Shown here one piece after another: positions 1-64,000 of a DNA stretch of 64,000 nt. The notes beneath the pieces are model-generated. The model saw only the letters and a program-made list of their open reading frames with translations, was not told the origin of the DNA and did not search any database. The first letter of the stretch is position 1, and every line of letters begins with the position of its first letter. Both the position numbers and the translations under genes were made by a program. Source of the DNA: Fusarium oxysporum f. sp. lycopersici 4287 (lineage: Eukaryota; Ascomycota; Sordariomycetes; Hypocreales; Nectriaceae); the NCBI RefSeq assembly GCF_000149955.1, contig NC_030988.1:2418029-2482028 (forward strand), in the 5' to 3' direction.

Positions 1-775
1 ATCTGACTCACCATGCTCCAGCTAAAGTGATGGACCGGTCTCGACCGCCATCCAGACCAGGCTTGGTTCATCAAGCCAGTGACCGGCCCGGAGTCGGCCG
101 CCAAGCCTGGTTCCTCCGTGAGGTTATCTTTACTCTGATAACTAATCAATAAGTGGACAAAGTTCCGGAACCTTGGAGGTGCCCGACCGTCAAGGCATAC
201 GATTGATCTGGACTTGCTCACATCAGTCGATAGAACATACGATTCTCCACTATCTTTATATGTAGTCGGTTATTGGCCCTGGAATTCTCGTCGAGGATAA
301 GCCATACGATAGAATGGTAGCATTCATTTGTACAATGCCAGTTGCTCCTGGATGATATCGTAAAGTGTGACGACAAAACATTGTAATTCATCTGATATTC
401 CTTTTGAACGATTCATCAAAGTTCCCAGCCGACTTAAACCAGTGGCCATAACGCCCAAATGGCTGCTGAGGAAATTGATGGTACACTTGACACCCTTGTC
501 CAAGGGTATGATAAATCCCAGTTTCAAGTAAGTTTCTTACAGACCACTAGTTACAATTGGTAATATAGAGGGGTATCTGGGCATTACGCGTTTGCCTAAT
601 CTGACTTTGAATGGCCAGTGTACTGATAGTTGTTTACAGATGCCTCCTGATTGCTCATCGGGGCAGGGTGAGTTGATTTTAGCCTGACAGATAGAGCCCC
701 AATTACATGGACATAGCAACAGCCACTATCAAGAATCATATATCGGACATGGATGAGTATTTGGCTTCTGAGTAG
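1..775. other. No supported gene
   Basis: Both strands carry only short open frames without recognisable motifs. The open frame of the following bHLH remnant begins after a TAG at 773-775. I see no repeat or RNA gene. Confidence 0.5.
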
Positions 776-1353
776 TTTACCAACACATTAGGGTCATCTG
801 GACCTTCTGACTTATTAGAAGCCGATCTCTCTATAGCCTGCCAGCCAAGTTTTGAGACGAATCTTGACTATATCTGCCCCGATGCCAATACAGAACCGCT
901 GAGGAGGGAGATGAGTGGGCCGTTGACTCCTCCCGAAGAGGCGAGCAATCCCTCGAATCAACAGCCCCCCAGCAAGGATATTTCACTTCATGTTCCCGAC
1001 GTTCAACTCCAACTTCGATCAGCATTGCGCAAATCCAAGAACCGCAAGCGTCGTGGCACAGCTCCCAGCAATCCAGAACACACCCGAGAAAGCCATAACC
1101 TTGTCGAGAAACACTACCGTGCCCGACTCAAGACGCAGTTTGAGAGGCTTCTCACAGTTCTGCAGTGGCACAGGCGCGTAGCCTTGCTGACAGGGATACG
1201 ACAGCCAACATTGGCCAGGTTCTGAGCAGAGGACAAGTATTGGATATGGCAAGGAATCGCATCATCGAGTTAGAAGGGATGGCTACCATGTATTCTGATG
1301 CACACAAGGAGAGGGATTTACAGTGCGGGAATAGCATGGAAACTTTGTCGTAG
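776..1353 (+). pseudogene. bHLH transcription factor fragment, frameshifted
   Basis: Frame 2 (776-1225) encodes a Ser/Pro-rich stretch and then a basic region plus helix 1 (RESHNLVEKHYRARL, at about 1088-1132). Helix 2 (VLSRGQVLDMARNRIIELE) lies downstream in frame 1 and ends at a TAG at 1351-1353. The two frames match a single bHLH domain of SREBP-like type if one base is missing around 1160-1165; no splice pair of plausible length explains the switch. The family binds E-box-like DNA as dimers. No in-frame start or upstream exon could be joined convincingly, so this looks like a 5'-incomplete decayed gene. Domain identity is fairly sure; loss of function is inferred from the frameshift. Confidence 0.65.
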
Positions 1354-1373
1354 AAATCTTGTCCTTGTAACCG

Positions 1374-1634
1374 TATCCCTTTGAGTGCCACAGCCCTTAG
1401 GAGGGTCACTCGCCCCACTTAGCTTAGTCATAAGGTTAGTACGTGCAGGGTACCGGAAGTTCATAAGAGATTTGCCAAGTCTGTAAGGTAGCTCTTTGTA
1501 ACAATCAAAACTGCTGGGACTTTTACCATCATACAAACTAGTATGTGTGGAAAAGTACCGTTAGTTTCATTTATCTTGATTGGCTCTATACCCCTGTCGT
1601 GACCCCGCCTAAGGCTGTGGCACTCAAAGGGATA
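1374..1634. mobile_element. MITE with 36-bp terminal inverted repeats
   Basis: The ends at 1374-1409 and 1599-1634 are near-perfect inverted repeats beginning TATCCCTTTGAGTGCCACAG. TA is present at both boundaries, as expected for Tc1/mariner-type integration. The 189-bp interior has no coding potential. Related single ends occur near 4838, 13823, 26213 and 48090. Confidence 0.75.
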
Positions 1635-1843
1635 ATCTGAGAAGAAAATCATTTTTATTCGAGGCCATCAGATGATCTTGGGAGAAAATACAATGTGACT
1701 TTAAACTTCTCTAATGTTGCCAAGTATTGCGCTTCAAAAAAAAACTAAAAAAAAAAACTTTTAAATTGCGACTATAGACCTGGAAGAGGTTGAGCGTGAG
1801 AAGGCAAGGACCAGACATAGTTCATATGATTCAATGAGATGAT

Positions 1844-3951
1844 TTGTTCCCATTTCAATTAACTAGTACATTTGCCTTCGGTGTTTTATCTGGCGCTATC
1901 GATTCGTATATCGTCTCTTGTCCTTCGCAGGCTGCTCTCCGCAACTGTTTTAATAAGCAAGCCTATATTGAGGCAGTTGAGCACTCCGAACTGCGAGATC
2001 TGGCTCTGGCATGTAATCCAGCCATCGGGGACCTTCTCATCAATGGTCGAAAGCAGGCTATGGGCTATATTAACTCGAACTACTCGCTATACAGCTCACA
2101 GCTTGCCGAAAGACTTCAAACAACGCAGTCGAAGATACACATATCTTCTAATCTCTGGACATCGCCACAACGCCATGGCGTACCCTCTGTATGCGTTCAA
2201 TGGGTCTATGAGGACTTCAAGCTTCAGAAAGCACTACTAGGACTGCCAGAGTGCAAATACAGCCATTCTGGTACTACGCAGGCTGAGTTAATCACCCGTA
2301 TGCTACGGAAATTCAACATTACTGCCCAAAACCTCGGCTATTATATAGACGACAATGCTACACCTATTTAGAGAAGCTATCAAAGGTTCTGGAGGCGAAA
2401 TCAGGTGTAAATTTAACGCTTGGCCGCTAATACTGCTGTAGCCTATACTAAATTATAGTACAGGATGAGTACCCTCACAAACGCCGCAGAATCCGCTGCA
2501 TCGGCCATATTATCAATCTCGCCTTACAAGCATTCCTTCTCGCTCGCTGAAAAGAAGCTCTGAGAGCGGCTCTCGAAGCTTCTGCCGATGACCCCGACTC
2601 AACTATGCTAGAGGAGTTCTCACAGCAATTACATGAGCTGGGTCCGGAGGAGATTGCGGCACATTCGGACACCACGACGCAGCAACAACAACAGCAGGAA
2701 GAGCGGCAGGAGCAGCCCACGAGAAAACCTATAAAGGCGAGAGGCAATCGAGCCGCAATTACGCATCAGCAAGCCAGAAACAACGATGAGCGCTTCGCTG
2801 GCTGGCAAGGCATCCCAGCGCTAGCAAAGCTTCATGCTCTTGCAGTCTATATACGGAGCTCGGCTCTACACAACGATCAGTGGTACGATGCTGTAGGTAA
2901 GCAACTAGGCATCGATAATATCACGAGATGGTCCTCATGGCATAGAGTGATCACTGTTGCGTTAAATAAAAAGCCACAGATCATCCAGTTTACTGCTGAA
3001 CATGATAATGATCTCGAAGGCAATACTCTTAGCAGTAGGGATTGGGAAATGCTAGAAAGAACGCTAGAGTTCATTCAACCTTTCTATGAGGCCACGTTGG
3101 AAGCTGAAGGCGCTATGGCATCAATCTCACAGTCACTTGAGCTGCTGGACCTTCTCCTAGGACACTGCGAAAAGTGGAAGGTACATGGCTAAGTTTTACA
3201 TCTTCCTGCTCTATCTATAGCGTATACGGCATGCTAATCAGCTAACTACGCCCACTACTCACAGCCGAGCAATCGCGATGATCGTATAATTCACTCTATC
3301 GACATGTGCTGGTTCATACTCGATAAGTATTACACTATGACCGAGGATGTCCCCGTATATGTCGCCGCCCTCCTTCTCGATCCTTCTAAACGCAAGAGCT
3401 ATATAGAAGAATGCTGGCCCGAGGAATGGCACGAGGGCGCATTTGCCGCCGCCCGTAGTCTCTGGAAGGAAGAATACAATTACGATGTCGAGATACATCT
3501 CTCAGAGCAGTCCTTGGCTGTGCCTGCATTATTAAAGCGAAAGAAGGATACGATGCTCTCAAAGATGCACTTAGAGGTGCGAAATAAGACGATGGCGAGA
3601 GCACGGGGCAAGGATGATTTCGATAGCTTTATCTCAGAGGCTCCTATCGCACTTGCAGAGGATACTACGCCTCTTCAATGGTGGTGTAGTGAGGACGTTC
3701 GTACAGCGTACCCACGGCTTAGCCGTATGGCTATCGATATCCTGTCTGTACCAGCAGAATCAGCAGAGCCAGAGCGGACCTTTTCAGTGGCTAGGCGCAC
3801 AGCTAGATGGGATAGGCTACGATTGCTGATTGAGAGCATTGAGAAGATTGAGTGTATCGGCAACTGGCTGCGAGAGGGGCATATTAGACCCTCAGCTGAG
3901 GGCGGGATAGGCCTCCCATGTGATCCAGAGGCTATAGAGGGTGATATCTAA
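1844..3951 (+). pseudogene. hAT transposase pseudogene (copy 1)
   Basis: Three open pieces (1844-2371, about 2465-3192, 3304-3951) align in order with the intact hAT transposase at 36798-39155. Shared blocks include SKIHISSNLWTSP, the CIGHIINLALQAFLLA region and the C-terminal dimerisation block (LQWWCSEDVRTAYPRLSRMA). The second intron position is shared with the intact copy (donor after EKWK at 3181, acceptor near 3264). Defects are a TAG at 2369-2371, a TGA at 2548-2550 and a missing N-terminal BED finger. hAT transposases cut and paste elements with 8-bp duplications; this copy cannot encode one. A run of CAACAACAG codons near 2680 gives a polyglutamine stretch absent from the intact copy. 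Confidence 0.8.
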
Positions 3952-5353
3952 TAGCGAACAGGTCAAACGGCAGCGTTTGAGAAGGTTTCGGGCTATATAG
4001 CTACATCAATCGATTCCTCTCACTTCACTGCAGTAATTAGCCTGGCATCACTTGAGCCCTTACATGAAAATGCATGAATATGTTATATGAATATGTGTTT
4101 TGCTAGAAAAGTTGAATATAATATGAATATAAGAAAATCAGTGTGAATATTCATATAGCCATGTATGGTATAACCTCGCAGTCGAAGGGGAGGATAGTGC
4201 AGGTTGCACACTGAAAGGGCTCAGGTACGTCAAGCAATGTAAGAAATCTTTCTTGCAATTGCTGATGATTGAGAATGGGAAATGGGATTGGGATTAAGAA
4301 ATAAAGCAGCTACCAAAAGAGGGCGTCGGGATGATCTAATCTTTGCTTCATAGGGCCATCATATATAACATGAGTTCGAAAGATGGAATCCATTGGCCCT
4401 TTTATTACGGGGGAGGGGGAGAAAGAAATAAAGAAAGAATGTAGTTTCTTTGACAGCGAAAGTATGTCACGCGTTTATCATAGCGACTGGGTAAGATATT
4501 TTTATTACATCAACTCGATATCAATATTGACAGGATCCCAGGTCTAGTGCTCTCTGCGTGGTTTTTCTCACTCCGAACCTGACCTATCAGCCGGCTAGGG
4601 TCTCCACCGACTGTGATTGGCGCTCGAACAAATCAAGAAAACAAAGGTTGTATTTAATGAGAAAAAATGAATTTGTCCAGTTTCTGATGCGCGGGGCGAC
4701 TGACATATCTCCCTTACCATAACTTATGCCTTTCATGTTACAAGAACTTGATTTTGTGATTTCCCCAACTTTCTTTACCCTTACCACACTAATCGTGATC
4801 ATATGAAGCAACTTTAGAAAGCAGATTAACCATCCTGTATCTTTGAGTGCCAAGGCGTTCTTTTGGATTCTATCCAACGCATTGGCTCACGTCAGTACGC
4901 TGCCCCAGTCAACCTGATGAGTCTTAAGTCTTGTTATAGACAATGATTATGCCTCTCTGGGCGCATCTTTTTAGTACCACTGGCTGGCTACATGGTAAAA
5001 CTCTGATTAGTTGGTGTTCATCTGGAAGAAAAAGGTGGGGTTTCTCGCACATGCCAGCCATTGAACTAAGTTGTTGTGGGCACGAGGCACTTAGGTCGGG
5101 AGATTCGAGACCAGTCTTTTTTGGGGGGGACTCACTCAATGATGATGTGGCGAGATGGCGGGGCAATGGTACAGACCATATCCGTCAGGTCATAGGGCGG
5201 ATCCAGCCGAGAGCACACCACCACGCTTTTAACCCGAACTAAGAATGCAAGGTCAGGTTAAACAGTACCCACCAAGTTATAAACCCTGTTGGCTGCCTTT
5301 GTGCCCTTGCTTGAAGGGCACAGACCCTTTGATTCGCCGTACGCGTAGAAACC
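3952..5353. other. Gene-free stretch: hAT tail and a MITE end
   Basis: At 4065-4165 there are several ATGAATAT/GAATATAA motifs, resembling subterminal repeats of the adjacent hAT. A solo end of the 1374 MITE family (TATCTTTGAGTGCCAAGG) lies at about 4838-4855 without a partner. Nothing else is recognisable. Confidence 0.45.
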
Positions 5354-6062
5354 ATGCCTGCAATAAACAATACTATTCCCGCTTCTTCGAACACTGATAA
5401 CCAGGATTCAAGCCATACACTACCAGGATGGGTCCTGATCATGACAATGCCACTTTTAGTTGCGGTGGTTTTGTTTCTCATATGTATTCCCAGGTAACTT
5501 ATGTCGTTCTTAGTTATTGGAAACTGATACCTGTTCAGTCGGCTAATGGCAATACAGATTATACGAGTTGATGAGATATGGCAGGACTGCAGGCACAGAA
5601 CGGTCTAGCAGCTCCCCGGGACCTGCATCGACAGAAGCCACTGGCACTGAAGCCAGAGATTTGCCTCATCTAGATGTTATTGCTCCCTCAAAAACAAGCA
5701 AAGAGATGAGGCGGGAGCTTGCAGACGGAGCGCACGTCTCTTGGGCGATGCTGAGTTCGGACATGACATGGTACGTCCTCTTGACTCCTCAGTAATTGTA
5801 AGCAACACTTGGCTGATCACTCACCTCCCTATTCAGTTCCATCTGCCTAGAGGATATTCAGGACACTGATATGATTCGTCACCTGGCGTGTGAGCATACG
5901 TTCCACTCAGATTGTATTGCTACGTGGTACCTTGCGAAACATGATACATGCCCCATATGCGCATTTCATTTTGCATCGCCCGAGCCTGTGCTGCAGAGGC
6001 CAAGCCAAGCGCATGTATCAAGTCATCGGGCAGATGATAGTTCTATACTAGAGCATGTGTAG
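5354..6062 (+). CDS. RING-H2 finger membrane protein (putative E3 ligase)
   Basis: Exons 5354-5493, 5558-5770 and 5837-6062 join in phase (579 nt, 192 residues). Residues about 27-46 form one hydrophobic transmembrane segment after a Thr/Ser-rich N-terminus. The C-terminal third is a RING-H2 finger: CSIC, CEH, FHSDC and CPIC provide the C3H2C3 ligands. The first Cys of CSIC is created by splicing (TG|T). Introns are 64 and 66 nt with GTAACT/GTACGT donors. Small TM-RING proteins are usually membrane-bound ubiquitin ligases that recruit an E2; the substrate is unknown. No lesion is visible, which is unusual among the relics around it. The start is the only ATG giving the membrane segment and an in-phase first exon. 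Confidence 0.8.
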
Positions 6063-6358
6063 ACCTATATTATACACATTCATTGTCCATTTTGCGACTC
6101 CAGCATCCATGCATAGAAAGCCCGGCTATCCTAGTTTTTTCCACGCCTTGGCTGGTGAACCCCAAAAGAGATCACTTTTAGGATCAGAAGCGGCAAAGTT
6201 GCAGACGTAGTACGTTAAACAAAAGTCTGTGGCCACAAATGCAACTTCTTGTTCATATCTAGCCTATCCTAGCTGCGCGGCAGAATCGCTACCCATAATG
6301 GGTGAAATCGAGTTTAGTAGACCCGATTTGCAAACACACACAAAATGAAAATGCGCTA

Positions 6359-8054
6359 ACGTACATGATAAGCGAGTGCACCAGACAAGCGAGTGGACCA
6401 AATATCTGAACCTTCTAAATAAATATTACAATAGAAATACAACAGACAATCTATTTAATTAAATTTAATTACCATACTCATTACCAGAGGCCTCAATACC
6501 CTCCTGACAGGTCCTTGCATTATGCCCGGTCTTGCCGCAAGTTCCACAGCGCCGAACCCTCGGTCGCGCCGAACTTCCTTGACCACCACTTCTCGATGAT
6601 TCGGCCAGTACTTGCATATCTACATCCATCTGATCAATTAGATCCTGACATTCCCGTATAGTCATACTCCCGCTATTCTGCAGGAGCTCGTAATAAGGTA
6701 TTCTCATGCATTATTGCTGTTGTTCCCTTTGCAAGAGACTTTAAAGTTCCTAGAATTGACTCTGGGGAGCAGCTTTTATGTCTTCTAATTCGTTTCTGAA
6801 GGTATTCAGACTGAGATCTAGCCTCAAGCACAGTCTGTGGGGTCTTAGATGCCCAAGGGGTTGAGGGGTTAGTAACCTCCTTGGCAGGCGTTGGAGTCCG
6901 TAGCTGCACATCAAGCTTTGAGACCACCTATTCCGGGTCAAAAGGAACTAGTCCAGCTCCTCTAAAACCTCCCTTGATATTTTCCTTAGTTATAGCAGCT
7001 TGAAAAGCGTCGTAAAAAGCCGGAAAGAATCGGACTTGGAAATATAGGTGATAGACCTTCTGATTAGATGGTCTATTTCTCGACCATATGCCTTTTTTAG
7101 CGGTACAAAGCACCCGACATCAAGGGGCTGAAGGAGGTGGGAAGAATGAGGTGGCATACAGAGTGTGATTATATTGTTCTCCTCACAATATATCTCAAAG
7201 TCGGCCGAATGGTGGCTTTCGTGGCCATCAAGGATTAGAAGACGATAGCCACCAACTGATCGGTTAGTTGTACATCGATCAAAGTGCTTTAGCCACTCAA
7301 GACCCGTCTTATTATCCGTCCAGCCATTTTGGGTCGTAGCAATGGCCCAAGTGGCCGGGAGGTTGCTTTCTTGGTACCAATTGGCAAGGTGATATTGGCC
7401 TGCAACCACGATAAATGGATCGATTGCCCGGCCTTCTGCATTAATCGCTTGGATCGCTGTAACCCATTCCCGATTTCCAGGCTATATTTATTTTGGTCTT
7501 CCTCGTCTCTCTGAGCCAGTGACAACTATACCGCTTGAAATCACGCCCATCATAAAGCCAGTCTCATCAAAGTTCCAGATATCATCTAATTGGATGCCAT
7601 ACTTTGCAATTACGTTCTGTACAAGCCTGAACCAATTGCGAATAACAGTTAGGTCTTCACATTTGGCCCTCTGGTAGTCATATCTCGGATGAAAACATGT
7701 CTTGAGCTCTTTATGTCGCTTGACAAAGTTAGAGGCCCAGCGCTTGCAGACAGGTGATGCGTCACGATCAGCAAGCAATCGGTTGGCCATTTCTTCAATA
7801 CCACGCAGTCGCGGGGGAAACCCTCGCGAATCTAGGTCGAGGATAAATCGAATAATAGCTTGTTCCTCTAGATCAGATAGTCTCCGTGACTTAGGTGTAG
7901 TATCATATCGAGAAGAAATGCCATGGGTTCGGCGCCAGAGTGAACCATAGGAGACCTGGTATATCTCAGCTGCGCGATGGAGACCTAATTCTGGGTTGTT
8001 TTGATAGGCCTGAAGCGCAAGAATAATATTTGCCTCTTTATTTGATTGAGACAT
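6359..8054 (-). mobile_element. Decayed Fot1/pogo element (one terminal repeat left)
   Basis: A terminal repeat begins at 6359 (ACGTACATGATAAGCGAGTG) after a TA at 6357-6358. It repeats an AAGCGAGTG motif, in the same layout as the intact element at 39911-41753. The opposite terminal repeat is not recognisable beyond 8054, so the transposase 5' side is eroded or deleted. Confidence 0.7.
6465..8054 (-). pseudogene. Fot1/pogo transposase pseudogene
   Basis: Reading from 8054 downward, the N-terminal 188 residues (MSQSNKEANIILALQA onward, through WNFDETGFMMG) are open to 7488. Further pieces in shifted frames encode LLILDGHESHHS, the PLDVGCF block and the C-terminal zinc knuckle CGTCGKTGHNARTC near 6520. 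All align collinearly with the intact 551-residue transposase at 40017-41672. At least three frame changes and a deletion before the zinc knuckle make it non-functional. Its terminal repeat resembles the 42902 remnant more than the intact copy, suggesting a sister family. Confidence 0.8.
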
Positions 8055-8479
8055 GATTGATGGTTGAGGATCAATTGATTAAATAGAAATGTTATAAGTA
8101 AGGCATGATTTATTAACAATCTACTTTGCTAAACAAAGAGTCGAAATTAGCTAGAACTAGCCTAAATTTCATCCAGTAGAGGCTTGTACAATTGACTTAG
8201 GGAAACTGGTTTTTACAAATGCAGGATTGCCTGACCTTCATGTTCATAGATGCGGATATCAATCCAGTTATGGTCCGAAAATCGAAAGATATCTCTCTGA
8301 ATACCGATTTTTCAAAACGCCACAACTATCGCGTTACTCCTTCTCTATGTATCAAACGTCCAAGAACTTATAACTACGCTTTGGTTTATTTACCGAGCCT
8401 AGTTTAGCTAGATTTGGGCTTGAAACAGCACAGTATATTCTAACACCTACCTAGCGTGTCCCACACTTTATCCATACAA

Positions 8480-9200
8480 CTATTTCGACGAACTACGTCG
8501 CACTTCATCTAGTACTTGCTGGAACACTATCATACTCAGTACTTTGAGAAGAATGATCAAGAATCGAGAAATAGAGTTCCAGAACGTCACTCTCCAGCAG
8601 ATCAAGAAGCTAAGAAACCTTGGGTGCTTCTGGGTCCCCTCCGTATTATTTCCAGGCGTCGATCAAGCGATCTGCGTGTTCTATCATGATATCGTAAAAG
8701 CCTAGTTGCCTCCTTCTAAGCTTGAATGATCACCTATATGCCTTGTCCTCGAAAGACATACACCGGACAATGCAGGCAAGTAGTTGTTTAACCGCAAGCG
8801 TTTACCGTCTTTGACTCTGTGGCTTATATGGGAAACGAAATGGCCTGGTCCTATCCTTGTCAAGGTCTTTGCGGTTAACTTAAAATAGAGCATTCCAAGA
8901 AATAGTATCGGCCGTGATGATGGCTTTAGTGTAGTTGGCCATCCGATCGAAGGCGATCTGTATGAACCAAACTTGAGCACCGTCCGAGTTGTCCGGATGG
9001 GTTGGATCCACTTCGTATTTCAGAGCGATCATGTCCCTCAAGAGGTCCTTTTTCCCGTCAATGTCTTTTAAGTGAAGGGCAGAACCCAGTCGACAAAACC
9101 ACGGGTCTAGCGCAGTAAAGTCATTCCCAGTGTCAATACGCCCTGCTTCTACACTCCGAATGTCTGTCATGGAGTTGGTATGCGGAGAGCACTGAAGGTG
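8480..9200 (-). pseudogene. OrsD-family middle-domain fragment
   Basis: Frame 9170-8880 encodes a block (DPWFCRLGSALHLKDIDGKK, KYEVDP, IAFDRMANYTKAI, WNALF) that matches 22700-23590 nearly line for line. Past the stop after WNALF, homology continues in fragments (VNRKDLDK, VKQLLACIVRCMSFEDKA, LLDLLESDVLELYFS) to about 8490, with several stops. This is the conserved region downstream of the OrsD zinc fingers in large fungal proteins. It has no start and no finger part. Confidence 0.65.
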
Positions 9201-9274
9201 GCACTATTGTGAGATGTATCTCCGGTTATTAGCCCCTGAGGCGGGATGCCAACGAAGTGGAGGTATTTCGGCTT

Positions 9275-9670
9275 TTAATACAATCTCCTCCGCAGCTTCG
9301 CCTGGTCCAATGACATGTTGTAAACTCTTAATTCCTTCTCTAATTTGGTCGATGACTTGGTTTCTTGAGCTGATAATGTTGAGGAGGATGATTTGGTCCG
9401 CATATAAGGCCAGCTTGAATATTTCGTCGATGATGATGCCTTCTCACATTCTGATAGCCGATAGGAATTAGAGCAGTAGGTTTCTCCCTTTGTCTGGGTG
9501 CCGCAACCGAGGCATGGATCATACAACCATTCTTGGCCTGACGGCATATTGGCGAGTACCGGAAGATTTGGTGTTGTTGGGGAGCCAGGGAGTGACGGCA
9601 GGGCTGGCACATTTTTGTAATTAATGCGAGCGCGAAGCGTGGTGGAGCAGAAGGTCCTCTGTCTAGCCAC
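9275..9670 (-). pseudogene. Possible Ecl1-like zinc-binding protein remnant
   Basis: The open frame contains PCLGCGTQ and YCSNSYRLSECEKASSS followed by a Ser-rich tail. In Ecl1-family proteins of filamentous fungi a CxxC pair is followed by YCSxxCR and an acidic/EKAS stretch; here the last Cys position reads Tyr. No ATG starts the frame. An upstream acceptor near 9690 would be needed and no good first exon was found. It may be a relic or the last exon of a small gene; identity rests on a short motif. Confidence 0.35.
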
Positions 9671-9679
9671 TGATGCAAG

Positions 9680-10948
9680 AGTTAATCTGCAACAATCGCC
9701 TCTTCGGTCAACTCCTCACCCTCTCTCCAACTTATAGAATATTCTACAAACATACCTGCTCTTATTGTATCTTCCCTATCTACGTCCCAATGTTCATCTT
9801 CATAGCCTCACCAATTTGTTCCACTGAATGACCAGCTTCGAGATACAGAATCTCTTCTAAGCGCAGTAGTTGAGCCATTAATAACAGCAGAGCGCCACGC
9901 AGATCATTCCGTGCGAATACAAACCGCCAGGTTGACGCAATAATGCCCTTTGCTATCGCTTAACCGTGGCCAAATGCCGGCAAGTGGCTGGCCAGGCACC
10001 TAACAGACAAATAGGTAAGATCTGTTGACACAGTAGAGTGACCTGCGCTGGAACCAAGCTAGCGAGGTATATTCTGATATTATGCCTTATTCTGTCATTA
10101 TGTCGAAACACTCTTAGGCGCGGATAAGTCCAGCATGAGGTTACTGGTCACAGGTGAGGGGGAGGGTTACCTCAACATCCTGTATGATTTAGGACCGAGT
10201 TTAAACAAGATCTAATCCATAGAATTAAAATTGTTTCGGCCCTGGGGGGTTCTACACCCAAAGTACAGTGTGGTAATTATGCTACTTACAGTCCGGACAA
10301 TTTGGTCATGATGCTCAGAGCCCCACAGCTTCTTACACCGAATGGTCCAGCCAGCTTTAACCCTTCGGTGACGCGCCAAGTTTTCCAAGTGTTTGACGTC
10401 CTATCTTGCATAGATGAGCCTCTTCGGCTGATTCTCGCTTGCATGCTCTCAAGTGATTCATGCGGAGGGGCCTGAAGGTCCCCACAATACAAAATATCTG
10501 TCGGCAGTGACTGCCTTGAGTACCTTGCACAGCGTCGACAGCGGTAAGATCAGTCTCCATGTCTTGATCGTGTGACCACTCTTTCAGGTATTTTTTTAAA
10601 AGACTTCCCTCTGCACTATTCCACTAATCGGGCACTCTGTGTACTGGTGGGGTCCGAAGAAAGGTGGACTCGATCTTTGGCCACTGGCCAGAGCTGTTTC
10701 CGGACCATCGTCGGTAATCTATTCTCTCCAGGATCTTTATACGGTTTGGCTACCATAAAGTTCTGTTCTATATTCATGTTTGCAACTCCCTGACGTGCGG
10801 TTGCTGGAAAGCATCGTCCCAACTCCATATTTATAGAGGTACGAGACGTTATAGACCAACTCCATCTTAGCCACAAATCGTAAATAACTCTCCACGTGGT
10901 TTCTTGTCCCTTATTCCTAAAATTGAGAGACAGAGGTAGCCAATAGCG
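9680..10948. other. No supported gene
   Basis: Open frames here are short, overlap on both strands and lack family motifs. I see nothing that I can name. Confidence 0.4.
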
Positions 10949-12043
10949 TCAAAACTGCCAGTATGAGCCCCAAGCAACCTCATCCGCTTGGTGTTCTCGC
11001 GGTCCCTCGTAGACAGATAACTCTGGTCCATATTCAGTGAAGGATAACGGTGGAACTGGCTGGGTAAAGGCCATCGAATCAGGCAGCATAGTAGCCATTT
11101 GAAATGGTCCCAAGTCCATCATATCGAACACGATGTCTGTAACATCCGAGGCGATAGATCCCTGCTGAGAAGAGATTCTCGGGGTTGACAGGAAACGACC
11201 TCCATTTAGACTCTGCGTATTCAACTCTTGGGCGGTGCTAGCATCACTTGGGCTTCCATCACAAGGCCTTAGCGCATTGCTATAGGTACCAAAGGCAGTA
11301 GAGCAAACGATTAGCCTATCCACACACTTCTGCGCCTCATTCGCGATATAGTTCTGGATGAGGACGCATTTGCATCCTGTATGCCGCAGTAATTGGGTCT
11401 TTAGGTGATAAATTTCGTGAGTCAAAGAGTCGACACACGCCGTGAGATGGCGGTTCTGGTCCTCCATTGCTTTTTCGTGGCAGGCGAGCGCTGAGGCTTC
11501 ACCACGCTTGCGGAGACGACACTTATTCGCCGCAATGCGGTTACGTTCGAGCACTCGGCGCCGGCGGGGATCCTTGGGAAGATCATCATCACCAAGCTCC
11601 ACTTGTTGACCCGCTACCTGCTGTTCTTTTGACTGCTTATTTGGTTTTCGGCCCCTTTTCCTTGGCTCGGGTGACTGTGCAGCCTGCCCATAAGCACTGG
11701 ACTCGGAAAGCGCCTCATTTGCAGCTGCTTGTGATTGTCTTCGAGTGTGGGCCCGCCGGTTCAACTTCTTATCATCTATAGCAGATTGTCGGATATTCTT
11801 CAGTGCCCCGTTCCCTTCAAGATTCCCAAATTTCATAGGCTGCGGCGGTAATGGAATGTAGGAGGGCCCGAGACCCGCTCTCATCGTGACCGTGCAGGTA
11901 TCAATTGCTTGTTCAAATGGTAGCTGCCACCTATTTGACTCGGCATCGGCCGACATGGCTTGATGTTTCGAGGTATTGGTGAAGCTACGGTTATCCAACT
12001 GGATGGTAGGATTGTTGGTAAGATGTAGTGGCGAAAACATCAT
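10949..12043 (-). CDS. bZIP transcription factor, ATF/CREB type
   Basis: A single-exon ATG frame of 364 residues. The basic region (RRRVLERNRIAANKCRLRKR, residues about 161-180) has the N-x3-A-x2-C-R signature of ATF/CREB bZIPs, followed by a leucine zipper and an HTGCKC segment as in Atf1/AtfA relatives. A KRGRKPNK AT-hook-like patch precedes it. Family members bind CRE-like sites as dimers and act in stress, development and secondary metabolism. It is shorter than AtfA and lacks clear Atf1 N-terminal domains, so orthology is not claimed. Two ATGs are adjacent at the start; the first is used. No defect is visible. Confidence 0.85.
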   Translation of the reverse strand: MMFSPLHLTNNPTIQLDNRSFTNTSKHQAMSADAESNRWQLPFEQAIDTCTVTMRAGLGPSYIPLPPQPMKFGNLEGNGALKNIRQSAIDDKKLNRRAHTRRQSQAAANEALSESSAYGQAAQSPEPRKRGRKPNKQSKEQQVAGQQVELGDDDLPKDPRRRRVLERNRIAANKCRLRKRGEASALACHEKAMEDQNRHLTACVDSLTHEIYHLKTQLLRHTGCKCVLIQNYIANEAQKCVDRLIVCSTAFGTYSNALRPCDGSPSDASTAQELNTQSLNGGRFLSTPRISSQQGSIASDVTDIVFDMMDLGPFQMATMLPDSMAFTQPVPPLSFTEYGPELSVYEGPREHQADEVAWGSYWQF

Positions 12044-14004
12044 CTAGGTGAGAACGCAAGGTTTCCTAGCATTGTAGAACAGGACTCTACGATAATATAA
12101 AGTAATCCAGCTCCTCGAATCGCAATTGCCAGTCAGGATAATAAGTGGTGATAAGAGACCTTAGGGCCAGGGCTGATACCTTGGATATTGAAGAAGGGAG
12201 AACTTGAGAGACATTGCCAAGAGCATGCCTAAAAACGCAGGAAGGGCAGAGGATGGCAGGGTAGGATACAAAAATCAAATATAACAGCTGTCGCAAGCAA
12301 TGCCCTGACCGGAACGTAGTATTCAAGACAGTACGCAAATGCTCATCCATACCCTAGCAAGCATCACAGCATCAGCAGAAACTTAGCTTAATAAAAGTGT
12401 GGCTGTTAGCAGAAAACAAGGTTTACTAATGGGAGCGGGATATTCAAACGCCACATCTTTGGAAACCAGGAGGATAGGAAATCCTTGTATTTCAGGGAAT
12501 AACTTATGCGGCTTCGTGGGCTAGACTGCCGAGAGTTTCAGAGCCCGGCGTTTATTTATCGCCCATGTCCCTCGAGTCTGGAGGGGTGGCCATTTCCTAG
12601 TGCCATGGCAAGCCTAGAAACTGGCGCGTAGACCTGCTCGCCGTGCTCGAGCCTCCTCAACACCAACAAGGCTGTGAAGCTTGGAGATTGACTACGGTTT
12701 ACTATGCGCAAGCATGTGTTTGTACTTGGGAGTTGGGGACCGCCAAATGTGTTTTGCAATATGACACTGCAGAGGTTTCCCAGTCACACTGACTCAACGG
12801 AAGAGACCGAGTAAGGGCTCAGGTGAGAATCTACGTGGAAAGATCTTCGCAAGTCTGAACACATAAACCCACATACTTGTTTGCACGGCGGATCTGCATG
12901 ATTTCGCCCACAATGTGAAGGATTAGGGGATACTACATACGTCTCACTGGCTATTACCGCTGAGGCAACCCGTAGCACATACTCTCCGAAACACCCCGCT
13001 CTGGATAGCACCATCGCCCTTTTCATTCCATCTCTCTGACGTCATATAAACTTTATCTTGGGCCATGACGGGCATCAGAACTTTGCTACATACGCGTCAG
13101 TTAATCGAAGAGCCATGTATGGTCCTGTCTTAGGGCTCCACAAAAGCTTGGGATCATCAATTATGGGGCCTCCGTCGGAGGTAAGAAGAGGACGAATCAA
13201 GATCGCTCCGCGGATATCTCAATATCTGCCTGAGCTGCTTTCTGCAGTCATATTTGTTAACTGAGAGCGGCACAAGCTGCGGTGTCATGTCACCGACATG
13301 TTTTTTCACATGGTAAACCCCGGCGCGGACAAAATGTTATACTGCAATTGGCGATCCCCCAGTTGAAACTACTCGATTACGCTGTCTGCTCACATGCCAG
13401 CGTAGAGAATTAATCACTCTAGGTACACCCGGGACATCAGAACGATATTCTACACTATGCCGAGAAGTTAAAGGAAGAATCCGAGTCCCATGCTTGGCCC
13501 TCAAGCACGGGGACATGGCTGGGTTAAAAAGCCCCGCCGGCGGAAGCACTAATGACACACTATTTCGACAGGAGGGGACTGGTAAATATAGAGCTACAGG
13601 CAAAAAAGAGAAATTCTGGGGAATCTGGGAACAGCAGGTCATCTTTGAGTTTGAAAAGCGGAGCACACGGTTCGGCATTGGTCAACCGGACCCTGCTAGC
13701 CGGACGTTGATACTTGACTCTGAGAGAGAGCACCCATTTAATGAGGTGGTTATGAACAATGTAAAGCCCTTACGCAGGACAGCTAACATTAGCGGCGGCT
13801 AACATAGTCAGTGGCATCGGACTATCTCTTTAAGCGGCACAAAACGGCAATGCCGTCACGACAGGGAAGTTAGACTAATCAAGATGAATTAATCAGCTGA
13901 TACAGGCCAGCTTGTACTCTCGTTGCCATAGAAAGTCAGGAGCCAAATGAACCAGCTGGATTGGATGGCTATACCGCAATAGAAATAGACTAGTTATAGA
14001 GGGA
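12044..14004. other. Gene-free stretch with a solo MITE end
   Basis: No frame with recognisable content. The segment 13823-13866 is a solo end of the 1374 MITE family: TATCTCTTTAAGCGGCACAA at the tip, then GTCACGACAGGG. A 102-codon frame at 13494-13802 matches nothing I know. Confidence 0.45.
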
Positions 14005-14440
14005 CAGGCTGGCGATCAATTCAACCATCAACTCAATCTCGTCAATTTTATGGAAGTTGAAGTCACGTGCATCAATTCAATCAATCCCATTTGACACTCG
14101 CATTGATTGTTTCAATTCCACCTAGATGCTTTCAACGTTGACCATCGGTTGAAACTGTCGATAATGGCAGTGGTTCAGGGTAGCGCCCAGTCCGTGTAGT
14201 CCCATAAGACGCGTCCACAGGACCCCTGCTAGTACTTTTGCCCCGTATTTTTGATGCACGTGCCAACTGCACCTAGCATTAGGGGTTTATGAACGCGTCT
14301 CAGCTGTCGTCGCGCTCTATGACCCTTGCAGGAAGATCATTACCTGCATTCCATTCCTTTCCTAACCTTCAAATGACGCCAACGTACCTGTCAAGTGCCA
14401 GAGTCCCGACTGCAGCGCACCTAGTACTTCACCTAATAAC

Positions 14441-14815
14441 TTGGATGCTTCGCCAGTCGATTGGAAAGCCTTCCCATGGCACAAGTTTCCGGGTTTCTCG
14501 ATTTCGGAACGCGTTGGCAGGCACACTTCGTGGGTTTGGCAGCACGGCTTTGACATTCAAGCCCGCGATTCTCCCACGAGGAGGAAATGGGTTTGCAAGC
14601 ATTGTCCCCGGAGGGTCAGGTCCAAGGTGACAGACTTCACTGCGGTTGGCACACAGAATATCGAGAAACATCTGATCAGGGAGCACAGACTTGTCGACGA
14701 GTCCGAGAGGAGGAAGCCACCTGCTCTTTGGAAGGGAAAGCAGGAAAAGACACGCCCAAGAAACATTGTGGGAGGAAGAGTACAAACCGCTACCGACTCT
14801 TTCGAATTCGAATGA
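14441..14815 (+). pseudogene. BED-type zinc finger remnant of hAT transposase
   Basis: The frame encodes SWVWQHGF, then KWVCKHC and a downstream NIEKHLIREH, giving the WxW, CxxC and HxxxxH pattern of BED fingers that bind transposon ends. It starts at a TTG, not an ATG, and stops before any catalytic region. Confidence 0.65.
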
Positions 14816-14987
14816 AGAACCCCCATTCAAGCGTTTGAAGGCAATGAGTGCACTCGAAAGGCACTGAGCTCACAGGACTTCGTCTCTGGTAGGCAGGTGT
14901 TCTTGGGAAAGTCCACGGAGTAGGGGCCAAGACGAATATGATCACTGGCTGTCGAGTGCCGACTCTAGGAACGACAATCTTGTGACA

Positions 14988-15141
14988 GATCCCATCCAAT
15001 ATTGGTGGGAAAGGCGGAGAGACTACCCTCGATTGTCGCGAATGGTCCTTGACCTACTATCAATACCGTCTATGTCGGCAGAGTGCGAGCGTTTGTTTAG
15101 TGTTGCTGAGCAAATGGTACCACCGCTGCGGACTCGATAGG
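14988..15141 (+). pseudogene. hAT dimerisation-domain remnant
   Basis: The frame DPIQYWWERRRDYPRLSRM then SIPSMSAECERLFS is the C-terminal hAT dimerisation signature. It is cut by a TAG at 15139-15141, and further stops follow. Confidence 0.65.
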
Positions 15142-15472
15142 AATGGCACAGACACTGAGGTCATGGGTGCGGAATGGCCTAGTCGACGCGGCTGATAGCT
15201 TGATTGATGTGTCAGAAGAGGTTGGAAATAGCGTTATATGGGAGGCAGAGGAGGATGACCTAGACGCTGGGAAGTGAGCATTGGGGGACTCGACGCGCGT
15301 GTGATATTCAACATATTCAATTCAACGCCATCAATTCAATCTGGAGATGCAGTGGTTCAACTCCACTGGCCAAATGCTGAGTAAGCTTTCAACGCAACGC
15401 CACGCGAGGACGAAATTGATGGAATTGAATTGATCGCCAGCCTGTAGAGGAATAACCAGCGCTCATCATATG

Positions 15473-15512
15473 TCAATCAAATCAACTTTGAGGTCAAAGT
15501 TGGTTTGATTGA
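15473..15512. repeat. Perfect-looking hairpin, 19-bp arms
   Basis: TCAATCAAATCAACTTTGA is followed by GG and a nearly exact inverted copy (one mismatch, GG/AA). It sits just outside the deleted hAT and could be an end of the adjacent broken hAT. Confidence 0.6.
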
Positions 15513-15532
15513 TAGCCCTCGAGCTCAAAGTT

Positions 15533-15622
15533 GATTTGTTTGATTTGTTTGATTTGTTTGATTTGTTTGATTTGTTTGATTTGTTTGATTTGTTTGATTT
15601 GTTTGATTTGTTTGATTTGTTT
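15533..15622 (+). repeat. Ten perfect copies of GATTTGTTT
   Basis: A 9-bp minisatellite with ten exact units. It gives an Asp-Leu-Phe repeat in one frame, but no gene context supports translation. Confidence 0.85.
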
Positions 15623-15690
15623 GATGTTCTATATAAATTCTATGGGTGGAAACCCCTACGCGAAGTCGTCCCCCTCGTGCACACCAAAAG

Positions 15691-17880
15691 TCAGCTACCC
15701 ACCCAGCTATCCAACTTTACTCCGCCCTGTCCGACCCAGTTCTTGAGACACTGAGCGCGTTCCAATGTATCCGAGCCCATCGAAAGCCTCTGAGACGTTA
15801 ACATCAGCTTCGCTAGGCTAAATTGCCTCTCACAATCGCTTGCTATTGCTGGAATAGAAAAGACATCCAGGGCAAAGCTGCTCAGTGAAGGAAACGAGGC
15901 CCTGTGGTCTCTCAACCATTGGATAGCATCCTGCGTATCCTGTGGCTCGAGACAGAGGTACCTTTCGAGCTCGCCGACACTGCCACCCGTCGCAAACGCT
16001 TTCTTCGTCTTGCTATTAATCCACTGAGTGTACTGATCATCCTCTTGACCCATCGTCCTTGGTGCTGCGTCGTACTTCGTTGTTTCCTCGCACAGTCCCT
16101 GGTTCGCGTCGTACCAACGGGTGAAGTAATCCTTGATTCCAGCCTTGGCATCACGAACCCAAGCGAGTTGCTCCTCAGACACCTAAGTCGCCTCTAACCA
16201 GCTGATCCCGAACCTCGGGTGAAGAATGATTGCTGCCGCAAACAAGGGAGATTCTCCAAGCTTGTCATAATACTCATTCAGCTTCTTCCACCCGTTGTTG
16301 ATTGATGCCCGGATATAGGCTCGATGGTGCGCTGGTAATGTGCTCTTTGCGACGTCTCGGACGCTGATCGCTTCTCCGCCGTAGAATAATCAGCCCGAGA
16401 ATGCAACGGTAAGGCAGATTCTACGAATCTCGGAGGTTGACTCCGCTGTGGTAGCGCGTAAACCTCATCCTCCTCAAAGCGGGCAGGAAGACGGCGAACG
16501 CGGCTTGGCCGACCGTTTGACTCTCGGAAATTTGCTGACGCCGTTGCAATCCGCTCCGCAGCATCCACTTGAGTTTCTCCCATCGTCTCCTCCGTAACCT
16601 CACTATAGAAGACCTTTCAGTCCTCAAAATGCTCCAACAGATATTCCATTCCTACCAGCACCTCCCACAGGCGTCCATGGCTATCACCTTTACCCCAGTC
16701 TTGCATCCGCATCGTCTGAAGGTATATGGGTTTGAGAATCTCGTTGGCTTCGCCAAGAACCCGCCAGTCTTCGCTGGACAATATGTCCTCCACCGGGATC
16801 CGTCTTACCCCGTCTTCCTCTTCTTGAGTTGCAAAGATAAATGCTCTGATATCTGTCTGCTTTCGCAAAGCCCTCTCAATCATCATGTAAGTGGAGTTCC
16901 ACCGCGTTTCGTTGTTCATGACAGCCTCGAGCTCGGCCATAGATTCCTCGCAAAGCCGGTATTCCTCGTGATCCTGCTCCCGGGCAACTCGCTTGAACTG
17001 TTCGCTCCGCTGCGGCGATGAACGGATAAACTTGACAATGTTGCGGAGCTTCCCAATAGGTCCCTTCGTGTGCCAATGATCCAGGTCCTGCTCAACAAGA
17101 CCGCGCATGCCGTTGATGTCAGACTCCAGCTCGAATGACTCGGCGTCTTTGCCAAAGAGAAAGGCACGCGCGACGAGATTGAGCGTGTGCCCATAGCATC
17201 GCATCCGGCGGGCTTTGATATCAACAGGTGTCATCGATGGATCGAGCCGCTGGTACATATATTACAGGCAAGTATCATTTGCCGTCATGTTATCAGAGAT
17301 GGCACAGCCAACTCGCCCCTCAATCTCCCATTCGTGGACGATGTCGATCAGAGAACCCGCAAGGTTCTCGCCACTATGAGCACCAAATTGACGACGCAGA
17401 GCCAGCAGACGGGACTGCTGATGCCCCAGTTGATCGATAAAGTGCGCAAATACAGCCATGATTGCAAAGCGATTCGGTGACGTCCAGGGATCGAAGATAA
17501 TGTGCACCGCTGTCAAAGCGTTACAGAGCTCTGTCTTGATGGCATCTCGCTTCGCTTCAAAGAGCCGATGTATCTCTCTAGTGATAGAGCTACCACTCCA
17601 CGCCATCTGGACCACTAAATCGCTGTTGAAATGGTTGAAGATCTTCCGAAGAATGCTGTGCTCTAAGATGGTGAATGGCACATCGCTATCAATGACGAAG
17701 CCGACGCTTAGTTCTTGGATGGCTTTTATTTTCTCCCTTGGTATGGCGCTCTGTTCAAGCCGGCGCCTTTTCGATGTTGCACCAGAATAAATATCAATGG
17801 CACTTTCATCACCAGGACTTGGCTCACTAGACTGGCTGGCTGGGGTGATCCGGTGAGCTCTACGCAGGTCGGTCAGCTGC
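15691..17880 (-). pseudogene. hAT transposase pseudogene (copy 3)
   Basis: Read on the minus strand, one long transposase is recognisable: FDPWTSPNRFAIMAVFAHF, MRCYGHTLNLVARAF, NNETRWNSTYMMIERAL and, at the C-terminus, SFPSLSSFALDVFSIPA with SDCERQFS. It is broken by a TAA at 17262-17264, a TGA at 16617-16619, a frameshift near 16340-16400 and a stop near 16185. It belongs to a different hAT lineage from copies 1 and 2. No matching terminal repeats were found. Confidence 0.75.
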
Positions 17881-17991
17881 TGGATATCTTGTCAAAGAGA
17901 TTGAACGGGATAAGCACAGACTTTCGAAGATGGTCCGCTGCGGAAGACGTGGCTTGCTCCGAAAAGAACTCCGCTGCGCCTCTTTATCAAT

Positions 17992-20925
17992 ATGACAGGT
18001 CTCGCGACGTACACTGATGCTATTGTCACATTGCGGCCGAGTCAGCTCCAAAAGCTCGAGAGTCTCGGCTTGTACTACAATTCGCCAGAGCCAGCAATAA
18101 TTTGCGTCGAATGCGGCTTCGCCATTAACCCTACACGCGCGCCGCGTCACCCAGGCGACAAGCATCATATACCTAAGTCTGCCCGCCGTGGTTTGAAGCC
18201 ACTAATCTATTCTCTCAATCTTTCAAACCCAGAGACACTGCCACTGCGACCAAACGGCTCGCCGCCACACCCAAACCTTACGGTATATAAGGGTTCGGCC
18301 TGTAAACATTGTGGTCTTCGCTCTATCAGCGAAAAGGTCTTACTAGCCCATGTGAAGTCAAAGCACAGCAAAGACACCAAGCTCGCAGCTCGACAACAGA
18401 CGCGACACTGGCTGAGTGATCACATCCAGCAAGGCTTGTCATTTCAGAGCTGGTCGGCGAATGATATCCGAAGGTCATGGATTATCGCCGACAATAACCC
18501 TAGCCGCGGCTCTCTACCTTGTAGTACTCTCCTACAAGCTTGTCCAGACGCCGTTAAGCTGCTGGCCCAAAAGCTCTTTGCTGATGAGTGTGCAAGATTA
18601 GGGGGTGTAGAAGGAGGCCGTACGAGACGATATGACAGCGCAGCACCGGTATCTATCGCCTTACAGACGAATTGGATGCGGCGTACTGGCTGGGAAACGA
18701 TGTTCCAAGATACACGTCGTGATATCCTTGTTGCGCTTACGGAGTTACCTAATTGTAGGACCAACCAGCCTATGCCCCTGGGTATCCAGGGAGAAGAAGT
18801 AATCTATAGCCTAGCGCGAGACGAACGAAAATTGGCATCGATGATGGTAGCGCTTGATCGCCTCCTCGACCAATGCGGCGAGACCGTTCGGAGGACCGAT
18901 GTATGCCTGAGAAGATGGCTTCGTTCCAGGTTCCCAGACCGCCCCTACAAAGCGCCCTTCGAGCTGGTGGCAAAGCCGTCTTCTGAGAAGGTCTACCGGA
19001 AGGAACTAAAGCGCTTTATCTGCTTCTGGCTTCGACTGTCCCGACTATTACCGACAACTATGCGGGCAATTACAGGGCGAGGGTTGAACAGACATCAGTT
19101 TAGAGCTCTTCGTGAGCTCTGGGTGGATGGTGTCTGGCAGTCTGAGGAGCCTGCTGATATGGACCGTACAGATAACCAGGATTGAGGACAGAGTATGAAT
19201 GATCATGAGAGTGGAGATGATGGGGGTGAAGAAGAGGAGAATGATGATGATGATTATGGTGGTGAAGAGGATGAAGGCGAGGATGAAAGTGAATGTGAGG
19301 AGAGTGATGGACACGATACATCGAAATATGACAGCCAGAGTAGTGTGGCTATAGAAGCAGATGATCTCTCTGACGCCGAGTCGACTTCCGCTTGGTCTTT
19401 GGACAACCAGGAGCAACTCTCCCAAGACCCCGCGGCCGACGTCTTACTGCGCTTTTGTTACTTTGCTATCGCCGAGGACTTTGAAGGTGGGCTCGCGAGC
19501 TCGACGATGCTAGTGTACTTCAGTGCTGTACGCGGGCTGTCAACCCCTAACGGCAACGAATACCTCCAGCCTCACCGGTTCACCCCTATCCTAGCGAGAC
19601 TTATATACTGTTCTCGGTTGGTCTTTCTCGAAGCCGTGCTGCCTCATTTCTCACGTATCTACGGTGGTATTGCACGCCCACCGCGTCACGGGCTGCTGCG
19701 AAGGCTCAATGCGGCCCGGCGCGAGTACATGTGTGATGGCACGTTATCGCCCATGGGCGAATTCTTGAGTCTCTTGTCTTACGGCAACGCTCTTCGGCGG
19801 TCTCAAGGGTCCACTTTCCGATTCCATTGGAGCGATGACGGCGAGGTACTGTCCTGGAATGGCAACCAACGACTTTCGATGGTGGACTTTCGTGGCCTGG
19901 CTTGTAAAGTGCTGCGCTCAGTCACAGCATCGTGTTCCCGTTTGATGTATGACTGGGAGCCTACTCACCTCGATTTGTCGCTGATTCGAGATAATCTATC
20001 AACGACAACACCGGGCTACTCCTTCGTATCCGATCCCGTCAATCAGCTAACAGATGCCTACCCCGAGTTACTACTGAGAGCATGCATATCCCCGGTCGAC
20101 GGTCTGCTCCAAGAACAGGGTCAAAACCAGAGTACCCGGGATGCCAAAGCCGCTCGCGCATATTTGGAAGCTCACGATGATCACTTGAAGGGACTAATAG
20201 TGCTTTGTAACTTTGACGGCGGCCAGTGCGCACGGATTACGGAGCTGTTGACGCTAGAGTGTTTCAATACTGCTTCAAGAGAGCGAGGTATTGGCTTATG
20301 GGGTGCAAAAATGTGCTCCATAACTAGGCACCACAGGGCTCGTCTGGCCACTAACAACGAGTTTTATGTCATCCGCTTCTTTTCCAAACCTGTCTCTCGG
20401 CTTATGTTCCAGTATCTCGTCTATATACGGCCAGTGGCAATATCAATCTTGCGTGAATGTTTTCATATCGAGCATACCAACGCACTTCTCTTCTCCCCAC
20501 TCTCCCAGGTAGGCCAAAAACCAACACCTTGGACCGCCTCAACATTCACCAAGGAGCTTCGGCGGCATTGTAGTGCTGCCACTGGTATCCCATTCGGCAT
20601 CGGGGTCCAGATGTACCGTCAAATCTCAATTGCTATCACGGAACGCCATGTTCATGCCGCTGTTGCACGCTTCAATAGATTTGGTGATACGACCGGGACG
20701 GCGGGGCATGAAGTGGCTTATGCATGGCAGAGCGGACACAGGCCTATGCAGCGGCATACAACCTACGGTCTCGACGGCGCCTATCCAGATCATCTTCAGC
20801 CGGCGCTGCTCCGAGCTTATGAACGAGTGTCGGCAAGCTGGCAAAACTTCTTATGGGGATGTGATAAAAGTGGTGAGCCCAGGGTTTCTATCCCCATTTG
20901 GAGGCCGATTTCGCGCCCAGTTTGA
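17992..20925 (+). pseudogene. OrsD zinc finger plus tyrosine-recombinase-like protein, one in-frame stop
   Basis: The frame is continuous from the ATG at 17992 to 20925 except for a TGA at 19183-19185; both halves are in the same frame. The first half (397 residues) has two C2H2 fingers (C38, C41, H53, H58; C104, C107, H120, H125) typical of OrsD (formerly DUF3505). The second half opens with an acidic tract (about 19201-19310) and ends in a region like the tyrosine recombinase catalytic core: CARITELL with Arg347, MYRQIS with Arg475, SGHR with His515 and TTYG with Tyr524 (numbered from 19195). The His-Tyr gap of nine residues equals that of Cre-type enzymes. The recombinase call is inference from motif order. 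One nonsense change could separate it from an intact gene, so it may be a young pseudogene. Confidence 0.6.
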
Positions 20926-21159
20926 AACTTACGCAAGCCACTCATCATAAGCCTTACCACTATCTCCAAAAAGCGGCCTTTCATATCAGATTTAGGAGGA
21001 ATTCGCCTTCGAATAACAAGCGGACTGCGATTGATACCTTGATTTGTCGTCTTGTGCGCGGTACTATGTCGACTGAAGCAATAGCCACAGCCTAAGTAGC
21101 GAAGAATCACTGGTTATTGGGAATCGAAGAAGACGTCAACTCGTTTACCTGTGAACTAT

Positions 21160-21738
21160 ATGTCCAGACCCTTTCCTGACGGAGATGATAAGGCAGCCGA
21201 GCCCATAAGCGACGATGCACCGCTCAGAATCGGGCCGTTCGTCCACGTCGTCGAATTAAACCCTAGTTATATGCCTGGATTGCAAGACAGCTATCCTGGC
21301 TAGACAGGTAAAGGCACATCTTGTCGATCCCCTGCACCGTCAGCATCTTACACTTAAAGAACGCCGGAACATTAGTAACCAGATCCTGGAGATACTGAAC
21401 ATACTCAAGGATACAGATGACTTACAGCACTGGAAGTTTCCACCTCCGGAGGCAGAGCCAGTACCGTATCTCGAGCCGCCGCTGCATAATGGGCTAGGCT
21501 GCAATTCCTGTCGTTACATTGGACGAGATCTTCGCCGGATACGAGAGCACTACCGGCAAGAACATAGTGATGTTCTGGAGAGGGGTAACCCAGTAGACTT
21601 AAGCAGGCTAGACCAACAATCACACCTGTGGAGAAATGATGTTACCTATCAGCGCATGTTTAGAGGCGGTCAAAAAAGTTCCATTGGTTTGAGGTTAGCC
21701 GTGCTGAGGCGAAAGTATCCAAGAAGGGGAAGTGAATA
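21160..21738 (+). pseudogene. OrsD-family 5' fragment
   Basis: It begins MSRPFPDGDDKAAEP and reads to FVHVVELNPS. After a frame change near 21263 it continues VICLDCKTAILARQVKAHL and then GLGCNSCRYIGRDLRRIREH, the two OrsD zinc fingers, and VTYQRMFRGG. It ends at a TAG at 21736-21738, just before a run of 21 G. The fingers identify the family; the frameshift and missing 3' part show decay. Confidence 0.65.
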
Positions 21739-21743
21739 GCAAA

Positions 21744-21764
21744 GGGGGGGGGGGGGGGGGGGGG
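21744..21764 (+). repeat. Poly-G run of 21
   Basis: An uninterrupted homopolymer. Its length may be uncertain in the assembly. Confidence 0.8.
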
Positions 21765-21815
21765 AGGGCATTAAAGAGCTTGAAATCGGTTGATAATAAG
21801 CCAGATATAAGTATA

Positions 21816-22252
21816 ACGTGGTTGATAAGCATGCGACGCAGACAAGTAAGCGACGCACAGCACTGTACGGCTAAAAATAGCTTACTCTATAGGGATTTTT
21901 ACCTTAAATAAAATAGCTAAAAATCTAATAAAAATATTTTATAAAAGAGTATAGTTAGCTGTATTAAAATATATTTTTTTAATATTCTTTTCTATTTTAT
22001 TTTATATAGAAAAACTTAAAATACAGTGTATTTTACAGTGTAAATAGATTTTTAAGTTTATAGCTATAAATAATTTTTTAAAAAGTTTAAGAAAAATAGT
22101 ATAACTTAATTTAAGACTTACATATAAGCTATTAAAATTATAGCTATTATAGACTTAATTTAAGTTTTTTATAAGCTTTTAAAAACTGGATTTTAAGGTA
22201 TATAAGGTAGTGCGTCGCTTACTTGTCTGCGTCGCTCGCTTATCAACCACGT
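21816..22252. mobile_element. 437-bp MITE, 42-bp inverted repeats, TA flanks
   Basis: Left end 21816-21857 starts ACGTGGTTGATAAGC; the complement closes the element at 22211-22252. TA lies at 21814-21815 and 22253-22254. The 350-bp interior is very AT-rich and non-coding. The ends share the ACGT start and a central CAGACAAG with the Fot1/pogo elements of this window, so a pogo-type transposase is the likely mobiliser. Confidence 0.85.
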
Positions 22253-22414
22253 TAAAGGGTTTTACGTAACTAGAGTGCATTCAGGGTCTCAGAAAAATCC
22301 TTCTTCAGTATTCTAGGCTCGTCTATTAGGAGTTCGGTAAAACTGCTGCTTTACCTATTCTTTTACAGTCTATTTCCTTGTGAGTTTATCCCAGAGCGAA
22401 GCACGTCGTCTCGG

Positions 22415-23590
22415 CCCAATTGCCCATATGTGGGCGCAGAGTTGAGGCGGATTCGAGAACATCTCAGGGTTAAGCATGATTGGGACATGGAACTTAAAGG
22501 TGGACGTCGCTCAGCTGCCATGACAGATGAAGAAAGGAGTAACAGTCCGTGGAGAACAGGAGTCTGTTATCAACGACTATTCTCTAGTGGGCCGGGAAGC
22601 GAGCTATTTGAGGTGGCAAGAGGGCTGAATCTCGAATAATCAAGGGCCCAAGATAACGAGTCACAAGCCGCACTCCAGAGGGCCATTGATGCGTTCCAGA
22701 GCAAGGGTAAAGATATTCGAAGTCGAGAAGCGGAGCGTATCGATGAGGAGAATGACTTTACTGCGCCGAATCCGTGGCTTCGCCGGCTTGGTTCTGCTGT
22801 CCACTTGAAGGATTTTAGTGGGAAAAAGGACTTCTTGAGGGGCTTGATTGCTATGGAATACGAAGTGGATCCGGATGATCCAGACAAGTCAGACGATGCT
22901 CAACTGCGCTTCATACACATCGCATTCGATCGGCTGGTTAACCATGCCAAGGCCGTCATTACACCAGATATTGTATCTTGGAACGCTCTATTTGAGGTCA
23001 ATCGCAAAGAACTGATGAAAGAGAGGACAAAGCCATTCCATTTCCGGTTCAAGCCCGAGACACAGAGGAGGTATGCACTTGTGGTCAAGCAGCTACTTGC
23101 TTACATTGTCCGATGCATGTCTTTTGAGAATAAAGCCGATAGACCACCGTTCAAACTCAGCACACGGCAACAGAGAGCTTACGATGCCACGATGGAACAC
23201 GCAGATGACTTGACTGACGCTTGGAAAGAAAATGGGGGTGATCCAGAAGCGCCCGAGATTGTCAGACTTCTTGATCTACTAGAAACTGCCGTTCTCGAGC
23301 TATATATCTCTGTTCTTGACCATTTCACTAAGGACACGGAGTATGACAGCGTTCTTGTCAGCTTCTTGACTGTTCTTAGTGTGCGGGCAGACGGTACGTG
23401 GGAGGGCTATGAGGGTTTCACGCCAAAGCTTTCTGCCATTATGGCCATCTCTCGTCTCTGTATCATCAAATACGCTGTAGACCAACGAGCCAAAACTATC
23501 AAGCAAAAGATGCAACAGGGACAAAGCCAGGAGGAAGCAGAGAAGAATAGCCCAAGCCTAGTGCACCATACCAAAATCAATTCTACGTAG
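22415..23590 (+). pseudogene. OrsD-family fragment with middle domain
   Basis: The frame starts within an OrsD second finger (GAELRRIREHLRVKH) and continues past a TAA at 22637-22639 in the same frame through NPWLRRLGSAVHLKDF, FEVNRKELMKERTKPFHFRF, VKQLLAYIVRCMSFE and TPKLSAIMAISRL to a TAG at 23588. This is the conserved block that follows the fingers in large OrsD proteins. The N-terminus and any C-terminal recombinase or helicase part are absent. The TAA may come from CAA, a CpA-to-TpA change. Confidence 0.65.
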
Positions 23591-23755
23591 AATTCATTTG
23601 TTTTATGCCAAACAACCCAGGGTAGAATTGATTTTTACAGGGGAGTAGAATTTAATTTCTAGACCCACCTGACAGGGAGTAGGCTTGAGTTTCACAGGGG
23701 GTAAACTTCATTTATGCTAGGGGTAGACTTCATTTAGACCAGGGTCAATTAAATT
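23575..23755 (+). repeat. Degenerate tandem repeat, about six units of 21-36 bp
   Basis: Units follow the pattern GTAGAATTCATTT...CAGGG (variants GTAGAATTTAATTT, GTAAACTTCATTTA, GTAGACTTCATTTA), each closing with AGGG. It lies between two OrsD-family relics. Confidence 0.6.
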
Positions 23756-23919
23756 AATCACAAGACACGTAGTTGGTGAGAGGGCGCGAGTACGCGTAAT
23801 TCACAGTGTACATTTACTAGCAATAATCTTCTTAAATAGTTTATAGAGATCTTTCCCTTAACCAAGACCGAGATATAGGGAAGCATATACCTAATCGCAG
23901 TAAAATAAGTTTCTTGCTA

Positions 23920-24903
23920 ATGAAGACAATGGACCCTAGTAAGCAGTCTCAATCGTCCAACCCAATCTACCCATTCGTTATTCTTCCAGAATATCAACTT
24001 TTAGTGTGCGAGTTATGCGGATTTGCAACCCTCCCTAACGAGGTTAACACACACCTCAGGACAAAACACAATGACATTGCTCTGGAGTGCCGGCGCAAGT
24101 TGGTCGAGCAGGTCAACGCAATCCCAAATCTTCTCCAAAACCAGGCTAAACTTCAATTACCATACATACCGATTGAACCGATTTCTTGCCTTGCTGCACC
24201 GAGATTGGACGGACGGAAGTGCCGGAAATGTGGCTGTATGTTCCGCCAAGCCCAAAAGATGAGGCTCCATTGTATGAAGGAGCACCTCTGGAAAAACCCA
24301 CGAGAGAGAGGAAGGCCAATATCAGGTCTGGAGCCGGCTGCTGAGTTACCATGGATCGAGGGCGTCGCCTGTCAACGGTTCTTTCCTTCTCGGGAAGGTA
24401 GCAGATGGTTCGAGGTCCTTCAAGAAACTAAAAAATCGAAGAAGGGAGCAAGACTCGCAAAGTCATCTCGGCCTGATTTGAGCAAAGACGTCCGAAGCCT
24501 GAACTGTGAGGCGCGCGCCCATCTAAGTGATGTATTAGAGCGAGAGGAGAATTTTTTTGACCAGATGAATCAGCCACGCATGAGTGCCAAGGACTTGGGC
24601 AGCGATGCTCTTGCATCTACCGGCCTATGGCCAGAGAGAACTCAATGGCGGGTCATCTTTGAGAACGCTCGACGTGATATCCTACGAGCAATGACGCGGT
24701 TACCAGATCGACATTCATTGATGTCAGACTATGTTATGGCACAAGGGTGCCAGCAAGGGGATTTGTGTATTAGGAGCTCCTACGTGGATGAACAGAAAAT
24801 ATCGTGTACCATGAGGGCATTAGACTTGGTGATAGATCGCTGCGAGAACACAGTCCGTCACACAGGCCGCACCCTACTGTACGCAGTCGTGGCGGTAACA
24901 TGA
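23920..24903 (+). pseudogene. OrsD zinc finger protein, truncated by a dispersed repeat
   Basis: The 327-residue frame has two C2H2 fingers (CELCGFATLPNEVNTHLRTK, then a His; and CRKCGCMFRQAQKMRLHCMK, then EH) and a tail (TQWRVIFENARRDILRAMT, ALDLVIDRCENTVRHTGRT) matching residues about 220-310 of the protein at 17992. Right after the last match (about 24870) the sequence changes to a repeat also found at 42680-42733, and the frame stops at 24903. No frameshift is visible before the break. Confidence 0.65.
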
Positions 24904-24965
24904 CAGGATACAACGCAACTGGCCCGTGCACGTTGCTTGGTTATCCATAATTGCTTATTTCAGAT
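24873..24965. repeat. Dispersed repeat R, copy 1
   Basis: Contains AACATGACAGGATACAACGC and CTGGCCCGTGCACGTTGCT. Inverted copies lie at 41764-41822 and about 42657-42733. It is probably the end of an unrecognised transposon. Confidence 0.6.
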
Positions 24966-26562
24966 AATGTCATTACAGTTTTATTTACCCCCCGATTTCT
25001 CTTTCTCTTTTATTTCCTCTTCTCTGATTTAGCTCTATTAACAGTACCACCTGGGGCTCGCCAGGTCCTATACCCTACGATTATACTATAAGCAACAATA
25101 GTCAGATCCGGATCCCGTCATGCCTACCTCTCTTTACCCTACTGTACCAATTACCCTCGGTATCAGGTCCTGATACACGATTTGATGGTCCGTGCCCTAA
25201 GAGATGCACTACGTTTCCTGTTTTTGACCAATCACCATATTGTCTCTTCTCTCCTTTGCCGTAAGTACAGCAATGACAGTGTGCTTCATGACAGTGCAAT
25301 TGTTGGTTGCATCGGGACATCTGAAAGTGGAGTGATTGCATATTCTCGACCAACGTCGACAAAAGGCCATCCATGAAGTTTGCACTCAAGCCTTGAATGT
25401 TGACTGTCCTTTCCTTGATCAAGCGGGGTAGTAAGACATGTGGGACGGACAGCAGGCAACAAGCTCGATGACAGGGCGGATAAATGCGGCTGTATGCCAG
25501 TTGTCATCTAGCGCCCCTCGGTTATGATAGTATTATACGCTAGAAGCTAATGGTTGGGGAGTTAAAAAGCCAACCTCGCAATATTAGAACTCGTTTAGTC
25601 AAGATCGGCCCGCCCCGGTGTAGATCCTTTAGCGGCGAGTGGAAGTGGAAACTCAGTGGTAAATTGTGCTGCCTTGATCATCTGGAGATCACCCTGTCAG
25701 CCCATCATTACTCAACCTCGGAATGGAAGAGCCTACTGATGATCCTGTAGGAATAAAGCCATCGGAAGACTCTTTAATTGGTGCGGCTGATGAATCAAGA
25801 CTGTCAATTCTCATAATAAAGCCTTCTGCTGCAGGTGGTCATTAGCTTAGGTACGAAGAGATCAATCGGCAATGCTGATTGATATCTCTGAGATATCAAT
25901 CATGTCTACAGAGGCAGGGGCAGCTCAAGCCCTTGCCTAGCTTGCAAGGGCTTTCGGCAAGGGCAGCCACGACCTTTTAAAAAAAGGAAGGGAAAGGAGG
26001 CTATTTACAGCCTATTTCAGGAAATTCGCGAGGTCCAGTAAGCAGGTACGGTTGTAAAGTATGTGATGTAGCGATTTGTAACAATGCTACTGCTGGTACT
26101 TATATCACACACTAATTTAGGTGTGTGCGAAGGTACCACCCGTTGCGGTCATTTTGATTGGCCCCTCGCCCCTGTCGTGACTTTGTGGATGCCTTGTGCC
26201 GCTCAAAGAGATACATAAATGCTAAAACTAATTATTAATTCGGAGTATGGCGCGTACTATGTCTCGCTGAGTGGAACTGACCCCCGCCACTGAGACGAGA
26301 CTTCGGTCAATGATTCGCAGGAGGCGAAGCCTGCAAGCCAAGACAATGTGATGAGGCTTGGGAAGTGCATTCCTTACCGCCGAGGCGCCCCGCCTTGGCT
26401 TTGCATTGAAAAGTCGAGGTACTTTGGATGCTTCAGTAGTTCCAGAGCACGTGCATACAGCCGCATCTGCGGAGCTGAAAAAAGCTCATGGCCTTTTCAA
26501 TACAGAGTACGTGGCATTTCCATTGTCTAGATATAGGTTGGGACATAGGCAAGAGTTGCACA
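24966..26562. other. Gene-free stretch with palindrome and MITE remnant
   Basis: A 27-nt palindrome (TGATTGATATCTC, T, then its complement) lies at 25876-25902. The segment about 26115-26213 is a one-ended remnant of the 1374 MITE family (CCCCTGTCGTGAC, then CTCAAAGAGATA). No gene is supported. The ATG-less frame upstream of 26563 is probably the 5' untranslated region of the next gene. Confidence 0.5.
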
Positions 26563-27417
26563 ATGGCGACCAAGAACACTTACATCCTTGTTTCCGATCT
26601 CACCACCCCGCCACCTCCATATGGCCCAGTTGATCTCGGCCACATCTTGGATAATCCAACAACTTTGAACCCGCTGAACGCTGGCCCAACACAACGCCTG
26701 AAGATCTCGTCAGATGAGATCTATGGGCCGCACAAAATGGAAGGCTTTACCGCTACACGTAAAGAGTTATTCAGTGGGAAATTTGGCATCTGGGCTAAGT
26801 TTCTCTCTACAGTCCTTGGTGTTGGCGCAAATGCGGGGGTCAATACTGAACTCGACGATGACACGGTTTACAGCTTCGGTTCCCTCGAAACAATGTTTTT
26901 CAACCCGACCGATGACTACATCCGCTCAAGCATGACTGTGCCTGTGATAAGGTCCTTCATGCGATCGGCGAGATTTGCTCTACCGGTGTACATGATCACC
27001 GGTATCAAAGTCGGCCGAGAAGTATCTGTGCAATCTTCCCATCAAGAGCGGCGTGGTTTTGACATGTCTACTGGAGCTGGGCACCCTGGGAATCCAGCTT
27101 CAGGCGGACTTGAGATGGGTACCCACTCTACGAAAGCACAGGGGTTTTCGTTCGAGCGAGGCGATGACTGTGTTGTGGCATTGCGGTTGCGTAAGATCAC
27201 ATATAAGTCTGGAGAAGTCAAACACAAGGTGGAAGTAAAGGGCGCTACCATGCAAGATGGTTCCCAGGTCCTCAAGGAGGATGAGACTCCTGAGCTGGAT
27301 CTGAGCGATGACATTAGATGCGAGGTTGCTTTGGATGACTTCGACGATGAGATGGTAGTGGTTGATGGAACGTCTTTTGAGGATGAAGCTGAGTCTAGAT
27401 GGATTATTCTTGCATGA
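26563..27417 (+). CDS. Gasdermin-like pore-forming protein (candidate)
   Basis: A single-exon protein of 284 residues from the ATG at 26563 (MATKNTYILV); an in-frame TTG further up lacks family support. It belongs to a fungal conserved family whose N-terminus reads YILVxDLTTPPPP and LGHIL. Strand order resembles the gasdermin N-domain: an early hydrophobic strand, an amphipathic stretch, VYMITGIKVGREVSV, then a Gly-rich loop and CVVALRLRKITY. A short acidic tail (about residues 236-284) could be the inhibitory segment that fungal gasdermins lose on proteolysis. It converges with a subtilisin-like protease gene 100 bp downstream, as in the het-Q1/het-Q2 pairs of Podospora. The gasdermin call is inferred from fold order and context; the family and intactness are clear. 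Confidence 0.6.
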   Translation: MATKNTYILVSDLTTPPPPYGPVDLGHILDNPTTLNPLNAGPTQRLKISSDEIYGPHKMEGFTATRKELFSGKFGIWAKFLSTVLGVGANAGVNTELDDDTVYSFGSLETMFFNPTDDYIRSSMTVPVIRSFMRSARFALPVYMITGIKVGREVSVQSSHQERRGFDMSTGAGHPGNPASGGLEMGTHSTKAQGFSFERGDDCVVALRLRKITYKSGEVKHKVEVKGATMQDGSQVLKEDETPELDLSDDIRCEVALDDFDDEMVVVDGTSFEDEAESRWIILA

Positions 27418-27516
27418 ATGCAGAAAGTCTGAAGCGATCCTGGGCTATCCATAGCTTTCAATTCAGAAATTTCCCACCTGAAGACAACCACGTTTGATTT
27501 GAGATCGATTGATAGT

Positions 27517-30422
27517 TTATTTCCTAAGTACTTCCTTGATCTTAGCCCATACTGTATCCGAATCCGCGGCCCCATGCCAAAGATTCCAAGGTGCCAGGTA
27601 ATCATAACGGTCCGTCTGACATGCCATAAGTTCGAAGACTCCTTTCATGCCGTCGTAGCCGTAAAGCTTCTTACGCTGATCGACATCTAACACTCCATTT
27701 CTTTGCAATACTCCCGCCTGGTCCAATATGTTTGCAGCAATTCCTACCGCAATGGGGGTCGAGTAAGATGACCCGCTGAGAAAGTTCTCCTTTCCATCTG
27801 TATAGCCACACGGCACCGCTACCCCTAGCGTGGTAAAATTGTTGTTGTTTTGAAGAGGAACAGGGTCCATTCCACTTTTGTTTCCGTTCCCATCCGTCGC
27901 GTGTATGCAGAAGACTGTCGTTGCGTTGGCCGGGTACGTTCTACGCTTGTTGGCTCCGTAGTTGGATGCCGCGGCAAATAAAAGCTTGTTCGACAAATAC
28001 GCACTACGGATCGCTCGGTCCATGTCACCTTTCCATACAGGATCTGCGACAAATCCAAATGACATGGAAACAATGTCCGCACCAATATCACCAATAGCCC
28101 ATTGAAAAGCCTTCCCTTCGTGTTAGTAGGTCCTTGATCACAGTATACAACTCAGGTACGTGCCTCTAGAATCGTTCTATCAGAAACCTCAGTCGTCATT
28201 TTGTGAGATATCTTTCCCACATAAACATCAGCTTCTGGTGCGACTGTTAGAAGAAGCCCTGCGACTCGGGTTCCATGGCCTTCTGCATCGGCGTCCGAGT
28301 CTGCCGTGAAGTTTCGAGTTTCCCTTATCGGATTTCTATAGCTGTTGATCTCCCGTGATCGATTGCAGCATTCTATCCTACGCCGTAAAGCACGGATACT
28401 AGGATCATCAAGATTTAAGCCGGTATCTAGAACCGCGATCTTTACCCGTGGAGCTTGCTCAGATCGTGAGACATGATGTGTTCTGAACTCCTCAAATCGT
28501 TTCAGGAAGGACCTTGCAAAGTTCTTTCTAGGATAAGGACTCAGCAAACGTACAAAGTATTTTGGTGTAATAGGAAACAGACTTCTCTTCCGACGAAGCT
28601 TCCGAATAATCACTGAACTGCAGGAGCCTGATTGGAAGGCTTGGGGCCTCATTGACAGAAGAACAGGCGTGTTCTAAACTGTCCAAGTCTTTTGATCTTG
28701 CTGTTTGCTTTTGGCTGTTGGCTGTGTCCAGAAAAAATGTCTCGTTCAAATCCAGGTCCTGAGAACCAGGGGTCACATTGTTAAACCTTGCGACCTCTCG
28801 GCCTAAAGGTTCTACAATCTCTTTTTGGATAACACGTCTGCACTTTATTAGCTCATTACCAACTGTAAGTTCCTGCAATAGTTTCTGAAATCTCAGACAA
28901 CCAAGAATGGCCCGAGAATAGTCCGTCGAGAAATAATCTTTGCATCTTTTCTCGAATCGTAGGTTTAATGTCCTGAGAAGGCTGAATCTCCCGTCTTTCG
29001 ATTTTTCAACCACAATGGGTTTGCCTTCGGCTATCTCAAAGAGCAACTTGCCAAAGGCAAGTATAAAGGGATATCTGTGCCAGCTGTCTTCGATATCGGA
29101 TTTGTAAGTCCTCCCGTCAAAGAAGCAGCAGATATATGGTTGATGAATATTGTGAACTTTCTTCTTGTCAGTCTCGTACAAAAAATATAATTCTTCTGCA
29201 GTCCAGTCCTTTTGGATCCATTGACTGCAATAAAGTTGGAGCAGAGACTGGGCGAGGTTGAATGCTAGAACAAGCTTATGTTTTTCTGGGAATGTGTAGC
29301 GGTTCGCCAATAAACCCTTGTCCATTAGATTGGAGAGCGTAATAGCAGGGACTGCGTTGGAATATGGCGTCCCTGTCTCTTCGATCGACTTATTAAAAAT
29401 TTGCTGCTCGCAAACATGGACTTCGACAACACCAGCGAATTCGTATGTCTCACGAGCAACTTCACAAATACTTCTGATGCAGCCTGGCTCCCCAGGAGGG
29501 GTGCTGAGAGGCCTGGAGGAAGTCAGTCTCAGGTTTATTTTAAGCCTGGCCGTAGGCGGCACTTACTTGCAACCCAAAAATGCGCATCGTACTTCTTGCC
29601 AAGCTTCTTGTAGGCTGCATATTGCTAGCAGGATATCTACCCGGTCCCCTTGGTCTTCCATGCCGGAATTTGGGGAACCTTTGAGATGGAGAAAGGCTTT
29701 GTGATTAGAACTCCGTGGCTCACAGACTTTGAGATGATGTTGAAAGGCGTCAAGTACCCCAGTAGTACAGGTATAAAACGACTCATGAAATTGTACAGGT
29801 GTTATCGGTGCATCCATCGGTGGCTGGACAACTGACTCTGCAGGGCGATCACCTGTAGTCCTTTTAATGTCTTCAAGGATACCCGAAATACGGCGGCGGG
29901 TGGCTTTGAACTTGATGGGTTGTTGGTGAAGAGAAAGATATCGAGCGCAGGTATCGATAGATGGTTCTCGTTGGATTGAAAGACGCAATGCATTGAGCTT
30001 TGGGAACATGACAGCTACTTCCGTCGTGGACTGGCAGACTTGTCAGCACTCAGAGTACTACCCAAGGTTCTTTCACAATGTATTGCTGAAACAGAACCGC
30101 GCCAGGCTACAGATCAATACTTGGAGAATAATATGAATTCACGTACTGTATTCCAGAGGGGTATGTCGTCGTTCACAAGATTTTCGAGATTCAAGAGAAG
30201 ACTTGCCAGCAGCAAGGCAATTCTGTCAAGCTTTTCATCGCTTAGTGTGTTTTTATTTGCGAGGTGTATAGGAATCTCTCCCATGTATACCGCCAATAAC
30301 GCTCCGGTTTCTTCGATTATAATGCGTTCTGCATCATTTGAACTTGCATTGCATGACCAAGGAAGAGGGGAGGCAAAAAGACGAGATACATCTGAGAGCA
30401 ATGTTTCGTACTCTAAAATCAT
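27517..30422 (-). pseudogene. DUF7580-subtilisin (S8) protease, frameshifted
   Basis: Exons 30422-30147, 30030-29567, 29512-28160 and 28115-27517 join in phase except for one extra base. The N-terminal half is a DUF7580-type region (LVLAFNLAQSLLQLYCSQW, then FILAFGKLLFEIAEGKP). The C-terminal half is a subtilisin with the full triad: Asp in VAVLDTGL-like VKIAVLDTGL, His in EGHGTRVAGLL, Ser in LSGSSYSTPIAVG, plus AAASNYGAN for the oxyanion hole. The total would be 896 residues. Near 28560 a run of four A (minus strand) shifts frame between SYYTK and YFVRLLSPYP; one base fewer restores it. This could be a real null or a base-calling error. Such proteases cleave partner proteins in fungal cell death. 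The start is uncertain: 30422 is the first in-frame ATG, and an exon further up is possible. Confidence 0.6.
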
Positions 30423-30654
30423 CTTCGAGATTAAGAAGCTTCCATAATAAGAATACAACAAAGATGGTAAAAGCAGAAAGTTCAAAAAGGTTGCTACATA
30501 TGTCTTCACCAACCATCAGCTCAAATTGAGGCCATTGAGGGGTAAGAACTTTTGAAAAGCCATTCGAATATTTTCAGAAGTATCGGTACCAACTGCGTCA
30601 AGGTATCGAGAGATTCACTGCCTCTTAGCGCTTACGGGCTGAATGCACTGACAG

Positions 30655-33600
30655 CAAATCCTGCATAAACAAGGTCATGCTATTGTCTTTTGGTGGGTCC
30701 GTCTGCCACCAAATGGATCACCAAAAGTAACCTTTACTAATATTACGAATCAGGCTGAAAAGAGGGGTGCTGGTCAGTACATACAGTTGTGCCGTGAATC
30801 TCTAGATCATCCTCATCTTATTTCGGTGGTACGGGAAGCTCTTTGCAAGCCTTATCAGAATATCATATTCGTATCACAAAAATTTGATATGTCAGAGATC
30901 TATGATCTATCCCAGCGATGCAGGTCTAGATTTGCGGACATTTTGCATGTCCCAGATGCGAGAAGCCTTCCAGTTATTGAGGTTCTACGGGATGAGTTTG
31001 AAAAATGGGCGTCGTACCTTGGCGTCTTTGCTCACGAGAGTGTGTGCCTGGACACTCGATTGATGTACAGCGACTCTCTTCGAAATCTGGTTTTACAACT
31101 GCTTCAAATATCAATGCGTAACCTAGAACGCAGTGAGTCCATGTTGATTGTTCTGCATGATATCACTTACTTAGCTGATTCCTGGTTCCACCATAGTTGT
31201 TGAAATCGAGGATCAAAAGACATACGACTTGAGCGACACTTCACAGCCATCAGTCGTTGCCGAAATGGAATCGGAAGATACTGCAAGTATTTCTTCTCCA
31301 CTGATTGAGTCCTTAAAGGCTCTTGAAGAGGCTGTCCATGGCCTTCATCGTTTGGGTTTGGCAATACGCCATTCATCATCGACGAATTTGACGCAGAGGA
31401 TTACTTCGTTCATTGAAAAGGTTGACAACGGGTCAACAGAGGGCTTGGTTTTCTCCCGGCTGAAAGAGAAGCTCATCGATATACCCAAGCGGAAGGGAAA
31501 GCCTGGGGCTTCTATCACGCTCTGTAAGCAATTGGCCGTGTCCATTGCTTTCCGATATTTTCGTATTCAATACCGTCACAGTCATCAACTGAAGTTAAAG
31601 ACTCCGAGACAACATGAGCCAACGTCCGAAGCAACTGACGAGCCTGTTAGCAAATCTATAGATGTGTCTGCACAGAAATCTAACCTAGGTTCACGAAAAC
31701 CACTTCAAATACGAGTCAATCAGCTTATATCTGACATATCAGTCACCGAGCCCACAATTCCAGACTCAAGTAAAGCATTGGAAAGATACGAATCTTCCTC
31801 GCCTAGATCTAAGGGAGCTACGTCTATTGTTTCTGTTCAGCTGCGAGATGCCATATACCCTGATATTCCTCAAGCAACAGTTACCTGTTGCCCATATTGT
31901 GCACAGAAGTTACCAGCTTCTGCCAAGGAGAAAAGAGCTTGGGAGTAAGTATGCATGGAATATATATCTCACGACTTCGACCTGAAACCTCATAGGAGAC
32001 ATGTTGATGATGACATCGAGCCGTATACTTGTATATCAGAAGAGTGTGTCGATCCACCTCAGCTGTTTTCTCGATACGACGCGTGGGCTAGGCATATGGA
32101 GGACAAGCATTCTTCTAGATGGACGGAAGAGGTCCACAAGCTTATCAGCTGGTGCTGCGATATTGATCACGAGGAGCAGTATTTTGACGATGAAGGCGAC
32201 TTCGATGAGCATGTCAAAGCCGATCATCAAGATTGTGGAACAAAAGACGAAATTTCAGAACTCAAAGAGTGGTGCGAGCTCCGGCGAGCTCGGCCTCCAT
32301 ACACATGCCCGATATGTGGTTGTGTACCTGAAGACATTGCAACAGTTGTCCCATGGCTAATTCAGCGCTCCTCGTCGATACATAACTCAGAACCACATCA
32401 AATTAGCAGCGACTCCGAAGTCGAGTTACGACGTCGCCTATTCCGCCATATCGCTTCCCACCTTAAAGGCCTCGTCTTGATGTCAATTATCTCTCTTGAC
32501 CGGCCGAACTCTTCGCGCTTTTTTGCTTTCACGAAGGAGTCGCTATATGAGGACTTACTCGATAGCATAAGATCACAACTCAAAGATGGCCTTGAAAAGA
32601 AAAATACGACAGAAAAGTTCGCCACGCGAGGAATGGTCAAGCATGTCCTTTCGCCGTCAAATCTGGAGGCTGTTTATGAAGCCTTGAAAGCCGCGAATGC
32701 AAAAATGCCAACGGACACTGACCAAGTCAACGCACGTAAATTTGCGGAAAAGGTCAAGGAAAGGAAACTTCAACATTTCTTGGCAGTTTTAATATACGCC
32801 AAGTGCTCAATCGACGCCACAAAGGAATTTCTGGATAAGCTAGTGTTTGGAAATGAGGCGGAGTTTCAAGAAGACCAAGAGACACCAAACCTCTTACCAG
32901 CCAGCAAGGAATTTCTTGAACGTCTCTTCTCACGGCCGTCTGATAGACGAGACTTTTTTGATGAGCAGCGCACCTTCTGCACCCTGGTGCTTGGGAGTCT
33001 AGATGTTGTGACGATTCGCAGCGATGACCAAATATCACTGCCATGGCTGGAGCAAGAGCAGATCGGGACCGGAGCTTTTGGCGTTGTATATAAAGTCACG
33101 ATCCCGAAGGCCCACTTAACCACGGATGGGAATTTCAGTCAGCCTACTTCGAGACTCATGACCGTCGCTCGCAAAGACTTTATCTGCGCCGACACCGCAA
33201 AGGCAAGCTTCAAGAAGGAGGTCAAAGCAATCAGAGATATCTTCAGCGGCCAGGCGACGCATGACAACATCCTCAAGAGTTTTGGCACTATTGTCATAGA
33301 AGGAAAGCCATCGACCTTTAGTCTTCTCATGCCATTGGCAGATCTGGACTTGCAGGAATATATGAAGAGAAATCCGGAAATACCTCCTGGCGACACGAGT
33401 ACACGAGAGAGCATCATTCGCTCTGCTAGAGAGCTTGCGGACGCCCTTGATTTTCTTCACAGGAAGATGACTACATCAGAGGGTGATCCGATTGTTTGCT
33501 ACCATATGGACCTCAAGCCGAGCAATATTCTTATCTTTCACGATACTCGCAGAAGATCAGAAGCTTCCAATCGTGACATGATATGGAAGCTTAGCGACTT

Positions 33601-35653
33601 TGGTCTCTCGAGAGTGAAGACAAGAACAAGGTCACAAGCAGATCTAAGTAATCTTTTCAGGACACGCTTCAAAGACCAATCCAGCCAAGCCTCAGCGACT
33701 CAAAACTTCCGAGGTACAGACATGTTCCTACCAGTCGAAGCAGAACTAGAAGGCAGGACAATGAATGGGAATAGTGATATTTGGTCATTTGGTTGTATTC
33801 TCAGCCTCATTTTCACATATATGGGAGAAGGATACAAAGGCTTCGGAGGCTACAGCGAGTCACGACTTTTGTACAGCAACAAAAACGTCGACTATTTTTA
33901 TCAGTACAACAAATCCAATATCGGGTTCGAGATTAACCGCGGAGTTGTTGAGCAGCACGAAAAGTTGATAAAATTGGCCGCCGAACGGAGTCCTTTGGAA
34001 GGAGGTGCTGTGAGATATATGCTCAAGTCCCTAGAGAGTGAAGTGCTCTTGATCGATCAGGGCAGCCGGTGCGGTGCAGATAGAATTGTCGAACTTTTGC
34101 AGACGACACTGAAGAAGTACAGCACCGTGGAAAGCGAGTTCAGCATCACCGAAAACGACTCAATGCCTCATTCCCTAGTTCAAAAGGCACAAGAGAAGGT
34201 TTTAGGGTAGGTTCATAATCAATATGATAGGAAAAGAATGACTAATAAAAGATAGCCTTTTCCGACGCAAGAGCAAGCAGTCACTCGCACAGACAAATAT
34301 TCGTCGATGGAGACTAGAAGTGGATAAGAAGCTAAAGTACAAAGACTGCGTGTGCTCGCCAGACGGTAGTAGGGTAGCCTACTGGACCGGCAAAACCATC
34401 ACACTATTCGACGACCGCTCTGGGTTAGCCAATGCAATACCGTACCGCAGGGTCGATAGTATGGGTTCAAGAATGAGTTCAACGGACAGTGAACGAGAGT
34501 CAACCCTGACAGTCGCTGGACAGTATTCCCTTGCAGATTGGAGTCGCTCGTGGAGATCAGTGAGGCTAACTAACAGATACTTGATCGCAGCAACGACAGA
34601 TGAATTGTTCAATGTAAGTACAGGCAGTTATACACTACTAGATTGTCTCCAAGCTTAACCTACTAATCTCTCACAGTGTTACATATTCGACGTCGAATTT
34701 GACCGTAAGCTGAACATGTACAGCAGAGTAACCCTGTCACATCCAGAAATTCATATGCTGGCAGTTTCTCCTGACAGGAACTCCTTGGCCTGTATCCTTC
34801 AGGATAAGAGAGGCCGTCCTTCATTATTCACTGGCAGAATTGTATTCGATCCAGCTCCTCAGCCTGCCCCAGCGGCAAGGTAAATGACTCCTAGAAATAT
34901 TGAGCAATCCTAACATATGATTTAGCATCTACTCGGACACGGCGAAGAGCGAACACAAAGATGCTGGTGTTTGTATCGTTGATCAAAAGGCTACCCTCCT
35001 GGAATTGCCTCCAGGCGAGATCACCTGCCTGACCCTTGAAACGAGAAACCAAGGTTATATAATTGTTCGCAATGGTTCAACTCTATCGGTGAATGTATTC
35101 ATCATCGAGCCTTTAGATATGAAGCAACAAGATTTAATGCAATGGGTTAGTATTGCTGAAACTATATCATCATCTTCTAACAAGACGTCTCCAGTCCATG
35201 AACAATAATGTCGAAAGATTATTCACCGACATGGCGTGCCTGCAGAGTGATAATCAGAGCCGAAGATCCGAACTCATCATAGCCTCACAAGCGGAGCGAC
35301 TGTTCCATCTCAGATACGAAGGTTTTGAATCGAGTCCAACGGTAGTCATCCATCCGCCCATCCAAAACTATCGTATTCTGAAGATCGCAACTGTCGAGCA
35401 TTCGAGAAAGATTCTTGCTTTGGGGTCGCAATCTGGGAGCGACCATCTTCTTCTTCTAAACATTGAAACCCGAAGTCCAGATGTTCGGCCGAAGATTACG
35501 AAGCTGGCAGATATCGGTGTATCAGCGGGTTATCAAGCAAAGCTGAGTGTTTATTGTGAGGGAAATGAGACTATTGCACGTATCATGGTGGACATACTTG
35601 AGGGTCCGTATTTGGTGCTTCAGATAGATGTCAGCAACTCGCTCGGTACATAG
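30655..35653 (+). CDS. C2H2-protein kinase-WD-like protein
   Basis: Exons ..31132, 31197-31944, 31996-34206, 34256-34613, 34677-34879, 34926-35145 and 35195-35653 join in phase over about 1,550 residues. Order: an N-terminal helical region found in many fungal signalling proteins; zinc-finger-like CCPYC and CPICGC regions; a kinase domain with IGTGAFGVVYKV, VARKDF lysine, HMDLKPSNIL, KLSDFGLS and a GTDMFLPVE activation end; then WD-like segments (CSPDGSRVAYWTGKTITLFD, AVSPDRNSLACIL). Key kinase residues are present, though HRD reads HMD. It is divergent from the protease gene with only about 130-230 bp between them, so co-regulation is possible. The first exon is unresolved; 30655 is an acceptor, not a start. 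Confidence 0.65.
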
Positions 35654-35681
35654 ATTTAGGTAATAGGAATCCTCTGCTAAA

Positions 35682-36258
35682 TTACACAAGCTCTGGCCCC
35701 TTATCAAGTTCCTTCTTTCTCGTCCTCGTCTTGATATACATTTTTATTGAAGGTATCTTCCAGGTTATTTGCTTCAGCGGTGTTTTCTGGATCAACAAAT
35801 GATAAAACATATAGGTCAAGACAGTCATAGCCGCAGAGCAGAGAAAGTAAATCCAAAGGATGGGGGTTCCCACGATCTGACGTGACTCGTTATCGAAATC
35901 GAAGAAGTTCATACCAAAGAAAGACTGTGACTAATCAGCGTTATATATGGCTGGAGAGATGGGCAGTTGAAACCTACTGCCACGAAAGATGCAGGCAAGT
36001 ATAGTACAGTCAGGGTAGTAATAACGTTGTTCAGTTTTAGCATACTGTTGTTTTGCACCTTGGCGTTCAATTGTTCCCGGAAGGATAAAGTGTTAGCCAA
36101 AAGCTGTGTGATCTTCTGAACTCGTTGTTGTAGACATTCTGCTACTCTGGTGTAGCCTGCACATTCGCGGATATGTTGCTGAAAGGCTGCCAATGCGGAT
36201 CGATTCGGTAATCTTCTCGTCTCCACTATCGGTCATCTCACGACAAAGACATAATAGC
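35682..36258 (-). pseudogene. CorA-like transporter gene, 3' part
   Basis: The C-terminal part encodes SMLKLNNVITTLTVLYLPAS, then across a 53-nt intron (35925-35977) SFFGMNFFDFD and a second hydrophobic segment. The YLP...GMNFF block and paired membrane helices are the mark of fungal CorA-like Mg2+ transporter proteins. At 36258 the gene is cut by the hAT element; the rest is at 39348-39900. Upstream of NRSALAAFQQHI the frame meets a TGA near 36230, so decay beyond the insertion is likely. Confidence 0.7.
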
Positions 36259-36289
36259 CAGACCTGCGTATTTGGATATGATATATCGA

Positions 36290-36380
36290 TATCAACCGTG
36301 CTATCTGGATATATCGATATTGATATATATCGATATTGATATATATCGATATTGATATATATCGATATCGATATAACTCT
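36290..36380. repeat. Left subterminal TATATCGATATTGATA array
   Basis: About four tandem 16-bp units lie inside the hAT left end. The right end (39200-39345) has scattered GGATATCGATAT copies. They are likely transposase binding sites. Confidence 0.6.
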
Positions 36381-36797
36381 CTGCCTCTTAAATTGATATC
36401 GAGATTGATATCCACCGAAATACCGCTCTCTGATTGGCTGAAAAGATCTTATCAATCGATTAGATGATGAAAAGGCTTCTGTCGCATATCACCACTAGGT
36501 TCGTGCGACTGGATATGAAACACGGGGCGTACCTTGGGGTCGCGTATCCGGTTTCACATCTGGCCTGTCGCATAATCCTAACATGAGCTCAAATAGCTGT
36601 TCCCGAACACATGGCTGTTCGATTTCTTTTGTTCTTTAGATAACTCTCATCAATTGACGGGTGCCATCAATGATCCCTGTGGAGCCAATTGTCTGACAAC
36701 TTCTCTCAATTTCAACATCAGCACCACCATCTCAGTACTCGTTCAAACGGCCCTAGGTATTCTAGCATAATTAGCTTATCCAGGTGATTTATCGACC

Positions 36798-39155
36798 ATG
36801 GCATCATCTCAGACCACCGCCGCCTCTACGCCCTCGATTTCGGACCAGCCCATTACTGGGACGTCTCTGGACTTTTCCCTCTTCTTCAAAGCAACGTATC
36901 CTGATGAGGACACCCAGAACACCACCGGCGGGTCACGTAAGCGCAAATCCAGGGGTATGGCGATGTATCGATGTCTCCATTGCCCTGCCGATAAGCCCTG
37001 GGCGAATCGGAAGCGGGACAACGCATGGCATCACGCCCGGCGGTGCCATGCCGATATTATCTCTTCCCTCGATCGCACGCTCATTGGGGGCAGTTCTGAT
37101 GTTCTAGATGATGAAAGGGAAGCCACACGCCCTCGGATTGATGCTTTCTTTCCCTCTCGTTACTCGGATGTCTCTCTCCGCCGTATGTTCGACCGCGATC
37201 GGTATTTAGATGCAATAATCAGCCTAATCACACGCCGCCGGCTTGCCTTCTCAGCAATTAACTGGGATGAGATGCAAGAGATTATGCTAGCAGCTAATCC
37301 TGCTATAGAGGACCTTTTAGTGACCAACCGAAGTGCTCTAATGCGACTGATTGATGCCACATATGAGTTATATTCTTCTCAGCTCATGGCAACTCTTGAA
37401 GCTTCCATCTCAAAGATCCATATCCTCTCTGATCTCTGGACATCGCCCCATCGCCATGGGATACTCGCCATCTCTGCGCGATGGGTTGATCAGGATCATC
37501 GGCCACAAAGGGCACTGCTAGCGATGCCGGAATGTCTCTATAGCCATAGTGGTGAAACCCAGGCATCTCTAATTATCGATACACTGGCAAAGTACGGCAT
37601 TGCTTCTAAAGTGGGCTACCATGTAGGGGATAATGCCACTTCAAATGATACCTGCTTGTCTTATCTCTCACGGCGGTTACGAGACGACTATGGGGTACGA
37701 TAGCCCTTCCCTTATCTCTGGATTAGGATTAATCGGTTGCTAGTTGACGTTTGATCCCTCTAAGCGCCGTATCCGCTGTGTCGCCCACATTATTAACCTA
37801 TCCCTTCAAGCATTTCTTCTCGCGTCTTCAAAAGAGGCACTAATCGCCGCTCTTGATGCCACCGATGATACCTCAAACGATCAGTTGTTTGCACAGTTCT
37901 ACGGCACCTTGCACGACGCCGGACAGACAACAAGAACAGATGAAGCCCATCAGAGAAGAAGAGCTTTGCGAAGAGGCAATCGTATACTTGAGAACTTCAC
38001 TGGATGGCAGCATATCGTGCCCCTACGGAAAGTACACAACATCGCTGTCTGGATACGTAAATCTACGCTTCATACGGCTATATGGGACGATGAAATAAAG
38101 CTCCGACTAGGTATAGATAATGCCACACGCTGGATTTCATGGTATCGATTGTTGGATAATTTTCTGCGTTACCAATCCCGTGTAAAACAGTTCCTAATTG
38201 AACATGATAGAGAGCTTCAAGACGATATCCTGCTAGCTTCAGAGTGGGAGTTTATTGAACGGACGCATCGTTTCCTACAGCCGTTTGCCTCAACTACGTT
38301 GTTGGCCGAAGGGGCGCGATCTACACTCTCCCAATCACTCTCGATAATGGATGTTTTATTGCGACAGTACGAGAAGTATAAGGTCGGTGGCGATGTTTTT
38401 TCTTTTATCTAATTGATCGGCTAACTAATTGTCTTATTTAGGAGCTTTATAGTTCAAAGGAAAACCATGATCCCCACATGGTACACTGCATCGATATGGG
38501 CTGGTTCGTACTTAATAAGTACTACACCTTATCAGACCAGACACCTGTATATGCCGCCGCACTCCTTCTCGATCCCTCGAAACGAAGAAAATACATTGAG
38601 CGGAATTGGCAAGAATCCTGGCACGCGCCTGCTATTGCTGCTGCCCAGCAAATTTGGCTAGATGAATATAATGCCGCGCCAATCCCAGAATCCTTGCGGG
38701 TGCCTCTAGATGTGTCCTCTTCCTCTGGGAGGCAGCACAACGAGCTGGATGAGTTGTTGAGCGATATTGCTGTTACTGGTCCTATCTTAGACGACGCCGA
38801 TGACTTCGAAACCTTTATTGATGCACCACCGACCCGAATAACTGGCTCTCCTCTCCAGTGGTGGCTACATCGAGATCAAAGGAAAGCATATCCGCGGTTA
38901 TCCCGCATGGCAATTGATATCCTCTCAATCCCTCCTGAATCATCTGATGTTGAGTCTCACTTCTCATCGGCGCGGCGTACGCTATCATGGGATAGAGAGA
39001 GCATGACCTGCGAGAACCTGGCGAAGGTTGAGTGTGTGGGCAACTGGATGTGCGAGGGTATCATTGTACCCAAGTCTCACGGTGGCAGGGGCGTTATTTC
39101 CAGCGTTGCTGTTGAATTTAGCGTTGAAACAGAGGCAGAGGACTTTCTAGATTAG
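36798..39155 (+). CDS. hAT transposase (copy 2, intact)
   Basis: Exons 36798-37694, 37744-38382 and 38442-39155 give 749 residues. Introns are 49 and 59 nt; the second has the unusual donor GTCGGT. A BED finger (CLHC ... HHARRCH) at residues about 57-82 binds DNA ends. The catalytic region contains LSDLWTSPHRHG, NDTCLSYL and CVAHIINLSLQAFLLA. The C-terminal dimerisation domain reads LQWWLHRDQRKAYPRLSRMA. It has no stops or shifts, unlike copies 1 and 3. The start is the first ATG after the left terminal region, and the finger follows directly. Activity is plausible but not shown. Confidence 0.9.
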
Positions 39156-39347
39156 GGTACTTTCTTGTTCTTTCTTCTAGCCTACAAGAATTATATGTGG
39201 TTTATCTGGATATCAACCTTGCTAAAGTGGCTATGTTGTTGTATGGATATCTACCTGGATATATCGATATCCAGATAATTTCTCCCACTTATCTGGATAT
39301 CGATATAAGGGCCAGAATTTCGATGGATATCGATATACGCAGGTCTG

Positions 39348-39900
39348 ATAATAGCTCTTCAAGGACGTCCCTTGAAGCTGCCAACATAGTGGGGACTTGT
39401 ACTAAGCGGGTCTCAAGAAATGCCAGCTCAGTGAGATGATGGTATTCCGTCTCGGTCAGTTCCTCAATAAAGGTGGCTACCGCGTTGTTTGCCTGCGAAC
39501 AAATCAGTCAATTAATCAACTTCGTTGGATATACCTACTATCTGAATCAACAATTTCTCCAAATAGTCGTTGTAAAGTCTCCACGCAGAGAAATACGTTC
39601 TAAAAAGCTCTTTGTGTAGCCAAAAGAAGTCCTGCTGGATGTTCTGAGGACCTACATCATTATTCCAGCTCCAGATTCAACTGAAAGAGGACTTTGACGC
39701 GTCTTGATTGGGCCGTTATCCCTGTTTTCCTCAATCTTTTCAAAGCGGGCTACTCTGTAGTAGTCGGTGGCCGAGACTCCACTTTCAGCGACTGGTAGGG
39801 GAGCTTCCTCATCTGCATGATAGGAGCCTAGGTCCTGAACCCTGGACGGTTCTTATAGAGTTTGAGGTGGTAGCTCAAAGCTTCGCAGCGTGTGTAATAT
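39348..39900 (-). pseudogene. CorA-like transporter gene, 5' part
   Basis: Read on the minus strand, NIQQDFFWLHKELFRTYFSA is followed by an intron (about 39492-39540) and then FIEELTETEYHHLTELAFLE and RDVLEELL up to the target duplication. This is the soluble domain of a CorA-like protein. Further 5', pieces such as FEKIEENRD and KVLFQLNLE lie in different frames, suggesting extra indels or unresolved introns. No start codon was fixed. Confidence 0.6.
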
Positions 39901-39910
39901 ATGTAATATA

Positions 39911-41753
39911 ACGTGAATCACAAGTATGTGAGCCAGACAAGTATGTGAGCCACTTTTCTTAGCCTTCAAACTAAATATTGCAATAAAAACACCACAAAGT
40001 AGCTAATCAATTAAAATTACTTACTATCCTCTTCTCCAGATACCTCAATATCCTCCTGACATGTTCTTGCATTATGTCCCGTCTTGCCGCATATACCACA
40101 GCGCCGAACCCCCGGTCGCGCCGACCTTCCTTGACCCCCACTCCTCGACGATTCGGCCACTACCTGCGTATCAACATCCATCTGATCAATTAAATCTCTT
40201 GCTTCTCCTACAGTCATCATTCCTCCTTTCTGTAGTCGGATTCTTTTTGCCCTTCGGCGCCGGCTTAGTATCTCATTTGCCTCTCGAACTTCCCTAATAT
40301 CAGCCCTCAATAAGACATTCTCATGCATTATTGCCTTTGTTCCCTTTGCAAGTGACTTCAGAGCTCCTAGTATTGACTCTGGGGAGCTACTTTGGTGCCT
40401 TCTGATTCGCCTATACAGGTATTCAGACTGAGATTCTGCCTCGAGAACTGTCTTTGGTGTCTTTGAAGTCCAAGGCTGAGCCTGGCTGGCCTCCTCCACG
40501 GGAGGTGTTGGAGTCCGTAGCTGAACATCAAGCTTTGAGATCACACTTTCGGGGTCAAAAGGAACAAGTCCAGCTCCTCTGAAAGCCCCTCTGATATTTT
40601 TTTCGGTCATAGTAGCTTGAAAGGCGGCGGCAAAGGCAGGAAAGAACTCGGTCTTCGAAATGTGATGTACAGACCTTCTGATCAGATCCTCAATTTCTCG
40701 ACCATATGCCTTTTTAAGCGGCCCAAAGCACCCAATGTCGAGAGGCTGGAGTAGATGAGACGAATGAGCCGGCATACAGAGCGTAATAATCTTATTTGCC
40801 TCACAATATCTCTCAAATTCGACAGAGTGATGGCTTTCGTGGCCATCAAGGATCAGAAGACGATAGGAACCAACTGATCGATCGGCTGTGCGTCGGTCAA
40901 AGTGCTTTAGCCACTCGAGGCCAAGTTCGTTATTTGTCCAGCCATTTTGGCTCATTGCAATAGCCCAATCGCGCGGGAGGGTAGGTTCTTCATGCCAGTT
41001 AGCAAGGTGATTTTGGCCCGCGCCAATGATGAACGGCTCAATCGCCTGGCCTTCCGCATTAATCGCCTGGATGACTGTAATCCATTCACGGTTTCCAGGC
41101 TGCACTGATTTCGGTCTTCCAAGCCTTTCTGAACCTGTAATGACCATTCCGCTTGAAATCATGCCCATCATAAAGCCAGTCTCATCAAAGTTCCAAATAT
41201 CATCTGATTGGATACCGTATTTCGCGATTGTGTTCTCTACAAGCTTAAACCAATTTCGAATAATAGTCGGATCTTCACATTTGGCTCTCTGGTAGTCATA
41301 TCTCCGAAAGAAACGCATCTTGAGCTCTGGTTGTTGCTTGATAAAATTGTTAGCCCAGTGTATGCCGACAGGTGACGCGTTGCGGTCAGCGAGGAGACAA
41401 TTAGCCATTGCTTCAACAAAAGACAGTTTTGGGGGAAACCCTTGGGAATCTAGCTTTAGAATAAAGCGAACTAAAGTCCTTTCTTCTAGATTAGATAGCT
41501 TTCGTGATCCTGGGGTCCAGTCGCGTCGGGATTGAGCGCCATTCTGGCGGCGACGTAATGTACTGCGATCGACTTTGTATATATTTGCAGCGCGTCGGGT
41601 GCTTAATTTTGGGTTATTTTGAAGGGCTTGAAGTGCAAGAAGGATTCTACCTTCTTTATTAGGTTGTGACATACTGGGTGCTTGAGAATTATTTGATTAG
41701 ATACTGATGATGTAGGATGAGGGATTTTTGGCTCACATACTTGTGATTCACGT
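39911..41753 (-). mobile_element. Complete Fot1/pogo transposon (1,843 bp)
   Basis: The 24-bp inverted ends begin ACGTGAATCACAAGTATGTG and TA flanks both sides (39909-39910, 41754-41755). The left end repeats the ACAAGTATGTGAGCCA motif 16 bp further in. It carries one open transposase frame. TA duplication and terminal repeats fit the Tc1/mariner superfamily, Fot1/pogo branch. Confidence 0.92.
40017..41672 (-). CDS. Fot1/pogo DDE transposase with zinc knuckle
   Basis: Intronless, 551 residues. The N-terminal 130 residues form the helix-turn-helix/CENP-B-type DNA-binding part (MSQPNKEGRILLALQALQNN). The catalytic Asp residues are in WNFDETGFMMG, LLILDGHESHHS and LLQPLDIGCFGPLKK. The tail ends with a CCHC knuckle, CGICGKTGHNARTC, about 25 residues before the stop. 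A retroviral-type knuckle on a pogo transposase is noteworthy, and the decayed copy at 6465-8054 has it too. The frame is undamaged, so the element may still be mobile. Confidence 0.92.
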   Translation of the reverse strand: MSQPNKEGRILLALQALQNNPKLSTRRAANIYKVDRSTLRRRQNGAQSRRDWTPGSRKLSNLEERTLVRFILKLDSQGFPPKLSFVEAMANCLLADRNASPVGIHWANNFIKQQPELKMRFFRRYDYQRAKCEDPTIIRNWFKLVENTIAKYGIQSDDIWNFDETGFMMGMISSGMVITGSERLGRPKSVQPGNREWITVIQAINAEGQAIEPFIIGAGQNHLANWHEEPTLPRDWAIAMSQNGWTNNELGLEWLKHFDRRTADRSVGSYRLLILDGHESHHSVEFERYCEANKIITLCMPAHSSHLLQPLDIGCFGPLKKAYGREIEDLIRRSVHHISKTEFFPAFAAAFQATMTEKNIRGAFRGAGLVPFDPESVISKLDVQLRTPTPPVEEASQAQPWTSKTPKTVLEAESQSEYLYRRIRRHQSSSPESILGALKSLAKGTKAIMHENVLLRADIREVREANEILSRRRRAKRIRLQKGGMMTVGEARDLIDQMDVDTQVVAESSRSGGQGRSARPGVRRCGICGKTGHNARTCQEDIEVSGEEDSK

Positions 41754-41763
41754 TATGTGAAAT

Positions 41764-41822
41764 AACTAATATAGATGACCTAGCAACGTGCACGGGCCAG
41801 TTGCGTTGTATCCTGTCATGTT
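41764..41822. repeat. Dispersed repeat R, copy 2
   Basis: An inverted match to 24896-24965 with a 41-nt core that is virtually identical (AGCAACGTGCACGGGCCAGT onward). It lies between the Fot1 element and the Mutator-like element. Confidence 0.6.
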
Positions 41823-41831
41823 ATAGGGATA

Positions 41832-42637
41832 GGCGGTCAATAGGCGGACGGGTACCCGTCCTTCTAAAATTGGACGGGTCCCGTCCCAATTTCCATATGT
41901 GGTATAGTTTGCTCCGCTATCGGACCGCCAGTATCGTCACCCTTACACTTGCAAGATCCAGTTCCAGATTCAACGCGGCTGAGATACGATGATCCACGAG
42001 CAATCCGCCAGAGATACGTCACGTCAAGAGATGATTAGTATAAGGCCCAGCCACCGGGAACCTCACTAGGTAACCGCCAGTATAGGAAAGCAATGGGCCT
42101 GCCTTTAGCATATCCAAAAGCAATCTACAGCTGGTGTCTTGATTATAAGCAGATGGGGAGGTGCTGCGCAACCTCAATGAGCCTAAGAGAATGGACCAAA
42201 GAAGAGATGGTGGCTTATTCAGACTAGGACAAAGCAGAGCCTGATCGCATCGAAGCACAAGTAGCTAGAGAGACCGAGAACGGGCGACTGTTCACAAGCA
42301 GAAGAGGCATCGGTGAGCTTTGGGAAATAGCCTAGCAGGACATCGATGAACAAGAAGCCTTGTACTCGGCCATCGAAGAGGAAGAAAGCTGTATTGTGGT
42401 ACAGCTCTAGCTCTAGTAGAATTTGGAGTAAATTTGGAACTCAGATATGTCGTGGCTATTCACCTCAAGCCAATGGTTTGTTGGAATAGCTGGTAAATGG
42501 GACTCGTCAAACTACTTGAGGCAGTGGAACAAGGCGTGAGGTAATCCGATAGCGGAAAAATTTTTACCAAAGATGGAAACTAGGACGGGACCCGTCCAAT
42601 TTTAGAAGGACGGGTACCCGTCCGCCTATTAGCCGCC
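41832..42637. mobile_element. Mutator-like non-autonomous element (806 bp)
   Basis: Imperfect inverted ends of about 93 bp (41832-41924, 42545-42637) have a strongly conserved core GGCGGACGGGTACCCGTCC. They are flanked by a 9-bp direct repeat ATAGGGATA (41823-41831, 42638-42646). Long TIRs with 9-bp duplications are typical of MULEs. The interior has no open gene; near 42430-42530 an integrase-like scrap (YSPQANGLLE) appears. Confidence 0.7.
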
Positions 42638-42656
42638 ATAGGGATAAGAGTGTGTG

Positions 42657-42733
42657 CACGGACAGGACTGTTATCGTGCACGGACCAGTTTTGTTGTATC
42701 CTGTCATGTTACCACCACGACTGCGTACAGTAG
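42657..42733. repeat. Dispersed repeat R, copy 3
   Basis: GTGCACGG occurs twice, then TTGTATCCTGTCATGTTACC and ACTGCGTACAGTAG, matching 24873-24930 inverted. With copy 2 it would form one continuous repeat if the Mutator-like insertion were removed. Confidence 0.6.
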
Positions 42734-42902
42734 ATCATTTCTGAATGGTTGATAGGGCACGAAGTACAAGAAGAATCCTAGCCTCAATATTTGGATCTGA
42801 CATATTTGGTGGTTGAACATTAATTGATTAAGTTGAGAAGATGTAAATTGCGGGATATTTTGTTGCACTCGCTTGTCTGTTGCACCCGCTTATCATGTAC
42901 GT
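42734..42902 (-). mobile_element. Fot1/pogo end remnant
   Basis: The right terminal repeat closes at 42902 before TA (42903-42904) and matches the 6359 end (ACGTACATGATAAGCGGGTG on the minus strand). Inside, the first codons of the transposase (MSDPNIEARILLVL, start at 42803) are followed by unrelated sequence. Confidence 0.75.
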
Positions 42903-43019
42903 TACTATTAATCTTATCTATAGCTTTTGAATAATTATTAAAGGGATATTAACCTGGTGGAGGGGTCTTACCGGTGGAGGGGTACTGCATAATAAGTTTC
43001 CGTTCTTTACGCCTAGGTC

Positions 43020-46000
43020 TTACGACGTTGAATCTGCTTCATCTATATCCTCATAGAGGTCGAGAATACCGATCTTCTCTAGGGCAGCCTTCCCCTGGTG
43101 ATCCAGAAACCGGATTTTCTCTAAATTAGTCCACTGGACGCTCCTTCCATGCTCTACCATGGAACCCTCTAGCTCACGAACAAGTTCCCCAAGTTCCTCA
43201 TCCGCTCCCATATTTAGCAAGTCGCACACTTTCTCCATCATCGATACTTCAAATCCCATGGGGAGACTCTCCGGAAGCAGCGTCATGACACTAACAAAGT
43301 CCGATACTCTCTTTTCTCGCGGACTTGCATTCCTGCGGAATTGACTCCGCAATGTCTTGCTGCGTTTTGCGCGGGTACGAATTTCTGATGATTTCAGAAG
43401 GTCAATGATTTCCCCTTGCGCACGATCACCCTTTCTGCGGCTGCGTTTATCAAAGTCGTAAAGGGGGTTCGGTGCAAATATATCGGTGAATACCAGGTCC
43501 TTCAGGGTTGGTCCAACGGGGACTCCCTCGAACAGCGCCATGCTGTTGATATCTGCTCCAGCCTCAACAAAGGCTTTGATAGCTACAACATTACGGAAAA
43601 GCGCCGCCATGTGAAGAGGTGTGAATCCCCTAGAGTTCCTCGCTTCCAGATGGGACTTGCAGGGAAAAAGCTCAAACAGTAGAGTGTAAAGTCGAGAGTA
43701 CCTGTCCTCGGAGGGCAGCGGCAGAATGCCCGCAGCACAATGAAGGGCGGTATCCCCGGTTTCAGGCATCACAACGACATCAGCTTCCAGGGAATACTTT
43801 CTGCACAAAGAGATGTAGTTCTCGACTCCATCGAGACCGAGGCCTCTCCGCGGTAGAATACTTTCAAGCAGCGTCGTATGGCGAATTTGTGCATTTATAT
43901 CGGCGCCCCTTTTCAGTAAAAACTCCGCAAGGCCGAATTGGCGTGTGACGAATGCAGTGCGCAGAGCCACGTCTTTCTCTCTCTGTGGAAGATCTCCATT
44001 TATCTTAAAAAGTCGTTTAACAAAATAGAAGTCGCTCCGCATAGTACGTGTTGCAAGCTCGAGAATTGGTATATCTGCCTTGTAGAGCCAACTTGCAGGA
44101 CATGAATGAAGCGTGTCAGCGCCGTGATGTACCAGAATGTCGAATTTGACCTCGTCACCCAACACGATGGCCCAGTGCAACGGGGACCTTCCCTCCACCA
44201 GCGTGGTGATATCGCCAACAAACGGCTGCAATGTTAACAGGTGCTCTAAAATGTCTGCAGTGCCGTGAGTTGCGGCTAGATGTAGTGCCGTGAGGCCGTC
44301 ACCGCGAACGTGATTCGTCGACCCGCGGCGCACGAGAAGGTCGATGGTAGCCAGCATACGATAATAAAAGTCTGAGCCATGTCTGACCATTCTTCGGTGC
44401 GTATTCTGACACTGTATAGCAAAGTACAGTAGACCGACCTCTGATTCACAGCTTGCGTTGATCGGGTAAAACGGGGTGACATCCAGCATCATTTCGAGAA
44501 TCTCCGCCTCGTGTGACATACATGCGAGTTGAATCGGATCGCACATCCGACTATGCCCATCATAGACGATAATTGGGCCGCCATCGATGTCTGCCCTAGC
44601 GTCTTGCGCCAGAAGAGCTTGGACCGCGTCTTTATTACCATGCGCAACCGCACGATGGATTGCAGTCCCTGCAACCAGACAGTCATTTGCCACGTCTGGG
44701 GATGGCCCGTGGTTGACTTTAGCTACCTCGTCAACCCTCGCTCCATGGGCTAGCAACCGGGCCGTAAGAGCGGACATCTCGCGAGCCTCCACCCTGACAA
44801 TCCAATGAAGCGGAGACTCTCCCAGAGCGTTCACGATTCCGGCATCGGCGCCAGCGTCCAGTAATGAGGCGACAACGTCGGCATGGCCGGATCGGCATGC
44901 ACAAAGTAAAGGCGTATCTCCAGCAGCGTTTTGACAATTGATATTCGAGGAGCCTTCAGCAAGCAGTTCAACAACGGTTGAGATTGAGCCGCTCGTTGCG
45001 GCATCGTGAAGATTGTCGCCGACTGCCTCAGCCCCAAGATGACAACAAAGGCTCTCTGTTTCACATTGTGCGTTCCGTACAGGCGACTCGGCATCTTCCA
45101 CTGTATTGAAGACACGCGAAGTCAACGCATTCTGCGGAAGGGCAATGCCGAGGGCGGCGTGAACTCGTTGGAGGATGACTTGGGCCGGGCGATACCCTAA
45201 TTCGTAGCATTCGGCAAGCGCCGACAGATATATTTCGTGGTTCTTCGCGACGCCAAAGCCAAGAAGGTGACATATTGCTTTCTCTACCATGTATCTTGGG
45301 TAGGAGGGGTCGGAAGTGCGGACGCATCCGATACGGATGGAAAGAGCAGCATATATCTGTTTCTGGATAGTGAAAGGGAGGCCGCAGGATAATAGGAGGT
45401 CGAAGTCCAATCCGGCGACCTATGCAGGTATCAGTAGCTTTCGTTAATTGGTATAACCTCGGCAGACACCTTACCAAAGGTTCATTCATTAAGAGCGGTG
45501 AGGCTGTTTTGGTTGGTTCGTTCAATGAAGCAGAATCGTGAGTCGCCAACCCACCCGGTTCGTCAAATGATCCAAGGGTCAGCGAGGGTTCCAGCCACGC
45601 ATGCTGTTTGTTCTAACAAATCCGAGATCGTAGGTTAGCAACCCTGGTTCGGTAGGAACGAAAGGGAAGATATTGCCACAGACTATTCCGGGTGGTAAAG
45701 AGACCAAGAAATCGGCCATTCTATGGCATTCATCGGCTGCCGCACGCTGTGCAGCCGCAAAGTCTTTAGAAAGCATGTTAGCAATTCTGACTTTATAAGT
45801 GCGATCGGAGAGCTCGATGGCTACCTTTTATTGCGGAAAGATGCGAGCGACTTAAGAGTAATCTTAACCCGGGTCGTTCAGCATGCGCCTTTACTTTGAG
45901 AGTTAGGCGCATCAACAAATCTGTCGGTGGAAGCAGGGAATTGTGGTGAGTTGTGGAATCTGGAGCGATAGTTTCCAATGTAGGAACATCCTGACCCAGA

Positions 46001-47470
46001 ACCGAAAGAAGGGTTTCCGAAGATTTCAGCAGCTTCTGGACTGATCGAAACACCCTCGAGTGTCTGGTGAAGTGAAGACCCCGGAAATCTATGTCGTCTT
46101 GCTCCAAGGCTTGAATAGCAGCATACTTGGACCGCGCAGTGTCTGGAAGTGATTGCCATCGACTAAGTCCTAACTGGGATTCAGAAGCTCCTGTCAAGGC
46201 GCCGATCTCCGCTTTCACGAATTGCCTAAGGATGTAACCACCTGTGCTGCTCAAGCCGAAGTCTCTTGTTTTGAAATTGCTTACACGGACGCGGTTAGTT
46301 ACTATATGATAAGATGGGGCTAGTTAGGGGAAATACTTACTTCTTGTTCCTGGCAAAGGCGAGAAGGATTCGATCCAGGTCCCTCTTCTCTGGCCTGGCC
46401 CGGAGTGCTATGTTCAAGATCTCGCAGAAGGCATCAGCCGTCTCGACCGCATGCTGAAGATCGGGGTCCCTGATAGTTGATAAGGCGTAATTCAAAAGGC
46501 CTTCGCCTTTCTTTGCTTCGCGAATATTGGACTTCCTGTAGTGTCTCTCCCCGTCTATCAATTCCTCCCAGTATCTTGGATCAGTAAAGGGATCGGCTCC
46601 ATCCAGGGCCACGCGCCAGACCAACAGGCCGAAGGAGTAGACATCTGAAAAGGGAAGAATATGCTTCGGGATAATTCTATCAGCCTCCGGTGCGTCGTAA
46701 GGCATCGTGCGGCCCTTCAACATGGCGTATGGTTCGGTTTCTGCCAAAACCATGGAACAGCCAAAGTCCGTCAACTTTGCACAAAAGGGACGAATCGCAT
46801 TTTCTGGTTCCGCAAACACTAATACATTTTCGCACTTGATGTCTCCATGTACGATGCCGTTCTCATGCAGTGCTTTCAGGCCGTTTGCAACATCAACGCT
46901 GCATTCCCAGTAGGGTCCGTCAACCATTCGAAATGGGTCAGAGATAAGATTGAGCAAATTGCCCAATGGTGATGGGTCAAGGATCAACGCAGGGAATAAG
47001 GTCGGATCTGGACCTGGGTCCATTGGTTCAAACGATACCCCATTCAAGGTGTTGAGGTTCGGGTGGGTGCGCACTCTGGCCACCGAGCAGACTCGTAGCT
47101 CATTTAGGAGTACCGTGAATTCCTCCTTGGTATTCCGCCCCCCATATTCATAGAGAATGGGCAGTACACGCTTGAAAGCCATGGGGTTTCTACCCCATGA
47201 ATGTTTACCAAGTACTCGCGATACAGAGGAACAGCCCCCAGCACCAAGGGGTTGTTCTATCCTATGCGTCCAGCCGGATTTGTCGGGGAATTCGACTATA
47301 TTTTCGGAAAATGTTCGAAGCATTCTTTGGATCGACAGGAAAACCTGGTAATGATCATCTGTCTCGAGCTCTTTAGAACCGTTGCTGGCTGAGCTCGCGA
47401 CGCTTCGATCGGTGATGCCACACTGGCTGTAGGTCGAGGCGGTCATGTTGGTGTCCATCTCCAGTGTCAT
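43020..47470 (-). CDS. Protein kinase-ankyrin repeat protein
   Basis: Exons 47470-46341, 46279-45825, 45763-45684, 45612-45475 and 45419-43020 join in phase to 1,400 residues. The kinase domain (about residues 60-375) has LGAGGCSSVSRV, the MAFKRV lysine, HGDIKCENVLVF, LTDFGCSMV and YDAPEADR, so all catalytic residues are present. After a linker of about 230 residues there are many ankyrin repeats (GDTPLLCACRSGHADVVASL, TALHLAATHGTADILEHLL, GFTPLHMAALFRNVVAIKAF). Such proteins occur in fungal cell-death and NLR-like repertoires, where ankyrins sense and the kinase signals. Introns are 55-71 nt. The start is the first in-frame ATG; the frame is open for about 200 nt further up, so an earlier exon is possible. 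Confidence 0.8.
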
Positions 47471-48934
47471 TAAGGCAAGCTCCAAAGTACACGCTGAAGC
47501 AAGTACCACCGTCTTGGCTGGAGATGACCTTGAGAGTTGATGTAGGAGTAAAAGCAAGAACTCCTGCCCCGCTGGCCTGGAGGTGAGGCTACGTTCGTCT
47601 TGGTCATCGCACCGAGTTTTCCTTACCTCAGCAAGCTCGGGCGTGCCCAGACGCCCCTTTATCTTGGGCGTTTTTCAGCCCCCCACCCTTGACTTGTAGC
47701 GTAGAAGACTATCATAACGACAGGCGCTGAGTGACGGCTGGCACAAAAGCTCATTCATCCGTCAGGTTTATCGAGCTTGTTGCCTGCTGTCGGTCCCACA
47801 TGTCTCACTACCCCGCTATGTCGGGCGCTTAGTTGAGGAAGGGGTTGACAACTTAGTGTTAGATACGCACGAATACGATGGGGTGAGTGTATCCAAGTGT
47901 GGACCAGAATGTTGTGATGTTATTTTATTGTCCACTTGATTCTTTGATCAGTCTTTCAAAGAGGGGTTTCACCCCTCTTTTGGATACAAGAATAATATTG
48001 CAATAAGGGAAGTGGAGCCCATTCCCAGCCGCCAATCTAACACTTAGTATAGTCTGCCATAACTTTAGCCAGTATACTGTAGCCCTTTAGAATAGCTACG
48101 ACAGGGGAGTCTATCCAATCAAAATATGCTAATCAGGTAGTACGCATCGAATGTGTATAAATAAGCCCTGTAGTCACTGTGAACTTATCTATATGCGGTA
48201 AAAGTCGAGCTATTATAGGAGGGTGACAAGTCTTCTGACCCTATACTGGGGTAAGCTCTTGTAGCAATATTGAACACGGGGTCAAGTGGGGCGTGATACG
48301 TATTGAAGGGCTATGTCCACTAAAGGGATAGGTAGTTAGTCTAGAGTTAGTTACGTAACGTCATTATAAACGAAGTGGCTTTTTGAGAACAGACTTGTAT
48401 TACCACTCTCAGCTGTCATGTCATATCATAATTCAGCCGCAGGTTGAAAAAACAAGTTAGCATAAATAAGGCTTATCCATAAAAGTAAGTCTAGACTCTG
48501 CTTCTGGGATTAGACCGGGTTCTTTTTAGTGGCGGTAGATCGGTTCTCCTTAATACGGGCAGAGGTGTGCACGTCACTCACAGCTATTAATAGGGGCTCC
48601 TTAGTTCAATGGCTGAGTTAGGTCAGGTGCTAACCCATTTTGTCATTTAGAGCATGCTTCTTGGGTTTTGCAACAGTGACCTCTATAGGCTGCCGCATAT
48701 GATGAGCACTGATAAGTCCGGCGAATCACCGGGAAATCCCTGTCAGTCGCCCTGTAGTTTATCCATTTTGTCCTTCGAGCCAGCTGCGGTCAGCTGTCTG
48801 ACGAGGCTGTCTTGTACACCCACGTTTGCTCGAACTTACCATCGCGAGTTGCTCAAACAACTCCGGAGCTGCTGATCTTTTGGAGAATTTCCTTTTACAA
48901 CTTTCAACTCTTGTTTAGTTGATCTTTACGGAGA
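47471..48934. other. Intergenic between divergent kinase-ankyrin genes
   Basis: It contains copy A of a three-copy repeat (47771-47851; others at 56577 and 57436) and a degraded interior of the 1374 MITE family (48090-48127, CGACAGGGGAGTCTATCCAA). It must hold both promoters; no clear operator was identified. Confidence 0.5.
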
Positions 48935-51900
48935 ATGGAATCACTCGAATTTCCCTCCTACCACGACCAGAGCGACGGCGATTGCGAAAGCTTTAAGTCA
49001 GCAAACAGCAAGATTCTGGAAGATGCTCTAGATGACACGGTACGCCCCCCTCATCCTAAAAACGTTATGATCGTTTCATTGACACTCTGAAGGAGATGAG
49101 ATATGAAGGCGCCATCGAAGATTGCCACTATTCGGACTCGGCAACTTCAAATGTGTCCGACCATCCTCTGCCTATCAGGCAAGTCTCTTCGTACCCTGCA
49201 TCATATGTCCAAATTTCCGATGTAGATGGCGATCCGCTTCGACGGAAGGCCGTCGTTGCCGATCTGTTGTGTACTGGACCAATCCTCAGTCTCGCCCAAA
49301 ACATCGGCGCCTGGACAAACCCGATATGGCTCGGAAATAGTGCCGCACTTCGCATTGATCAGTTAAGTAAAGGAGTGGCGGGTACGATAGCAGTATCAGA
49401 GCTCACGGAGCAGATGAGGCAATGCCTCGACCTACAGGACAGAAGCTGCAAGGCTGTAGTTTTCAAACGCATTCGTGATAGAGAAGAATCTATCCCAGAC
49501 ACGTATGACCGTCGCAAGAGGCATCAGGAATTCCTCCGTGAGGCCCTCATCCTCTGTCACTCGCCTATCAAAGACCACCAACATATCGTACGGCTGCACG
49601 CGATTTTTTTCGAACAAGATGGAGAGAACCACAACATGTCATGGCCGGTGATGGTTCAGGAGTATGCTACTGAAGGAACTTTATCTGACTTCATCTTAAA
49701 TCGGCCAAGCGTCAGCTTCCAGATTCTGCAGCCACTGCTTCGCGACATAGCTTATGCCCTCTTCCACTTACACCATGCTTGCTTGATAGCACATGGTGAT
49801 ATCAAGCCGGATAATATCTACATCTTGTGGGATAGCGAGAAGCGAAAACTCAGTGCGAAGCTTGGCGGTTTTCAGTCCGCGAGATACGGCCAAAACCTAG
49901 AGGACAGACTGCAACTCCCCAGAGGCACACACCCTTGGGCGGCCCCTGAATGTCATCGCAATGGAGATAATCTTGTCCCGTTGAGTGATATTATGAGTGC
50001 CGATATCTACAGCTATGTGTTGGTTGTCTTCGGTGCTGCTATCGAAGGACCAGATGTTCTCTTCTGGTCCCGAAACTTGAGGGGGCGGCTTGGCGGTGAT
50101 GGACAGCAAGACCTTGTTGAGCAAGAGCGCTATTCTGCAGAACTTACGTTCTTGCTGTCTCAGAACGCTCGCCAGGGCGTCGACCGACTTGAAATCCATA
50201 AGCTCTTGCAGTTTGGATTAGCCATTGACCCAAGAAATAGAGATGGACGCTCAATAATGGCTATCATGTTGGAAACAGACCAAACAATAGAAGAAGGAGA
50301 GTTGTTTCGTTCCCCAATACCTCCCTTTGACTCTGTCCAGGTAAGTTGCGATAATCCAGTAATCCAATTCAAGCTTACAACGGAGGTAGGCCTGCGCAAG
50401 CGTCCAAAGGCTTGAGACGTACCCAATTTGTGTTCAAAACAACGTCATACACGAATGGGAAATCATGGCTCAGGAGCGCCCTATCAACAAGCAGCTGGCT
50501 CTCCAGATTGCCAACGCCTTGCTCAACGGATGTGGTAACTATACAGACGCAGAGAGATCCACCAAAGCGTACAATTGGTTGGACCACACACATGTACACG
50601 CTTGTTTTGACGGCAACGTACGAGAAGCTCTCTGGCCAGAAGAAGCGGCACTTGACGGCGAAGGGCTGCTTGACGCATTGAGGAGCTGTGCGTTGACTGG
50701 GGATCCATACGCTCTGATTGAGCTGCGCGCCAGACTGGATCTTCCTTCCTCCAGCCGGGGCCAAAGTGCGACAGAAAGCATCAATCTAGACGAACCGGAG
50801 TACGAAATGGGCGTTATCAAAGAAATTGCTCATAGCCTACCCGCTTATGATTCTCAGGGTGGCGATTGTATTTACAGAATCGTCTACACCCTGGCAAGGC
50901 ATGGTCGGGATGACGATGCAATTTGGCTGCTAAATGAAGTCGAAGGCCAGATCGTGGAGTGGAAAACCGCATTGCATTTTGCGATTAGCAGGAATAACAT
51001 TCCTGCCGTCGAATCTCTTCTTAAGAGGCCCGGCTTGAACCCATACAAGTGGTATGATCCAAGGACAACCAACGGCCCAACATATTCAGCGTTCTGCTTA
51101 GCAGTTCAACTGAACCTTGTTGACGTCATGCGAATGATAGTGGAGCGCTATCCCCTCTGGCCAGCGCTTACCGCGTCTCATTCTGTAGACGGATGCTCAG
51201 TGTCGGTCTGCCATTGTTGCGACCCGAACTGTGTTGACCCAGCCACGGTAAATGGCGAGAACTATCTCATGGCAGCACTGGATCCGGGTCTGAGAGTCGA
51301 TCGCATGAGGATCCACGGCTCCCGGTACCAAGATGCAATGAACGAAACTGTCAAACTGCTTCATGAAATGGGCGTTCGAATGTGGCCGAAGCCGACGGGC
51401 TCATGGGCTGGGAGAAGCGACGTTATCGACATTGCGGCGGAATGTAGTTACCCCTGGCTCTTGACTTTCATATTTTCCTACCCCGAGCTTTTCCCTTGCC
51501 TTAAACGCAGTATACAGCCGCAGGTCACAAAATACCCGCTCTGGAAAGCAGTTCTGCGAGGAAACCTGTCGGTAGTCCGCGTGCTTCTTCAGCATAATGC
51601 TACAGAGGTGCTGAAAGGAGAGGTGAACGGCTTCTCCTTTCCTACACCATTGCTGCCTCCGCCGGCCACAGAGACCTGGCTATGTGTTGAAGAGATTTGT
51701 ATGGCTGGAGTCGATCTCAGTCTCCGAGACTCTTATGGACGGACCGCTCTAGAGCTAGCAATCCTAGAAGGGTTCTTCTCGATGGCGGACCGCCTGGTTT
51801 GAGCTAAGGGGCCATTTTGGACTCATGTAACAGCGCGATGGATATGCACCAGCTTTGGGAAATTCCTCCAAATGCCCGGTTTGCCATTGGACAGAATTAA

Positions 51901-53135
51901 ATACTTTCTCCGGGAAGCCGCAACGAAACAGCTACCTGATCCACTCTGTTGCAGACAGGTGGAAAGAAACGTCTTTCATGTCGTGGCTGCGTCAAATAGA
52001 CGATACATGGCCAAATCGCGCCTCATGAGTTTATGGAGGGAGCTCATGATTCATCGGAGTGTTTACGGACCTTGGATTAACAAATTAGATCGCTTTGGCT
52101 TTACTCCGCTTATGCTCGCGGTCCTTTACGGACATCAAGAACTCGTCATCCTGTTACTGGAGGATGGGGCTGATACAAACGCATTCGGTGTCACTAATGC
52201 GATCACCCTTGCCGAGATGATGTTGCGCCGCGTCGAATATTTGCAAAGAAAAACTGAAAACACTCGAGAATCGAGGCTGACAAGGAAGGCAATTGAAGAT
52301 TGGGCAGGCATTGTCCGTGTGCTTCAGGAGAGGGGTTCTGAAGCCAAGTACAGCCTCTTGGGGCTCCCAAAGGTGGATTACCAGAAGCTTTCCAGCAATT
52401 TTAACCCTTCTGTAAGACTACACGTTTAATATCCATCTTCTTGGGACCTATAGCACAGGCTAATTGAATTAGAATATCGGGCTCTACATCAAGGCTCTAA
52501 CAAGTGGCCTCGAGTACTTTGGAAGTCATGGGACAGCGACTTATCAGGAGTCGGATGTGGTTAGCTTTTACCAGAGAATCCTCAATCCGCCGGACATTGC
52601 AGCTTTAATGCAAGGGAGTGCCGAGTATTTTATTATAACGAGCCTTGACCCATTCACAGCTGTGTCGAAGCCAATCTTCGAGGTAAGATCGCGTTAGGTA
52701 TATGTAAGTTTTGATACTCAGGAAATTAAACAGAATCCATTCGTCGAGACCGAGTTTGCCGGAAGTGTAGGTCTAGTAACCGGCGAGTGCCAGAGTTCGG
52801 ACCCCGAAGATACAACAATCATAGAAGCTACACAAACCTGGCGTAATCTGGACATCAACCTCGCCTCGCTGGCACCACTCTTTTTGCGCCTAGCTGCCAT
52901 CGTTCTTAGAGCTGGAACACACGGGCCCGCAGGTGTAGCCTCGAGAGCGGCATTGACTCTGATCACCCACTGGATCATTCATGAACAGTTTGGTGATGGC
53001 CGTCGGGGCTTGAGGCTTACGCAGGATATGATAAATGATTTATATGGGAAGATCCAGGGGAAGTTGAGGGGTCTTCCTGTGGTCGGTTCGAAGTTGGCGG
53101 AGCTGATGGATGAGAGTGGGGGAGGGAGCGTTTAA
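48935..53135 (+). pseudogene. Pseudokinase-ankyrin protein with internal TGA
   Basis: Exons 48935-49039, 49093-50340, 50390-52411, 52473-52682 and 52734-53135 join in phase (1,328 codons). The kinase-like domain keeps a lysine (VVFKRI) and HGDIKPDNIYIL, but the DFG position reads KLGGFQSA, so metal binding is probably lost. Ankyrin repeats follow (KTALHFAISRNNIPAVESLL, DRFGFTPLMLAVLYGHQELV). A TGA at 51800-51802 interrupts the ankyrin region although the frame stays open on both sides, and no intron of normal size removes it. It is a divergent paralog of the 43020-47470 gene. The TGA implies a shortened protein of about 920 residues or a recent null. Confidence 0.7.
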
Positions 53136-53678
53136 GTGTTGTGTTGGTGTGGAACTCTAAACAAACTGATCGTTAAGCCAAGAAGCGTGGAACCACACAG
53201 CAAACGTGCAGTATCTTAGCTGGTATCTCGTTCGGTCCTGCCTAACAGTTGGTTCAGGCAGCCAATCCAAGGCTGGCGCCTCTACTTTCTCTTGCCAATG
53301 GCCTCATGGATTTTTAGCTTTTAGTGCGTTGGACTTATGTTGGGTCTTGAATGTTTCAATTATATTATCAAGGTTAGGAAATCTCCGGCATGGGAGCTAC
53401 ATAATGTTGCGAATGCGAGCTGGATAACCAATGGAAGTAGATTTCCCATTGAAGACCTCTAGGGCCATTTCTCTCAGATGTAACCTGTTCTGTATTGTCG
53501 AGTCGCAGGCGTTTTCCAAATTCAATTAGCCTCTGACCGATTACACCAAGTGAGCTGTTTTAGTCCGAATTTGAAGGAGAACCGTGATGATGACGCTGCT
53601 TCCTGCCATATGACTGGGCATTCGTCTACATTCTTCAAACTATAGCCTCCTCAAAGTTGTAACCCTGTAAACTGGTCA
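53136..53678. other. Convergent intergenic, nothing recognised
   Basis: No frames or repeats that I can support. It should hold the 3' ends of both flanking genes. Confidence 0.5.
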
Positions 53679-55355
53679 TTATGCATTGCATTTTGCCAAC
53701 TCCGACACCACATCACTATTGAATAACTTCAGTAGATGCTCCTCTTCACATTCGGTTGAGGAGTCGCCTCTACTAAGACAGAACTTCGTGGCATTGGCAT
53801 AAACCTTCCCCATACGGAAAACAAGAGAGTCGATGCATTTGGTACTGAGATGTCTTTGAAGATCGCGCAGCGGTGAAGTTGTTGCGTGTTTTTTCCCGTG
53901 CCGTAGTTTACGTTTTTGAATACTCTCCACAGTTTCCCAGTATCCTATCTCGACAAGCAGAACTCCGAGGCTATATATGTCGAAACTCTGGCTGTATCGT
54001 ATCTCCTGTCTAGTGGCCGGGTCAGTGTAGCGCGGATGGCGATACCGATCGCTGAATTCGTCTTGGTCGGGCTTGATTGTCTCTTGCTCAGGTGAATTAG
54101 GTCGGGCATAGTCGAAGCCCGAGAGGAAAGGATTGACGACAGATATCGTCCCATTTTCCTTAAAGAACAGAACATTTCTAGAATTCATGTTCTTGTGAAA
54201 CCACCGTGATACCAAGATACGGTGTAGTGCGACAGACAGGGACTGTGCAAGCTCGAATCTTTGACCGAGGTCCGGGTACTGGGTCTCCTGGTCATTGATG
54301 AGGTCTTGAAGAGTGCGTACTTGGACAGAAGCCGAGCCTGGGGAACGACTGGCAGTCGCCGCCATGTTGACTGGGGCACGGTAAACTAGGCCTATCCGAT
54401 GGTTGGGCATGAATTCCACGTCATCAAGAATGCCCAAGCAGTCCATCGTTCGATATGCTGCTAGGTTCTGACTGGCATGGAGAAGCCTGGCTAAATCAAG
54501 ACAGGTGGCAAGAAATCGTTGTTTTCTCTCGGTGTTCGATTCGCATTTGTATCCCCTCCACTCCACCATGACATGCAGTTCCTTGACCTCGCGACCAATT
54601 TTGCGCCTGTAAGTCGTCAAACATCGCGACATATCCTTGTTGATGAAGGGGAAGCCCGAACGCGAGAGCATTAGATCGGCTGTTGATGGATGAGGAACTA
54701 TTTCCGGACTTTCCCGGAGTAAAATTACATCCGCGGCGGCTGAGAGATCTCCCCTCAGGCCCCTGGAAGCCTCGCGAATCTCCTCAAGTCCAGCCCGGTC
54801 CCGATTGGACAGAATCGCTTGTAAGAGTAACCCATCCAAGCGAGCCTGCACCGGCTTGGGAACCAAGTTATGTAAGCCGTTGTTATATTTATGGATGTCA
54901 TCAATTAATTCCCTAAGCTGTGCCTCTTTAAAAATAGCCCACCGTAGACGCCGGTAGGCTTGTCTCAAGGGAATCCCTATAGTGCGTTGTTGTTCAATCT
55001 TGGATCTGAGTATGCGCAAGGCTTCGTCGAGGGTCGATGCATTACCGCCCGTTCGGGGAGGTCGGTCGTCCACCGATGTAGCTTCGGCGAGGAGATAGCC
55101 GATGGCTGCGATGATCTCGTGCACGACAGGGAGTAGATCGCTGGGTATAAGGCAATTACTACCGGAGCCATTATTTTCTCTACAGAGACCGACTTCTCTA
55201 CCCCATCTAGAAAGCACTTCTCGTTCTAGGTCCAGTTGTAGGAAGAGAATGACAGACGTTTCGGCGAAGCCACTTAGAGATGTGACTGTTCGGAACAACT
55301 CGAGAACGATCGGGAAAAGCGAGATTGTCCCAAGGGCGAGCCCGGCCACTTCCAT
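53679..55355 (-). CDS. HeLo domain-pseudokinase protein
   Basis: A single-exon protein of 558 residues from the ATG at 55355 (MEVAGLALGTISLFPIVLEL), the usual beginning of HeLo (HET-s N-terminal, prion-inhibition and propagation) proteins; an upstream in-frame ATG at 55463 adds 36 residues without family support. The hydrophobic first helix is the membrane-active part in HeLo cell-death proteins. The second half is kinase-like (QRFELAQSLSVALHRIL, FHKNMNSRNVLFF, FLSGFDYARP, FDIYSLGVLLVEIGYW), with the HRD and DFG residues replaced. It is presumably regulated by ligand or partner binding rather than phosphotransfer. No lesion is visible. Confidence 0.85.
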   Translation of the reverse strand: MEVAGLALGTISLFPIVLELFRTVTSLSGFAETSVILFLQLDLEREVLSRWGREVGLCRENNGSGSNCLIPSDLLPVVHEIIAAIGYLLAEATSVDDRPPRTGGNASTLDEALRILRSKIEQQRTIGIPLRQAYRRLRWAIFKEAQLRELIDDIHKYNNGLHNLVPKPVQARLDGLLLQAILSNRDRAGLEEIREASRGLRGDLSAAADVILLRESPEIVPHPSTADLMLSRSGFPFINKDMSRCLTTYRRKIGREVKELHVMVEWRGYKCESNTERKQRFLATCLDLARLLHASQNLAAYRTMDCLGILDDVEFMPNHRIGLVYRAPVNMAATASRSPGSASVQVRTLQDLINDQETQYPDLGQRFELAQSLSVALHRILVSRWFHKNMNSRNVLFFKENGTISVVNPFLSGFDYARPNSPEQETIKPDQDEFSDRYRHPRYTDPATRQEIRYSQSFDIYSLGVLLVEIGYWETVESIQKRKLRHGKKHATTSPLRDLQRHLSTKCIDSLVFRMGKVYANATKFCLSRGDSSTECEEEHLLKLFNSDVVSELAKCNA

Positions 55356-56576
55356 GATGGGTGAATACTTATACTCAGGCTGCACAGCTAGAGGGCGCGA
55401 AAGATGCACGTATGTAAGTCGAGAATGATACTTCTTCCCATTTGTTGAGATGCTTCTTCCCATTTATAGAGATCCGTGGCTTAACGGATCAATAGCTATT
55501 CCGATTCATTGGTAGCTGTGATGTACACGACTTCTTGTAATAGCTTCCTCTGGTTAGCGCCAGTCTTCTTCTCTTCAATCAACACAACATGCTCATCTCA
55601 AGACAATTGGTCGTGCCAAAGGTAACGGACGGCACTATACTTGATCGGTCAGGTTCTCAGCAACTCGAGTCTCCCCAGCCAGCTCAGGCCCTCTGCTCTA
55701 GAGCACGCTAGCCCTAAACATTAGCACCTACACGGAGGGGTCAATGATCAACGCTCGGACCTCATTTGGATGAGCTGCCCCTGCAAGCTTGCAACCTTCT
55801 CAGTTCAACAAAGGCAAAGCGCATTACTGCTTTTGCGTTATCGCAGGTTTAGTGCGTTTTAGGCAGCAATAGTTTCATAACATTTAGGCAATGTAAGTTG
55901 AGAAAATGCCGCATCTTGCCGGTTTTAACTATCTTACCTTCTGACATATATGAAGCAGCTTGTTGGAATTTATCGTACAAGGCAAGGGAAGAAGCTCAAT
56001 TACAGCCAACACCTATAATACAGCAGGCGGTTTTATTCTTTAAGGGTGAATCGGTAGTATAGATTATCTGATTAGAACTTAAGGATCTAACGTTATTCCC
56101 GAGGCTATATCATATAAGCTTAAAAGATATAACGTTACCAAATAGCTTGGATTTATTAGTGCCCTAATTAATAACCATGCTAATAGTAATTTCTATTGTA
56201 ATCGCGGACACGCTGCTCTTATTTTTCTAACCCCACCACTCAGTTGTCAGTTCACGTCACTGGCTCCAGGCCATGCCTTGCAGAGACTATCTGATCGGCA
56301 ATTAGTTCGATTTATTGGCACAAGATGAATTAGGCCCGTCACTCGGTTTATAGCGACTATAGCAACAACAAACAGGATTTTCCATTATTACGAGATGGAG
56401 CCGGCATAGCCTTTCCACTGGCTATACACCGGGGCGGACCGATATAGATTAAAAGAATGTAACAATTAGAGGTGGCGCGGGAGCTGTTCATTTCGACCTT
56501 TCAGCTCCCCACTCTTGAATCTTGGCATCTGGTCAGGTCATAGTTAACAGGCGCCAAGTGGCACACGATTTGTAAT

Positions 56577-56661
56577 GGAGCTTGCTGCCTCCCTTAGTCC
56601 TACATGTCTTATTACCCCGCCCTGCCCGGCGCTCAATCAAAGACGGGGTTGATAGCTTCCA
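56577..56661 (+). repeat. Repeat copy B, part of a longer duplication with C
   Basis: GAGCTTGCTGCCT, then ACATGTCTTATTACCCCGCC and CGGCGCT. Homology with copy C extends roughly 56470-56900 versus 57340-57730, including AAGAGACAACATGGAGA near 56850. Copy A is at 47771-47851. Confidence 0.65.
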
Positions 56662-57435
56662 AGGGTCACACAGCACAATTCAGGGATGAGTGCAGAGGTT
56701 CTGATAGTCGCGGCCTGTTGCTTTGTTATCTGCGGGGGTTGAAAATATGCAGCCGCTTCCCTTTTCATCCATGCCTGGCGCGACCATGCAGCCAACAATT
56801 ATATTTCAACGAATCATAATGTGACTGCACTGCTCTCAAAAGAAGAGAAAAGAGACAACATGGAGAACACATCTACGCCACGTAAGAGATTGCGATGATA
56901 CAGACTAATATTCGTCATATTTTACATCAATAACAGGGATTCTTTCTTCTGATATGCTGCATGCCCCTTCTAGCACCTCATCTGTTGTTTATCATTACGT
57001 GTTTTTTTCTCGCAGATGGATACGCTTCCGTTCGTCCGGTGAGGCTGACATGACATTTTCAATTGATGCTGGTTGATATCTTGGTACCTAAGCCAATGAC
57101 CATCTGCAGCAGAAGGCCTCATGGTGAGAATCGATAGTCTTGATTCATCAGCCGCACTAACTAAAGAGTTCCCGATGGCTTTAAACCCAAGGGTCATCAG
57201 TAGGCTCTTCCATCCGAGGTTGGGCTATGATTGGCTGGCGGGGTGATATCCAGTTGACCAAGGCAGCACAATTTACCGCTTAGGTTCCACTTCCGGTCGC
57301 CGCTCAAGGATCTACATCAGGGCGGGCTGATCTTGACTAAACGAGTCTAATATTGCGAGGTTGGCTTTTCAGCTCCCCACAACTGACGGGCGCTAAATGA
57401 CGACGGACTTGCAGCCGCATTTATCCGTCCTTATC

Positions 57436-57521
57436 ATTGAGCTTGTTGCCTGCTGTCCATCTCACATGTCTTACTACCCCGCCATGTCGGGCGCTTAATT
57501 GAGGAAAGGACTGCCAACTTT
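57436..57521 (+). repeat. Repeat copy C
   Basis: GAGCTTGTTGCCTGCTGT, then CACATGTCTTACTACCCCGC and GTCGGGCGCTTA. Closest to copy A at 47771-47851. Confidence 0.65.
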
Positions 57522-57901
57522 CAAGGTTTGAGTGCTACGATTCAAGGATGGCTCTTTGTCGACATTAGTCGAGAATATGCTATTGCTTCCCTTTTCAAAT
57601 GACCTCAGACATCTATATAACTAACAGTTGCACTTTATGAAGCGCACTGTTATTGCTCTACTTATGGCAAAAGAGAGAAGAGACAATATGGAGAGCATAC
57701 CGTTCCCGCACAAGTGCTTATCATGATGCAGCCTGATTTCCATTAGATTACACGTGACACAAGGGTTTCCACTGATGCGGCACACCCCGAACGCAGATGA
57801 CTGTACGGAGTACAGGGTATGTGACTTAAAGAATCTTCGATATCTTTGGATGGAAGACGTACACTGTCGCTACCAATAGAACTTGACAAGGGTCAACCGA
57901 C

Positions 57902-58041
57902 GGAAACGCGACACGTTTCGTGTTTTAGGTTTTCTGATTTCATTAGTGCCGTACGAGAAACGCAGTGCGTTTCCATCAGGGAAATACGGGGCCAAGATAA
58001 TAGACGGTGATTGGTCAAAAACAGGAAACGCAATGCGTTTC
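57902..58041. repeat. Three 17-bp palindromes GAAACGC-N3-GCGTTTC type
   Basis: 57902-57918 (GAAACGCGACACGTTTC), 57956-57972 (GAAACGCAGTGCGTTTC) and 58025-58041 (GAAACGCAATGCGTTTC). Spacing is about 54 and 69 bp. They could be binding sites; no gene starts nearby. Confidence 0.7.
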
Positions 58042-58058
58042 TACTGATAATTCTTGAG

Positions 58059-58447
58059 TAGGGTTAGGGTTACACTCACGGGTAAAGGCTACCGTCAAGG
58101 TTTTGTTCGTCTAAGTTCTAGCTCAGGCTTAGCACAACAGCCAACCAGTCTGTCCTTGTCCTTCGCCTAACTCTCTCAATCACCCGCTAGCCTCTTACCT
58201 TCCCTGATCAAACGAAAATTTGAGGTTTTGCTTTAGGGTTAGGGTTAGGGTAACGGGTAAATCATTATCAATAACCCTCTTAACTCTTGACCTATGCTTA
58301 CACTCTACCCTCTTAACTTTCTTATTAATATAAAAACTTTACCTTCTGTCATAAGACCGGTATAACTCCTCAAAACACCCACTAGTCTCTTAACTTCCCG
58401 GTTTAAAGAAAAATCAACCTTTTGCCTCAGGGTTAGGGTTAAGGTTA
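58059..58447 (+). repeat. Telomere-like TTAGGG tracts in a 195-bp repeat
   Basis: TTAGGG runs lie at 58059-58072, 58233-58250 (three units) and about 58430-58440. The last two sit in homologous blocks about 195 bp apart (CTCTTAMCTTCCC upstream, CCCTCTTAACT-like sequence downstream). Fungal telomere repeats are TTAGGG, so these are interstitial or subtelomeric tracts. Confidence 0.7.
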
Positions 58448-58713
58448 TATTAACTAGTATTAACTCTCTCCTAAACTGTTAGTAGTAGTTAAATAATAAT
58501 AACTGCATCTATTTAATACCTTTATGTGGTAACTGGCTAGAGCTTTACTTTTTTATATAATTATTAGTTATTTTTCCTAAAGAGAATTAAAACTTTATCC
58601 TCTAAATGTATTTTAGTACTTATACTCACTCTCTTAATGATAAATGCATGGTCTCATATGATAATAATAAGGATGTACTACAAATAACAGTAATACTTCT
58701 CCTTCCCGTCTCC

Positions 58714-60375
58714 CTACTCCAATTCTCCCAGTAAAAGAGCAGCTACACAGTTGGCGTTCACACATCGACTACCGCCAAGAGAGGCACCTTTACCAAGCCA
58801 CAACATGTATTCCTGGCATGTCTTAAATGACTGGTTAAAATGCTTCAAGAACCATTTAGTACGGCCTGGTCGACTAAATGCGCCAAAGCATAGAGGCATT
58901 ACCATATCTGGGTATTGGCATGAGTTGTCCCCGTCCTGTCCGGCTTCAGTCTCATCACGTAGGGGCCGTGGTAGATGGAACTCTAGGGTAGGCGGTCGGC
59001 ATTGCGCATGATGCTCGGGACAAACGCTACAGAGCTCATCGCCCTCCATGCACCACCGCCAGTCAGGTTTGCTATCAAGGAATTGGCTCAAGACCCCGCG
59101 CGAGCAGTATTCCTGCAAAAGATACAGTTGCATGGCCTCTTTGTCTGCTGCTACAGGTCGACCTAACTGCGGCTGCCAGGCTGCACTAAGTAAAACGATC
59201 GACTCGGCTACTTCGCCATCCCGACCCGCTCTACCTGACTCCTGAGAGAAATCCGTCAGAAGGCTCGGGGCATCGACGTGAATGACCAATCGAATATGAG
59301 GGTAGTCAAACCCAGGACCCAGCGCTGACGTCGCCACGATGATAGGCGAATCGGCTGCCGTTAGCCATCGCTCTATGATCGCCATCTTCTCTTCTTCTGT
59401 GCCGGACTCGGCTGTGTAGGACGGACAGCCGAGCATGTCAGCAAGCTCTGCCACGAGATCCTTCGTCGGACAGTATATAATGACCTGGTCCCGCTCGCTC
59501 TTGAACAGGTCTGTCCGGGTCCAGCAAGACTGTACAAGACAAGCTGCCTGCTCACATAGATTGCCTAGCCCACGTTCTTGCTGGACGATGTATCGGATGT
59601 TAGGACGATTTGTTGACTCTCTGACGATATGCGGCCGCACGAGCTTATTGTGCTCGAAGAAAAGCTCTTGATAGATTGGTGGTAGTGTCGCTGTCAGCCA
59701 GACAGTCTGTGTACGAATCTGCCGTACGTGCCATGCTAGCTGCGACATACTTCGTCGGTAACAGCTTGCTGTGATCGTGAGATGGCATTCATCGATCACG
59801 ATCCGATCTAGACACTGTCTATCAGACAGTCGGTTGGCATACTCTAGGAACGCCTCTGTACAAGCTGCCTCGGCCGATACAACAACGATGGGGGTTGATT
59901 TCTTCGAGCGACCACCCTGCAGCAAGCCCAAGAGGAACGCGACACCACCAGGCCAACCAGTGGAGTTGATGAATTCTCCGAAGACAAAACTAGCGGGCTG
60001 GAAGTCAGGGGCGCTAGTAGCCAAGACGGTGATTGTAGTAGCGAGGAGACCACAGACAGACCAGATCAGCGCGATCTTTGTCATTATCGGCAATCCCGAA
60101 GCGAGGAATAGGTTGAGGAAGAACCCGAGCATGGCATCCCGCTGACCAGGGCGACGCAACTGTAGCTCTGGGTCGTTATGCAGCCTACGGGCGGCCGCGA
60201 TGATTCCATCTTCTTTGGCAGCCGGCCTTGCACGAAACCGTACCTTCTTGCAAGCATTGAGTAGCCCTTGCGCTTGTGTATCCGATACGGCAGGGGGCCG
60301 CTTACCCTGGAGCACTTGATCGATCCGAAACAGAGACCGCCAGCACCTTCCTTTGTCATCACACTTTCTTGGCAT
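58714..60375 (-). pseudogene. RecQ-like telomere-linked helicase, truncated
   Basis: An open frame of 553 residues with helicase motifs DRIVIDECHLT (II), TVWLTATLPP (III), VIIYCPTK (IV), ATSALGPGFDYP (V) and QESGRAGRDG (VI), then a Cys-rich tail. The Walker A lysine motif expected before WSVCGLLATT is absent; that stretch reads PIMTKIAL. The frame starts at 60375, close to a LINE on the opposite strand, and is much shorter than fungal telomere-linked helicases. I infer a 5'-truncated, ATPase-dead copy. TTAGGG tracts about 300 bp beyond its 3' end fit the telomere-linked group. Confidence 0.7.
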
Positions 60376-60472
60376 ACCAGTGTTAAGAAAGTGACCTTGT
60401 CTGCACCAAGATCCTTAACAAGCGCACAACAAACGACCCAACCTGCGCTTCGCGCAGCCGCAAGCCGCGGCG

Positions 60473-62107
60473 ATGGCCTCGTCCATGACGAGCCCGCCCG
60501 CTGTCTCGGATCGCTTTGATCTCGGGATCCACACTCCCGCCAATCTAAACCGAGAAGCCCGTGCAGCTCTCCTGCAAAACAGCCCTGCAATCGTCAACGG
60601 TCCCGTTGGTGTTTCACCCGGACTCGGGCGGACGGCGCAGACACCGTCCTCACCACTCAACGCCGCCACCACTGCTGCAGCTGCGGAAGGAGCTGAGCGT
60701 GCCAACCCCACATCGATCTATGATCAGCCAATCTCTATTATCAAATCGGCCAATGACCTCGCCCGCGAGCGCGTGGAAGAGTACAACGCCAAGCTGATAG
60801 TTTTCCAGGCCTTCTGCGCCAAGTTTGAAGAAGCCGCTCAGCAATTCACCGCTGGACCGCAGCGACGTTTCGCTCGGCAATTCGCCGACAGCTTCCTCGG
60901 CATTTGGAAACAAGAGCTTTCCGGCGTTGCACCAGCTTCTAAGCCTACCTACAGCAGCGTCGCCGCCTCGCTCCCCACTGACCGCGCCCGCCCAACTCCC
61001 CAACATCAACAACAACACCGACAATCTGACCCACTTCATCGCCAAGGGCAACAATCGACCATCGCTCCACCCCGACAAGACCTCCATGTCTTCATCCGTC
61101 TAGAAGCCGGAGCTCCGGCCAGGACCCATAGTGGCTATGCAATCCGGACCCTGATCCGGGAAAAACTCGGCGCCGTCTCAGACAAGATCCGACAGGTGTT
61201 TGAAGTCAGATCAGGATGGGCCATCCTGGCTGCCGACCTCGAAACGCGCGACTTTCTCGTAGAGAAGCGGGCCGAGTGGGCGGCTGAGCTGGGAGCTATG
61301 GCAGTAGAAACGAACAAAGAATGGCACACTTATGTGGTCTCAGACTTTCCCAGAAGACTGACCGACTTTCGCGGCAATGAGGTGGATAGTGACAGCGTTG
61401 TCAGCGATGAGATAGAAATCCAGACAGGGCTCAAGCCCGTTGATGTATGTACTGGGAGACAATTCTCGGATAATCCCTTGACCAAGACTCTACTTGTGTC
61501 CTTTCTCAAGCCCACCAAGAGATTCTGGTCCCTCTTTGGCAGCCGTGCAGCCAGACTCATAGACAAAACCGTCCAACCTAAACAGTGCAAAACGTGCTGG
61601 GGCTACCACTTTGCCCGCAACTGCCGTAGACAGCCAGTCTGCCGACGCTGTGGCAAGACTGACCATATCGCAGACGGCTGTGCTGCACCAGAACAGTGCG
61701 TCAACTGCTTAGGGCCCCACGAGGCCAGCCTTAGTAAGTGCCCAGCTCGGCCGAAGAAAGTACGCGGCGTCCTTCGCCGGCTTACCAAAGAACAACGAGA
61801 ACACGTCCGAATGGTGGGCGCGGAAACATACCGACAACGATATTCAGAAACACAACTAGAGACGCATATGGAAACCCAACAAGGAGCGGCTGAGCTGCGA
61901 AGGGGCGACATCGGACTAGATGAACAGCCAGACGCTCACGCTCCGAGTCCAGCTGCGTCGGGAGCACCCTCGTGCATCATGGTGGCCACAGCCCCCCGGG
62001 CTACCTACGAAGCAGAGGAGGAGCCTGAGCATCATGGACTAAGCTCACCGAAGAAGAAGCGTCGTATAATCCTGACAAGCCGTACTCATGACTATGACCA
62101 GGAATAG
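60473..62107 (+). CDS. LINE ORF1 (Gag-like, three zinc knuckles)
   Basis: 544 residues from an ATG. The N-terminal part is Ala/Pro/Gln-rich and the middle has an RRM-like stretch (DLHVFIRLEAGAPARTHSGY). Three CCHC-type knuckles follow: CKTCWGYHFARNC, CRRCGKTDHIADGC and CVNCLGPHEASLSKC. This is the usual ORF1 of Tad/I-type LINEs, binding element RNA. Its stop overlaps ORF2 by 20 nt in another frame, suggesting coupled translation. No defect is visible. Confidence 0.85.
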   Translation: MASSMTSPPAVSDRFDLGIHTPANLNREARAALLQNSPAIVNGPVGVSPGLGRTAQTPSSPLNAATTAAAAEGAERANPTSIYDQPISIIKSANDLARERVEEYNAKLIVFQAFCAKFEEAAQQFTAGPQRRFARQFADSFLGIWKQELSGVAPASKPTYSSVAASLPTDRARPTPQHQQQHRQSDPLHRQGQQSTIAPPRQDLHVFIRLEAGAPARTHSGYAIRTLIREKLGAVSDKIRQVFEVRSGWAILAADLETRDFLVEKRAEWAAELGAMAVETNKEWHTYVVSDFPRRLTDFRGNEVDSDSVVSDEIEIQTGLKPVDVCTGRQFSDNPLTKTLLVSFLKPTKRFWSLFGSRAARLIDKTVQPKQCKTCWGYHFARNCRRQPVCRRCGKTDHIADGCAAPEQCVNCLGPHEASLSKCPARPKKVRGVLRRLTKEQREHVRMVGAETYRQRYSETQLETHMETQQGAAELRRGDIGLDEQPDAHAPSPAASGAPSCIMVATAPRATYEAEEEPEHHGLSSPKKKRRIILTSRTHDYDQE

Positions 62108-64000
62108 GTACTCGCAGACACGAAAGAACGATAAGAAGCCACTCAAGGTCTTCCAGGCCAACGTCGGCAAGATCCCTCCGGCCCACGACTGCGCCCTGGC
62201 GCTAGCCGACTCCGAACGATATGACATTGTACTCCTGCAGGAGCCGTGGACAGCTCATACTAAAGCCCGCTGCCTAACCAAGACACATCCTGCGTACGAC
62301 ACGTTCACGCCAGTCGACATGTGGAATAGCAACGACACTCGGCCTAGAGTGATGACATATGTTCGACGAGACCCAAGACTTCTGGCTGACCAGATTCGCC
62401 CCTTTGAGACACGTGACATTCTTTGGATCACAGTCAACGGCATGACGATAGTCAACTTTTATCGCCAGAACGACGAGAAGGACGCCTTGAACACGCTACT
62501 TCGATGGCCTGTCCCGGAGCGCTGCGTGGTTGCTGGCGATTTCAACGCCAGACATCATAGTTGGTAGACGGGCCAAGCTACGAATCGCGGCCAAGAAATT
62601 GCAGACTGGACGTCAGAGCACGACCTCAACCTTCTCAATACTCTAGACATACCGACAAATCCGCACGGCAACACAATCGATCTTGCATTCACCAACCTGC
62701 CGCTGGCCGAAGCTACCGTCGAGGACCACCTCGCCACTAGCTCCGACCACTTCACGCTCAGCTTGACCTTCCCTGACATCAGATCGACTCCGATGCAGCC
62801 GGCCAAGATCCGAGTTAAGACGGAAGACGAGCTTAAACGATTCGTCGAGATTGTAGAACTGGGAGCCACGGAAATCCCCCTCACAGATTCGACCCCTGCG
62901 GAGCTGGACGAGCTCGCTTCTTCACTTGTAAGTCTACTAACATCAGCAGCGAAAGCAGCTGGCCGGCCCGCGCGGAAAGGCGGACGCCCAGCCCCCTGGT
63001 GGACGGATGAGTGCGCCTGCGCTGCGGCTGGTTTCCGGGCCATCAGAAGAAGCTACCCTTGCGGCTTCAACCAGGACGTTCAGATCGCCAAAAGAGACTT
63101 TCATCGTGTGGTCCGTCGGGCTAAGAGGCAGTATTGGCGGAACCTCATCGACAACTTCTCCAGCAGTAGCGCTGTTTTCAAAGCTGTCCGATGGTTGAAA
63201 TCCCCTGGAGCCTTTCAGCCCCCGCCCTTGCAGGTTGACAACGTCGTGTACGAAACCCAGATGGACAAAGCCAACGCACTCCGACAGGCTACGCTGGAAC
63301 GAAGAACTGCGGAGGACGACATCGCAAACGCTTGGACACCAGTATCTCCTTCTAGGTTGATTCCTTTCTCGCCCAGGGTCTCGCTAGATGAGGCGCAGTG
63401 TGCGACCATCCAGACAGGCAATACATCGCCAGGGTCAGATAACATCACCGTCAATCTTCTCCAAGCCGTATGGCACATCATCGGAACACATGTCCGCCGC
63501 TTGTTCGAAGGATGCCTTTCCGCAGGCCATCATCCGAAACCATTCAAGGAGGCGGAGGTGGTCATGATCGCGAAACCGGGGCGAAGAGACCTCACTGAGC
63601 CACGGGCATGGCGGCCTATCTCGCTGCTCTCCTGCCTTGGCAAGGGACTAGAGCGACTGATTGCACGCCGCCTAGCCTGGGCAGCCGTTTACTACAGCGT
63701 CCTTCACCCGCAACAAGCTGGAGCGCTTCCCAAGAGGTCTGCGACAGACCTGGTGACAGCTCTGATCCATGATATCGAAGAAGCATTTGCACGCAAGAAG
63801 GTGGCGACTCTAGTCACAATGGATGTCCAAGGTGCTTTTGACACTGTCATGCGCAACAGGCTCGTCCTGCGCCTTCGTGAGCAAGGCTGGCCTGACTATT
63901 TGGCTCGTTGGGCCGGCTCCTTCATGAGCGGCCGGTCTGCGCGTGTCAGGTACCAGGATACCGTCACGCCCTCTTCTCCCCTTCAGTGCGGGCTCCCTCA
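62088..64000 (+). pseudogene. LINE ORF2 (endonuclease-reverse transcriptase), one stop, partial
   Basis: The N-terminal part is an AP-type endonuclease (VFQANVGKI, IVLLQEPWT, VVAGDFNARHHSW). A TAG at 62565-62567 follows HHSW, after which the same frame stays open to the window end: IDLAFTNLPLAEA with SSDHF, then RT blocks (KPGRRDLTEPRAWRPISLLS, TMDVQGAFDTV, SPLQCGLP). The YADD box lies beyond 64000. TGG to TAG fits a C-to-T change at CpA on the opposite strand. With the stop, RT cannot be made by ordinary translation; this copy would be inactive unless the stop is an error. Confidence 0.8.

What the first reader, a model, noticed from the sequence alone, without database searches (positions are those of the whole stretch)
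26563..30422. Gasdermin-like protein gene paired with a DUF7580-subtilisin gene
A 284-residue protein with gasdermin-like strand order and a short acidic tail converges, 100 bp apart, on a protease with a complete subtilisin triad and an N-terminal DUF7580 region. Podospora het-Q1/het-Q2 is a known gasdermin-subtilisin pair whose protease cleaves the tail to start cell death. The pairing here, with DUF7580 as regulator, would be another two-gene cell-death module.
Basis: partly seen in the sequence, partly recalled or inferred. Interest (0 to 1): 0.85.

Follow-up and report, generated by a model that had tools for sequence, protein, structure and literature searches.

The report
Fungal gasdermin–protease cell-death gene cluster
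A Fusarium-type fungus carries a pore-forming gasdermin gene beside the gene for a protease that probably switches it on, a known kind of cell-suicide pair, and here the pair comes with a third neighbouring gene that recurs at related sites in the same genome.

The parts
26563..27417 (+). Fungal gasdermin gene, 284 aa, no intron seen
   Evidence: Profile match to RCD-1 and HET-Q1 in PDB; AlphaFold model, Foldseek and VIA-align
27235..27414 (+). Acidic C-terminal tail, residues 225-284, presumed inhibitory piece removed by the protease
   Evidence: 19 acidic, 4 basic residues; 70 of 70 relatives net acidic; inhibitory role inferred from HET-Q1
27418..27516 (.). 99-bp tail-to-tail spacer between the two stops
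   Evidence: gaps of 75, 108, 63 and 67 bp at the other four loci
27517..30422 (-). DUF7580-subtilisin gene; exons 30422-30147, 30030-29567, 29512-28583, 28527-28160, 28115-27517 (878 aa)
   Evidence: Gene model; the exon 3/4 joint is uncertain
28786..29793 (-). DUF7580 (PF24476) region
   Evidence: E 1.2e-46 and 2.3e-11 on two exon ORFs; 209.8 bits in the genome search
27718..28445 (-). Peptidase_S8 (PF00082) region with Asp591, His641, Asn731, Ser796
30652..34210 (+). Third gene, head-to-head with the protease: ORF pieces 30652-31203, 31175-31948, 31949-34210; C2H2-like region (by eye) and C-terminal kinase; exon joins not modelled
   Evidence: Pkinase E 1.8e-16; relatives beside DUF7580 genes

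Best explanation
This is a regulated cell-death module of the fungal pyroptosis-like kind. The 284-aa protein is a gasdermin held inactive by a short acidic C-terminal tail. The convergent gene encodes its dedicated activator, an intracellular subtilisin restrained by an N-terminal region that includes DUF7580. Once switched on, the protease removes the tail, and the pore-forming domain oligomerises in the plasma membrane and kills the cell. The divergent third gene (C2H2-like region plus a variable C-terminal domain, here a kinase) is the best candidate for an upstream sensor that acts through DUF7580. SHOWN: gasdermin homology and fold, subtilisin homology and triad, recurrence of the pair and of the third gene in this genome. 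INFERRED: cleavage, inhibition by the tail, pore formation, the relay role of DUF7580, the sensor role of the third gene.
For: Gasdermin: profile and fold matches. Protease: DUF7580 and S8 matches, catalytic residues. Pairing: 6 of 7 distinct gasdermin loci within 3 kb of S8; 5 of 5 DUF7580-S8 genes tail-to-tail with a gasdermin, against 1 of the other 29 distinct S8 loci having a gasdermin within 3 kb. At C69 the DUF7580-S8 gene was known before its gasdermin was found. FDECE_13548/13549 adjacent tags; P0007 and P0079 on contigs of the same length. Third gene at 5 of 5 pairs. Precedent: HET-Q2 cuts HET-Q1, and about 80% of fungal gasdermin genes are clustered with proteases (review passages).
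Against: No experiment. The second S8 exon alone is below Pfam's cut-off. The exon 3/4 donor is unusual. The model is of middling confidence (mean pLDDT 65.6), and most of the tail is uncertain. One of 7 gasdermin loci (C2) has no S8 or CHAT match nearby. RCD-1 shows that a fungal gasdermin can work without a protease. At C9 the third gene is on the gasdermin side.
Confidence: 0.75

Rival explanations
1. A plain two-gene HET-Q1/HET-Q2-type pair: the DUF7580-S8 protein is the whole sensor, and the third gene is a neighbour with its own job.
For: The published pairs are two-gene clusters. The third gene is on the other side at C9, and C2H2-like relatives also occur away from DUF7580 (4 of 13 distinct loci).
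Against: The third gene is beside 5 of 5 pairs and beside 9 of 9 strong DUF7580 loci. Three of those nine loci supplied the queries, so the independent count is 6 of 10 C2H2-like loci.
Confidence: 0.35
2. The gasdermin is activated without cleavage, as RCD-1 is by its rival allele, and the protease acts elsewhere.
For: RCD-1 is the nearest fold and works without cleavage.
Against: It has a 60-residue acidic tail and sits tail-to-tail with a catalytically complete S8 at 5 loci.
Confidence: 0.08
3. The copies are decaying passengers of a large duplicated block rich in transposon-like genes.
For: The block is four-fold and near-identical. The unusual exon 3/4 donor could instead be a broken frame. 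The third gene's open frame is 183 aa in the C70 copy against 753.
Against: The gasdermin frame is intact and identical in 4 of 4 copies; the triad is kept; gasdermins 78-87% identical occur in other Fusarium.
Confidence: 0.1

Closest known systems
HET-Q1/HET-Q2 of Podospora anserina (fungal gasdermin and S8 protease)
   Same: Gasdermin of similar size (278 against 284 aa) with a short C-terminal tail; S8 protease partner; HET-Q1 is in the profile hits (9uv9)
   Different: HET-Q2 is 388 aa, so it has no room for the N-terminal DUF7580 half seen here; the head-to-head third gene is not mentioned in the passages I saw
Q2L protease-gasdermin clusters surveyed by Clave et al. 2022 (known to me through reviews)
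   Same: Same two-gene logic; about 80% of fungal gasdermins are clustered with proteases; some proteases fused to predicted kinase-like domains
   Different: Whether DUF7580 or the third gene was noted there could not be checked; the paper is not held
RCD-1 of Neurospora crassa
   Same: Best sequence and fold match
   Different: RCD-1 is activated by its rival allele, not by a protease
Bacterial gasdermin-protease defence operons
   Same: Gasdermin next to its protease; weak profile match (7n50, E 0.015)
   Different: Different domains, operon layout and kingdom
HeLo-DUF7580 proteins, such as window 53679-55463
   Same: DUF7580 shared: hhalign E 7.7e-8 between the two forms
   Different: There DUF7580 follows a HeLo domain; here it precedes a protease that would act on a separate pore protein

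Membership tests
Fungal gasdermin | Sequence homology to RCD-1 and HET-Q1 | tested here: met
   Profile E 1.5e-23 and 4.3e-17; the six PDB sequences found up to E 10 are all gasdermins
Fungal gasdermin | Gasdermin pore-forming fold | tested here: met
Fungal gasdermin | Membrane pore formation and killing | not testable with these tools
   needs an experiment
HET-Q1/Q2L gasdermin-protease cluster | Gasdermin gene adjacent to a protease gene | tested here: met
   99 bp apart; 6 of 7 distinct gasdermin loci within 3 kb of S8
HET-Q1/Q2L gasdermin-protease cluster | Catalytically complete S8 (or CHAT) protease | tested here: met
   Asp591, His641, Asn731, Ser796; same columns invariant in 23 relatives
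HET-Q1/Q2L gasdermin-protease cluster | Protease removes a short C-terminal piece of the gasdermin | not testable with these tools
   Acidic tail present; cleavage not tested
Pseudokinase (reading of DUF7580) | Homology to protein kinases with lost catalytic motifs | tested here: inconclusive
   DUF7580 of the proteases against 3 window kinases: E 0.073, probability 0.8%. HeLo-DUF7580 links to DUF7580 (7.7e-8) and to kinases (3.3e-5). No Pfam kinase model among the families matched by 23 proteases at E 0.5

The most novel reading that the evidence does not exclude
DUF7580 is the hub of a modular fungal death chassis. A gene pair, usually head-to-head, joins a C2H2-like protein with swappable C-terminal domains (kinase, TPR-CHAT, ankyrin, PI-PLC) to a DUF7580 protein with swappable output (subtilisin, nucleoside-phosphorylase-like, or only an N-terminal helical region). 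It gains a tail-to-tail gasdermin when the output is the subtilisin. The window is the three-gene sensor-relay-pore version.
Probability: 0.45. Interest if true: 0.8.

Novelty: new variant of a known kind. Interest (0 to 1): 0.6.

Why it matters
A 2025 review calls the stimuli that activate these protease sensors a major open question (PMC12881547, passage). Recurrent trios with one shared relay domain and interchangeable partners and outputs would make that testable: which partner is needed, and whether DUF7580 relays the signal. In the Pfam copy used here no gasdermin model matched any of the 70 family members, so such modules are probably under-annotated.

Tried and rejected
Single-sequence searches of Pfam and PDB with the gasdermin found nothing useful; only the family profile did. 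The first AlphaFold model (16 sequences) was poor (pLDDT 54.3) and was replaced by the 70-sequence model. Three other introns for exon 3/4 were set aside for the 55-bp one; that choice is inference. DUF7580 as a pseudokinase stays unproven.

Papers: DUF7580 gave 0 papers. The listings showed no report of a DUF7580-S8-gasdermin trio, but the library holds open-licence papers only and Clave et al. 2022 (PMC8851545) is not held, so absence from print is not shown. I saw passages of PMC12881547, PMC10989679 and PMC10197012; all other papers as listings only.

Rows left out: the family alignment A2 has the window protein and 69 of the 77 proteins (left out: P0001, which is the window protein itself; P0004, a close copy; P0007, P0008, P0011, P0048, P0073, shorter; P0019, longer). 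Alignment A3 has 23 of the 27 proteins (left out: P0079, without S8; P0102-P0104). P0084 was dropped.

Limits: the genome searches are six-frame, ignore introns and score only the best candidates, so counts and absences are lower bounds. The 34 S8 loci were collapsed by hand from 46 matches, the 30 CHAT loci from 42, the 18 DUF7580 loci from 25, and the 13 C2H2-like loci (E up to 0.01). Three of these 13 supplied the queries and were chosen because they lie at gasdermin loci; without them 6 of 10 lie near a DUF7580 locus. A fourth search with another part of the C5 third gene found only itself and the C1 locus. The 59-bit line between strong and weak DUF7580 loci was seen after the fact, so the Fisher value is not a fair test. 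The binomials assume even gene spread. Of the 30 CHAT loci, only C5 has the C2H2-like region within 10 kb, and there both are in one ORF. Names such as C2H2-like and helical are by eye: Pfam found no zinc finger in the window's ORF at E 1 and only weak ones in relatives. Synteny outside this genome rests on locus tags and contig lengths alone.

Full report
WHAT IS THERE. The window is part of a 61.2-Mb assembly in 71 contigs; its closest named protein relatives are from Fusarium. The plus-strand ORF 26563-27417 encodes 284 aa. The minus-strand gene 30422-27517 has five predicted exons and 878 codons. Their stops are 99 bp apart.

THE PROTEASE. DUF7580 and Peptidase_S8 are both present. Asp591, His641, Asn731 and Ser796 are in place, and those columns are invariant in 23 relatives. 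Of these 23, all have S8 and 22 have DUF7580; the other, P0084, is an NB-ARC-TPR protein. The nearest solved proteases are intracellular serine proteases (7y6m, 7xr8). Whether DUF7580 is a degenerate kinase is not settled: direct comparison with three window kinases is weak (E 0.073), although it resembles the DUF7580 part of a HeLo protein in the window (7.7e-8), which in turn resembles kinases (3.3e-5; Pfam 0.0039).

THE PAIR RECURS. Genome searches with four gasdermin queries gave 10 matches at 7 distinct loci, four being identical copies of the window gene (C3 twice, C6, C70). Six of the 7 loci are within 3 kb of an S8 match. Five are convergent with a DUF7580-S8 gene, with gaps of 99, 75, 108, 63 and 67 bp. 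At the sixth (C10) the S8 protein is divergent and continues into a NPHP3_N-type NTPase and WD40 repeats. The seventh (C2) is a short match with a stop inside and no S8 or CHAT match nearby. All 5 DUF7580-S8 genes found have a gasdermin; of the other 29 distinct S8 loci, one has. The C69 case was a small blind test: its DUF7580-S8 gene was known, and the gasdermin turned up beside it.

A THIRD GENE. Head-to-head with the protease lies a gene (30652-34210) with, by eye, a helical N-terminus and a C2H2-like region, and a kinase domain at its end. Relatives of the C2H2-like region turned up at 13 distinct loci in three searches (collapsed), and pieces of these genes match each other. Nine of the 13 are within 10 kb of a DUF7580 locus; leaving out the three loci that supplied the queries, 6 of 10. 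Seen from the other side, of 18 distinct DUF7580 loci the 9 with at least 59 bits all have this neighbour (8 head-to-head; at C9 it sits on the gasdermin side, divergent from the gasdermin), and none was detected at the 9 weaker ones. All five gasdermin/DUF7580-S8 loci have it. The C-terminal parts differ: kinase (window), TPR-CHAT (C5), ankyrin repeats (C9), PI-PLC in the next ORF (C69), none recognised (C11). The four other strong DUF7580 genes have no gasdermin match nearby. Two end in a phosphorylase-superfamily domain (C11:2138694 and C1:208511). Two (C2, C5:883849) have only a helical-looking N-terminus before DUF7580; Pfam found no HeLo domain in the C2 one, and the C5 one was not scanned.

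MECHANISM. Most likely: a signal, then the C2H2-like sensor, then release of the DUF7580-restrained subtilisin, then removal of the gasdermin tail, then pores and death of the cell, probably in defence or non-self recognition as for HET-Q1. The sensor and relay steps are inference from gene order; cleavage is inference from the HET-Q1 precedent; homology and fold are shown.

KNOWN OR NEW. Reviews report that about 80% of fungal gasdermin genes are clustered with proteases, mostly S8, that some proteases are fused to kinase-like domains, and that such pathways are often two- or three-gene clusters. So the pair is a new member of a known kind. The recurrent third gene, and its sharing with gasdermin-free DUF7580 genes, I did not find in print in the searches named, but the primary survey could not be read. 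I therefore rate the whole a new variant of a known kind.

Noticed in passing
window 19180-36178 and copies at C3:3.70 Mb, C6:2.01 Mb, C70:0.14 Mb: Near-identical four-fold duplication (99.9% or more over the longest 14-17 kb alignments). CHAT and HeLo-DUF7580 matches at equal offsets suggest a block of about 200 kb.
   Followed up: partly
window 53679-55463, minus strand: HeLo-DUF7580 gene (HeLo 1.2e-18, DUF7580 26.7 bits, just under the cut-off of 27), also four-fold in the genome.
   Followed up: partly
L011, L006 (C10:79.8-82 kb): A gasdermin divergent from an S8 protein with a NPHP3_N-type NTPase and WD40 repeats, in line with the NLR-type proteases of the reviews.
   Followed up: partly
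L025, L026 (C11:2.138 Mb, C1:0.209 Mb): DUF7580 fused to a phosphorylase-superfamily domain (PF01048), head-to-head with a C2H2-like gene and without a gasdermin match.
   Followed up: partly
G000:C70:138824-139318: In the C70 copy the third gene's open frame is 183 aa against 753 in the window.
   Followed up: no
window 43020-52429: Ankyrin-repeat and protein-kinase genes near the module; relation unknown.
   Followed up: no
window 2551-3951, 7488-8078, 16617-20925, 36771-41696, 58714-62107: ORFs that look like transposon and helicase genes by eye; not searched.
   Followed up: no
P0049 (Orbilia oligospora homolog): Listed with a precomputed Pfam accession PF26164.1 that did not appear among the families; possibly a newer model for part of this family.
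   Followed up: no
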